In this document: positions 1 to 64,000 of the stretch, in pieces
Numbering within the stretch: the first letter of the stretch is position 1
Layout of the letters: the number at the start of each line of letters is the position of its first letter
Assembly (NCBI GenBank): GCA_030789695.1
Contig: CM061132.1
Span: forward strand, 146,886,597 to 146,950,596
Length of the DNA stretch: 64,000 bases
Origin: Scilla litardierei
Lineage: Eukaryota; Streptophyta; Magnoliopsida; Asparagales; Asparagaceae
Reading direction: 5' to 3'
Translations under genes and position numbers: made by a program
Notes under the pieces: generated by a model
The model's input: only the letters and a program-made list of their open reading frames with translations
What the model was told of the DNA's origin: nothing
Databases searched by the model: none

Positions 1-1763
1 AAAGATCCATGCCTTAGTAAATTTTTTCATGTTGGTTACTTAAATTTGGTAGCATGTTGTACCTTAAGTAATAATGTTTGTATGTTTATTTTCATTATGT
101 TCTTATACTCAAAATTAGTAAGATTATGCTATGTTGTAACCTTGTTATCATGCTAGTGTAGTTATAATAATAGTGGCATCCAATCATGTTAGAAGCTAAA
201 TTTGGTTAGAAAATTCATTGTCGAAATTTTTCTTAGCACAGGACATCAACTTAGAAAAATCGTAGAAAATGGTAGAAAAATCCTAAAAATACAATCTAGG
301 ACACTACGAAAAACTGCAGAAAATTATCTACAAACTTTGAAGAAGGAACCAGAAGCTAAATCTGACTGCAGATAGGTCTAAAGTAGCATTCTTTCTGTTG
401 TGACAGTTTAGACAGATTCATGTGATAATCTTGCCTAGAAATTGTCATGGTGTATTTTTGTTTTAAGTTAAATTTGTCTATGTTCATTATGCTCTCATTA
501 GTGTGCACTTGATATATGTATCTATGTGGATGTTTCATGAAATGTTTCACTGTGGAAAATAATGATGACGATGAGAAATTGTGCAAGTTGAGGTGTAAGA
601 GTTAGTTAAGACCACTAACGATTCCATGAGGATATGTTTATTTGTACTAAAAACTGAGAGTGAGGCAGAGAATTTGACATCGGGAGTGCTCGTTCTATTT
701 TGAAATGGATGAGACTCCGGATGTGGGTTTGGGGGGACACGTGTAAATTTTAGGGGTTAAAGAGCGAACAGTAATTTCGTATCCCACCCTATGTGTCACT
801 CCCAGAAGGGGGAGTTGAGAGAGTTAGAGAGGCCGCTGGTGTACTCGTGTTGCACAATGACGGTAAATGATGGTTTTCTCCGTTTGTCCCTAGAAAAACC
901 GAGATGAGTCTCGCTCGGGTACCTTGTCCCGTTCGGGTATGGAGTTACGAGAGGCCCCTCCAGTGCTCGTGTCGCTGGAGTGGTATCACTTTTCACCCAC
1001 CCTGGGTGAAGTCCGCTTCCTTAGCGTCCTACAGTTTATCCGGGTTCCAAATCAGAAACAATGCTTAATGTTAATTAATTTAATCAGTAATTGTACTTCA
1101 GTTCTGTTTACTTTTATTTATTTCCAGTACTTATGTTCTGTTCCTTAATTTCTGCATTATTTCTGTAGTTGATGTGACACCTAGATAGTTGACTAGTTAG
1201 GGAGACCAGTTCTAAAACTAGGTCCTACTAGAGGGTCAGGAGTTTCTACTGGGTCACGCGTTGACGTGTCCCAATTTGTGGTTTTCAGGTGCAGGACCCG
1301 AGTAGACTGTGAGGGTTTCGGAGTCAAAGACCGGTGCCAGTACTGCTGAGGTAGAGCCTACGAGCGACCTTGTACAGTTGGACTTCCCGCGGTTAGACTA
1401 GTGGGTGCGTTGTACCGGGTGTGGACCCTTGCACTTTGTGGGTTGGGGGTTTCTTCTTTTTGTTGTACCCCACTTTTGTACCCCTTGTACAGCTGATGTA
1501 TGTATATGAACTCTGTATGTATGTAATGTAATGTTCTGTGTTGTTGTACTTTTCTTTCAGTACTGCGAGTTTTATTTCTGTTTGGGGCACTTTACTTTCC
1601 TCGGTGTACTATTCCAGTGTTGTTGCAGTGGCCTGCTATTTAATTAAGTTAACCACAAAAAAATGCCTAGTAGTATTTAGACAGAGGGCTCGAAGCCTGA
1701 GTCTGAATACTACGACGGTCTCGTCAGCTACGCCTCCCGTACTTGGGAGAGCGAGGCGTGACA
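1..1763 (+). repeat. 5' LTR of the Tekay element (3' part only)
   Basis: Base 1 aligns with position 7677 of the complete 3' LTR, so about 1.08 kb of this LTR lies outside the window. It ends in TGACA at 1763, as does the 3' LTR at 9423. An insertion relative to the 3' LTR near 60-70 accounts for most of the length difference. Confidence 0.93.
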
Positions 1764-1891
1764 GGCTTATGTGGTGCCCCATACAGGTCAACTCACACTG
1801 CGATACACGTAAGAATAGTACAAGTAAAGCTCCAACATTATAATCTGCAATTTTGGTACTGAACATTGTTTTCCCTATTCATTCATGCAGT

Positions 1892-3020
1892 ATGGATCCG
1901 GGGAATGGATCGTCCGAGAACAGGACCCCTGCTTCTGATGCTGCATCATCTGAGGCCTCCCTGATGGGAAAGATTCTAATAGGGGTTCTGGAGCATATGC
2001 AGCAGATGGAGGATAGAGTGGCTAGTGGTGCGCCACCGAAGCCTGTGGGTATCAGACAGTTCAGAGCCTTGCACCCGAAGTCCTTTTTGGCCAAGGAGAG
2101 TCCTCTGGAGATGGACGAGTGGATTAGGCATACTGAGGATGACCTGGAGGCCATTGGATACCCGAGAGATAAATGGGTGGATGCCGCAAAGAGACAGCTG
2201 ACACATCAGACACGAGATTGGTGGGATGATCTGGAGTTACATTTGACTAAGCCGATCTCGTGGGAGAAGTTTAGAGAGCTGTTTGAGTCTCAGTTCCTTC
2301 CAGAGACAAAGAAGGATGAGCTTCGTTTGAGGTTCGAGCACCGAACACAGGGATGACGGAGCGTGGACGCTTATGATGCAGAGTTTTCCTTATTGAGCAA
2401 GTTCGCTCCGGAGTTGGTGCAGTCAGAGGCCACCAGAGCTAGACGATTTAGGATGGGGTTGGATCCTGAGTTCAGAGCAGCGATGTCGACCTAGGTGCTG
2501 CTTACATATAGTGCCGTGCTGGAGGCGGCCAGGATGCATGAGATGCATCTGAAGAGTGTGGGTAAAGGTCCATCAGCAGCAGAGAGGTGCCCTGTAGGTC
2601 AGCAGAGGAGTTTCTCAAGGCCTACTCAGACCACTCAGTTTCGGAGGCCTGGAGCTCCACCAGCACAACAACGACGATTGTCTTGCAAATTTTGTGGGAA
2701 ATCTGGACATGAGCAGCAGAATTGTTTGTTTAGGGATGGGCGGTGTTTTACCTGTGGTCGGCCAGGACACATCAGTAGGCAGTGTCCTCAGCAGGGGCAG
2801 ACTTCAGGTTCAGTGGCACCAGTGGCAATCTGGCTTGTGCAGCAGAGGACCCTTCCACCAGCTCCACAGAGTCTTCCACTGCCAGCTCCACCAACACCTA
2901 GTACAGTGACTCCGAGAGGACTGCCTAGACCTCCCCAACAGCAGCAGACCCCCAGAAGAGCGGCGCCGAGGCGTCAGGCTTTTATCATGTCAGCTGTTGA
3001 GGCAGAGGACACCGGTCGAG
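1892..3020 (+). pseudogene. gag: Tekay gag relic
   Basis: The likely start is the ATG at 1892, just after a short leader following the LTR. The reading shows a retrotransposon gag core with the WWDDLE motif near 2220 and an arginine-rich helix ending at a premature TGA at 2354-2356. The frame resumes after a further stop near 2493. Two CCHC zinc knuckles (C-x2-C-x4-H-x4-C) lie between about 2684 and 2790, followed by a proline-rich linker. Gag packages the element RNA. The stops make this copy non-functional unless suppressed. Confidence 0.85.
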
Positions 3021-3104
3021 TTATCACTGAATGTTCTCTTGTTTCTATTATAGTATGTTATGTTTGTTTTTGTGATTAGGATGATTAGACTCTTATGTTA
3101 GTTT

Positions 3105-6100
3105 GTGTTTATCCTCTTAGCTGTTATTAGAGTTGCTTCCATTCCTGCCTTGTCACCTTTTGATTTAGGAGCATCACATTGCTTCTTGTCTCAACAGTTT
3201 GTGACTAGGAACTCATTAGTAGTAGATTCATTTGCTTCTAGTTGGAATGTCCATACAGGCAGTGGAGTGATCTGCAGTTCTTCAGGATACCGACAGTGTC
3301 TTGTAGAGATTTGTGGACATAGACTGTATGCAGATTTCTTAGTAATGGAGATACCTCATTTTGAAGCAGTGTTTGGGATGGACTGGCTACGGAAGTTTTA
3401 TGCTACTATAGATTGTAGACTCAAGAAGATAGTATTTCAGCTTCCTGATCATCCAGAGTTTGAATTTCTTAGTGGTAGTAGTTCCCTTAGACCGTTAAAG
3501 TTTATGCTCGGCCCAGTAGAAGTGATGATGGAGATAGAAGCTGAACCTGTATTGCCGAGGGTAGTCCGGGACTTTCTTGATGTCTTTCCAGACGATATCT
3601 ATGGACTTCCTCTGGATAGATCTTTGGAGTTTACCATTGATCTGATTCCATGCACTCAACCGATTGCAAAGGCTCCATACCGTATGGCTCCTCCAGAGTT
3701 AGCAGAGCTTTGTAGTCAGTTGAAAGATTTGTCAGAGCGTGGCCTGATTCAACCGAATGTTTCGCCATGGGATGCACCAGTGCTTTTGGTGAATAAGAAG
3801 GATGGATCTCGAAGGATGTGCATCGATTACCGGGAGTTGAATAACATTACTCTGAAGAACAAATATCCTCTTCATAGGATTGATGACATCTTCGATCAGT
3901 TGGGTGGATCGCGAGTTTATTCGAAGCTGGATTTGAGAAGTGGGTATCACCAGGTGAATGTCAGAGGATCAGATATTCCGAAGACTGTATTTCGAACCCG
4001 TTATGGTCATTATGAGTTCTTAGTGTGCCTTTCGGCGTTACTAATGCACCAGCCACATTCATGAGATTGATGAACCAAGTCTTCTATTAGTACTTGGATA
4101 AGTTTGTGGTCGTCTTCATTGATGACATTTTGGTGTACTCAAGGTCAGAGGAAGATCATGATGAGCATCTGAGGATAGTCCTGAAAACTCTGAGACAGCA
4201 CCAGCTATATGCTAAGTATAGCAATTGTCAGTTTTGGTTGACCAAAGTTGCTTTTCCTGGACATGTTGTATCTGGAGATGGGATAGCGGTAGATCCAAAG
4301 AAGGTTGATGCAGCGTAGAAGTGGCCAGTTCCTAGTCAGTTACAGAGATCAGAAGTTTCTTGGGATTGGCTGGGTACTACATGAAGTTCATCAAGGATTT
4401 CTCTAAGATCGCAGCACCGATGACTCATCTAACCAAGAAGAATATTGTTTACAATTGGTCAAAGGAATGTCAGCAAGCATTTGATGAACTGAAGCATGGA
4501 TTGATCACTGCACCTGTCCTGACGATTCCAGACCGTTCAGGTGGATATGAGATGTTCTGTGATGCGTCAGGCAGAGAATTGGGATGTGTTCTCCATCATC
4601 ATGGTAGGGTAGTAGCCTATGCTTCTAAATTGTTGAATACTCATGAGAGGAACTATCCTACGCATGATTTGGAGTTAGCAGCAGTGGTTTTTGCATTGAA
4701 GTTGTGGAGGCATTTTCTTCTGTGTGAACGTGTAAAGATATACACAGATCACAAGAGTTTGAAGTACGTGTTCACTCAGAAAGAGCTGAATATGAGGTAG
4801 CACAGATGGCTCGAGTTGATGGCTGATTATGATGTTGACCTCCAATATCACCCTGGAAAAGTCAACGTAGTGCCTGATGCTCTTAGTCACATGTCGACAG
4901 TAATGATGTTGACGGCACAGAGAGAACTTTGGGATGATATTCGACAGATGGAGATTGAAGTTGTCTTACTTGGTACATCAGTAGTGATGATGAATTTGCA
5001 AGTTCAATCTGATTTGGTTGAAAGGATTAAGGCAGCTCAGTCTAGAGATGGGAAGTTGAAGAAGATCCGAGATCAGACAGATGCCAGACTTCGCAAGGAT
5101 TTCTGTATTCATGAAGAAGGGTCTCTGCGTTTTGGGAGCAGAATTTGTGTGCCATCAAGTGACATTCGGGATGAACTGTGATAGAAGCTCATAGCTCACC
5201 TTATTCTATCCATCCTGGAGGTACTAAAATGTATCGTGATCTGCGACAACATTTTTGGTGGCACGACATGAAGCGTAGTGTGGCTAGGAGCGTAGCTTTA
5301 TGTCTGACATGTCAGCAAGTCAAAGCCGAGCATCAAATAACGGCAGGACTTCTTCATCCTCTTCCGATTCCTGACTGGAAGTGGCAACATGTGACGATGG
5401 ACTTCGTAACTGGATTACCTCGCACTCCTCGAGAAAATGATGCTATTTGGGTAATCGTTGACCGGTTGACCAAATCAGCTCACTTCATACCTTTTCGAGT
5501 GGGCCAGTCGACAGACCATCTTGGTAAGAGATATATGGAGGTGAGAATTCTGTTTTATATCTTTCTCTGTTTTGTTGTTAGTTTAGATTCTGATTAAGTC
5601 ATGTAAGCAGGAAATTGTGAGGCTTCACAGAGTACCCGTATGCATAGTCTCTGACCGTGACACTAGATTCACGTCCCACTTTTGGAGAAGTCTGCATGCT
5701 AGCTTGGGAACTCAACTGAGTTTCAGCACTGCATACCATCCACAAACAGACGATCAGTCGGAGAGGAAAATTCAGATTCTGGAAGATATGTTGAGGGCAT
5801 GCAAGCTGGATTTCAATGGCTCTTGGGACGAACATCTACATCTGGTAGAGTTCGCTTACAATAACAGTTACCAAGCCAGTATAGGCATGGCGCCATTTGC
5901 AGCTCTATATGGGAGGAAGTGTGATCTCCTCTTAGTTGGGATGATGTTGGATATCGTAAATTGTTGGGCCCAGATATGATCGCTGAGACCGTGGATGTTG
6001 TGAGAGTCGTCAGAGACAATCTTCATAGCCCAAGACCGTTATAAGCACTGGGCAGATGCGAAGAGGCGACACTTAGAGTTTCAGCAAGGCGAGCTAGTAT

Positions 6101-6510
6101 TTTTGAAGATTTCACCAACACGAGGGCTAATCCATTTTGGAAGACGAGGGAAGCTGAGCTCAAGATATATTGGACCTTTCAAAGTCTTAGCTCATGTTGG
6201 AGAAGTGGCTCATAGAATTGCCTTGCTAGCATCTCTTGAAGGAGTACATAATGTGTTTCACATATCACAACTCAGGAGGAGGTTGGAAATCCTGATCATG
6301 TCGTCCACTTCTCAGAGATTGAAGTGCGACCAGACTTGACTTATGATCAGAAGCCTGTGGCTATTCTAAACCAGAGACAGAAGATGCTGAGGAAGAAATC
6401 AATCAATCTAGTGAGGGTCATGTGGCACCGAGAGTCACCAGGAGAGTCTACCTGGAACTCGAGGATGAGATGAGAGAGAAGTACCCTTACTTGTTTGTTT
6501 GATGTAATTT
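3105..6510 (+). pseudogene. pol: Tekay pol relic: protease, RT, RNase H, integrase, chromodomain-like tail
   Basis: The protease carries a degraded active-site box (DLGASH in place of D-T/S-G-A) near 3160. RT runs from about 3600 to 4330, with motifs MCIDYREL and FIDDIL. The frame breaks near 4026, at a stop near 4088, at a stop at about 4316 and again near 4345. RNase H (FCDASGREL, then a TDHKSL motif near 4745) has a stop at 4798. Integrase begins after another frame break near 5178. It keeps the D of DFVTGLP, the D of SDRDTRF and the E-containing region before the AYNNSY motif. A GPF-like segment (YIGPFKVL) and a chromodomain-like stretch with KPVAIL follow up to about 6500. The last part is also frame-shifted near 6300. 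The integrase is interrupted by an intron-like insert at 5541-5610. Confidence 0.88.
5541..5610 (+). other. Intron-like 70-bp insert within the integrase
   Basis: The conserved integrase reading ends at RYME (GAG at 5538-5540). A GT-starting (GTGAGA), T-rich segment ending in GTAAGCAG follows, and the reading resumes at 5611 with EIVRLHRVPVCIVSDRD in the correct phase. The segment itself contains in-frame stops. Its GTGAGA donor, pyrimidine richness and CAG acceptor fit a minimal plant intron. A random insertion that happens to look like an intron is the alternative. Confidence 0.6.
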
Positions 6511-6580
6511 TGTTGTTGCTAGATGATGTGTTGTATAGAGAGTTTTTCTCCCTTATTTTGAAATTCTGAGGGCGGAATTT

Positions 6581-6598
6581 ATTTTAAGGGGGGTTAGA
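6581..6598 (+). other. Polypurine tract region of the Tekay element
   Basis: A purine run AAGGGGGG lies directly before the TG that opens the 3' LTR at 6599. This is the expected plus-strand priming position. Confidence 0.75.
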
Positions 6599-9423
6599 TG
6601 TAATGACCCCAATTTTAATGTACGCGTATGGATACGTATTTTGGCGTAAATGCGTACGTATAATTTTTGGGAGTATCTACGTATTTTTCTTTAATTATTT
6701 TAGTGAAGGAAATATTTTTTTAAAAAATATTTTTACTCACCATGTGTATTGTCAAAGTGGATACACAAATTGTACTCATACATACAACAAGTTGTACACA
6801 CATTGAGTACAATATGAACATACATGTATGTAAGCCATACTGTAAGCTGAACACATTTGTAGCCTATTCTGTACACAATTATCTTATAAGCTGAATACAC
6901 TTGTAACCTATTGTATACAAAATTGTCTTATAAGCTGAACACACTTGTAGTATATTATGTACACAGTTGTCTTATAAGCTGAACACACATATAGTACGAA
7001 CCGAACACACATATAATACAAACCGAACACACATATAATGCAGGCTGAACACAATAACCAAGGTGGAGACACACTTAGAATTAATTCATGTTAACCATGC
7101 TAGGCCACCTCATGCTTGCTAGATGTCACTTTGAGAATGAAACTCACCAAATTTTTTCCATGTGTCTTAAGAAGAGGGAATGAGGGAATGAGGTGGAGGA
7201 TGGAGAAATTTCCTTAAGAAAAAAGAAAAAGGAAAGAAAGGGAAAAGGGAGGAAAACAAAACAAAAAAACCAAAAAAACCAAAAGAATTCTCTCATTCTC
7301 ACACACAATCTCTCCCCCTTTCCTTCCCCAATTCAGGCCGAAATTTCCCATTCCCCATTTCTCTCCTTTGCTTCATTTTTCCTCCACCAAACCATCCTTC
7401 CAAGTACCCCCTTCTCCCTCATCATTTCACCACCAAAAATTCACCCTAAAACTCTCCTAAATCAAACATTAGAGGCCAATTGGGAGCGTGAAGAAGGAGG
7501 CTAGGAGGCCCAAGTTCTTCAAGGAATAAGAAGGGCCAAAGAAAATTTTGGAAGACTTTTGAAGGTAGAAATATCTAACACTTTTAGTAGGAATTAGTTT
7601 TAGGACTAGGATTCAATTTATCTTAGCATGTTGTATGAAAAATTTTAGTGTAGAAATCATATTTTATAAGTCAAACTAAGATCCATGCCTTAGTAAATTT
7701 TTTCATGTTGGCTACTTAAATTTGGTAGCATGTTGTAATAATGTTTGTATGTTTATTTTCATTATGTTCTTATACTCAAAATTAGTAAGATTATGCTATG
7801 TTGTAACCTTGTTATCATGCTAGTGTAGTTATAATAATAGTGGCATCCAACCATGTTAGAAGCAAAATTTGGTTAGAAAATTCATTGCTGAACGTTTTCT
7901 TAGCACATGCCAGCAACTTAGAAAAATCATATAAAATATTAGAAAAATCCTAAAAATACAATCTAGGACACTACGGAAAACTAAAGAAAATTATATACAA
8001 CTTTGAAGAGGAACCAGAAGCTAAATCTGACTGCAGTTAGGTCTAAAGTATCATTCTTTCTGCTATGAGAGTTTAGACAGATTCATGTGATTACTTAGAA
8101 ATTGTCATGGTGTATTTTTGTTTTAAGTTAAATTTGTTTGTGTTCATTATGCTCCCATTAGTGTGCACTTGATATATGTATCTATGTGGATGTTTTATGA
8201 AATGTTTCACTTTGGAAAATAATGATGATGATGAGAAATTGTGCAAGTTGAGGTGTAAGCGGTAGTTAAGACCGCTAACGATTCCATGAGGATATGTTAA
8301 TTTGTACTAAAAACTGAGAGTGAGGCAGAGAATTTGACATCGGGAGTGCTCGTTCCATTTTGAAATGGGTGAGACTCTGAATGTGGGTTTGGGGGGACAC
8401 ATGTAAATTTTAGGGGTTAAGGAGCAGACACTAATTTCGTATCTCACCCTATGTGTCACTCCCGGAAGGGGGAGTTGAGAGGGTTAGAGAGGCCGCTGGT
8501 GTACTCGTGTTGCACCATGACGGTAAATGATGGTTTTCTCCATTTGTCCCAAGAAAAACCGAGATGAGTCTCGCTCAGGTACCTTGCCCCGTTCGGGTAC
8601 GGAGTTACGAGAGGCGCCTCCAGTGCTCGTGTCGCTGGAGTGGTATCACTTCTCACCCACCCTGGGTGAAGTCTGCTTCCTTAGCGTCCTACGGTATACC
8701 CGGGTTCCAAATCAGAAACAATGTTTAATTTTAATTAATTTAATCAGTAATTGTACTTCAGTTCTGTTCACTTTTATTTATTTCCAGTATTTATGTTATG
8801 TTCCTTAATTTCTGCATTATTTCTGTAGTTGATGTGACACCTAGATAGTTGACTAGTTAGGGAGACTAGTTCTAAAACTGGGTCCTACTAGAGGGTTAGG
8901 AGTTTCTACTGGGTCACGCATTGACGTGTCCCAATTTGTGATTTTCAGGTGCGGGACCCGAGCTGACTGTGAGGGTTTCGGAGTCAGAGACCGGTGCTAG
9001 TACTGCTGAGGTAGAGCCTACAGGCGACCTTGTACAGTTGGACTTACCGGGGTTAGACTACTGGGTGCGTTGTACCGGGTGTGGACCCTTGCACTTTGTG
9101 GGTTGGGAGTTTCTTCTTTTTGTTGTACCCCACTTTTGTACCCCTTGTATAGCTGATGTATGTATATGAACTCTGTATGTATGTAATGTAATGTTCTGTG
9201 TTGTTGTACTTTTCTTTCAGTACTGCGAGTTTTATTTCTGTTTGGAGCACTTTACTTTTCTATGTGTACTATTCCAGTGTTGTTGCAGTGGCCTACTATT
9301 TAATTAAGTTAAGCACAAAAAATGCATAGTAGTATTTAGACAATAGGGCTCGGAGCCCGAGTCTGAATACTACGACGGCCTTGTCAGCTACGCCTCCCGT
9401 ACTTGTGAGAGCGGGGTGTGACA
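6599..9423 (+). repeat. Complete 3' LTR of the Tekay element (2825 bp)
   Basis: It begins TGTAATGACCCC and ends GGGTGTGACA, the TG...CA form of LTRs. It contains a short-repeat stretch at 6846-7050, an oligo-A and pyrimidine-rich stretch at 7200-7450, and the region duplicated at 1-1763. The 103-aa frame at 7193-7504 is low-complexity and is not considered a gene. Confidence 0.93.
6846..7050 (+). repeat. Short tandem subrepeats inside the LTR U3
   Basis: A roughly 50-bp unit containing CTTATAAGCTGAACACA occurs about four times. A shorter unit of about 25 bp containing CCGAACACACATATAAT follows. U3 subrepeats like these often act as transcriptional enhancers in LTR elements, but here that is inference. 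Confidence 0.7.
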
Positions 9424-9562
9424 TAATGCCTGATGGCCACTCGATGGGTTAGGCGCCGCTTCAGGATGATTGAGGATAAACCATCGAACCATGTTTAGAA
9501 CTTGATCACCACGTTCCATGGTGAGGGAGCGATTTCCTCGACTCACGACTGATGGCACGGGA

Positions 9563-10030
9563 GTCGTTCAGTGATGAAGAGGTGGTCATTCGACTTTCGG
9601 CTGACGAAATTTTTAGAAGAGTCGGTCAGTGGCGAAGGGGTGTTCCCTTCGACTTACGGCCGACACTATTTTTAGAAGAGTCGTACAGTAGCGGAGGGGT
9701 GGTCCTGCGACTTACGGCTGATACTTGTTTAGGAGAGTCGTTCAGTAGCAAAGGGGTGGCCCCTTCGACTTACTGTTGACGCTCGTTTAGGAGAGTCGTT
9801 CAGTAGCGAAGGGGTGGCCCCTTCGACGTACGGCTGACGCTCGTTTAGGAGAGTCGTTCAGTAGCGAAGGAGTAACCCATTCGACCTACAACTGACGCTC
9901 GTTTAGGAGATTCGTTCAGTAGCGAAGGGGTGGCCCCTTCGACCTACGGCTGACTCTCGCTTATGAGATTTGTTCAGTAGCGAAGGGGTGGCCCCTTCTA
10001 CCTACGGTTAACGCTCGTTTAGGAGTCACT
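9563..10030 (-). repeat. 58-bp tandem repeat array (about eight copies)
   Basis: A unit containing GAGTCGTTCAGTAGCGAAGG then GGTGGCCCCTTCGACCTAC recurs every 58 bp, for example at about 9731, 9789 and 9847. Copies are diverged at the edges and nearly identical in the middle. Each unit carries a self-complementary CGAAGGGG...CCCCTTCG that could form a hairpin. Confidence 0.85.
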
Positions 10031-10289
10031 CGCACGGATTTTCCTCGATGTAAGTTCAGTTTACCCAAAACCTCCCGAGGATCGGTTCCTTTTCAAGGGG
10101 AGTCTTGATGGGATAGTTTCTGTAGACTTTATGATGTCTTTAAGGAAGCGAAACTGAAAAGACATGCTTTATTGAAAAGAGTGACAAAGAAAAACAAAAG
10201 GCGTATAGGTGTTTTCGAACTGCGTTGGAGCTGTTGCTGTCTAACGCCTCTTTATTCACCTCAAGCTTAAACGGCTTACTAGTCGATCA

Positions 10290-11200
10290 CCTTGGTGACA
10301 GGTGACCCCGTCATCTTGCCATTCTGTTTTGAGGATCCCTCCTTGCTAAGTTGATCATTAGCTGGGTTCTTGGGGTGTCCTCGCTTGACTAGCGCATCGA
10401 TCTCTTTTTTGAGTGTTCAACAGTCGTTGGTATCATGCTCATAGTTGGTTTGATACTTGCGAAATTTGAGGTCATCCCTCTTCTCAAATTTGCCCTTCTT
10501 TGCTGTCTCTTAGATCAGCCCTCTCGTAGGGCGTAAACGAGGTCTTCCGTCTTAGGAGTGACCGGCTTAGCATATCTATGGTGCTCCTTGCTTCGAGGGC
10601 TCCTCTTCCTGAGTCTCTTGTCTCGAGACTCCTGGCGGGGGTTCCCGAAGTTGGTTTCTCTCGCCTCGTGTCTCTGCGGTGGGAGGGGTGCCATTTGCAC
10701 TAGCTCCGGCTAGTTTTTCCGCTTCTACTGAGGAAGTGAACCGCTCCGTTATGTTGAGCATTTCTGCGACGGTGTTAGGGAGAACTAGTGGAGGGCCCTT
10801 CGCAGGTGATTATTCCGGACCACCTGGGTGAGCGCCACTATGACATTCACGTCTGACGTCTCCTCTACATAGAGCCTCTCGTTGTTGAATCTCTGGACGA
10901 AGTCTCGGATCGATTCATTCCTGTTCTGTTTGAGCAAGAATAGGTGGGAGGACTTCTTCTTAGGACGTCGTCTCGCGAAGAATTGTTTACAGAATATTTC
11001 TGCCAATTCATCGAACGAGCCAATACAGCCGTGGGGTAGCCCTTCGTACCAGCTTTCTGTCCTTTTGAACAGTGTAGCATGGAAGGCTCTACAAAGGTAC
11101 TGCTCATCGGCCCTATGAAGCAGCATGACATTCAGATACTTATGAATGTACGACCATGGGTTGCTCTGCCATCATAAGCTAGTAGGGCCGGGAGCTTGAA
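10290..11200 (-). pseudogene. gag: Tat-type gag relic
   Basis: The best-preserved part is the minus-strand frame at 10785-11126, which reads a gag core with motifs ESWYEGLPHG, SFDELAEIFCKQF and NESIRDFVQRFNNERL. Further along the minus strand, other frames give a charged linker and, near 10400-10470, a sequence resembling the TLKKEIDALVKRGH segment typical of Tat gag C-termini. Stops and frame changes separate these parts, so it is inactive. The frame at 11429-12022 on the plus strand is antisense to the gag leader and is not a gene. Confidence 0.8.
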
Positions 11201-11904
11201 CTTGGAAAGAGGAGGATCAGAGATGATAGTCTACCTCAGTGGGGTCCTCTGAATTACGGATCGAACCAGTAGAGATCCTCCTTCTCCGGGTTGCACGTAG
11301 TTAGCTCCCGAGGATCGGTTCGGGATTTCGTACCTCCTTCCGAATCCACATGCAGGGTTCCGAGGGTTATAACCCGGGGTAGCCCCGTACATTACTGATC
11401 TAGGATGTTGCGAGTTGCTTCCCGGTAATTGAAGGGGGTGTGCATTCCCCCTGGAGAACGAAGGCCCGATTGCCGATCCCCATTCCGCCGTATTGGTGAG
11501 TTGGGGGTCGCGTTATGGGGGCTAATCTCCAGTTGGTCTGCCCTTCGGTCCCCCAGATCTCAGAGGAATGTCATGCCCCTGGTCGGCATAAGGTTCAGGT
11601 TTGGAGACGGCAGCGGCTCTTTTAAGGGTGATGGACTCCACAAGTTCTGGCGTATTAATGTCGCCAATGCGCCTAGACTCCTATCGACCTGCTCGGTGAA
11701 CTGGTTGAATTCCCTTCGGGTCACCCCAGGCTCCTTTGTGGTCTCTGCCGGTCATTGTAACGGCGATGTGGAGTCTGCAGCATCCTATAACAGGACGTTG
11801 TTAGCTTTCTGTTTCTCCTTCGGATCTTCGATCTGCCCGACTTTGCTGGGTCCAGCTGTCATAGCTTTTGATCGCTTTGGGATGACGAGCTGGTTAAAGC
11901 TTTT

Positions 11905-11922
11905 CCACAGACGGTGCCAAAC
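11905..11922 (-). other. Primer binding site of the Tat-type element
   Basis: Directly inside the LTR edge the minus strand reads TTTGGCACCGTCTGTGG. This differs by one base from the TGGCGCCGTCTGTGG sequence found just after the LTR of many plant Tat-group elements. It fixes the orientation and the LTR end at 11923. Confidence 0.75.
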
Positions 11923-12663
11923 TGTTAAGGCACAAATTAACCGAGACAGTTGTCAAGCTGACATAGACTCTAGATGTTGTGTCGGAGCCTCGTCAGCAGA
12001 TGAAGTGGGACCCTGGTTGTAAGAACCTGGGTCGGGTGATGGTATTTGATGATGATGCAATGCTCGATCGACCTTCGAACAACATATACATCGATCGTTC
12101 GAGGCTGGGGAGCTCGATGATGACCCTCGGCGATGGATGATGACCGTCGATCTGCACCACAGTAAGACGTTAGAGGCGTTGGATCTGGGTTCCAATCCAA
12201 ATTCCCTCAGATGCTTAAGTTAGTATTGAAACTTAAGGGAGAGATGGAGCTTGGTGTAACTTAGATCGACCCCACGAAGGTTCATCTCAGTACTGGTGGC
12301 GCAAGCTCTATAGTGTAAGGATGATAAGCTGAAAAAGTAGAGTTCTATGTATTAGACCTCGTACCTTGGAGATGGGACCCTTCCTTGTATTTATAGGCGT
12401 TCAGGATCCCTTCCGAGACGTTGGGGAGATAACATCCACCCATAATGGGACCACGATCTTTCCCCTTTAATAGGAGTAAATGTTGTGCATGTTCCCATGA
12501 ATTACGAGCCCGCCTTTAATTCCTACGTTCGAGTGAGGTGGACTCAACGGTCGACTAACCATTGGGCTTTGACTGAGTCGATATCGGGCTTCCCTTGTGG
12601 GCCTCATAGGCTTTAGTCGTCTGTCGGTCGAGTTAACTCGAATACCGACCCAATTACTCAACA
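11923..12663 (-). repeat. LTR of the Tat-type element (about 741 bp)
   Basis: On the minus strand it starts TGTTGAGTAATTGGG (12663) and ends TGCCTTAACA (11923). A TATA-like CTATAAATAC lies at about 12387-12396 on the minus strand, a plausible LTR promoter. No second copy is in the window, so the outer boundary is inferred from the TG/CA rule only. Confidence 0.6.
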
Positions 12664-15600
12664 GGACTAAAGAAAGACTCTTAGAAATCCCTTATCTTTA
12701 AGAGTTCTTGTTTTAGTCAAACTCTATCTTTTGGTCTAGTTCATGATCCAATAATTGGATGTAAACCAAAACAAGTCAAATCCACACACCCCCAAACTGA
12801 GTCCAAATTACCATAGTCGTCTACTGTCGACATCCAGCTGGCTGGTTAATTGGCCTGTCATCAGTTGGTCAGTCGCCAGCCAGCCAGCGGCAATCGTCCA
12901 TCTGACTACCAACCTTTGGCGATGTCGTTTCTTCACTTGTAATGGTTTAGGCTTGGTTTTAATTATAGTTTTTCATCTTTCTTCCAGAATCAAATGTTTG
13001 TAACACTTTACACTTTACGAACACTTTGCGCTTTCACAACTTTTTGCGATGGGCTCCTCTTTTAATCAAGACAATCACAACGCCTTGTAATTGCTTGTTT
13101 ATAACTCATATAACACACATATTTTCTTCATTCGATTATCATGACGAATCTATTATCTTTATGCAATTCTAAAAAGCTTGATTCCTACTTCGACAGTAAC
13201 TGATTGTACTCTACTATCATAACATATGTATGACAGTGATGTCAGCTACATATAAAGACCACCTGTTTCAGAATCTTAATTATTTGGTTGGTCTAAGACC
13301 GGACTCTCTTCTAATACAAATCTGAGCATGTCAACGACATCTACTTTCATGTCTGATCTCTTCAACATAACTATATCGCTAAGATGTCTAGTGTATGGAA
13401 ATCTATTAAACCTCATTAACAGCTTAATGTCACGAGCCATGTATACGATACCATAATGAAGACGGATCAAACTTATTACTCTAATAAGTTTGTCCAGTCT
13501 ATATTGGCCAAAGAATTACTATGGATCCATACCAACTCCATTTAACAATAACCTACCATACTAGAGGAGAAGAATCCTATCTTGATCGTCACTTCATTTC
13601 ACACACATTAAACTACACCTAGCGAGTACCTAGCAGTGGCTACATCGTCATTGGTCAGTGAAAGCCAAAGTGTACTCTTCCATCGTGCCAAGTTCTTGTG
13701 TGCGTGTCAGGTCTAAAAGTTAATTTACAATGACCACCACTTGAAAGTTTCTATTGACACTAATAATATGTTTGCATGCATAAGCTTCTTGGCAAGTCAT
13801 TATGTGAACTTTCTCCAAAAAAAACACATATGCACTGTCTTACGATGGTTTCACATCACATAACTATAAGACTATCTATTACAATCTCAATGTTAAAGAT
13901 TAGTTCACATTGCTCTATGCAGAATATTAATGTCCAGTTTTGATATTCCTATAAGCATAAACATCTTGGATTGTATTAAAGTGGATCAAGTGGGTCGTAT
14001 TACCATGATCTCATTATGCCCCTTATCTCCTCATATAATCCACTGACTTTATCTATGTAATCATATACTAATGTGCATGTATACTCATTTTATATTATGA
14101 AATCACACAGATAAAGATTATTAAATAATATATTATTATTTCGAACAAAATGTATCAATTGCAATAATTATCTTAAGTGCATACATATCACATTATGGAT
14201 CAAGAAGTCAAAGGAAGACCAAAATCTTATGAGTCCAATGCCCTACATTCATCGAATGCTTACAAGATAATGGCTTCGCCGCTAGCAAAGATAAAGACTT
14301 GAACAATATAGATGATTACAATGCATCTACAACTAAAGGACAAAGTGCCTAATGTACTACATTTTCTTATATCAATTTTGATTTTATAAAGCAAGCAACA
14401 TTTCACAAATTACCATGCATAATTAATGCATGGCATAAGCTCCAACTAAGTTACCCCTCCTAAGTAAGAGAAACCACAAGATTCTTGAGGACAATAACAC
14501 TACATGTATAATCATTCAGGGAAGCATCATCAATCATCCTCGTAAACATGAAACCACATTTCATTCCATTGAATTCATTGCATTTACATTGAGTCAGCCA
14601 TACTGACTACAATCTTTTAGTTATACATTATACACTCTCATGGTTGTATTTGCTTTTTACAAAGAGCTACAATGAGCACAAATTTCTAATAAAGAGAAGA
14701 TTGATAACAAGAATATATAAACAAAACAACTTCCTCTCATCTCCGGTATCGCTCCTTTAACATCTCTTCATACGCAAAGCATTCTCGACGTGAAAACACG
14801 TAGATAAAGGGATGATCTTTGAATAGGAAAAGGACTAATAATAGAATTAAAGGGTTAAAGTTATGTATGTTCCTCAAGTAAAAACAGTTCGGTTTGTTTC
14901 TGAATAGCTTCTTTCAAAAGGATTTCCGCTTGTTCAGTGAATGTCTTGGTAGAAAATATAGTTTCTTGGAATTTGAGGTTTATTTTAAGTAGGCACACAA
15001 CTGAATGAGAAATTTATATACATGACCAATTTCTAACAAATCAAGATATCCATTTACTCCTGTATAAATAGAGAGAAATAAATGAATTCCAAATATCTTA
15101 GACATATCCAAGAGGGCTTTCCTGTACGTTTAGAATATTTCTAGGTCCCAATACACCCAATGCTAGACTGTCTCAAAAAAGCACAAGCCGAAAAACACAA
15201 TATGTGCCCCTGATACGCCTTCATAACTTTACATAACCGGATTACGCCTCTGCTTCTGGTAAATCAAAAGGTAATCTCATACATTTTGCTAAAGAAGAAA
15301 CTAGAAAAACTGCAAACCATATAGGTTAACGCTACAGATTCCATCTATAAACACCGTATTTTGGTTGTGTCTTAATCCCAAAGTTTGTTTTAATACAATT
15401 ATATCAAATAAGACAAAATGATCTTTTTTTTCATTTTCGTACTCTTTCATTTGTAACATAAAAAACCAAAATGAGACTTCTGGTGGAAGACAGATGATTT
15501 GTGACGTTGAAATGTATTCCTGACTGAATCTCTTAAACTTAAAATACTGAATATAATCAGTCTGAATATACAACAATACTACCTATTATATCAATCTGCA

Positions 15601-16140
15601 GTTGTCTCTCCCTTATCGATTAGTACTAGTAAAAGAAATTGAAATTCTCGTATTTGTATTTATCTGATAATAAATGTGAAAAAGCAAAAGAATTAAAAAA
15701 ACCCAGTACCCCATTAGAGATTCTATTTTGGTTTTTTTCTTCCCTTTGGTGAAAAATAAAGAAAAAAATTGATAAATCACATAACGTAAATTAAATACCC
15801 ATTTATCTCTTTTTAAAATTTAATATAAGAATAGTAACTGATCCAATAAATCAAAATAATTAAATAATTTTATTATTCTTAATCATAACCAGCGGCATCT
15901 TATATATCTAGAACGACCCTCATAAATTACGGATAGTAAATTTACTATCAAACTCAAAAATCTGATTTTCAATGTCAAAATATACAGAGTAACTGTCATC
16001 ATTACCATCTCTAACTAAAAAAGTGTAATCAGAGATCAAACTCCAAATATCTTTGATATCAAATAAATAGTCACATTTCTGAAAGACTGAAACTATAACC
16101 ACCACTATCACTCCAACTAGGAATGTTTTTCTACGTATCA
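12664..16140. other. Gene-free AT-rich intergenic stretch
   Basis: I see no convincing gene, repeat terminus or RNA gene here. Minus-strand frames at 13276-13470, 15301-15576 and 15920-16141 are short and match no family I recognise. A minus-strand reading near 14740-14800 (FAYEEMLKERYRR then stop) looks protein-like, but no neighbouring exon could be joined to it. Confidence 0.5.
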
Positions 16141-16174
16141 TTTAGAATGTGCTCTTCAATTCCACCGGTATGTC

Positions 16175-16597
16175 CAGGGGCAGACCCACGTAAGAGTTGG
16201 GGGGGCCCGCCCCCCAATTTTTAAGAACTTACATTTTTATATAGAGAGGATGTTTGTATTATAGTTTTTTGTGAGTCATAGAACACAAAGTTTGCAGTTG
16301 TGTTGTGGTCAGAGCCTCAACTCAAGAGGCCGGAGAGCTCAGCTTCGAATCTTGAAGCATGCTATTCTTATTTTTTCTTTTTTAAAAAATAAAAATTTAA
16401 AAATGCAAAAGAAATGCAATTTGACTCTAGAGAGAATCAAACTCGAGCTGCCCAAGTCGTGAACAAGATCTTTAACCACAACACCAAACTGCTAACATAG
16501 TTAATTGTCTACAAAAATATATAATATAAAAACATATTCCAAACTGCCTTTTTGCAACGAAGCCCCCCCCGGCCATCTAGCCCTGGTTCCGCCCCTG
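16175..16597. mobile_element. hAT-superfamily MITE (423 bp) with perfect 8-bp TSD
   Basis: The left end is CAGGGGCAGACCCA and the right end, reverse-complemented, is CAGGGGCGGAACCA: 12 of 14 bases match. The element is flanked on both sides by GGTATGTC (16167-16174 and 16598-16605), a perfect 8-bp duplication as expected for hAT. It has no coding capacity; the 63-aa frame at 16271-16462 is incidental. Confidence 0.9.
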
Positions 16598-16989
16598 GGT
16601 ATGTCCAACAACATTAATACTATTCATCGATTTACTTAGCCCACATTTATGTTCTAATTTTCTTGGTTAAAGCTTCACCTCTATCTTTATAGCTTTTCCA
16701 TTGCTACATGCACCATTTGAATCTCATCTTGAGCTTAGATGAAGAACCTCATGTTCAAAAAAATGATCGTTTTGATCGAGCTATGTAAGGTCAACATCAC
16801 CACCAGGACCTTTCTCCTTGATAACATACAATACTCCTCCACCTCTTTCAGAATTATGATCTTACAGCATGATTAACATAGCTAGCGATTTAATAGATAA
16901 TAAATAACATATCTGTGTGAGCTCTCAATGTATAGAACCAAACACTCATCATTTTTCTTGCATGGAATTGATTATAGATTGATATAACC

Positions 16990-17700
16990 AAGGTTAGAGG
17001 TTTCGGTCGATACCCTTGAGTATCTGCCATATCGTTTTGGTATCGATGGGTAACGAGACCGAAACTAGGGGTTAGTTTCGGTATCGGCCGATACTGAATG
17101 GTATCGGTCAATTTCGGCCGATACCGACCGATACCGTTCAGTATCGGTCGAAGACGGAGAAAGAAGAATGTGTAATTGAATAAAAATTCTCAAAAAAAAA
17201 AACCCAAAAATGAGATATTGACACGCTATTCACACCCTACATTTGTCTAAACATATTACATATTATTTACAAGTTTGCCATTATATTATTACTAACGTTT
17301 ATATTCTTCATGGCTTAATATCACATTGTCCATGTCATATACACTTGAATTAAAATCATTAGTACCATATCATTTGTGTAACTAACGAGAGAGTGTTCTT
17401 AGCTAAATGGGTAACGTGAATAGCATATTTTAAGTAATATTGTTCATAATTATGTTATAAGTTACAAATTATCTTTATTAGTTTGACATTATCTTATTAG
17501 TAACAAATTTTAACTAATATTGTTAGTTACATATAACTTACAATTTTTGAAATTGCCGATACGGAAGAACCGAAACCCACTTCCGAAATCACCGAAACGG
17601 GCGACACCGATACCGAAACCTAAATTTTCAGGAGTGCGATACCAAAACCTAAATTTTCAGGAGAGTGATACCGAAACAGAAACCGAGACCTCAAACCTTG
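16990..17700. mobile_element. Mutator-like or foldback non-autonomous element with long inverted repeats (about 711 bp)
   Basis: The left arm starts AAGGTTAGAGGTTTCGGTC, and the right arm reverse-complemented reads AAGGTTTGAGGTCTCGGTT. Flanks GATATAACC (16981-16989) and GGTATAACC (17701-17709) match in 8 of 9 bases, as for a 9-bp Mutator target duplication. The arms contain repeated GGTATCGG and CCGATACC palindromes. Near 17619-17663 the sequence CCTAAATTTTCAGGAG occurs twice. Boundaries may be off by one or two bases. Confidence 0.65.
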
Positions 17701-17982
17701 GGTATAACCAATCAAGAGGATTTGACTCTACATGCATCAGTCCTTGAGGCTGCATATTGAGTTTCCTAGGTGTTGGAAATCCATTCTTTGGTTGCATGCA
17801 TAAACATAGGAGTGCTGGGCATTGTAAAATCTACATGATATCATCTTAATCAAGCATTGTTTACTTGCTCTTCCCTCGCCAAATGAACATATACAAAAAT
17901 CTCATCGCGGGTATTTTATTCCCTTGAGAAACTGCACAACGCGTGGTGCCATGCGCTGACGAAAAAGCAGCCAAGTTTGCAA

Positions 17983-18773
17983 TCAAGAGGACGAAGAAAG
18001 TCCCTCTGGTTCAGTGAGGGTTAGAGTAAAAGAGAAGCAAGTGATTTTTTTGACTGGGAGACTTGCTGAGTGCTCTGAAAGACGAAAGCTATTATTTACT
18101 GAACTGCAGTAAAAGCAGTTGAAAACGTTTCTCTTTTTAGCTCTCTGCGCCTCATGCGTTGTCGGGAGAGTTGATAGCTTTGCACACAGACCACTTCGCG
18201 CACGCCGGGAACGGGAGGAGACGGCGGCAACGGGTGGAGGTGATGGCGGCGGGGGCTGAGTGGAGATGGTGTTGCCGAGGATGTGAACGTGACGGCGGAG
18301 GTAGGCGGACCTGCAGGAGTAACAGAGGAAGAGGAGACCAGGTGAGGAGTATAAAGATGAATGTTTTTGGATGGCAAACCTGTAAATAAATCGGGATGAG
18401 CGGGAAGGAAGTAGGTCTGTGTGCATATCAACTCGGGGAGAAGTCCAGGTGGCAGGTTTACATTGGAGCGGAAGTAGCTTAAGCATCTGATGGAGATCAT
18501 GAAATAAGGGAAAGTCAAGATATGCATTGTAAATGAAAAGAAACAGATCACAAGATGGGGAAAAAGTAAAAGTGAAATCTAAGCTATATGGACAGTAGAT
18601 ACCCTTTTGTTTACCGTACCATTGCGTTTTTACTGATCACACCAAGGAAAGCAAAGCTGCCGCTGATTTCTTTCATCTGACCAAGTTATTACCTTCACGT
18701 GCACCACAGCAAAATGCAGTAGATAGCGTGCTCGCAGGCTGATCCTGATCATTAGAGGGGCCACCCAACACCT
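17983..18773 (-). other. Unassigned minus-strand open frames and a possible exon
   Basis: Two overlapping minus-strand frames (17983-18486, 167 aa; 18096-18551, 151 aa) cover a GC-rich patch. A separate exon-like block at about 18694-18773 has TTTGCAG before it and GAAG/GTAATA after it. The proline- and arginine-rich products match no family I know. This could be part of a decayed gene, an expressed non-coding locus, or chance open reading in GC-rich DNA. I do not assign a function. Confidence 0.2.
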
Positions 18774-18962
18774 GCAAATAAGGTGTACATTTGTTGTCAA
18801 TTAGAAAAGAAAAGTTTGCCAAACGCGTATGGCGATGTGGCAGCCGGGTGAAAACGCCGGGACTTCATTGTGAGGTCTCAAGTTCGAGCCCCTATCCTCC
18901 CTCCCCTCTATATATAATATCTCCCACCTCTTTGGTGTAGATAGTGTAGCGGTTTCTTTGAG

Positions 18963-19640
18963 ATGGCTCTTTACTGATTGGATCAACTTGTGCTGCAGTG
19001 CAGACACATAAACACATACCAAATTACTCACAGCGCACATCCTAACACCCCTCAAAAATTACTCGACACATACCAAATTACTCACTTCGCACATACCACT
19101 TGTTATTCTTCTTTTAAGAAACATATTGCTCATCTTATCTCTTCTTCTCTCTATCGTTCTCTCTAGTTCTTCTGCTCCGTACACATATCACTTAAATTAA
19201 AAAACTAGTTAAAGGAACTAATTACACTTATGTTTATATTTACAAGTTTGCCATTATCCCCCCCTCCATCCGTCCATCCTCCCCAGCCCCCAACCCCCTT
19301 CCCCCCTTCCCAGCCCCCTCCCCCCTACGCCACTTCTCCCCAATGCCCACCCCCTCCCTAGCCCCTTTGCCCCCAATCGTCAACTAAATAGGTCTGTGTA
19401 ATACACAATTAGTTTTAGAGTTTAATTAGTTAACATGCAACATTAAGGCGCTGTGTGTACTCAGCAAAAGTGATATGTAAACTGAGGGATTTTGAATCAA
19501 GTGATATGTGAACTTAATGGTATTTTTGATAATCTGGTATGTGCATCGAGCAAAAACTTGGTTTTTCGTGTGATATGTGCACCGAGTATTTTTTTATATG
19601 ATATGTGCATTGAGCAAAATGGTATGTTCGCAAAGTAACT
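18963..19640. repeat. Foldback-like repeat with iterated short subunits in inverted arms
   Basis: The left arm (18990-19110) repeats units like CACATACCAAATTACTCAC. The right arm (19460-19640) repeats the complement-type unit GTGATATGTGCATCGAGTAA about five times. The arms are therefore imperfectly complementary and flank the C-rich tract. No clear target duplication was identified. This layout resembles foldback or Mutator-type elements with tandemly repeated termini. Confidence 0.5.
19256..19380. repeat. C-rich low-complexity tract
   Basis: A run of CCCCxCC-type sequence sits between the two inverted arms of the surrounding repeat. No coding or regulatory meaning is evident. Confidence 0.8.
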
Positions 19641-20003
19641 CCCATGTATTTGAGCATACAAGGGTTATGTATAATTTTTGGGAAAAAGGCCACACAATTA
19701 AAAATAATTTGGAAAATCGAGCGAAAAATAATAATCAAGGAAATCGACCAAATATGGCTACGTCAGCGCTCATGGGGTGGTTGTGCACTGACGGGACATA
19801 TTTCAAACTGAACGGGATGCCAACGTGGCCAAATCAATTTTTGTATTACTGGCTTTAGTTAAACCTACAAATAACTTATTTGTATATAAGTTATTGAAGT
19901 GATATATATAATTTAACTTAAAAAAATGAAGTGGGGGTGCGCCTTTTTTTAACCCATTTATAACTTGCCTCTCAGTAACCTATTGTTTTTACAAACTTAT
20001 AAC

Positions 20004-20133
20004 TGTTATGAATAGGACCCATTGGGCCTATTGGGTATCCACCCACATGAGTACCCATTATGAATACTATATAAAGGAGGCTAGGGGTTTCCTAGCCTCA
20101 ACCCTTCTCCAAATCCTTTTCTCGTTCATAACA
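20004..20133 (+). repeat. 5' LTR (130 bp) of the short-LTR element
   Basis: The TG...CA ends are clear. A TATA-like ACTATATAAAGG lies at about 20066-20077, followed by GGAGGCTAGGGGTTTCCTAG, so transcription probably starts near 20100. The frame at 20008-20220 spans the LTR and is not a gene. Confidence 0.9.
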
Positions 20134-20559
20134 CGTTATCAGCACGATCACGCTCGTTGGAGGAGACGGCGGCTCGCGGGAAAGGAGATCCACAAATCGC
20201 TCAGAAAAAGAAGATCGTAATCTTCTCAACGGGGAGCGAAAAGGGCATCCTTCACCAACCGTCGCCTAGATTCCTCGTCGAATCTAGAGGTAAAAATCCA
20301 AACTTTTTAGATCTAAACTTGCTTTTCTCATTAGATCTGCATGTTTTAGGATCAAAAAGTTTACAAACTCGGTTAAATTCAACATTTTTAATAAGATCTG
20401 CATGTTTAAAACAATAAAAACTTGTTTTTTAGCGATCAAATTTGTTGAAAAATCCGATTTTTACCTCCCCCGCCTTTGATCCAAAAATAAAAATCCGTAC
20501 GCCCGTAGGGCGGAACGGCGGCGCGCCGTTTGCGCCGCCGTCGGAGAACAATCGCCGCG

Positions 20560-20830
20560 GCCTCAGGCCGCGGCGGCCGCGGCCTGAAGCCGCGGCCAGC
20601 AGCCGCGGCCTCAGGCCGCGGACTGCCGCCGCGGCGGCCGCGGTTTCAGGCCGCGGCCAACTGCCGCGGCCTGAAGCCGCGGCCCTGTGCCGCGGACTCA
20701 GGCCGCGGCCAGTTGCCGCGGCCTGAAGCCGCGGCCAGTTGCCGCGGCCTCAGGTCGCGGCGGCCGCGGCCCGAAGCCGCGACCCCCGTGCCGCGGCCTG
20801 CAGGCCGCGGCCCGTCGCTACGGCGGCCGC
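20560..20830 (+). repeat. GC-rich minisatellite, 26-bp (2 x 13) period
   Basis: Units such as GCCTGAAGCCGCG plus GCCAGTTGCCGCG repeat about ten times. CCGCGG and GGCCGCGGCC palindromes give strong self-pairing potential. It lies about 430 bp inside the 5' LTR, in the leader. All forward frames are open over parts of it only because of composition. Confidence 0.85.
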
Positions 20831-20839
20831 GTTTTCTGT

Positions 20840-23800
20840 GCGGCTAGCCGTCGCGGCGACACGCCGCGGGCCCCCCCTAGGGTTTCCCGAAACCCTAACC
20901 CTAACGGGCCTTTTTCCGGGGGAGGCCCAACATTAACCCTAATGGGTTGTTTTCATGGCCCAAAAAGCCAGAAAATTAGCCCATTCACAGAAATTATTTT
21001 ATTTATTTTTGGCCCTAAAAAGCCCAAAATAGTTAAAAGAAATTTTTAAAAAAGGGTTGAAAGCGGTAAAATAAAACATTATATTATGGATCAAAAAGGC
21101 AAAAAGTTTTTCAAAAAAAAATGTTCTTGCACGTCGCACACAATTTTAAATTATTTTAAATGCCTGTGTTTCGATTATCTGCGTGGTTGTATGTTGCAAA
21201 AATATTATCTGCGTGGATGTGCAAATATTAGGCTATGTTTTTAGGGATCAGCCAGGTTTCCGACACCGTTTTAAATTCCCGCAATTTTTCTTTTCTTTTG
21301 AGAGAAACTTTGTATGTGAGGATGAAAATGTAAAAAGAAGACCGAAGGACACCAAAAAGAAGCTGAAGGCGTTTCGCTCAATGAAGATAGGGGCTTCTCT
21401 CTGAAGTTCCCGAGTTGTAATTTATTTTCATGCTTTTTATTTTTGATGTAACTTCGGACTGGACTTTTTATTTATTTTTTTCGGTGTCGGCTGGCTGATC
21501 CCCATAGCCTAAGGTCATTATTTCTGTTTTTCATTGTTTTTGCATTAAACTGCGTGGTTGATTAATTAGCTTTAATACCATGTTTTAATGTCACAATGAA
21601 AACCATCAAACAGCATGCGTGATTGTTAATTTTTAGTAATTAATTATTCACATTATCTGAAAAAAAAAGAAAGAAGAAAAAAGCATGCTAAAATCACTTT
21701 AATATAGTTCAACGCCTATTGCTAGACTATATACATGCGATAAGTTTTCTTTAAAAATGCCTGCAGCATATAAATAGCATGTGTACATCATACTTGTTTC
21801 ATTCAAATGTACATAATCTTTAGTTTACAAACTTTACAGAAATATGTATGATGGGCTCATGATATGACGATATTTATGACAATAAGACAATCATGATTTC
21901 AAAAGGATTAATATCATATCCACTTTGACAAAATGAACCTGAAGTTCAAAAGTCAACACTCTCTCTCCCTAATAAAATAAATACGATGGTTTATGCGAAA
22001 ATTAAAATTGCTATCTTTATAAAAGATGCATACCTTGCGGTAAACAGATATATAAGATCTATGATCTATATAATCCAATATGGACACCAGAAGTTTTCCA
22101 TAATACCGCTAAACTCTTTAAAAGAGTTCTCTCCTTTATTCTTACAAGGAAAGATTTTTTCTAGCCTTGAATATAAGCATACGCCTGAAGTCGTGACTTA
22201 ATGAATAAGTGAGAAATATATTACGCACCCACGTATTTGTTCCCCTCTGAGCATGGTAAACTATCCACATAAAATTTGAACGACTCAAGTAAAAGGCCTG
22301 AAGCTATACTCGAGCATTCAAATAGACTTTTTAAAAGTCCCTTATTAAAGTGGAAGTATAAATAATTTGCTCAAACCCCTGCTTATGTCTCCTTAGCAAG
22401 ACTAATTTTCATTGTCCTTTATAAATAAGGAATATTGAAATCAGGGGAAGTTCAGGATCAAACATGACCTGAAATAAAAATAAGGAAAACTCAAAACAGG
22501 GGAAGTCTTGGATTAAATGGGAAAGTGAAGATACGATATACCTCGACATGGAGTAAGCAATGGCAAGCCAAAATCAGACCGGAAGTTCTGATAAGAGCCA
22601 TAATGTTTTTGCAAACATGAAAATGCATTAACTTATGCCATATAAAAATACATACATATCTAGTCAAACGACGAAAGTCTAATTGACCTTATGTATATTT
22701 TACTACTCCCCCGAGGACAAATAAACCTTGAAATCAAGTCTATTGTCATAACATAAGTCTTAAATGATCATAATTATTGTTGTATGTTTTCAAGAGCACA
22801 CATCACACTATGTCACTTGTTGACTTATCATCGGCATTATCCTCTTGTAGTTTTAATACATTTTAATGCGTATGTTTTGCTATCTTGAATACCCCTAAAA
22901 AATAAAATGAGGATGCCATATACTCTCTGAAACTTATACAGTTTCAAAAAGGATATTCGTCAAAACGAAATCCCTAATGACTCAAGAAATAAATGAAGCC
23001 TGAAGCTTTGTCCCAAAATGATCCGCACAATAGTAAAAGTGAAGATGTAATCCTTCACAGTTTGAACACAGTTCAACTATTACCGGACAAAATTAACTTA
23101 AGCATTTTAATGGACTTTTCAAAAGTGCCACATAAATTCAAAAGAGGAATTATTTTGGAACACCAGAAGTGTCCAAAATCGACCAAATTTTGGATCGATA
23201 TCACCCTGGATTGATGATGCAAGACATCATCAACCAGACGAACCTAAAGATTCTTCAAAAAAGGGTGAAACTCTCATTATCCCATTCAAAAGGGAAAAAT
23301 GAAAATGAGATCATCTCCATTCACATGGACCTTGACTCTCCCCACTTCCTCAAATGAATTTAAGATGATATACTATCATCATTAAAAATAATGAAGACCT
23401 TTAGGTCTCTTGAGAGTATTTAAGGGATATAAATAGGCTTCGTCCACTCCCTTAACCGGACTGATGATGTACCCTTGGTGTACTCATCAATATATCCTCT
23501 AAATAAATGGTCATTATCCAACCACATTCTTTTATAAAATGGTGGTAACTTTGGATAACACTGGGAAATTTAAATATTTTACAACTGGAAAAATAACGAA
23601 CACCCTGAAGCTTGTGTTCACGCCCAAATATGGGTAAGATAAATCATTAAAATGATTTAAATGGATTTCTTATCCACTAAAAATCCAGTTGTAGGTGACC
23701 ACATGGGAACATGCAATTACATTGCAAACCATCAAAACGCATCCTTAGAACCTATTTATATGAGTCTGATCACCTCATATAAACAGTTTCCGAAAACCCC

Positions 23801-26160
23801 TGACGGGGGAAGCGTTTAGAGCACATCTTATAGATTGTGCCATGATGAGTAGACACCCCCCATATCACCACTATAGACCATCAAAATGCAGAACTATTTA
23901 TCGGAAGTAAATATCCCAGATAAATAGAGTCTAAGCACTCTGAACAGGGGAAGCATTTAAATTCACTTCTCCAAAGACGTGCATTGATGATCCTATTTTA
24001 AAGCTTTGATGAGATCCTGAAGATCCCTCACAACTTTAATGTCCCAGAATCAGTTTCAACAGAAATACTACAATCATCCATGAGCCTAAAGCTCAAATGA
24101 CCATTTAAATCATTAATACCTATGATCTGGTTATCATGAATTGTGATGAGATCCTGAAGATCCACACTTATGAAACTGTTAAAACAGTTATCAGACATAG
24201 TTACTGACAATATAGATATTTTCAAAATTTTCACATCCCTGCTACTAAAAATCCAGCTAGGATTGACATACCGAATATATTGGATGCAATCCACCAGTAT
24301 TAGAAGTGGATATCCTCAATGGATGAGAGGACATACCACTAGGCTCCAAAAAGAGAGATCTACTCCTGGAGACCGAAAAAACAATACCACCACAGGAAAG
24401 TGAGCTCAAATCCAGAACCTTATTGCAACTTGGTTGCTAAGGACCAATTCTGGATCTGTCCATATTCTTTACCCGTCCCAGAACCTTCACTTCTTTAACG
24501 CGTCGTGAAGGAGACACCTCTGGGAGAAATCAAATGATAATAGTACGTACGGGGTGAGTTTTGGACAAGAAAGAACACATTTTGTCGACAAATTCTCTCA
24601 TATTTCATTTTGCCAGTTAAATATAAAATATCGTTTCCACAACTCTGCTTTGCCTGAAGCAAAGATAGAGATTTGGCCAAATTATAATAATGTGGAATGA
24701 GGCAATAATAAGGTGAGCTGGACTCACTTATGAAATATGAGGTGTTGGACCTGAAGTCCTGGTATCAAAAATGATATCAAATCCTGTGGGATAACTGAGT
24801 ATTGAAGGAGAATTAAAATAAAATCGTTAACTATAAGCATTTTAATTTGCTATAGTTTTAGAGGTATAAATCGCTCAAACCAGGAAGTAATCAAGTAAGA
24901 TGAGCTGAACTCACTTACAAGATGAATCTGATGCATCGACTGGTTTATGTCAAGGCGTAACCCAACGAATGGCAAAAGAGGGAATTTTTGGTTGATGTTG
25001 CTATTGGATGTGACAACATCACCGATATAAAAATTTCTTCAACTGCATGTACGAATTTCTTTACTTTCCTTTCTTTTTGGGACACATATTAATAATATGA
25101 TTAAAGGAAAGACAACCTAGACAAAGATCCTTAAAGGACTCATACTAAAAGGTTGTTGTTTGCACCTCTTAAAAACAGTACTGTTCTTAAGAGAGCAAAT
25201 TAAAAGATTTGAGATTATTTTAATAACTCAAAATATTATCGGATCTCCTGAAGAGAAATTACCGAAATATCTGTTAAAGCCTATCTATCAGATATGATAT
25301 GATATGAAAGCCCTAGCTAGGCATAAATTCTAGGCTTACAGAACTTTAATCATCCTGAAGATGAACCATCATCCTGAAGATGAACTATTATCCTGGAAAT
25401 GAACTATCATCCTGAAAATGACGTTAATAAATCATCCCGAAGATGTAAACTTCATACAATGATGATTGATGAAGAAACATTAATTTCATTCTCCACCAAA
25501 TACACCTATTTGGTTGTATGGATATACATTAAAAGACCTCTTTCCGTTAGCTGGAAGAGGGGAAGAATATATATGGTCCGGAAGTACCTTAAGTGTCTTT
25601 GAAACACTCTTTTACCTGGCCAACTGCATGCGTCTCTTTTGAGCGTTAGCAGTATAACTATTAGCCAGGTACAGTGCAGTGCCCCCAGCGCACCACTGGA
25701 CCAGAGATATGTAGCTTCTGCGCTATCTCCAAGGGTCGAGGAAAAATCCTCTATGTTAAATGTATTTGCATATGCAGGTTACAGATCATCGCGATGAATG
25801 GCATAAAAGGGACGTCCACCTCCTGAAGATCTACACAGAATCCTTCCAAGTCTACATCCTTCCACCATCCCGAGAAGTTCATCACCCAAGGAGCAGCTCA
25901 AGAACATACAATGCCAGGTCCTGAAGTACCTTTGCAGATATTGACGTTTGAGACGTGGAGCTGTCTACCAAGTTCGTAGCGCTCCTCCAGTCTCAGCTAC
26001 TGCCTTATATGAGTGAAACTTGTATAGATGAGTGATGCTTGTACTTTACTTTTGCTTTCGGAATGTTGCTGATGAGATGGATGTATAGACACATAGGAGA
26101 TAAATGTATAGATATATAGGAGATCTGCAAGCCTGAAGCTTGATCAGATTAGGGGGAGTC
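20840..26160 (+). other. Internal region of the short-LTR element without coding capacity
   Basis: AT-rich sequence with many CCTGAAG-containing phrases. Frames on both strands are below 90 aa and show no recognisable domain. It may be a highly diverged former coding region or spacer DNA kept for packaging size. Confidence 0.6.
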
Positions 26161-26169
26161 AACTGTAGA

Positions 26170-26430
26170 GTTGTACTCTTTTTCCTTGGCTAGTGGTTTT
26201 TCCCACAGGGTTTTCCATAGTCAAGGTTTTAATGAGGCAACCACATTGACTCTGGATCCAGAAGTATCCACCCCTCGACACATCCCCAAATCAGGGGAAG
26301 TTATGGAGTGCTGTGCTCTTTTCCCTTCGCTATTGGTTTTTCCCACAGGGTTTTCCATAGCTAAGGGTTTTTAACGAGGCAGTTACCCTTAACTTGGATC
26401 CAGAAGTATCCACCCCTTAAGATACTCAGT
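26170..26430 (+). repeat. Imperfect tandem duplication near the 3' end of the short-LTR element
   Basis: Two copies, about 165 bp apart, contain GGTTTTTCCCACAGGGTTTT then CCATAG and, later, GGATCCAGAAGTATCCACCC. The same sequence type appears on the minus strand at 33678-33915, marking that region as the same element family. Confidence 0.8.
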
Positions 26431-26494
26431 AGTACTAATGAATCATTCAGTATTCATAAAGTCGAGTATACCACGTTGGTTGGATAAGGGGAAG

Positions 26495-26624
26495 TGTTAT
26501 GAATAGGACCCATTGGGCCTATTGGGTATCCACCCACATGAGTACCCATTATGAATACTATATAAAGGAGGCTAAGGGTTTCCTAGCCTCAACCCTTCTC
26601 CAAATCCTTTTCTCGTTCATAACA
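26495..26624 (+). repeat. 3' LTR (130 bp) of the short-LTR element
   Basis: Nearly identical to 20004-20133 (one visible difference, AAGGG for AGGGG). Near-identity indicates a fairly recent insertion. Confidence 0.9.
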
Positions 26625-26746
26625 ATAACTTGCATTTTAAAACGGAATTATAACTTGAATCTTCAATAGTTCTATTGCTGGGGAAATATAAATTGTACAC
26701 TTTTTTTTAACGGAATTAGAGTTTTTTTAACAAAAAAATATTATTT

Positions 26747-26900
26747 TGTTATGAATCAACATTTGGGGAGGAACCCCCAGCTCTTTATTTATAGCATAAA
26801 GAGGATCGTATACAGATAAGATATAATAGATACCGTCTTATCTATAAGATAAGCCGTGATCCCAACCGACTAACCAACTCGGTATTATCTCTTCACAACA
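26747..26900 (-). repeat. 3'-side LTR (154 bp) of the chimeric element
   Basis: The minus strand starts TGTTGTGAAGAGATAATACC and ends TTCATAACA, with a CTATAAATAAAGAG TATA-like segment. Ends and TATA layout match the 130-bp LTR family, but the middle is different sequence. Confidence 0.7.
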
Positions 26901-27399
26901 CTCTCCCTTATCCAGCCATGGATGAGGACTCTGCTCATGAATACTTCAGGATTCTGGGTGTGGTAGGAGTCTTGTTGAGTATTGGTGTTTCATACCAATC
27001 TTATTTTGATGATGATCACAACATTATGTTGTTGCTAATGAATCTCACGTCTTAGTCTCTCAGTTTATTTCAAGGATATCTTTCTTGGAGACTAATCACT
27101 TGGTGTAAGGATGAACATCATGTGAAGAAGAGCCAAAGTTTGGACTCAAGGAGTGCCAAAGCTTGGAGATGATGGAGAGCATTCAAGGCATCAAGATTGT
27201 AGACTTAGATTCTTTTGAAAGCATTGTAATCCATGCAATTTACTTTATTGCTTTCTCTCTCTTTTGAGTCTAGGGTTGATGTAATGCCTTGCTAGATGGT
27301 TTGCTCATTCGTGCACATGCATTTAACCATCTTAGTGAACCTTAGGATTATCATAGAATCCAACCCAATAGGTTCACTCTTTCCGTCAGTCGCCTGTTG

Positions 27400-27910
27400 A
27401 GGGAAACACAGTCGACTGGGTGATTTCCAGTCGCCTGTAGATCCTTCTACAGTCGCCTGATATGTACTGCTCAAGTCATCATTTCTATTGACTCAAACTT
27501 GAGCTTTACGCACAGTCGTCTGTTAATCGGTTTCCAGTCGCCTGTATATTTACAGTCACCTGGATATTGGCCAACAGTCGCCTGTCTAGCGTAAGTGCAA
27601 TCTCTGCATCTCTCTGTCTTCTCTCCATACTTTACAGTAGTCGACTGATGAAGAATATACAGTCGCGTGACTATTCAACAGTCGACTGTAGTATTAACAT
27701 CAGTCGCCTGTGCGAAGAATTGGAGAAAGAGTGCATCTCTCTGTTTTGATCCATCCCCTGCAGCAGTCGTCTGCTGAAGGATTAACAGGTGCCTGTCATG
27801 TTTGTCAGTCGACTGTATTGACTTCGTCAGTCGACTGTCCTGGCTCAGATTATAGCCGTTGGATATTTTCTAGCCGTTGATCAGTCGACTGTCTTATGAT
27901 CATCAGTCGA
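27400..27910 (+). repeat. Cluster of CAGTCG(A/C)CTG motifs in LTR U3
   Basis: About twenty copies of CAGTCGACTG, CAGTCGCCTG or one-base variants occur at irregular spacing, many as the perfect 10-bp palindrome CAGTCGACTG. The same cluster appears in the 3' LTR at about 32240-32765. Regular sequence with irregular spacing suggests binding sites rather than a tandem satellite. Confidence 0.85.
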
Positions 27911-28299
27911 CTGTTCTTGTCGTTTTCCCCCAGTTTCTAGCAGTTGCAGATTTGATTATTTGGCTGTTTCTTTGTGTTTTTGGGCTTAATATAGGATTCC
28001 TATATATATGAGTGTGCTGCCTTTCTTGAGAACTCTCGACAACATTTGATAAACTCTTGACTCTATAGAAAATCTCAAGAGATCAATAAGCCACTCTCAA
28101 GCTCCCTCATTTCTCTCTAGTTGAGCATTCATCTTTCTTCATGCATTGAAGTCCAGCTCAAGGGAAATCATCCAAGTGCTCTCAAGCATATTCCAACACT
28201 TGGAGATCATCTTCCATGCCTTGCATTCATTCATGAGTAAGCATCTCAAGGCATAGGTAAGAGTATTTACTTTACAGGGTGTAAATTGTTTTCCTATTT

Positions 28300-28580
28300 C
28301 TCTTTGTGGGATTAGGACACTCTCTTTGTGGGAGTTTCTCTCTTTGTGGGAGGTTGTCTCTTTGTGGGACTAGGGAATTCTCTTTGTGGGAATTAACTCT
28401 CTTTGTGAGAGTTCTAGTGTCCTAGTGTAGGGCTAACCCTAATTCTCTGAGTGTGAGTTAGTGATTCTCTGTGTGGGAGTCTTGATCCTTGTGTAGGATT
28501 GGTTGGGTCCTTGTGTAGGGCATAAATCCTCTTTGTGGGGTATCTCCTTTGTGAGATTTGTATTCACTTCTCTGAGTGGG
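28300..28580 (+). repeat. CTCTTTGTGGGA-type short tandem array in LTR
   Basis: A dozen or so units of about 15-20 bp (TCTCTTTGTGGGAGT and variants such as TCCTTGTGTAGG) lie downstream of the likely transcription start. They are duplicated in the 3' LTR at about 33150-33440. Confidence 0.8.
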
Positions 28581-28835
28581 AATATAGTAAATATTGGTGT
28601 GGCTAGATGTACCCAAGTTTGGGAAACCAGGGTAAAACTTTGTGTTTGCGTTTGGATTGATTGTGCCATTTAATTCCTCTTGCATTTATAATTCCGCATT
28701 TGCAAGTTAAATTTTATTTGGACAATTTTATTGCCATTACACTATTCACCACCCTCTAGTGTGTGTTGTTAGTATTGCAAGGGTTATACGATCCCTACAA
28801 TTGGTATCAAAGCGAGGTTAAAGCATACTGCAACG

Positions 28836-30896
28836 ATGGCATTCAACGCCTCATCCGCGTCTCATGAAGGTCACTCAACCGTTCGACCCCCGCTCTTCAA
28901 CGGAACCAACTATCCTAGTTGGAAGATCAGAATGATGATTTATATGGAGGGTCAAGACCTATGGGACATCACGGAGGTGCCATTTGAGAAGCCCACTACT
29001 CCTGCGGCTTCAAGGACAAAGGCGGAGAAGGACTCAATCAAGTGTGCGATAGCTATGAATGCATTACATTGCGCTCTCTCTGCTAGTGAGTTCAATCGCA
29101 TCTCCATGTGCAAAACGGCGAATGATATTTGGCACACCTTGGAGATTTTTCATGAAGGGACAACGAAGGTAAAGAAATCTAAACAAACTGTGTTTAGATC
29201 TAAATATGAAATGTTTAAGATGCAGGAAGGCGAAAGCATTTCAGAGATGTTTACAAGGTTCGCCGATATCGTGAACGCTTTGGAGGGTCTCGGGAAGACG
29301 ATTTCCCAAGAGGATCGTGTAGAGAAGATCCTAGACTCTCTCACATCTCGTTGGGAGTCAAAGGCCAACGGAATTTTGGAGTCTTATGACACGTCCAAAT
29401 ATACCGTTGAGGAATGCATTGGAAATCTCATGGCGTATGAAGTAAAGCTTCAACACAAGAAGGAGATTCATCCAACAAAGCCCGAGAAGCTAGAAAAGCA
29501 AGAGGGAGTTGCATTACATGCCAAGGAGGAGCCAATCAAGTGGAGGATGAAATTCCATCGAGAAGCTCCTAGCGAAGAAGATGAGCAAGAAGATGCAAGT
29601 GGAGAAGAAATTGAGGAACTTGCCGAGCAATTCAAAGCTTTCCTCAAATGCAAGCAAGGTAAGTCTTTGTCAAAGTTTGCTTCCAATTCTAACAAAGTTC
29701 CTACTTGTTACACTTGCAGTGGAAAAGGTCACTTGTCCACCGAATGCCCTTCCAAACCCATTAAAGAAACTTACAAGGGTAAAGGGAAGAAGCATTGGAA
29801 AGGAAGGTCCAAGTCCAAAAATCACAAAAATGGACTTGTTGGGACCTTTGATGATTCGAGTGAGGACACTTCTAGTAACGAAGAAGAGGATACAAAGGAG
29901 GATGCTCACGCATGCTTTGTAGCCATGGATGTTCCTACTCCAATTCCCTCCGGATTAAACGAAGAAGAGTTGGATGCTTGGCTTGACGCATACAACTCAT
30001 ATGAGGATTCACGCCTCGCAGCTAAAGAGGAGAAGTCGTCATCAAGCTCTTGCAAGGATGATGATGATGATGTTGAGATCGAGGAAGAAAAGATCTCACA
30101 TGCGGAGCTCAAGTTCAAATTTGACTTGGCCTCCGAAAAGGCTAGTAAGTGCATCAACTCCTACAATAAATTAAAAGCAAAATATAAGAGTGCTAAGAGT
30201 AGAATGCATAAACTAGTTATTGCAAGTGTAGTTCATGATGAAAGGCATGTTTATGACACTTGTGAGAAAGACACACTTCTTTCTCAAGTTAAGGAATTGA
30301 GCATTTCTAATGAAAATCTCATTGCTCAAAACCTTAGCTTAGATGCTCACATTCAACAACTTATGTTGAAATGTGAAGAGGAATCCCGGAAGCTCATAAG
30401 CTTTGTGTATTCTAGGAATTCACTCCACGATTTGTTGGAAAAACAACATCCGACAAATCATAGAGGAGGTTTGGGTTATGTTCAAAATTTGGTTCCCAAA
30501 CCCACCTCTAATTCTCCTTTTGGTGCAAATTCAAGAAATATTGCTAAAGCACCTAAGAAGAATCACCATGCTTTCTTGTACAACAATAACACCAACAAGA
30601 AGCATGTGGATCATAAGGTGATGAGGAAGAATGAAGAATCTTCATTTTTTGCTAAGAAGCAAAATCCTCATTCTTTGCATGCTAAGAAATTTGTTTCTAC
30701 ACCTAAGCATGCCACATCCTTCCCTCTTGCTAAGGCAAAACCTATGCCTAGGAAATCCTTGAGATTATGGATTCCCACTAAGGCTAGTGTGCAAGAGAGA
30801 GATAGTTACATCAACTCTCTAGTTAGGGATGTGATCACCTCGTGTGATTATGTTAGGAAATCAAACTCTTCTTGGGTTTGGTTACCTAATGTTTAG
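28836..30896 (+). CDS. gag: Copia-type gag polyprotein (686 aa)
   Basis: Capsid protein that would assemble particles and bind the element RNA in the cytoplasm. The start is the first ATG after the primer site, 22 bp downstream of it. The N-terminus has the PPLFNGTNYPSWKIRM motif of Copia gag, followed by the UBN2/Retrotran_gag_2 helical domain to about residue 200. An acidic linker leads to one CCHC zinc knuckle (Cys291, Cys294, His299, Cys304). The C-terminal half is acidic, serine-rich and then coiled-coil-like (residues about 415-530), ending in a basic tail. The frame is intact. No protease box follows, so it cannot be the start of a gag-pol polyprotein here. Length exceeds a bare Copia gag because of the long C-terminal extension. 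Confidence 0.9.
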   Translation: MAFNASSASHEGHSTVRPPLFNGTNYPSWKIRMMIYMEGQDLWDITEVPFEKPTTPAASRTKAEKDSIKCAIAMNALHCALSASEFNRISMCKTANDIWHTLEIFHEGTTKVKKSKQTVFRSKYEMFKMQEGESISEMFTRFADIVNALEGLGKTISQEDRVEKILDSLTSRWESKANGILESYDTSKYTVEECIGNLMAYEVKLQHKKEIHPTKPEKLEKQEGVALHAKEEPIKWRMKFHREAPSEEDEQEDASGEEIEELAEQFKAFLKCKQGKSLSKFASNSNKVPTCYTCSGKGHLSTECPSKPIKETYKGKGKKHWKGRSKSKNHKNGLVGTFDDSSEDTSSNEEEDTKEDAHACFVAMDVPTPIPSGLNEEELDAWLDAYNSYEDSRLAAKEEKSSSSSCKDDDDDVEIEEEKISHAELKFKFDLASEKASKCINSYNKLKAKYKSAKSRMHKLVIASVVHDERHVYDTCEKDTLLSQVKELSISNENLIAQNLSLDAHIQQLMLKCEEESRKLISFVYSRNSLHDLLEKQHPTNHRGGLGYVQNLVPKPTSNSPFGANSRNIAKAPKKNHHAFLYNNNTNKKHVDHKVMRKNEESSFFAKKQNPHSLHAKKFVSTPKHATSFPLAKAKPMPRKSLRLWIPTKASVQERDSYINSLVRDVITSCDYVRKSNSSWVWLPNV

Positions 30897-31824
30897 GTTC
30901 CTCACACATTTGCATATTGCATGGGTATTATGCTTCTATGTTTATTTTATGCATACCCATTGATTGTGTGTGTTTCATGATTTTGAAAATATTTTTCAAA
31001 TTTATTTCTTTTCATGAAAATTGGGAACTTGGGGTTTTTTGACATGCATGCATGATCCATGTGTATGTCAATGGGGGAGTTAATATAATATATGTTTAAA
31101 TTATTTTAAGACATATTTTAACTCTCATTTCGGAGGTTATTTGAGACCATTATTTATATTTGGTTATTTTGGGTCTCAAACCAAACCTCTTGTATATTGC
31201 CAACTTGTTTCATACCTTATTTCTTTTGGTAATATCCGTGTGTATCTTTAAAGCTTGATTTTTCCATATCTTTTGCTTTGATACACTTATTGGCCCATGG
31301 CTCCAATAATTAATTGATATTAGATCCTAGAAGTCAAAAGTTGACCATTTCTATGATCTAGGGGGGAGCATGGGATAGTGAATTGATGCCCACTAAATTT
31401 TTACATTTGGTATCATACATATCTTTCTTTTCTTGCATATTGTCACATCTTGGTTAAGATATCAAAGGGGAATATTTTTGATGTCCACCTTTTTGACGAT
31501 GTCAATGGGGAGAGATATATGCATTATGTGTTCATATCTATAGGGGGAGAGATATATACATATGCATATGGGGAGAGATATCTCTATAGGGAGAGATATA
31601 TGAGATTAGATAAACCTTTCATGTTTGCATGCTTTTATATTTTGCAATTGGTTTATGTAATCCATGCCTATTATATGTCACCTTGTTGTTATTGATATTA
31701 TGAGTATTTACCTTAGTGTAGCTCATTATATAATTGGTGCATATACGTAGGGGGAGATCATTAGCTTTGTGCTTTAATTCTTTATGATTTACATAATGTG
31801 TGTCATCATCAAAAAGGGGGAGAT
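30897..31824 (+). other. Non-coding tail between gag and 3' LTR
   Basis: An AT-rich stretch with repeated GGGGAGAGATAT phrases (31500-31600) and two purine-rich tracts. The proximal one (31811-31824) is the likely plus-strand primer. No pol remnant is visible. Confidence 0.75.
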
Positions 31825-33672
31825 TGTTGAGTATTGGTGTTTCATACCAATCTTATTTTAATGATGATCACAACATTATGTTGTTGCTAATGAATCTCAT
31901 GTCTTAGTCTCTCAGTTTATTTCAAGGATATCTTTCTTGGAGACTAATCACTTGGTGTAAGGATGGACATCATGTGAAGAAGATCCAAAGTTTGGACTCA
32001 AGGAGTGCCAAAGCTTGGAGATGATGGAGAGCATTCAAGGCATCAAGATTGTAGACTTAGATTCTTTTGAAAGCATTGTAATCCATGTAATTTACTTTAT
32101 TGCTTTCTCTCTCTTTTGAGTCTAGGGTTGATGTAATGCCTTGCTAGATGGTTTGCTCATTCATGCACATGCATTTAACCATCTTAGTGAACCTTAGGAT
32201 TATCATAGAATCCAACCCAATAGGTTCGCTCTTTCCTTCAGTCGCCTGTTGATGGAAACACAGTCGACTGGGTGATTTCCAGTCTCCTGTAGATCCTTCT
32301 ACAGTCGCCTGATATGCACTGCTCAAGTCAGCATTTCTATTGACTCAAACTTGAGCTTTACGCACAGTCGTCTGTCAATCGGTTTCCAGTCGCCTGTATA
32401 TTTACAGTCACCTGAATATTGGCCAACAGTCGCCTGTCTAGCGTAAGTGCAATCTCTGCATCTCTCTGTCTTCTCTCCATACTTTACAGTAGTCGACCGA
32501 TGAAGAATATACAGTCGCCTGACTATTCGACAGTCGACTGTAGTATTAACATCAGTCGCCTGTGTGAAGAATTGGAGAAAGAGTGCAGCTCTCTGTTTCG
32601 ATCCATCCCCTGCAGCAGTCGTCTGCTGAAGGATTAACAGGCGCCTGTCCTGTTTGTCAGTCGACTGTATTGACTTCGTCAGTCGAATGTCCTGGCTCAG
32701 ATTATAGCCGTTGGATATTTTCTAGCCGTTGATCAGTCGATTGTCTTATGATCATCAGTCGACTGTTCATGTCGTTTTCCCCCAGTTTCTAGCCGTTGCA
32801 GATTTGATTATTTGGCTGTTTCTTTGGGTTTTTGGGCTTAATATAGGATTCCTATATATATGAGTGTGCTGCCTTTCTTGAGAACTCTCGACAACATTTG
32901 ATAAACTCTTGACTCTATAGAAAATCTCAAGAGATCAATAAGCCACTCTCAAGCTCCCTCATTTCCCTCTAGTTGAGCATTCATCTTTCTTCATGCATTG
33001 AAGTCCAGCTCAAGGGAAATCATCCAAGTGCTCTCAAGCATATTCCAACACTTGGAGATCCTCTTCCATGCCTTGCATTCATTCATGAGTAAGCATCTCA
33101 AGGCATAGGTAAGAGTATTTACTTTACAGGGTGTAAATTGTTTTCCTATTTCTCTTTGTGGGATTAGGACACTCTCTTTGTGGGAGTTTCTCTCTTTGTG
33201 GGAGATTGTCTCTTTGTGGGACTAGGGAATTCTCTTTGTGGGAATTAACTCTCTTTGTGGGAGTTCTAGTGTCCTAGTGTAGGGCTAACCCTATTTCTCT
33301 GAGTGGGAGTTAGTGATTCCCTGTGTGGGAGTTAGTGATTCCCTGTGTGGGAGTCTTGATCCTTGTGTAGGATTGGTTGGGTCCTTGTGTATGGCATAAA
33401 TCCTCTTTGTGGGGTATCTCCTTTGTGAGATTTGTATTCACTTCTCTGAGTGGGAATATAGTGAATATTGGTGTGTCTGGATGTACCCAAGTTTGTGAAA
33501 CCAGGGTAAAACTTTGTGTTTGCGTTTGGATTAATTGTGATATTTAATTCCTCTTGCATTTATAATTCCGCATTTGCAAGTTAAATTTTATTTGGACAAT
33601 TTTATTGCCATTACACTATTCACCCCCTCTAGTGTGTGTTGTTAGTATTGCAAGGGTTAGACGATCCCTACA
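31825..33672 (+). repeat. 3' LTR of the gag-only Copia element
   Basis: Almost the same sequence as the 5' LTR. A short duplication of GATTCCCTGTGTGGGAGTTA near 33310-33350 makes it about 20 bp longer. Flanked on the right by the AGTCT target copy. Confidence 0.92.
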
Positions 33673-33677
33673 AGTCT

Positions 33678-34560
33678 CACATGGGGTGGATACTTGAGGA
33701 TCCTGAGTTGGTGAGATTTACCTCGTTAAAACCTTTAGCTATGAAAAACACTGTGGGAGAAACCATAGTTAAGGGAAAAGAGTACAAACGCTCTCTAACT
33801 CCCCCTGATTTGTACAAGCGACTCTGCTCATGAACACTTTGGGATTCTGAGCATCACAAAGGGGTGGATACTTCATGATCTAGAGTTGATGTGATCTGTC
33901 TCGTTAAAACATTTGTCAGACGGCGCAACGGCCAGTGGCGCTTTTGTCAGGGTGTCAGGGCTGAAAGCATCAAGTGTCAGGGGGGCAGCGGCCAGGGGGG
34001 TGCTTTGTCAGATGGTCGGGCGGCAATAGTGTCAGTAGCGTCCTTGTACTAGGTCGTTGCCATAGCTCGGCCCCCATAGCTCGTCACTAGAGCTCGTGAC
34101 TGGAGCTCGTCACCGGAGCTCGTCACCGTAGCTCGTCACTGGAGCTCGTCACCGGAGCTCGTCACTGGAGCTCGTCACCGGCGCTCATCACTGGAGCTAG
34201 TCGCCAGAGCTCGTCACCGTAGCTCGTCACTATAGCTCGTCACAGGAGCTCGTCACAGGAGCTCGTGACTGGAGGTCGTTACTGGAACTCGTCATTGGAG
34301 CTCGTCAACGTAGCTCGTCACTTTAGCTCGTCACCTCCGATGACGAGCTCTAGTGACCGTCATTGTCTATCAGCGGTCGAGGCGGAGTGCGCCCTTCCCA
34401 TAGCCGCGTTGGACTCTAGGATCGACATGCGCCCTGCAGCCCTCTGGCGTTCGGGCGTGGAGCGCCCTGTCGCTGGGGCGGCCGTCCTTCTAGAGGGAGG
34501 GACGAGCCGGCGGGGCGTTTCGGCGGTCTGGGATGGAAGGTCGGAATATCACGATCTTTA
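33678..34560 (-). other. Interior of the chimeric short-LTR element with GC-rich repeats
   Basis: 33678-33915 is the reverse complement of the 3'-end sequence type seen at 26170-26430 and joins directly to 26901-26972 once the Copia element is removed. 33916-34560 is GC-rich leader sequence. The 98-aa plus-strand frame at 34265-34561 lies in the repeat array and is not a gene. Confidence 0.7.
34062..34338. repeat. 13-bp minisatellite (about 20 copies)
   Basis: The unit AGCTCGTCACCGG, with ACTGG and ACCGT variants, repeats head to tail with a steady 13-bp step. It occupies the same relative place in its element as the 26-bp GC array in the plus-strand element. Confidence 0.9.
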
Positions 34561-34867
34561 GGTTGTAACAAAAAAAATTAAGTTTTTGATCTAATAAGTT
34601 AGATACATGCATAAACAATCAACTATTTTATTCTAAATCACATAAAAATTGAATTTTTAATATGTTATCAGATCTAGAAAAACATTTATGCTTACCCACT
34701 AAATCTGTCCGCCAGATCTAGCGAAGTTTGATGAGGGATGCCCGAAAAGGAACTCTGCATCGTCTCGCGAAGCTTTGCATCGCGAAAAAAATTGACGGAG
34801 CGTCTGTCGGGCGCCTCCCTCTCACGAGCCGTCGCTTCTTCCATCGAGCGTGATCGTGCTGATAACG

Positions 34868-34996
34868 TGTTGTGAAGTAGAAACAGGTTTGGAGAAGATT
34901 GAAGCTAGAAAACTCTTAGCCCCCTTTATATAGTATTCATATTGGTTACTCATGTCGGTGGATACCCAATAGGCCCAATAAGTCCTATTCATAACA
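34868..34996 (-). repeat. 5'-side LTR (129 bp) of the chimeric element
   Basis: On the minus strand it starts TGTTATGAATAGGAC and ends CTTCACAACA, followed by CGTTATCAGCACGATC. It is clearly homologous to the 130-bp LTRs at 20004 and 26495 and carries the same ACTATATAAAGG box. It lies about 230 bp upstream of the NQR copy A start codon, in antisense orientation. Confidence 0.85.
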
Positions 34997-35223
34997 CTTA
35001 TCAAATTAATATCTAAAACAACTCTAGGTCAAGATTCTTCAACTCAACCCCCGTTAGCTTATGATTTTGAAACTGAACAGAACAGCTCCAATGTGGGTCC
35101 ATATTTTATTTTATTTTTTAAAATTCAGTGGCAGACTCAAATAAATACCAGCTCAAAAATATTAACACTAAAAATTCAGAGCAATAGCAAGGGACAGAGA
35201 AAATTTTTTAATAATGAAATAAA

Positions 35224-38200
35224 ATGGAAGGAAGAGCAGAAGCAACGGCAGCAAAACCCATCATCAAAGTGGCAGCCCTCTGCGGCTCCCTCCGCAATGG
35301 CTCCTACAACCGCGGCCTCCTCCGCTCTGGTATCAAACTCTACAACAACAACAACCCAAGTTTGAAATTTATTTATTTATTTCTCTTCTAATTTTTTTTA
35401 AAAAACTTTTGAGTTATTGTTTGGTTTGTGACGCAATTCAGCTGAGCAAAGAATCCATCAGTGGGATGCAAATCGATTACGTCGACATCTCCCACCTCCC
35501 CTTCATCAACACGGATCTCGAGGTCGACGGCACCTTCCCCCCGCCGATGGAGGCGTTCAGGCAGAAGATTCTCGAAGCCGATTGCATCCTCTTTGCTTCC
35601 CCCGAGTACAACTACTCTTTTACCGGTGAGTTTAGCAACCAACCAATCTGAGTTTGAGATCGTGTATCAAAGAATTGACATTGTATCTGTTGATGGATTT
35701 CAATATAGCCCTAGCTCGTGTTTGAGATCTTCACCCATGGGATCAAGTTTTATTCGGCAATCGAAATTTAGCTAAAGAAATAAAAATACAACACAATTGC
35801 TCCCAATTCATTATAGTAGGCAAAAGGGCAAAAGGGCAACCAACCAATTAGGGCTTATATCCCAATCACTTTAGCATTTTGACTGCCAGTGGTTCAAACT
35901 CATTGAGCAGACGAGAAGGGCAAACTTACGGAGGCTCAAGCTAATTGAGACTGCATAATTTGAGGGAAACCTTATCATACCCTCTTCCCTCCATATATTA
36001 ACCATGCTCTTGACTTTATCTTCTCTGATAATTTTAGCTGTGTTGCCTACTGCATATGTTAATTATAGAAAAATACATTTAGAACAGCCTTTTGGTCTTC
36101 CATCTTGTGTTTGTATTTGGACCAACGTAAATGTAGACCTTATGTATTACTGTCTACAAACTCCATTTTTGGCTCATACGCCCAAAACATTTGGAGTTAG
36201 CTTTCATGTGCCAAACACATGTAGTAATGGATATGTGGCATCCATCAAGCCATAATGATAAAGCGAGTGAAATTATAGTATTGGTTGAAACTGAGTTTGA
36301 CCAAACATCTTTAACTAGTAAATTTACGTCAAACTTCATGTTTATGTTCTTTACTTTTTTATCGATGTTTCAAATGAAGTTAAAAGCTTTTGAATATGGG
36401 ATTAACACATTGACATATGAGTTATTAACAATCTCACCCTTTATATGTGGCCATACCAAATGGCTTCTGTGGCATCTCATCGACAAGGAATTACGAGGGG
36501 GCAGCTCATTATGCCTTAGGCATCTATCATTGGCGGACATTGATGCAATTCGAGGAAAATGGCAGACCTGTAATTTTTAGGTACATGGATGTTTTTTTGT
36601 AGTTTTGAGTGTCCAAGTATAGGTCTGTAATTTTTTTGTGAAAACACTAGGTCATTTGTAATTTAGTAATTTTAGGACAACGATTTAGTAAGAGTCTTAT
36701 TATAAATAAAGAGGGATGTGGGGGAGGTGGGAGAATTAGGCTTATTATAAATAATTGAATATCGTGTTGAATTTAAGAGAGAATATGGTAAATCCCTTAG
36801 ATTTAGTGGGAGAATTAGGCTTTATCTCGAATCGAAGTTAGGAGAGAGATCATCCTCTCGAATTGAGGTCGTCTATCTTTGTAATTCAGTTTGATTATCA
36901 ATAAAAATATCGTCTTTTATCCCAAATCCCCCTTTTTTCATCGTAAAAATCGGTCCTTTCTCATAAAATTCCATCTTTCCTATAAAAATCCAATCTTTCC
37001 ACCAAAAACCTATTGTATCCCAAATGGCATTGGAGCTGAACTGACAAAGGACGAGTTCGAATGCAGACAGGAATACGACCACGAAGGGATGAAGGGGGAA
37101 CCACAACCTAAACGAAAAGCTCTTCACATACACCCCGACATCACGATGGCCGGAAAAGCAGATCATCTCATTCATTGAGGGGGCCCTGGCACGATGAGGG
37201 GGACGAAGGAACAATGAATGAAGCTCTCCCATGGAGGTGGTGCAGGCCACCGACGGCTGCCCCATCACCTCTGGGACCACGTTGGAAGGATCGCCCCGGC
37301 CAGGTGGATCACAGCGCCCGTGCCAAGAAGCGCAGCACCCGCGGCAGCTGAAGCCACCAGTGCCCCCAGCGGCCAAGCCCGGATAATGACTGACTCGCTC
37401 CAGGAGTAGAGGAGGAAGACGAAGAACACATGACGAAGGACCACCAAAGACTGACGGCGAGCGCAAAAATGACAGAGGGGAAAACGACGCTGAAAGGGCA
37501 GAACCTTCACCCAGAGGGTAACGACTTTCACTTATACAGCCTCTCCGGATTCCCTCCGTCATCTCCAACCGCTCGCTCCCACATAAGTGTCAACATCCCA
37601 TGGAGGGCGACTCTCTGAATTCCGCACCCAATGGGCGGGAGAATTCTCGATGCCCTACGCCATGATGACTCTCATTTAATACGCCGTCTCGACTGACGCA
37701 TCCGTCAAATCTATCTATATCACAACTCTCGAACCGAACCGCCACAAACCAAACGGTCCGAGCGATGGGGACAATTGATACAACCACTCGAGTGGGCTGG
37801 AGAAAGGCGAACCGACCGCTCGACTCAGAACTGCACTGGGTTCCGGCCCAAAGGGGGCCAGGAGCGGGTTGGGATGCAGCGGCCCAAGACTGCCATTCGA
37901 CAGATGGTTGACCCCGCTCGAAGGGGGGAATTGCTCCCAAGATCGCGCCCGACTTGATCGTCATTGAAGGGACTATCAATGTGGGCGGGCGCGAAGGGAT
38001 GAATGATAAACGTCATGAATGCGTTGACATGTGGGACTCCTATAAGAGACTCGAAGAATAGAACACGCGGAACATAATACTGGATACTTGACACCTAGGT
38101 ATACCAAATCCTTTCAGACCTTCTTCCACCTCATATTTCTCCTCTATAGCTTGGCTTGAGAACTCGTGCTTGGTCTCTCCGTGAACCAAGCTCGGTTCCA

Positions 38201-41200
38201 CCGAAGCACCTCTCAGTTAAGATCTGACTTAGGCATCGGAGGGGACTTGGTCGGAACCAAGGTCTGACCCCCTCTGACGAGTTCTTCGTTTTGCAGATCC
38301 AAAAAGACGTCACCTTGTCGAAGCTTTCCTTCGGCGTACAATCGCTCGGATCCGAACGTCCTCGTACCAGAGCCCGTTCGACCGACCGATTCCGGAGGCT
38401 GTCAACCCGACGAAGCTACATTTTGGTGCATTGTCGCTCGGACCCGGGCTTTTCCGCTCAAGTGAACACTCGGCCGACCGACCCCGAAAGCTGTCCCCGT
38501 CTCTCAAAGACCGGGACAATACTCGGAGCTCCGTACTATCAATCAGCGGTGAGAAAACACCTCGAAACAATACTAATTAATTAATATCTTGTTTTAATAT
38601 GCTTCCTTTTTAAGTGGAGTGGAATCCTAGTTTAATATGAATCTGTAATGCGTATTATTTTGTGCCTCCTTTTCAAGTAGACTAAAATTCTAACTCAAGC
38701 TTACTGTCTATTCTATGTTTCTTATTCATTTAAATTGCTTAATTAGTTTAACTATATTTTAAGTAAAATTTCAAAGTAAATGTATTCAACTAATGGTTCA
38801 TACTTATATTTAGGTGAAAATTTATATATTATGAAATGTCGTGTTTGCATTGGTGTCTTCATGTCATGCAGATTCTAACGCTGGATGCTCGCTATATCAA
38901 GATGTAAGGTATGAATATTCTAATTTTTATTTAGTAAAGTACATTCTAAGGAATAATGTTATACATACGCTGATTGTAATGTAAATAGTTAATACAGGAG
39001 TGAAGTGCTCCATGTCTACAGCTTATATCGTTATAACATGATGTAAGGAATGAATGTTCTAATTTTTATTAAGTAATTTAAATTCTAAAGAGTAATGGTA
39101 TACATATGCTAATTGTTGTTGAAATACAAGAGATGAGTGCTCTTCTATGTCCATTGCTTCTCAAATATCATGTTAAGTTATTTGATTAATCTAATATTAG
39201 CAAAAAAAGGAAAGTCAAAACTAAGAGAGCTAACTACAGCTTTTTGGGCATGGAAACACGGCATGAACTTGTTTTTTTGCTTGGTATGTGATAGAGATCG
39301 AATTCGAGGAGTTCAATTCGAGATGGAGTTTTTATTAGAAAGAGTTGAGTCATTAAAGATTTCTTATTAGTTGATAGAGATCGAATTCGAGGAGTTCTAT
39401 TCGAGAATCGAGACTGAATCTTTTATTAGAGAGAGTTTGAGTCCTTGAAGGTTTCTTATTAAACTTTTATGTCCTTTTGTTATTTTGAGAGTTTTAATTA
39501 TTTGAGTCTTTTTTGTTATTTAAGTCTTTTTGTTATTTAAGTGTTTTAGTTGATTTAGAATTTCTAGTCCTAATCAGATTCAGAGAGTCAAGTTGTAAGC
39601 CTATATAAAGGCCACAAAACCTATTAGTTTTTTAGAATGAAAAAAATCAATGAATAATAGTTCTGGTGTAAACTTTTAGTTTATCCGAAAAATTAAATCT
39701 TTTGCTTTGGTGTAAGAGAGTGGGTTTGGTTGCCTGAGTGAGAGGTCCAAAGAATCTCCACGTGCGAGGCGTTGATCAAAAGTTTTACAGGGTGTGAGAT
39801 CCGAAAAGTTATCAAATCCTTAATCTACTTCTTCACCAAATTTCTACCACCTCCTTTTCTGCTTTTATCCTGTGTCAAACTGGTATCAGATCTAAATCTG
39901 GTTAGTTTTTTCTTCATAAAAAAGTTCAAAAAAATCAAAAAAGAATTTTCAAAAAAAGGAGAGAAATTCGGAAAAACAAAGTGAAAAAAAGAGAGAACAA
40001 GAATTTGAAAACAAAAAAAATTAGAAAAAAATAGAAAAAAGAGAAATTTTGAAAAAATGAAAAGAAAAAGAAAAAATTAGGAAAAAGAGAAAAAGAGAGA
40101 AAAGAAAGAACGAAAACCCCAAAAAATCTAATTTCGCCACCGCCCTCTTCTAGTCAAACCCTAGCATAACCCTAGTTCAATTCCTTCAGCCGCCTCCCCA
40201 CACCATCACCTCCAGCGGCCTCCCCAAGCATTGCCACCACCTCAACGAAGCCCATCAGAGGCGAGATTTGATCTCGTCAGAAACGAAGACAACCGAAAAC
40301 GCCTCCGTCAAACTTTTCGAGGCTTGCCGTTGCCATCGCTGGCGACGATCAGAGTCAACAACCCCACAGTGGGACTCGTTTCCCCAGATGACACTCCAGA
40401 AGCAACGAGGGCGGCAAATCGTCGTCGTATCTGTCGGAATCTGCTGCAACGAGAGCTTTCGTTATCCGTCGATGTTGCCTCCGGTGACGGCTTCGGAGGC
40501 CGAGCCCACCAAGACGTTCCTCTCATCAAGGCGAACTTTTAGGAAGAAGCCTGAGATGAACCGATGCCGGAGTCGTCAGTAAACGGCGTCGGCACCGATC
40601 GAGCCGACGTCGCTACAGTGTTGGCTCGGTCAAGCGGACCATGACCCAACACTGAGCTGAGCCACTTGCTACGCCGGCTCAATCGAGCCGTTAACCAGTC
40701 AACTGCTGCATAGTACGCAACCCCATTTTTCTACGATTTTTGGGCTATTTTTGGAGAATTTTCTGTGCATCTTCATTATTTTAACGATTCTGGATGGATC
40801 TGTTTGAGGACCAAATCCAGTGTTGTTCGCGCCTGGAGATAGCTGACTCAACCAACTACTCAAAAAAATGATTGAAGAAGTTTATGCAATTAAAAGTCTT
40901 CCTGATACTAATGGAGATCTATATGAATCTGGTGCTCATGTCAATATCATTAGGCAAGTACCTACAACATTTAAAGATGAGATAGATTGGGAAAAGACCA
41001 ATATTTTTCATACTTGCATCAATGTATATGATGCGTCATACAAACTAATAATTGATGGGGATATTGTGTTAATATTATCTCCAAGTCAGCATTAGAAAGA
41101 ATGGGCCTATCAGCCGATTCTCATCCACAATCATATAATGTCATTTAGATTGATAAGACTACTCATTTTGTTACACAACGATGATTAGTGCCTCTCCAAT

Positions 41201-44200
41201 TTGTGAGCTATCATAATTATATTTGGTGTGATGTTATACACATGGATGCTTTACATATTTTGCTTGGAAGATCTTGGTTGTACGACCTAGATGTGACAAT
41301 GTCTAAAAGGTCAAATATACACATTCATATTTAATATGAAAAGAATTGTGCTGAAACCTTGCCAACCCAAGATTCGAGTTGCTCAACAAAATGGGTTAAA
41401 CTTCAATGAGCCAAACATGAAGAGTCCTTTGAAGGTCGAATAAGAGCCTGATCCAGTATTGGAGTCTTCGCATGAGCCCGAGCAAGAGCTAGAGTCAGAG
41501 CCTAAACCAGAGATTGATCCAGTACCACAGTTACAACATGATTCAATGCTACATTCTAAGTCGGAGATAAAACTTGATTTAGCAATGCAACTTGAGATAA
41601 ATCATTCTTTAGAGCAATCAGTTGAGTTTGTGTCAGAATTGCCGAAAGAAGCACTACTGATTCAAATTGAGCACACATCGAATTTATTATCATAGATCCT
41701 TCTTTCCTAACCAACAAACATGTTCTGAATACTTTTCTATCTTTCATGAATTGGAAGAAATTATTGGAGGATGTTCGTCTATCCATTTGCATCTTATTAC
41801 ACTTCAAGGTTTGTGGACGCATCGTCTCTAACTACATATGACTACTGATTTCTGTCCAGCTGTGCTACTTTTGTCGTCATTCACCAGGAGGTGAAATTCT
41901 CAAGCAGTGGAGAATGATAAAATCGAATTCGAGAAGGTGTTCAATTCGAGATGGAGTCTTTTATTAGAGAGAGTTTGAGTCATTGAAGATTTATTATTAG
42001 TTTGAGACTTTTTGTTATTCTGAGAGTTTAGTTATTTGAGTCTTTTTTTAATATTTAAGTCCTTTTGTTATTTAAGTGTTTTAGTTTATTTAGAATTTCT
42101 AATTCTAATCAGATTCAGAGAGTCAAGTTGTAAGCCTATATAAAGGCCACAAGCCTATTAGTTTTTTTAGAATGTAGAAATCAATAAATAATAGTTTTGG
42201 TGTAAACTTTTAGTTTCTCCAGAAATTTAAATATTTTTCATTGGAGTGCGAGAGTGGACTTGGTTGAATGGTTGAGAGGTCCAAAGAATCTCCATGTGTG
42301 AGGCATGCGACTCGGAGATTGAAAGATTTCCGAAATACGAGATCCGAAGAATTATCAAATCCCTAATATACTTCTTTCCCAAATTACCACCACCTCCCTT
42401 CACGCTTCCGGCCTGCGTCAGTATGCTTAGAATGTACTGATGTTTGGACATATTGATTGGTCATATTATGTTGATGTCATACCAGTTATAGATGTTGACA
42501 TTGTCAACATATCTATGTGATATACTATGATACTTTACATATTGGTATTTAGTAACTAGAAAGTCATCCATAAAACAGATTATGAGTGACAGATTAATTG
42601 ATAGGATAAATTGCACTCAGATCCCATGTTCTATGAGGGTCATGTAATTTAACACACAATCTATGAAACTGATAGTGAGATCCTCTTGAGTTATAACTCT
42701 GAGATCCTTTGTTTGTTTTATGAGAAATGTTGTACGTAGACCCTCCTGAAACTAGAATAAAAAGTTACACTTAGACACCATGAAATTAGTTAACTCGAGA
42801 GATCTCAGTGTCATTTTCAAACATTAAATGTATTAACTTATACGATCTCTCATAGAATTGGAGGCTTGGGTGCAATTTACTCTAATTAATATGTTTACAC
42901 ATTTGAATTTATATCCCAGAAGCATTGGTTCAATAACTATGGGTTTAATGAGTAAAGTCTCAATCCAAATCTAAAAAGCCTTTTCTAAATCTTGACAGCT
43001 CTCTTATATCCCCCATTTTTCAAAATTCGCCTTTGTATACATGGCAGCATGGCTGCAATGTAAGGTTAACTAATTAAATGTAATCTTCAATGATATTAGT
43101 GTTGCTTTGGCAAGGTGGTTGTGTGTTCCATCTCCAGCCATAAGGTCACGAATTTGAATCTTCTTGGTGTTAAGTGTTAAAAATTTTAGATTTTCTTGGT
43201 GTTAAACTATTTTGTTTTTCGTTTGAAGCTAGTTTTTTTATTAATGTTTTTAATTATAGCATGAGAAAATTTGCTGCATATTTAAAGTAATTCGGTTTGA
43301 ATCTTCGTAACTTATTCTCGCTCTCATGCAATTAAAACTTGTTTTTGTTTTCGGCTTTCTTACTCGATCCCTCAGGCATATGTTGCATTGGGCCTGAGCA
43401 ATGAATTTTATATCTACTTTGTTGTTCATTCCGTTACCTCAAATATACTTAAACTCGTCAATTTGAACACCATCGCATCTATGTACTTTACGATTGCAAT
43501 TTGTATGTCTTCTTGCAACGCTCCCCCCCCCCCCAAAAAAAAAAAAAAAAAAAAAAAACGCGCGCGGTCATCTAATCCTGGTTCCGCCCATGCTTATATC
43601 AACTCTTTAAGCGAATGTGTGCACTGGTACACATGTTCGCAGCTGACATGAATTGAAATTCACCATTCTGGAAGCTTGCAAGTCATGAACATTGTTGTAG
43701 CTTGCAACGTGCTCATTGCAACTGTTTGTTTTTGCTACCTTAAATGTACTGGCAACCTTGGAGCTGTTTTGTTTTGTATATGTTGTAAATTAAGATGGGT
43801 GTAGGTTTGAATTTGAATGACACCAATAATTTTGCATGGATTGGATCCGTCATGTGTGTTTGAACCGGGAGATATTCCCCAATATCCCTTCAACATGTGA
43901 TGTTTATGGGATCGCGTAAATTGAACGCTAAGCCCAGATCAGAAGCTGTCGAAGTGGAGATGACAATGTTGTGATTGCCGACTTTTGGTCCCTCCTTCGC
44001 GCGCGCGCGCAGGGTATTCCAAAACAAAAGAGCTTGTGTATTTTGTAAGTTTTTGCTACAAGAAAGGCTAGGTTATTTGTGTTGTGTTCATCTTAGGGGC
44101 TTGCAGTTTATTAGCTTTGCAGCATATGCATCATGTTTCATTGAATTTCTTATACATAGAGCCACTTAGGCAACAATTTATGAGTTGCAAATATGTAGGC

Positions 44201-44648
44201 ATATGCGTCTCATTGAGCATACGTTGGTTGGCAGTAACCAACGCAGCTTCTTTTGCCATGTGATATTCATGTACACAAACAGTGGAAATTTTCTTAGCAC
44301 GGTCTAATGGAGTCTCACGTTCTTTTTTCCTGCCTCATTTCAGGCCCTTTGAAAAATGCAATCGATTGGGCCTCCCGGCCACCAAACGTTTGGGCCGACA
44401 AGCCCGCCGCGATAGTGAGCGCAGGCGGGGGCTTTGGCGGAGGGAGATCTCAGTACCATCTCCGGCGGGTTGGAGTCTATCTGGACCTTCACTTCATCAA
44501 TAAGCCGGAAATATTTGTCAAAGCATTCGAGCCTCCACACAAGTTCGAAAGCGATGGGAACTTGATCGATCCTGAAACCAGGGAGAGGTTAGAGCAGGTG
44601 CTCTTATCACTCCGGGCTTTTACTGACAGGCTTCGGAGTACATGTTGA
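35224..44648 (+). CDS. NQR: NADPH:quinone reductase-like FMN protein, copy A (three exons; first acceptor abnormal)
   Basis: Exons 35224-35329, 35434-35625 and 44344-44648 would give 200 aa. The family (flavodoxin-fold NADPH-dependent FMN reductases, Arabidopsis NQR type) reduces quinones by two electrons using NAD(P)H, protecting against semiquinone-derived oxygen radicals, in cytosol or at membranes. Visible signatures: CGSLRNGSYNR (FMN phosphate loop, residues about 20-30), ASPEYNYS at the exon 2 end, DWASRPPNVWADKPAA and GGGFGGGRSQYHL in exon 3. Exon lengths equal those of copy B. Oddities: intron 1 ends in CG (35432-35433) where copy B has AG, and the next AG (35440-35441) would shift the frame. 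Intron 2 is 8.7 kb and full of transposon sequence. Exon 3 looks intact, so selection was kept until recently or still acts. Confidence 0.8.
35626..39288 (+). other. Intron 2 of NQR copy A, left part, with retroelement debris
   Basis: 35626-36600 is unremarkable AT-rich intron. 36680-36910 resembles an LTR end (TATAAATAAAGAGGG, then a TTATCAATAAAAAT tail). 37590-38570 is GC-rich with phrases typical of Tat-type Gypsy LTRs, such as TGACTTAGGCATCGGAGGGG; it may be a decayed solo LTR, but no termini or target duplication were found. The 231-aa minus-strand frame at 36873-37568 shows no domain and is not called a gene. 38600-39288 shows nothing identifiable. Confidence 0.5.
39289..39877 (+). repeat. 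5' LTR (589 bp) of the Gypsy element
   Basis: Contains a direct duplication of its own first 85 bp or so (two copies of GAGATCGAATTCGAGGAGTT, at about 39294 and 39379). The 3' LTR has a single copy, which explains the 83-bp length difference. A CCTATATAAAGGCCAC TATA-like box lies at about 39600-39615. Confidence 0.88.
40868..41420 (+). pseudogene. Decayed aspartic protease relic of the Gypsy element
   Basis: A 75-aa frame at 40868-41095 and the following broken frames resemble the retrotransposon protease segment that ends in a DALHILLGRSW motif (near 41245) and VLKPCQPK (near 41350). The catalytic D-S/T-G box is not preserved, and stops at 41093 and beyond disrupt it. A glutamate/proline-rich frame (41459-41695) follows. 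Confidence 0.55.
41915..42420 (+). repeat. 3' LTR (506 bp) of the Gypsy element
   Basis: Single-copy 5' part, ends CCTGCGTCA. Preceded by the purine-rich CAGTGGAGAA. Moderately diverged from the 5' LTR, so the insertion is older than the gag-only Copia element. Confidence 0.88.
42604..42882. mobile_element. Mutator-type MITE (279 bp)
   Basis: Inverted ends of about 45 bp: the left end starts GGATAAATTGCACTCAGATC, and the right end reverse-complemented starts GAGTAAATTGCACCCAAGCC. Flanking 9-mers TAATTGATA (42595-42603) and TAATTAATA (42883-42891) match at 8 of 9 bases. It lies in intron 2 of NQR copy A. Confidence 0.8.
43086..43592. mobile_element. Probable remnant of a hAT MITE related to the one at 16.2 kb
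   Basis: The right end (TTGCAACG, C-run, then GGTCATCTAATCCTGGTTCC plus GCCC) matches the right end of the 16175-16597 element. A homopolymer block (13-14 C then more than 20 A) lies within. The left end is not clear and no target duplication was found, so it is truncated or diverged. The left limit given is a guess. Confidence 0.4.
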
Positions 44649-45376
44649 GCCTATATGGTTTATCATCAGGCTTGAATTGTATTGCTTTTGCGTTGAATGT
44701 TGCTCGGGTTCAAGGGATGCCCCTACCGTCTGTATCTCTGCGTGTAGAAATCGGTTGGCTACTACAGTTTCACACGAAGTCCCACACGAACAGTATGTGA
44801 TGCACGCACGCAAACGAGGAGGAAAAACGTTAGAAAAAAGTAAAAACTGAAAGAATTGCCCATTTGGCCGCTCCTACACCCACCCACCCAACCGAGCACA
44901 TGCTAAGCCACCCACCCACACAACAAAAGGATAAAAATATACGCAAACGCGGCAAGTGGGTCACTGACTCTTCCCCCACTCGTTCCTTAAAATAGGATGC
45001 ATTACCCACCCCAAATACTTCCACCCACCCGCCAACTCACTAACGCTGAGGCCCCACATGTCGTAGACTGGGTGGAAGAATGGAGTCAATGGACGGGGTG
45101 TACACAAATTACTTCTCATGACCTACCCGCTTCCGCATACCCATCCTGAGCTGAACCACCGCGCCGCTCCACCCACCTGCTCACCCAGCCACTGACACCT
45201 GGGTCCCACATCAGCCTCACGGAGCCAAACCACTGGGTGTCGAAAGGCGGGTAGGTGACAGGGTTGGTGCGAAAACCTATCCGCTTGCCTACCCACTCTC
45301 GATGCCTTTCCCTTCCTTCACACCCACCCACCCATCCTCGCCGCCGGCCGTTCACCCTCTCAGCCTCTTCCCCAAG
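44649..45376 (+). promoter_or_regulatory. Intergenic region and likely 5'UTR exon/promoter of the FAR1-NQR gene
   Basis: 728 bp between the copy A stop and the donor of the apparent 5'UTR intron. It is rich in CACCCACCC motifs on the plus strand (44868-45060 and 45320-45345). No clear TATA box was found. The non-coding exon would end at 45376 (CCCCAAG before GTATGA). Confidence 0.5.
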
Positions 45377-45578
45377 GTATGAAAAAACTTTCATTCATTT
45401 AATCCTTTATTTTTACTTCATTTCTTTTTTTGATTGTGCCTCAATTTTGTTCTATTTAATTCCTCATGCTGTTTGAGATACTAGTTTTGCTCGTCATAAT
45501 GACCTAATCGAAGCAGTTATTTATTAAAGATAAAAAATTTGGTCCTTTTTTTTTTGATAAATGTTAGTCTTTTGACAG
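45377..45578 (+). other. Apparent 5'UTR intron of the FAR1-NQR gene
   Basis: GTATGA donor after AAG, a T-rich body with a ten-T run, and a TTTTGACAG acceptor 24 bp before the ATG at 45603. A 5'UTR intron upstream of the FAR1 segment implies that transcription starts before FAR1, not just before the reductase part. Confidence 0.55.
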
Positions 45579-45602
45579 AATTCAGAACGATCTCCTAATG
45601 TA

Positions 45603-48600
45603 ATGGAACAATCATCAAGCACGAAGCTAGCTATTGTAGCCTACAATGGCGACGATGAGAAAATAATAGATAGAGAAATGCACCCACATCAAATCCATAG
45701 TAACCAGGAGCCTTGTGTTGGAATGGCATTCCAAAATCACGAGGAGGTCCAGCATTTCTACAAGGAGTATGGGAAGCAGAAGGGGTTCGGTGTGATGATC
45801 AAGCACTCGAACAAGAGGTCAGATGGGCGGTGCCGCCGTCTTGTGCTCTGCTGTTGTAAGGGAGGGAAGGCGCCGGACGAGCCGAGCAGGCCCTCGGCCA
45901 AAACGGATTGCCAGGCTAAGATTGTCGCCAAGTTGTGGGCGGATGGGTTGTTGCATTTGATAGAAGTAGACAATGAGCACAATCATCCGGTTAGCCCGTT
46001 GCATGCTCATTCTGTCCGGTACAGCGAGAAGTTGCCTAGTGCGGCGAGGAAACGGCGGAAGCACGCTCATGAGGCCGGGTTGCATCCGATTAGCTCGTAT
46101 CCAGCATTGGTTGTACAAGGAGGTGGATATGAGAACCTGGCTTTTCGGCAAAAGGGAGAAAGAGAGATGATGGGAGGAGCTGTTTGGGCTGCAAAGCCTC
46201 TGATCAAGGTGGCTGCAATATGCGGCTCCCTCCGCAAAGCTTCCTTTAACCGTGCCCTCCTCCACTCCGGTAACTGTGTTGATCCTTTCCTCTCTTGCTT
46301 CCACCCCTCCTTTACTCGCTGTTCCAGACTGTAAATTGTTTCTTTCATTGTGTTTCGATTTGTGAAGCAATTCGGCTGTCCAAAGAAGCCATCAGTGGAT
46401 TGCACATCGAGTACGTGGACATCTCATCCCTCCCCTTTCTCAACACCGATCTCGAGGTCAATGGAACATATCCTCCTCCCGTGGAAGCTTTCCGACAAAG
46501 GATTCTTGAAGCCGATAGTATTCTCTTTGCTTCCCCCGAGTACAACTATTCTGTTACTGGTAAGATCAGGGCAGAGTTTTAGCCTTATTTTTTGGTATCT
46601 TGGACAAAAATGTAGCTGCCTATATAAATTGAGATACACAATCTAGTGCAAACTAATCATGAGGAAGAGCTCTTTTAAGTTTGTTACAAATGACAACCTA
46701 TCATATAACCTGCCAGTCTACATGGCTTACCGCCAAGATATGCACTCTTAACGCACATTAAGTATGAGACCCCAACCATAATGCCTCACCTCTCTAAACC
46801 GTCACCGTTGACATGCAGTCATGCAGAGGAGGAAATACTAGAGCAAGCATGCATCTAGACATTCAACATGTAGCTTTCATCGAGCGACAATTGCTTAGTA
46901 CAATGCGATGAGCATCCACAATAGAAGCTATTACTAGTGTGATCAGCTAAGAAATTCAGGGAGAACAAGAAAGATCTACGCATTTTTCTTAGTGAAATGG
47001 ACTGTAAATGTTCTAAGAGACAATGTGATGGGGTTAATAAAGAAAACACACACCTATTAGTTATTGAGGTGATCTCAAAAATGTATCATGGAGTATTAAT
47101 AGAGTAGAAATTTGAGGAGAGATATTGACCCTCACTACGAGAGGCTTTAATTCATTGCTGAAAAGTAAGTCGTTATTCCTTTGAATTAGTTGTTTGTGAC
47201 CTTACTCGGTATATTGATGACAATGCGTTTACCGCATTCTTTTACCGCATTCTTTGCCAATGATATTGGTTTTATTGGTAAGATTAGGAAAGACAACACG
47301 TATGTATAAAATAGCTAAGGGCAGCAGTGAAGTCTGAAAATTTAGAAAGCAAAGAAAGATATAATACTATTCAAGCAAACGTACAAGAAGAAATAGTGGC
47401 ATAGACTATATATCTCTATTACTATCTGTTTATTATTTAATATTGTATGTAAGAAGCATAATTTTTTATTTTACTTTTTTTAAACTGTAAATTACTTAAA
47501 ACACTCCTGACCTTTGTCCAATCACTTTTTACGGGAAAAAGCTATGCCAATAATCAAAGAAACGAGGGAAGATATAATCAGAAATGAATATCAAAGCTTA
47601 TTTGAACTATAACCATCCTTAGTCCAGTGCAACTGGATTTAGCTTTAAAATAACCGGTGAAGGAAATTTTGGTGTGTTATTTGGCCTTTCTGAAATTTAG
47701 GGATTTTTTGTGGTAAAACTATGACAGCTCAGAAGTGTTTCCAGTAGATTGTCTTCTCCTGGTAGAAGGTGCAAACTGTCGTTAAAATTGGTGGCTCACA
47801 ACTACAAATCCTTTTTAAGCAGGATCAATTCTTTATCATGAAGGTGTGAGTGTAGATGATATTGTCCATATAATTAAATCAGGATGGTTAAAGTGAAGAT
47901 GGGCTTCCCGTGTATCCTGTGACCGTACTGTACTCCTTTTGTTGAAGGGAGACATCTACAAGATCAAATCCAGATACATTGGCAATCAGGAAACAACATG
48001 ACAAAAGGATGAATGGTACCGAAACAAAGAAGTGAGTGCGAGAATGGAGAATTAACAAATGATTGTCTGTAGGATCTTACAGGTAGCATCGGGTTCAGAA
48101 TGGAGACAGATGTGTGATCTGATGTTGTTTGGACATGTGTGATGGGGGTTTACTTGTGAAGTGTATTCCTTTGTTTTGGTTCTCTTCGCTTCTTCTTCAA
48201 GTCATGAGATTCATCTGTAAGTTTTGACAACCTAGGTTGGTTGTGAAGGATATGATTACATTGCCAACTTAAGAATGTGCAACTTTACTATAGTCACATG
48301 TTTAGGTCCAGCGACCTGGAACTGGAATAACTCGGTCTTTGAAGTTTGAAGGTAAAAGTCTGCAGTGATACAAAGTTGCAGTGGTAATATGTGTAGGAAT
48401 CAATTCCTACATGGTATAATTCTTCCATTAGACTCTAATTCATTAAATTCCCAAATATACCTCCTGTTAAAATTCTTCAACCATTTTTTATTGATTGAAA
48501 GCTGAGGATGACACCTAGGATTATCTTTGTCAGGATGGCAACATCTTATTTTCTTTCTAATCAATATGCCTTGACAAAATTAGTCATAGCTCATCTCCTG

Positions 48601-49804
48601 AGTTCCTATTAAGATTGTTCTAGATGCGCATCCTTAAACTTGTTCTATAGTTTCTTGATGGTTCAAAGTCTGAATAGTCATTAAGTTCAACGTTTTGTCA
48701 CCTCTTGGATTTTCTGGGTGATGTTCATGAATGCCATAGACTGAAACATACTTAGAATATGGATGTTATAACTACCCTGTAGTTATCAAGATTTATATCC
48801 ATGCAATATCGTATATGAGCACCTGATGTGTCGTCCTATATATGCTCCCCAACATGAAAGTCTCACATCTGATCTGATTTTTTCTTGACAAGACACATCA
48901 ATCACCATGGGTTCCGATGTGTATTAATGGTATTATATGTAGGCACCCAATCACTGTATCCAATTTATATTAAGGATTTGTTGTGCCGCGGTGTCTACAT
49001 GTCCTATGTACGCGTCATGTCCATTGTCCATATCCATGCTTCGTATGTACCTGTTTACATCCCTTGCCAAACACTTGCATAAATAATTGCCTTCATATAT
49101 GGTTACACATCTGAACATTGGCAGTCATGTATGACTATTATAACTTCATATATAACATTTTAATGTTATCTAAACAACACATTGTGATAGTTGCATAGCA
49201 AACTTCCCATTAGACTAAACTGTCATATTCATTTGTGCACATTGGTTTTGGCACGTAATGTTTTTTAGCATCATCGTCGTCATCATTTCATTATTGTTGT
49301 TGTTGATAAAATGGCCGTGCCCAGGGCAGGTGACCATGGAAGTAGATAAACACTGTTTTTATCATGCTGATACTTTTTTCTTTTCCTATTTCCAATATTT
49401 ATCATTTTATTTCCTCTTTGAAATCATGAACATTATCATAACCATCATCATTCAGGTCCTTTGTTTGCTAACTGCTATCCGCTTACCCGCTGCTTTCAGG
49501 TCCTTTGAAGAATGCTATCGATTGGGCATCACGACCGCCAAATGTCTGGGCCAACAAGCCCGCCGCCATTATCAGCGCTGGCGGGGGTTTCGGAGGAGGA
49601 AGGTCCCAATACCATCTGCGACAGGTAGGAGTCTATCTAGACCTCCACTTCATCAACAAGCCGGAACTATTTGTGAAAGCATACGAGCCTCCCCTGAAAT
49701 TCGATAGTCATGGGAATTTGATTGATCTTGAAACAAAAGAAAGGTTAAAGCAAGTTCTCCTATCGCTGCAGGCTCTCACCTACAGGCAACAGAGTAGACT
49801 ATAA
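45603..49804 (+). CDS. NQR: FAR1 DNA-binding domain fused in frame to NADPH:quinone reductase (copy B)
   Basis: Exons 45603-46269, 46368-46559 and 49500-49804 give 387 aa with all junctions GT-AG and in phase. Residues about 40-125 are a FAR1/FRS-type zinc finger (transposase-derived WRKY-GCM1 fold): FYKEYGKQKGFGV, Cys pair in VLCCCKGG, TDCQAKI, and the closing HNHP. A basic stretch ARKRRKHAH follows. Residue 189 onward starts MMGGAVWAAKPLIKV and is a complete 199-aa quinone reductase with CGSLRKASFNR, ASPEYNYSV, DWASRPPNVWANKPAA and GGGFGGGRSQYHL. No stop or obvious splice site separates the halves. The reductase could also be translated alone from the ATG at 46167. Intron 2 is 2.9 kb without recognised elements. 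The fusion is what the frame shows; whether one protein is made is inference. Confidence 0.78.
46560..49499 (+). other. Intron 2 of the FAR1-NQR gene
   Basis: 2940 bp, GTAAGA donor, TTTCAG acceptor. I see no coding sequence, repeat termini or RNA gene within it. Confidence 0.75.
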
Positions 49805-49972
49805 GTAAGTCAGATCACCATGTTTTGAGATATTATCATGTATTAAAATGTTGTCGCACTATATATAGTTGTGATGTGCTTGTTCATAGTTGTGATGTGC
49901 TTGTTCGGATTGCTGCTTTGTTGTCACGGGGATATATTTTTGTTCATATAATACGATATCCTCGAAAACCTT

Positions 49973-52258
49973 CTATCTACTGCTATTGGAAGATATCATT
50001 CCAGCAGCAGAGAATGCATGATCTTCTCCTTTCACCCTTAACCAACTAACCCCTTGGTGCTTCCTATCTGCTTGAGATCTCATCAATTTCCTTGTCCGTC
50101 TCATGTCCTCCCATCTTCCAGCCGCTGCATATATGTTCGATAGTGCAGCGTAAGTTCCAGGATCATTTGGATTCAACTCTATCAGTCTTCTGGCAGAATA
50201 CTCTCCCAGCTCAACGTTCCGATATGTGCTGCTAGCCGCCAGCAACGACGACCAGATAACCTCATTTGCCTCGAAAGGCATATCATCCACGACATCCAAC
50301 GCTTCCTTCAGCCGTCCTGCCCTAGCAAACATACTTATCAGGCAGGCATAGTGATCGATCGTTGGCTGTTTGATAGACCTGAAATACAAACACCCCAGCT
50401 CTACCAGTCCGCTGTGGCTGCATGCTGTGAGAACCCCCACGAACGTAATGTGGTTAGGCTCCATATCATCGCGGTTCAACAATTCCTGGAATGTTTCGAT
50501 GGCTTCTTCTGCGAGACCATGCTGAGCTAGGCCATTCACCATCGCATTCCAGGAGGCCAGATCCCGTTCCTGCATACCGTGGAAGAGCCTTCTTGCCTCT
50601 TCAATGTACCCACATTTGGCGTACATATGTAACAATGCACTCGCAACGAAAGGGTCTGGCTTGTTATCGTTCGAATCAGACTTGACGATCTGTGCGTGGA
50701 TCTGCTTTCCTTCTATGGCCGCTGCAAGACGTGCACACGACCTCAGCAGCGTTGAGAACGTGTAACCATTTGGCGGCTCTGCATGTTCGTCTTCGATCAT
50801 CTTGCCATATAGTTCCAGCGCCCGCTGCAGCTCACCACACCGAGAAAGGTTTGAAATCAAATCAGTCCACATGACCACATCAGGAGAAGGGAGCTGATCG
50901 AATAACCGAGTCGCTTCCTCCAAATGGCCATGTTTGACGTACATTCTGATCAGGGATCCAGCAATGGATTCGTCGCTGCATCCATACTTGATAACCAGAG
51001 CATGCAGCTGCTTCCCTCGTTCCGGTCCACAGCTGTTCACCAAAAGAGACGTTGCATTCGCCTCCCTCACCTCCTTCCTCATCTTAATTGCCTCGACGAA
51101 CGATTCCAGCGCTTCTGGTTCACGGCCATTTCGAAGGTATCCTCGAATGGCCAGATTGAAAGAAGCATCGTCTTTGTCATCCATCCTGCCAAAAACTTTC
51201 TGCGCTTCATCAGAGCACCCCAAGTCAAGGTACGCTTCAAAAAGAGCGCAGCTCAGAAACACGTCCAGCTCTGGCTCCATCATCTTCACAACCAAACCGT
51301 GCAACTGCCTGACTGGACAAGTGCAGACACCCTTGCAAGCCCTAAGGACACTAGCAAATGTCACATGATCCGGGCTCAAACCGGACATCCTCATCTCAGC
51401 CAACAGCCGAAGACCTTCATCCCCTTCCAAGCCGCCAGCCAGTATTGCATTATAAGACACCACATTAGGCCGAACAATCTCAGCAAAAGCCTTGCTCGCG
51501 CTCTCCATCTCGCCGCACTTGGCATACAAATCAACCAGCCCGGTCCCAACAAACACATCCGATCCCATCATCGATTTAACAACACGGGCATGCACCTGCC
51601 GCCCAGCAAGCAAGCAAGACATCCCGGCACATGCACGTAGAGCGCAAGTATACGCATACTCGTTAACAATCAAATCCCCCATATCTATAAAAACTCCTAG
51701 TGCTCTCTCGTTCTCTGCTGCATCGGCAAAACCTTTCAACATGGAAGTGTATGCGACGACGTCTTTCTTAGGAATTGTGACAAACAGGTCGTGGGCACGC
51801 TCAACGTGGCCGCATCCCAAGTACGCATTGAGCAAACAGGTGTTGAGCACGGTGAGTTCGGAGTCACTGAACGCGCACCGCAGCTTGAGCACATAGGCAT
51901 GGATTTGGGCCGACAGCATGCAACGGTCGCATTGCAAACAAGCCCTGAGGACGGAGCGGAATGTGATGGAATCAGGAAGCAAAGAGGACGACGCGAGCAT
52001 GTCGAGAAAGAGGCGAAGGGCCGCCAGAGGACGGCGGTGGCGGAGGCAGGCCGAGAGGGCGGTGTTCCACGTGACGGTGTCGCGACGAGGGAGGAGGGGG
52101 AAGATTGCGAGGGTGTGGGATAATGGCTTGGTTTTGGCCGTGGAGGAGAAGAAGAGGTTGGTCTTTGTGGTGATGTTGGCTGGTTTTGGTCCTTTTGGGT
52201 GTTGAAGGCTTGGAGGAGGGTGTGGAGCTGTGCACAGAACAATCCCTGCGGACTCCAT
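49973..52258 (-). CDS. PLS-class pentatricopeptide repeat protein with E/E+ tail (761 aa)
   Basis: Intronless, as most plant PPR genes are. PPR proteins bind organelle RNAs one base per repeat and guide editing, splicing or stability in mitochondria or plastids. The N-terminal 55 residues are basic and hydroxylated, a plausible organelle-targeting sequence. From about residue 60 the protein is a chain of PLS-type repeats with signatures such as WNTALSACLRH, GRQVHARVVKS, LVDLYAKCGEMESA, LLHMYAKCGYIEEARRLF and SWNAMVNGLAQHG. The end (VIWSSLLAASS through ALSNIYAAAGRWEDMRRTRKLM to GVSWLRVKGEDHAF) is the E domain with the E+ start. No DYW deaminase follows, so for editing it would need a DYW partner. 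The gene converges on the FAR1-NQR gene, with 168 bp between the two stops. Target RNA cannot be read from here. Confidence 0.93.
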   Translation of the reverse strand: MESAGIVLCTAPHPPPSLQHPKGPKPANITTKTNLFFSSTAKTKPLSHTLAIFPLLPRRDTVTWNTALSACLRHRRPLAALRLFLDMLASSSLLPDSITFRSVLRACLQCDRCMLSAQIHAYVLKLRCAFSDSELTVLNTCLLNAYLGCGHVERAHDLFVTIPKKDVVAYTSMLKGFADAAENERALGVFIDMGDLIVNEYAYTCALRACAGMSCLLAGRQVHARVVKSMMGSDVFVGTGLVDLYAKCGEMESASKAFAEIVRPNVVSYNAILAGGLEGDEGLRLLAEMRMSGLSPDHVTFASVLRACKGVCTCPVRQLHGLVVKMMEPELDVFLSCALFEAYLDLGCSDEAQKVFGRMDDKDDASFNLAIRGYLRNGREPEALESFVEAIKMRKEVREANATSLLVNSCGPERGKQLHALVIKYGCSDESIAGSLIRMYVKHGHLEEATRLFDQLPSPDVVMWTDLISNLSRCGELQRALELYGKMIEDEHAEPPNGYTFSTLLRSCARLAAAIEGKQIHAQIVKSDSNDNKPDPFVASALLHMYAKCGYIEEARRLFHGMQERDLASWNAMVNGLAQHGLAEEAIETFQELLNRDDMEPNHITFVGVLTACSHSGLVELGCLYFRSIKQPTIDHYACLISMFARAGRLKEALDVVDDMPFEANEVIWSSLLAASSTYRNVELGEYSARRLIELNPNDPGTYAALSNIYAAAGRWEDMRRTRKLMRSQADRKHQGVSWLRVKGEDHAFSAAGMISSNSSR

Positions 52259-52410
52259 TACTAACCAGCGACTATCTCACCCAAGAGAAAGTATAGCTTA
52301 TAATGCTAAAATGAGTTGACATCGACCCAATTTTGACTATACCAAAAATATACACATTTTCTTGACTGTTAGCATCGACCCAATGTTTGGCTAATGGGCT
52401 ACGGAAGGAG

Positions 52411-54206
52411 CTACCACGGCTCTTGGTTCCGACTCCAATAACTAAGAGGTGCGCGCTCGCTCCAGCCTTGTTCCCCTAAAATGAGATCCACACGGGCTAT
52501 CAGTTTCTGAACTGCATCCTCCTCCATCTCATGCATCATGCTCGGTCTGAATCCATGTCGTTCATCGCCGTCTTCCTGTATGATCTGCATAACATATCCA
52601 GCTCAGTCGACGACGACGACTTGTGTAAGTTCGAGTTACAGACACATGAAAACTAACAGCTTACTTTAGCGCTTTGGTACAGCCTCAGGTTCTGCCGACA
52701 CTCTTCATAGCAGCCGCAGTGGTAGAGAAGAATGGCGTAGTCTCTTAGTTCCTTGTAGTCGTTTGTCAGGATGATGAGCCGCTCGCTGGCTGTCAAAAAT
52801 ACAATAAGCAGCATCATGTGAACATACTCCACAATGATGTAAGAAGCCCCAACAGGCAATCACCTGCTAATGCACGCCGCATGTCCCCAAAACGTACGCT
52901 GGTCCAAACTCCGCGCCCGAGTCTATGCCGAGCGGCCTTGGTAGAAGCAATCTCCCAACCACTGCTAATTCAAACGAAAGACTTTGAGATCGGATGGATC
53001 GAGAGACACTCTCAATGCGATAAGCGCCCGAATTTGTTGGGAGTTCTTGGGACTTGCCTTGTGCCGCTAGATGATTCTGAAGAGCTTTCTCCTGCTATGC
53101 TTGGTCCATGAAAGTCGTTTGCAGCATGAGCTGCCCTCAGAAACAAACTGTTATAGCGATCATGCCGGAATGGCCAGAAAGCGTCCTTCAGATCCCTCAG
53201 GATCTGCGATGAAAAAATACATTCCATGTTACATATGATTCCTTGTACATCACATTATCGTATACGAAAAACTAACCTCCACCAACAGTGATCTTGATGT
53301 CAAAATATGTTGCTGATCCGAGGGCTTGCTTTTGAGCTTATGGTAACCGCGAGGGAGGCTGACAGGATCATGGGGATGGAATATCTCAACATCAAAATCA
53401 AGAAATCCGCAGAGCCGCAGCATTTTCAGCATCTCCGAGTAAATGAGCGACAACATGACCGCAGACCCGGATCGGCAAGTCAAAACCTGTGTTTTTACAG
53501 GAATGAAGAACGATGAGCATATACAAATGACAGAACATGAACATCTTAATTACTCTACAAAGAAAAAGGGGGAGCATACAGAGTGGAGGTACAAAGCCCG
53601 CGCATCTGACGGCACGCTTTTCCGGTGAAATCCCTGCAATTAAATGCCAAATTGATGTCAATGGATAAAATGGGTGAATTCGCAGATATTTTACCTTGTG
53701 GACATAGAAGTATCTCTCGAGATTGCCGAGAAACACCTCCGGCGGCGCATCGGACGGCGGCATGTAGAGAGAGCAGAAACCCATGGACAGATCGTCGAGC
53801 CGGTCGACGAACGCGTCGACGGGGAGCGGCACGGACGAGTGGGAGATGAGGGCGTCGTCCTCGGCCGCAATGTGCAGGGCCGTCCTGGCGAGGTCGGCGC
53901 CCCTGCTTATCGCTGCGCTCGTCCGCCCGTCGATCTCCCGCAGCCTCCCCGCTTGCTGGCAGAACCCATCTCTCGCGGCCTGCAGCAACGGGCATGCGTC
54001 CATTAAATCCAAACAATAGGAACCAAAGTGGAAGGGAACTTGAGGGCAGTCGTTACTCTGGCGAGCTTGGTGTCGATGCCGGCGGCGTCGAGCGAGTCGT
54101 GGAGGATGAGCTTCGGATTTTTGTTGTTGACGGTGTCGAACTCTCGTTTTTGCGAGCAGAAGATGCTCAGAGGAGAAGGCGGGGTCAACTGCAAGCACCA
54201 ACTCAT
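52411..54206 (-). CDS. SirB1-like / transglutaminase-core-like protein with TPR-like C-terminus (413 aa, eight exons)
   Basis: Exons on the minus strand: 54206-54057, 53979-53695, 53633-53580, 53486-53277, 53203-53058, 52961-52864, 52789-52665 and 52584-52411. All phases agree and the frame ends with TAG at 52411. The middle (ADLARTALHIAAEDD, RLDDLSMGFCSLYM, PPEVFLGNLERYFYVHKGFHR, then CRSGSAVMLSLIYSEMLK) matches the SirB1 N-terminal family, a transglutaminase-like fold found in bacteria and plastid-bearing plants. The C-terminus (LTNDYKELRDYAILLYHCGC, YEECRQNLRLY) is TPR-like. Biochemical role is not established by sequence. Seven introns: six are GT-AG; intron 5 (53057-52962) begins GCAAGT and ends TTAGCAG, a GC-AG intron with two possible acceptors 3 bp apart. 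The start ATG at 54206 gives a short N-terminus with weak similarity to a transit peptide. Confidence 0.85.
52962..53057 (-). other. GC-AG intron (intron 5) of the SirB1-like gene
   Basis: Exon ACAAG is followed by GCAAGT, the consensus for GC donors. Splicing to the TTAGCAG acceptor keeps the frame (SSSGT joined to SGWEIASTK). Reading through instead meets a stop at the end of the open frame at 53012. The TAG and CAG acceptors differ by one codon. Confidence 0.7.
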
Positions 54207-54511
54207 CTTTCTCCGTGAATTGGAGAAGGGGACTGCGGGTTATATAGCTGGCAGAATGATGGTTACCATGATCATTTTAAGTTGACTGTTTTTGGTAAAA
54301 ATTTATAGAGATAAGATGGGGACGATTCGAAGAACGAACGAACGACCGATGTAGATACTTTAATCATCAATCTGTTTGTATTCAACAAACAACAAAAAAA
54401 GAGCAGAGGAGAAAGATGAGCCGCAAGCGCAAGAGGAGGAAAAAAAAAAATCACAGTGGACGGTCGGAGAGCGGACCGCGGTCCAACTCGAGGAGGACAC
54501 TTAGCCACTTA
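54207..54511. other. Promoter-side region between the SirB1-like gene and the Harbinger element
   Basis: 305 bp upstream of the minus-strand gene. A minus-strand TATATAACC sequence near 54238-54246 could be its TATA region. It ends with TTA (54509-54511), the target site of the transposon. Confidence 0.5.
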
Positions 54512-56284
54512 GGGCCTGTTCTTTTGCCTGTATTCGCGAGAATCCCGCCTGCAAGAGCACTGTTCACCATTTTTTTGGCGGAATCTCAGCGCACGTTTCC
54601 ATTTTCTGTTCTTTTCTCGCCTTGAATCTCGCCTGGGAAAGGCCTACGTGGAGGGGGCGGTGTGGAATCTGGGGGGCTTTGGGTTTTCCTCTCGAAACGC
54701 TGCGATTTCGTGAGAATCCTTGCGAAGGTGGGTCCCTCTAGCGTGTGATCACCTTCAATGCCTTGTCGTGTTGCTCCATCTGCCTCCCTGTCCGCTGCCT
54801 ATGCGCCTTCACTTCTGCCAAAAGCCCTAGCCCCATGTGACTCCATCTGCCTCCTTCGCCCCTCTCGCACTGTGAACCCTAAAAATTTTGCTTCATCTCC
54901 CCTTTCTGCTCAAAGCGACGGCCTTTTTGGGTTGCCGAAGAGATCCTCAGCTGCTGGATCCACGGGAGTGCCCAAGGCAGCGTGCTTGTGCAGATCGGCG
55001 CTTCGATCGGAGATTCCAAGGAGGTATTAAGGTAAAAATTGGGTTTTTAGGTGAAATTAGTTTAAATTTTTCGCATTTCTTGGGCAAGAATGCCGAAATC
55101 CCTAACTGTCTTTCTCTACCTTGCTGCATACGATGGATGGAGCTGTTGTGGGTATCCGAAATTGATCCACGGTGACGAGGATCGTAAGGAGTCCCCACGG
55201 CATTAGCATCTCCTTGAGGGGAGTAGCATCGTGAATCGGTTGGACCGTTATCGTCACGGAAGGTATAATTTTTGACTGTGTTTGTGTGGTGGCATGCTAG
55301 ATTCTGATGATGCAACGATAATGCTGCCGAAAGAGCAATTTGTGATGTTATGCGTGGGATGTTGAGTGTGAAATGTTGGGTATTTAGGCAGCGGCAGTAA
55401 AAATATGAGAAAAAATGACATTTGTGCACAACAAATATGCGAGCCACAACATACAACGCATGATTTTTGCAATACACCACATTGCATGCAAGCTGAACCC
55501 TTAACTGAAGTCGGTTACATTACATAAATTGCCCAATGATGAAAATACACAATGAAAATGAGTACTGTAAATAATGATTCCTTGTTGGTGCATTGCTATG
55601 GGACGCTTGATTATTTTCAAGAAATCAGCAATGCGTAATTGATGTCGGTTTATTCTGAGGGCAATTTGTTGAGGATTCATGCATGGCAAGTAATGGGGTT
55701 GACTGTTGCAGATATCATGTAGTATGAAATGAAGCCCAATGATGACAAGTAATAATTTAATACGTATGATTTACGTATTTCTAGAGTACAAGCAGGCAGG
55801 AAGGTTCCTTCATTCAACATATTGCGACGAACAGTCCCTTAAGAATGAACAGAGGCAAAATAAAAGAAGGTGGATGATAAGGTGCTATGGGTATAAGCAG
55901 CACATGACATCTTCATTACATGGGTGAATAGGAACGAGAAGGAATGAAATTAATACGTTTTTCGTGATATGTTAAGATGAAGGAGCAACCGCCTGGACAC
56001 AAAGATGGGAAAAAAAATTATTACCTGAGGGTTCAATAAAATTTAAAGTCCACTTTCAATTGTTGTTGACTGTGACTAAGCCACACGTTTTTATGTTGTA
56101 CGTCATAAAGTTTTTTGTATGGTTCACTATTTTATAGAATTGGTGTGGGAGATGCTTGATTACTGTGTGCCATATAAAATTTATGGTAGCTTGTTATCTT
56201 CTGTAATTGATCTATTATTTTTAGAATGTCATCTGTATGTATCGCCTTATGCATGGTATTATGTTTGAAATAAATACGGTATAG

Positions 56285-57709
56285 ATGGATGAAAATGGAG
56301 ATCAGTTGGGTTGTGAAACATGTGAAGCAGCCGCTTTGACGATCGTTATAGTCATGGTCAACCTGTTACTACACAACGAGGGCAGGACAAACCGATTACC
56401 TAGAGAGCCATCTGAATTGCGTGAGCATCATCGAAACTCCCACATGAATAGAATTCTGGACGGGAGTGAAAGTAGTTGTTTACACTACTTAAGAATGCGG
56501 AGACATGCATTCATAAATCTGGCAAATATATTGAGAGGGAGGGGTCTTCTCAACGACACTGTTCATGTGTCAGTAGAGGAGCAGCTTGCAATGTTTCTTC
56601 ATATCGTTGGTCACAAGTTAAAGAACATGGTAATGCAAGTTGACTTCATCAGGTCAGGTTCTACAGTTAGCAGGTACTTTAACCGAGTAATGCAGGCAAT
56701 TGGCAACTTGCGTGAGACATTTATGAAGCAAGCTCCTAATGAGACACCCCCTGAGATTATCAATAATCCTATTTGGTACCCATATTTCAAGGTAAAGGAT
56801 TATTCTTGGGTAGTTACAACGTATTAGATGTATTGAGTGAAGGTTCATTTAGTATTTTCATCGTTGATTGGTCTTGCAGGATTGCATAGGAATGATTGAT
56901 GGGACCCATATCGATGCCATGTTACCCCTCAATCTTGTTCCTCGCTTTAGAGGACGTAAAGGGGTGACACAAAATGTCCTCGCAGCTGTTACGCCCAATA
57001 AAAGATTCACATACGTAATGGCAGGGTGGGAAGGATCGGCAAATGATTTTACTGTCCTTAAAGATGCGCTGTCTTTACCCCCCCGCAAGGTCTTCGAGTG
57101 TATGAAGGTAATATGCACACCGTTACCTACAGAATACACATTAATTGGTATGGTTTCTAAGGATTTTATACTCACAATACGTTTCTGAATGTAGGAAAAT
57201 ATTATCTATGCGATGCTGGTTATACTACAATGCCAGGGTTCATATCGCCCTACAGGGGCGTGCGATACCACCTGAAGGACCATACTGACCGTGTTCCTAG
57301 AAATCGCAAAGAGCTATTCAACCGCAGTCATTCTTCATTGCGAACAAAGATAGAGTCGACCTTCGGAATAATTAAGAACAAGTTTAAGATATTGACGTCG
57401 AAGCCCCACTATCCATTCCCCAGTCAGGTCGATACCGTCCTAGCGTGCACTATACTGCATAATTATATCCAAGTAGCTGATCCACATGACCCCCAGCTAA
57501 ACGAGGAGGTGGGTGTGGATGAGGAGGACGGGGATGTTACCGATGATCATGAGGAAGAGATTTTGGATCTATCCCAACAGTTGCCCATGCGGGACCAAAC
57601 ACAGCAAAGGGACCAATGGAAAATGCGAAGGGATCAAATCGCATGGGACATGTGGGTCGACTATTGTAACATACATAACAATGGTAGCACAGTTGAACAA
57701 GGCATGTGA
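56285..57709 (+). CDS. PIF/Harbinger DDE transposase (three exons, one-base frame break)
   Basis: Cuts and rejoins the transposon ends at TWA sites, in the nucleus, together with the Myb-like partner. Exons 56285-56791, 56880-57107 and 57195-57709, GT-AG introns of 88 and 87 bp. Start: ATG after an in-frame TAG. Catalytic DDE residues are visible: D in IGMIDGTHI, D in WEGSANDFTVL, E in KIESTFGIIKNKFK. Exon 1 carries the helix-turn-helix-like N-terminal part. A 7-C run at 57078-57084 shifts the frame just before the exon 2 donor; one more C would give the family-typical reading into KYYLCDAGYT. Either an inactivating deletion or a sequencing slip. The C-terminus ends with an acidic stretch and a DQIAWDMW tail. 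Confidence 0.85.
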
Positions 57710-57905
57710 TGGAGGCTTTTAATTTTGTGTTGTGTGGGTGCATGCGGAGTGCTTATGAATTTTAATATGTAGTCCATCATGGTTGATTGTGTTTGGAATT
57801 ACAAACCTTATGCTCTAAAGGTTTTTGATATACATGCAATATATGTTATATATATAGGATTTCTCAGATTTGAATTTGCCCCATTAACTCTTACATCTTG
57901 TAGGC

Positions 57906-59357
57906 ATGGCAGGGTCATCTTCGCAGCCCGGACAGGGTAGTGAGCCAATGCCCCCCTTGTATGACCAGCCATATATGAACCAGTGGAGTGTTGAAGGCCA
58001 TGAGACTGATCCAATGCTTGGGAGGCCGATGCCGCGTAGGAACATTGATTCTCCTTATCATTCGCCGCCCTGCCATAGTGGAGGGCCTGGCATGCCATAT
58101 CAACAATTCCATCCATATGGCATGCCAATGCAGATGCAACCTACACCAGGATATATGCAACTGCTGCAGGGGGGGGGGGGGGGTTTCAATCCATGTATTA
58201 GTCCTTCCCCACAAAGTGCTTTCAATAAGCCATCGTCACAAAGTGGGAATGAACATACGGGGGGTAGTGGGTCGTCGCGGAAGTCGGGACGACGGGATGA
58301 TGAGGGAGAAGGTTCGGTGTCAAGTCCTAGCAAAAGGACTAAGCTGCAACCTGCCAAGGGGCCTAAAAACCTAATTTGGCAGTGGGAACATGACTTGTCC
58401 CTCATTCCATTCCTTGCTGACCAGGCCAAGCAAGGGAATAAGGCGGACAAGACATTCAAGCCTACGGCCTTTACCCAAGCAGCTGCCCATATCAATGCTA
58501 TTTTTGGCACATCCTACACAAGCACAAATGTCAGGAATCATATGAAAGGTTTGCACCGACGCTTGACCGATGTGTCAACGTGCCTCACTATTAGTGGCGC
58601 TGGATGGTGTCCTAATAAGAAGATGATAGTGCTTGATGATGAGGTGTATGCCCCATGGGCAAAGGTATGACCATTTACATTGAGGGCTAAAGATTTAGTG
58701 ATCCCAGTTGTTAGTATAAAAGGCCTAATTTATATGGTTATGTACTTGCAGGCTAACCCAAGGTTGAAACAATATGTTAATCAACCGTTGCCGTGGCTTG
58801 ATGAGCTGTATATCGTCATAGGAGATGACGAGGCAAAGGGGCTTTTTCGGAGGTCCACATTCCAATCATTTGAACCCCAAGCAGATTCTGTGGATGGGGA
58901 AGATGCACCTCATGCACAGACACCTGACTTTGATATCCCCCAGGACATCCCCCCGGCAGGATCGACGGGGAATATTCATGCCGGGCCAAGCTTTGCTACA
59001 CCTCCGTCTGTTACGAGGAAGAAAAGTCGTCGTCGGGGTACAACCGACGTCCAGGATAGGATGGATAGGCTTGTAGACACAGTAGAGAAGGTTGCCACGG
59101 CAATTAGTACATCTCATGCCCATTGGACCGAAAAGCTAGCCGATACGTTGTATGGATACAACGAGCATCCAGGAAATTTATTGGATGTCGTGTACGATTA
59201 TCTTATTGACAACGAGCGTGAAGGCCGCAAGTTTTTGGCTAAGCCCGATGGGGCCCGAAGGCGAATGTTGAGGAATAAAATTGAGATGATACAACGGGAA
59301 AGGTCGGAAGATGGTGTAGGGGAAGATGGGGATGACGACCCCTTGGACTTGGATTGA
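57906..59357 (+). CDS. Harbinger Myb/SANT-like DNA-binding protein (454 aa, two exons)
   Basis: Exons 57906-58664 and 58752-59357, joined in phase through a GT-AG intron of 87 bp. The N-terminal 125 residues are proline, glycine and methionine rich. A Myb/SANT-like three-helix domain follows at about residues 155-255 (IWQWEHDLSLIPFLADQAKQ, AFTQAAAHINAIFG, NVRNHMKGLHRRL, and WCPNKKMIVLDDEVYAPWAK across the splice site), the form common to plant Harbinger partner proteins. A basic segment RKKSRRRG, a helical C-terminal part and a very acidic end (GEDGDDDPLDLD) complete it. In this family the protein recognises the transposon ends and helps the transposase into the nucleus. A 15-G run at 58169-58183 encodes five glycines; any length change there would break the frame. 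Intact as given. Confidence 0.85.
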
Positions 59358-62300
59358 GGGTGGTTGGTGGTGGTGAGTAAATGGAGTGTGGTGGTGGTGA
59401 AATGAAGAAGTGGAGGGGATGTGAAAAGTCGGTTGGCTGTTTACTTTATCATTAGATCTAGGTCGCTTATGGGGTGTATAATTATGTGTCATGAACATGC
59501 GGAGTGGTGTTGGAGTAGGGAATGAGTTTCATGTGCAAGTAGTGGCTGAAAAATATTGCTATGGGTATCGTGAGCTCTTAGTAGGTCTTTGTGTTTGTGT
59601 ATGGGAGGAGGCATGTTGATCTTGGGTGAACTATGAACCTTTTACCTGATTTCATGACTTTTGTGATGTTCTTGGAGGAAATTTGAAGCTTGCTAGTTTT
59701 TATTTAATTTTTTGTTGCTCTGGTTTGAAATTTGAAGCTTTCTAGTATTTCATATCTTGTTAGGCTGATAGTCTGAACTTATGCAGTTTTTTAAGCAGCG
59801 TGTTAGGCTGATAAGCTGCAATTTTGTGTATGATGGCATTTTTGTTGTACCCATGCTAGGCTAATATGCTTCAGTACTACTAGTAGCAGGGTTTCTCAGA
59901 TATGCTTCAGGATGATATGCAAAACCTACAGCCAAGTGCATTTTTTGTACCCAAGTTGGGCTGATATGCTTCAGGCAATTGCATATGATTAAAGTGTTAG
60001 GGAGATAAGCTGAAGTATTGTGTTTTCTGGGGTTTGTGAATACTTACATGTGGGAATATGAGTGCTTTCAGTAAAACATCATATATTTTTGGGTGTGTGT
60101 TGTCAATTTTGGCATTCCCTATCAGTTTGCTGATCTGCAGTTTTTTCAGTTTGATCCTATATTTGCAGTTTTTTCATTATTTCTCACATTTGTTTGGATG
60201 AGACAGATGCAATGTTTTTGGCTTCATTTTTTTCCATCTCTTGTTAGGCTGATAGTATGATATGTTGGCAGGTTTTTAAGAGCTTGTTAGGCTGATAAGA
60301 TGCAATGTTTTGGATGATGCAATTTTTTTGTACCCTTGTTTGGCTGATAAGCTGCGGTACTACTACTTCTTTGGTTTCTCACAAATGCTTCTCACATATG
60401 CCCTTGCTCACATATGCTTCTCACTAATTCTGGGGTTTCTCAAATATGCTTCTCACATATGTTTCTCACTAATTCTGGGCTTTCTCACATATGCTTCTCA
60501 CATATGCTTCTCACATAAGCTGCAGTACTACTATATTTTTTGTACCCATGTTTCTCACATATGCTTCAGGATGATATGCAAAACCTACAGCCAAGTGCAT
60601 TTTTTTGTACCCAAGTTGGGCTGATATGCTTCAGGCAATTGCAAATGATTAAAGTGTTAGGGAGATAAGCTGAAGTATTGTGTTTTCTGGGGTTTGTGAA
60701 TACTTACATGTGGGAATATGAGTGCTTTCAGTAATACATCATATATTTTTGGGTGTGTGTTGTATTTTTTGGCATTCCCTATCAGTTTGCTGATCTGCAG
60801 TTTTTTCAGTTTGATCCTATGTTTGCAGTTTTTCAGTTTGAACACATTTTTTGGATGAGACAGATGCAATGTTTTTGGCTAAACTTTTTTCATCTCTTGT
60901 TAGGCTGATAGTATGATAAGCTGCAGTTTTTAAGAGCTTGTTAGGCTGAAAAGTCCTTATGTTTTGGATGTTGCAATTTTTTACATTCACTGCTTTCACA
61001 TGGTATTTTTTTCCTACTTCAGTTTTCATGTTTGAGCTTCAACTTGGAGGTTTCTGTGCATGTACTGACATTTGTTGTGGGCTTTTCCTGTCTAATTTAT
61101 TCAGCATTGTGCAATTGGATTTGCCTTGGATTTTTTTGGTTCCTCTATTTGCATGGTTTGATATTAAGAGGGGATTTTTTGTATTAAGGCATGATCATGT
61201 TTTTGGGCAACCAGCTTGCACATTCCTTGTCCTGTCAAAATTGTTTCAGCTTCTTTTTGTTCCTTTCAGCTACATGTTGAAATGTTTTGGGCTTGTCTTG
61301 GAATTTTTGGCTTTGATTTGTCATGGGTTAATTCAGAATTTCATGTGCAAGTAGTGGCTGAAAAATATTGATATGGGTATCATGAGCTCTTAGTAGCTCT
61401 TTGTGTTTGTGTATGGGAGGAGTAATGTTGTTCTTGGGTGAAATTTGTAGCGTTCTACTATTTCATGACTTTTGTATTGATCTTGGTGGAAATTTGAAGC
61501 TTTCTAGTTTTTATTTAATTTTGTGTTGATCTTGTTTGAATTTTGAAGCTTTCTAGTATTTCAGGAGTTGTGTGTTGATCTTGGTTGAAATATGAAGATA
61601 TCTAGAAATTAATGAAATTGTTTTGAAGTGTCATTTGGAATGTTTCAAAAGATGTTGGCATTTTTTGTTATTGCATTATTTTGTACCCATGTTAGCCTGA
61701 TATGCGTCATTATGAAGTTTTCTGGGGATTTTTGTGTATGTCATGGCATTTGGCTTGTTCTGGGAATTTTTGTTGCCCCTTCAGGTGACTTGTTGCAGCT
61801 GAAATTTGAATTTTTTTAGCTTGATCTGGGAATTTTTTTGTCCCCTTCATATGACATGTTTTGGGCATGTCCTTGTAATTGGTCTGTTCTTCTCCTGGCT
61901 ATTTAAGTTAGTGGGCCCGAATTTTATTTTTTTCATGTCCTGTTCATTTGCATCTGCATTATTATGTGTTCACAGATGTGTGCACAGATTTGTTACTCTA
62001 TGTTCTTGTTACTCTATGTTACTCCTCACTTTTCCTTGTATCAGCAGATGTTGGTAAATTTCTGTATTACGGCATGAGCAGGATTTTGGCCTTGCGCTTG
62101 CAATTTCCTTGTCCTGTCAAACTTGTTTCAGCTTCTTTTCGTATGTTTCAGCTGCAGGTGGACTTGTTTTGGGCTTGTCCAGGCCATTGGTTTGGCATTT
62201 GAATTTTTCCCCATCTTCATGGCAATTTTATTAAGAAGTGTGAAGTTTTGGGGTTGTTGGTTGCTTTTCCAGGCAATTTGCCTTGTGTCTGCTGAACTGG

Positions 62301-64000
62301 GAAATTTTTGGGCCTTGGCCTTATAGTTTTGTATGTGGATTTCATTGAAATTTGATTGGTACATCTGATATAATTGTTTTGTGCTTGTGTAGCCAAGTAA
62401 CTTGTCCTGGGAATTTTTTTTCTTCTAATTTTTTTTTGTTTATGCTGATCCTGGGAGGTTTATGTGCATGGCCTGACATAGGAGTTTGTGTGATTTTCCT
62501 GGCAATTTATGTTAGCAAGTTGCAATTTTTTTGGACTTCCCCATTCATGTGGCTTGGGTTCCGAATTTATTTCCTCCTGTATTTGCCTTGTTTCGGCATC
62601 AGTGGGGATTTTCTGGAATTAGGCATTAGCAGTAGTTTGGGCTTGTGCTTGCAATTTCCTTCTCCTGTCAAACAAGTTTCACCTTCTTTTTGTATGTTTT
62701 AGCTGCAGGTTGACATATTTTGGTCTTGTCCAGGCCATTGGATTGGGCTGTGATTTTTTCCCCATCTTCATGGCAAATTTGGATTGGGCTGTTAAATTTT
62801 GGGGTTGTTGTTTGCTTGTCAAGGCCATTTGGCTTGTGTATGCTGCACTTGGATTTTTTTCTGGCTTGGCCTTACAGTGTTGTCTTTGGATTTCATGGCA
62901 ATTTGAGTCATAAAACTGATATATTTGGTTTTTGCTTGTGATGGCAAGTTGCTTGGCCTGGGAAATTATTTTCTTTTTCTTCATTCTTGTTTCAGCTGAA
63001 CCTTGGAGGGTTTGGTGCATGGCCTGACATATTATGTGGGCTTTTCCTGGCAATTTATGTTAGCAATTTGCAAGTTTATTGCCATTGCCCATTCATGTGG
63101 CTTGGCCATGAGAATTTTTTTCCTCCTGATTTAGTCTTGTTTCATCATCATTGGGGATTTTGTGTATTACGGCAAGAGCAGGTTTTTGGGCTTGTCCATG
63201 CACTTTGCTTGTCCTGGCAAAAATGTTTCAACTTCATTTTCTCTGTTTCAACTGCAGTTCTCTGTATCAGCTGCAGTTGGAAGTGTTATGTGCATGTCTT
63301 GGAATTTTTGGCTTTGATTTGTCATGGGTTAATTCAGAATTTCATTCCCATTTGAGTAGCCGTGGCATGCAAGGTTTCTTTGCCTCACAGCAGTGCACTA
63401 TAGGTGAACTCTATGAATTTTTATCCCAATAGCCCAATGATGCAAAACATGAAATAGGTGAAAGAAACTCTTAATTTCCCAATTATATGGATGGTAGGCA
63501 GGATGGTTCCTTAAGTAAGGAGCAACCACCAGCAACCTAGTTGGGCAAATGAGGAATATAACTTCCTGAGGGCTATAAAAGATTCCTAGTTTTCATTCTA
63601 TGTGCATTGCGTATATGTTGCATGCCTTGGTGCATGTCCATATGGCTGAAGGATTCTGCGATATATTGGCTAAATGTGCTTCTTCATGTCCATGTCCATA
63701 TGTTGGCTTATTGGGCTTTTTATGGCTGTTTTGTATATGTTTCATGTCTATAGATAGGAATCTGGGCTCAATTATGAGTTCTATACGTTTTACTTTTCAT
63801 TCTAATTGGGTAATTGAAACATTTAAATTCCTGAGGGCTATACGATTTTCTTTTCATTCTAATTGTTACGAACACGAATTTTATTTGCTTATGGGTTTTT
63901 ACATGTCAAATATACTTGCTTGCTTCTGAAAACTGGCGGATACGTTGACTTCAGTGTTTATTATATTTTCCCAGGTATGACTCCAACTTGCACATATCAA
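59358..64000. repeat. T-rich region of diverged direct repeats downstream of the Harbinger genes
   Basis: No gene. A block of about 280 bp occurs twice (59895-60172 and 60553-60838) almost unchanged. Another block, with GTAGTGGCTGAAAAATATTG, is at 59538 and 61350. A longer family with GGAGGTTT, GCATGGCCTGACAT and TTTTCCTGGCAATTTATGTT appears near 61035, 62445 and 62990. Around 63425-63590 sequence similar to 55500-56040 reappears. Plus-strand frames here are T-rich, cysteine/phenylalanine-heavy artefacts. Confidence 0.75.

Follow-up and report, generated by a model that had tools for sequence, protein, structure and literature searches.

A FAR1 zinc finger joined in frame to an FMN-dependent quinone reductase in Scilla litardierei

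FAR1 proteins descend from transposases and regulate responses to light and stress; quinone reductases are counted among detoxifying enzymes. The CCHH signature is described as the mark of the FAR1 family, and MULE and SWIM as the dimerising and activating parts of its proteins (PMC11216215). Chimeras of FAR1 constitute a known class, since a survey covering 80 plants found 1,603 of 18,744 FAR1 genes to carry integrated domains, of which it counted 570 (PMC8599713). The gene described here, copy B, resembles that class in carrying a FAR1 domain alongside a foreign one, but the section of the survey concerned with integrated domains names TE-related, GATA and COMM domains, and FMN_red is not named there. 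Copy B also differs from the surveyed class in that its fusion can be followed across several records, with one origin favoured. We found no description of a FAR1–quinone reductase fusion in the open-licence literature searched.

Copy B and its unfused paralogues

Copy B is a three-exon gene on the forward strand of contig 3 of the 3.68-Gb Scilla litardierei assembly, at 45603-49804 of the 64-kb stretch analysed here (the window). In its 387-residue product, a FAR1 zinc-finger domain is followed by a basic linker and then by a complete NQR-type FMN reductase (Table 1). The original prediction of an uninterrupted frame from FAR1 into NQR is borne out: from the ATG at 45603 to 46269, exon 1 contains no stops in 222 codons, against 11 and 13 in the other two forward frames, and an open frame occurred in none of 5,000 sequences simulated from exon-1 dinucleotide frequencies. 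The ORF list gives the open frame as 252 codons (45576-46334). Both families are matched by Pfam, FAR1 (PF03101) at residues 51-131 (profile positions 1-89 of 90, E 5.5e-17; 62.7 bits against a curated cut-off of 28.1) and FMN_red by exon 3 (E 2.4e-16, over the cut-off). As was also predicted, the downstream exons keep phase, with the spliced coding sequence in one phase and GT...AG at both coding introns (98 and 2,940 bases), and the old NQR start methionine is residue 189. The leader ends in an AUG-UAA start-stop element; in the leader of Arabidopsis NIP5;1, AUGUAA is described as leading to ribosome stalling and boron-dependent mRNA decay (PMC11915504).

Table 1. Features of copy B and copy A (window coordinates; L025 is the fetched contig-11 stretch)
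Feature	Position	Strand	Remarks
Copy A, unfused NQR	35224..44648	+	exons 35224-35329, 35434-35625, 44344-44648
Predicted 5'UTR intron	45377..45578	+	GT...AG, upstream of FAR1 start; both ends conserved in L025
AUG-UAA start-stop mini-uORF	45598..45603	+	1-base overlap with main ATG; also in L025 (~2661-2666)
Exon 1, coding	45603..46269	+	FAR1 domain, basic linker, NQR N-terminus
FAR1 DNA-binding domain, residues 51-131	45753..45995	+	PF03101; CCHH positions C84, C103, H126, H128
RKRRK basic motif, residues 149-153, NLS-like	46047..46061	+	invariant in 6/6 fusion sequences
Former NQR start codon(s), M189-M190, now internal	46167..46172	+	sequence
NQR intron 1	46270..46367	+	position same in copy A and contig-11 NQR
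Exon 2, NQR	46368..46559	+	spliced CDS
NQR intron 2, 2,940 bases	46560..49499	+	46939-47690 and 48430-48731 align to L025, 72% and 77%
Exon 3, NQR, including stop	49500..49804	+	FMN_red E 2.4e-16

Copy A was expected to lack the FAR1 part, and it does: among 150 own-genome FAR1 relatives scored of 1,408 candidates, the sole contig-3 match near the pair is copy B itself. Intron 1 of copy A would end in GACG rather than AG (35430-35433), the corresponding bases being GAAG in copy B and in the contig-11 gene, and copy A may be mis-spliced or use an alternative acceptor. The contig-11 gene is a further unfused NQR copy (contig 11:108708931-108744962) with an intron 2 of ~35 kb.

An intronless 767-codon PPR frame with an E motif (49976-52276, reverse strand) lies tail to tail with copy B. 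Elsewhere in the window, the forward strand carries a Copia-type gag frame (28773-30893), a protease/reverse-transcriptase fragment (3102-4061) and a Myb/SANT-like DNA-binding frame (57888-58667). Scaffold sizes in the assembly are very uneven (contig 13 at least 768 Mb, contig 4 at least 352 Mb, contig 12 at least 329 Mb, contig 3 174 Mb), which may reflect a bimodal karyotype or pooled scaffolds.

The joined frame in other sequence records

Searched against 5.8 billion proteins, full-length copy B gave 360 matches, and FAR1 is carried by five of the best 120 of these. P0001 is Asparagus officinalis A4U43_C05F640 (384 aa), which is 82% identical to copy B end to end and is labelled by its sources ‘uncharacterized protein’ or ‘NAD(P)H dehydrogenase (quinone)’. 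P0002 (385 aa, 80% identical) and P0005 (388 aa, 60% identical) are also full fusions. P0006 and P0007 extend from FAR1 across the junction in frame into NQR exon 1, beyond which their sequence resembles intron 1. With residues 1-188, the FAR1 part, as the query, the matches were the same five fusion records only (73 candidates of ~213-677 aa). Pfam detects FAR1 and FMN_red in all three full relatives, FMN_red far above its cut-off, and FAR1 in P0006 and P0007; FAR1 scores in the five relatives range from 55.1 to 64.3 bits. Weaker fusions could sit among the remaining matches beyond the best 120 of 360. Five further records, P0003, P0004, P0105, P0110 and P0119, from Cannabis, Erythroxylum, Capsicum, Xanthoceras and Hibiscus, are other putative NQR chimeras or tandem NQR-NQR proteins, with one annotated record each.

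Read-through of two neighbouring genes had been offered as the alternative to a true fusion, and absence of the frame from relatives as the observation that would speak for it. With the joined frame present in five other records, that alternative is unlikely, and read-through or an annotation artefact was rejected as the main reading; since the same architecture occurs in Asparagus and other records, copy B is not merely a local read-through. The 385-aa frame of P0002 is complete on a 1,628-base contig, too short to hold a 2.9-kb intron, so P0002 is likely a spliced transcript, although it could instead be an intronless retrocopy. The ‘lgn’ in its record we take to denote assembled public sequencing runs. 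On the evidence of this contig, the fusion is probably transcribed as one mRNA.

Identity between copy B and the Asparagus protein is highest in the FAR1 core (88/97, 91%) and the NQR part (174/199, 87%), falling to 39/55 in the linker and 15/33 (45%) in the N-tail. With the deep relative P0005, copy B shares 73% identity in both the FAR1 core and the NQR part and 31% in the linker. C84, C103, H126 and H128, which we assign as zinc ligands from the sequence, and the KRRK motif are invariant in 6/6 fusion sequences, and dN/dS for the NQR part only, between copies B and A, is 0.10. These patterns indicate that the fusion is under protein-level constraint. We consider it very probable that copy B is a real, conserved fusion gene.

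Origin of the fusion and the contig-11 relic

The NQR tree comprised 34 domains (3 own-genome genes, 3 other fusions and 28 other NQRs, 30 having been tried) and excluded P0099 and P0053 (lost at trimming), P0008 (internally repeated), P0003, P0004 and the contig-8/7254 gene. In it, the four full fusions group together (94/91, slightly below the tree tool's star mark of 95/80) with P0005 as the deepest-branching fusion, and in 95% of 200 bootstrap trees a single change accounts for the fusion trait. Next to this group lie copy A and the contig-11 NQR, the unfused Scilla genes in the tree. A single origin of the fusion is most likely on this topology and is the reading we favour.

A DNA search matched the copy B promoter, UTR intron and start codon on contig 11, 15 kb beyond the unfused NQR. 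The matched region (contig 11:108760029-108762368; 2030-4369 of L025) lies in a paralogous segment and is a relic of the fusion gene that has suffered deletions; it aligns to 44987-45659 at 69% and to 45664-45734 at 81%. The relic retains the promoter, the UTR intron, the ATG and parts of intron 2, and both the donor (CCAAG/GTATGA) and the acceptor (ACAG/AATT) of the predicted 5'UTR intron are kept. The relic lacks most of the FAR1 core and NQR exons 1-2, its frame is shifted after a few codons, and NQR exon 3 was not found in the fetched stretch. The loss of this paralogue implies that a second copy was dispensable.

Silent divergence is ~0.47 between copy A and the contig-11 NQR and ~0.98-0.99 between copy B and either of them. 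At similar rates, the split between copies A and B therefore predates the segment duplication, and the relic then implies that the FAR1 start was also in place before it. Since the segment duplication, one of the fusion copies has decayed; that in the window has remained intact. Read in this way, the contig-11 segment supports both the copy B gene model and the order of events. Capture at copy B after duplication, as originally predicted, is supported as to place, with the tree and the contig-11 segment fitting an acquisition at copy B and not copy A; its timing is widened to after or together with the tandem duplication.

As for the source of the FAR1 part, its nearest own-genome relatives among the 150 of 1,408 candidates scored are long FRS-type frames on contig 2 (51%, 758 codons) and contig 1 (49%, 723 codons). 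Similarity extends, weakly in the linker, to about residue 184 in a profile comparison, which places the break close to the old NQR start codon M189. Because the FRS frames stay open beyond the FAR1 domain, they show no intron at which the junction could have been made. A profile search of 4,097 candidates of ~103-329 aa gave no unfused close relative of the FAR1 part among its 4 matches, which were the fusions P0006 and P0007 and distant FAR1 proteins from Ananas (48%) and Carya (36%).

Proposed function and comparison with known systems

Two alternatives concern the gene itself. NQR might normally be made from M189, with the FAR1 frame an incidental upstream exon or neighbouring gene; both M189 and M190 persist, the latter with A at -3 and G at +4, and a promoter within the FAR1 segment is possible. 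We regard this as very improbable, because the junction frame is kept in the five other records, FAR1 conservation tracks the protein domain, and the FAR1 ATG would come before M189 in any transcript begun at the upstream promoter. That copy B is a decaying chimera on its way out, as the deleted contig-11 copy might suggest, seems more improbable still, given that the window copy has no frame lesion although its paralogue decayed and that the fusion is found in other lineages.

For the product of this fusion gene, we tentatively propose, at somewhat less than an even chance, a nuclear, DNA-bound, redox-responsive regulator in which a FAR1 zinc finger is covalently joined to an FMN quinone reductase. 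The basic linker would carry the protein into the nucleus, and the reductase part would oligomerise, thereby pairing the FAR1 DNA-binding domains and taking over from the transposase and SWIM regions that ordinary FAR1-related proteins carry. NAD(P)H and quinones would set the oxidised or reduced state of FMN, which in turn may alter partner binding, stability or DNA binding. That the fusion regulates transcription in a redox-dependent manner is possible, and we hold this part with reserve. The zinc-ligand positions, the NLS-like basic motif and the FMN-reductase fold lend only indirect support to the roles first suggested for it, those of a redox-sensing regulator or a nuclear-targeted reductase. 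More doubtful is the broader evolutionary reading, in which a flavin enzyme became, in an asparagus-related lineage, a transcription factor that senses redox state within a single chain: a domesticated transposase zinc finger would read DNA, and the FMN quinone reductase would read the NAD(P)H/quinone state and gate the finger.

MULE transposase and SWIM had no Pfam match in the three full fusions P0001, P0002 and P0005, which thus depart from the canonical FAR1-MULE-SWIM form, and transcriptional activation is therefore not assured. The NQR part models as a reductase fold in a predicted structure comparison, which is filled by matches to that part; AlphaFold reached a pLDDT of 75.5 with 57 sequences and 52.7 (poor) with 9. 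The FAR1-binding motif CACGCGC has no site in the 64-kb window, which says little in itself, and self-regulation through this motif was rejected on that count.

These features also bear on two other readings of the product. FAR1 could act as a tether only, holding a working quinone reductase at chromatin to detoxify quinones or feed electrons locally, with no gene regulation by FMN state. Constraint on the NQR part, its modelled fold and the conserved KRRK and zinc-ligand positions would fit such a tether, but FAR1 core identity to Asparagus is not below that of NQR, and a bare nuclear signal would need less; we judge a tether unlikely. We consider it distinctly less probable that the product, as a truncated FAR1 protein, competes for FAR1-type sites independently of redox state, the reductase being no more than a dimerising scaffold. 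Failure to find MULE or SWIM in the full fusions scanned agrees with a competitor, and FAR1-only genes can be regulators, rice OFF being an example given in the survey (PMC8599713); however, a scaffold could drift, whereas FMN_red stays well above its cut-off in every full relative.

A conserved joining of FAR1 and quinone reductase would link NAD(P)H/quinone state directly to plant promoters, and would offer a simple model for whether flavin redox state can gate DNA binding. Copy B also shows that the gene-model class of FAR1 plus foreign domain includes at least one fusion common to more than one species.

Compared with FRS proteins of the FAR1-only (F) type, copy B shares the FAR1 zinc finger with its CCHH positions, but a quinone reductase follows FAR1, with no MULE transposase or SWIM found. 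Like plant NADPH:quinone oxidoreductase (NQR) and the ChrR/FerB-type FMN reductases, copy B has a complete FMN_red domain, and its two NQR intron positions are the same as in the unfused paralogues; it differs from a plain NQR by 188 extra N-terminal residues that hold a DNA-binding domain. A functional parallel may be yeast Lot6p, which forms a non-covalent, redox-gated complex with Yap4 and the 20S proteasome. By analogy, a nuclear NQR oligomer would couple FMN redox state to gene control as Lot6p/Yap4 does, but within one polypeptide.
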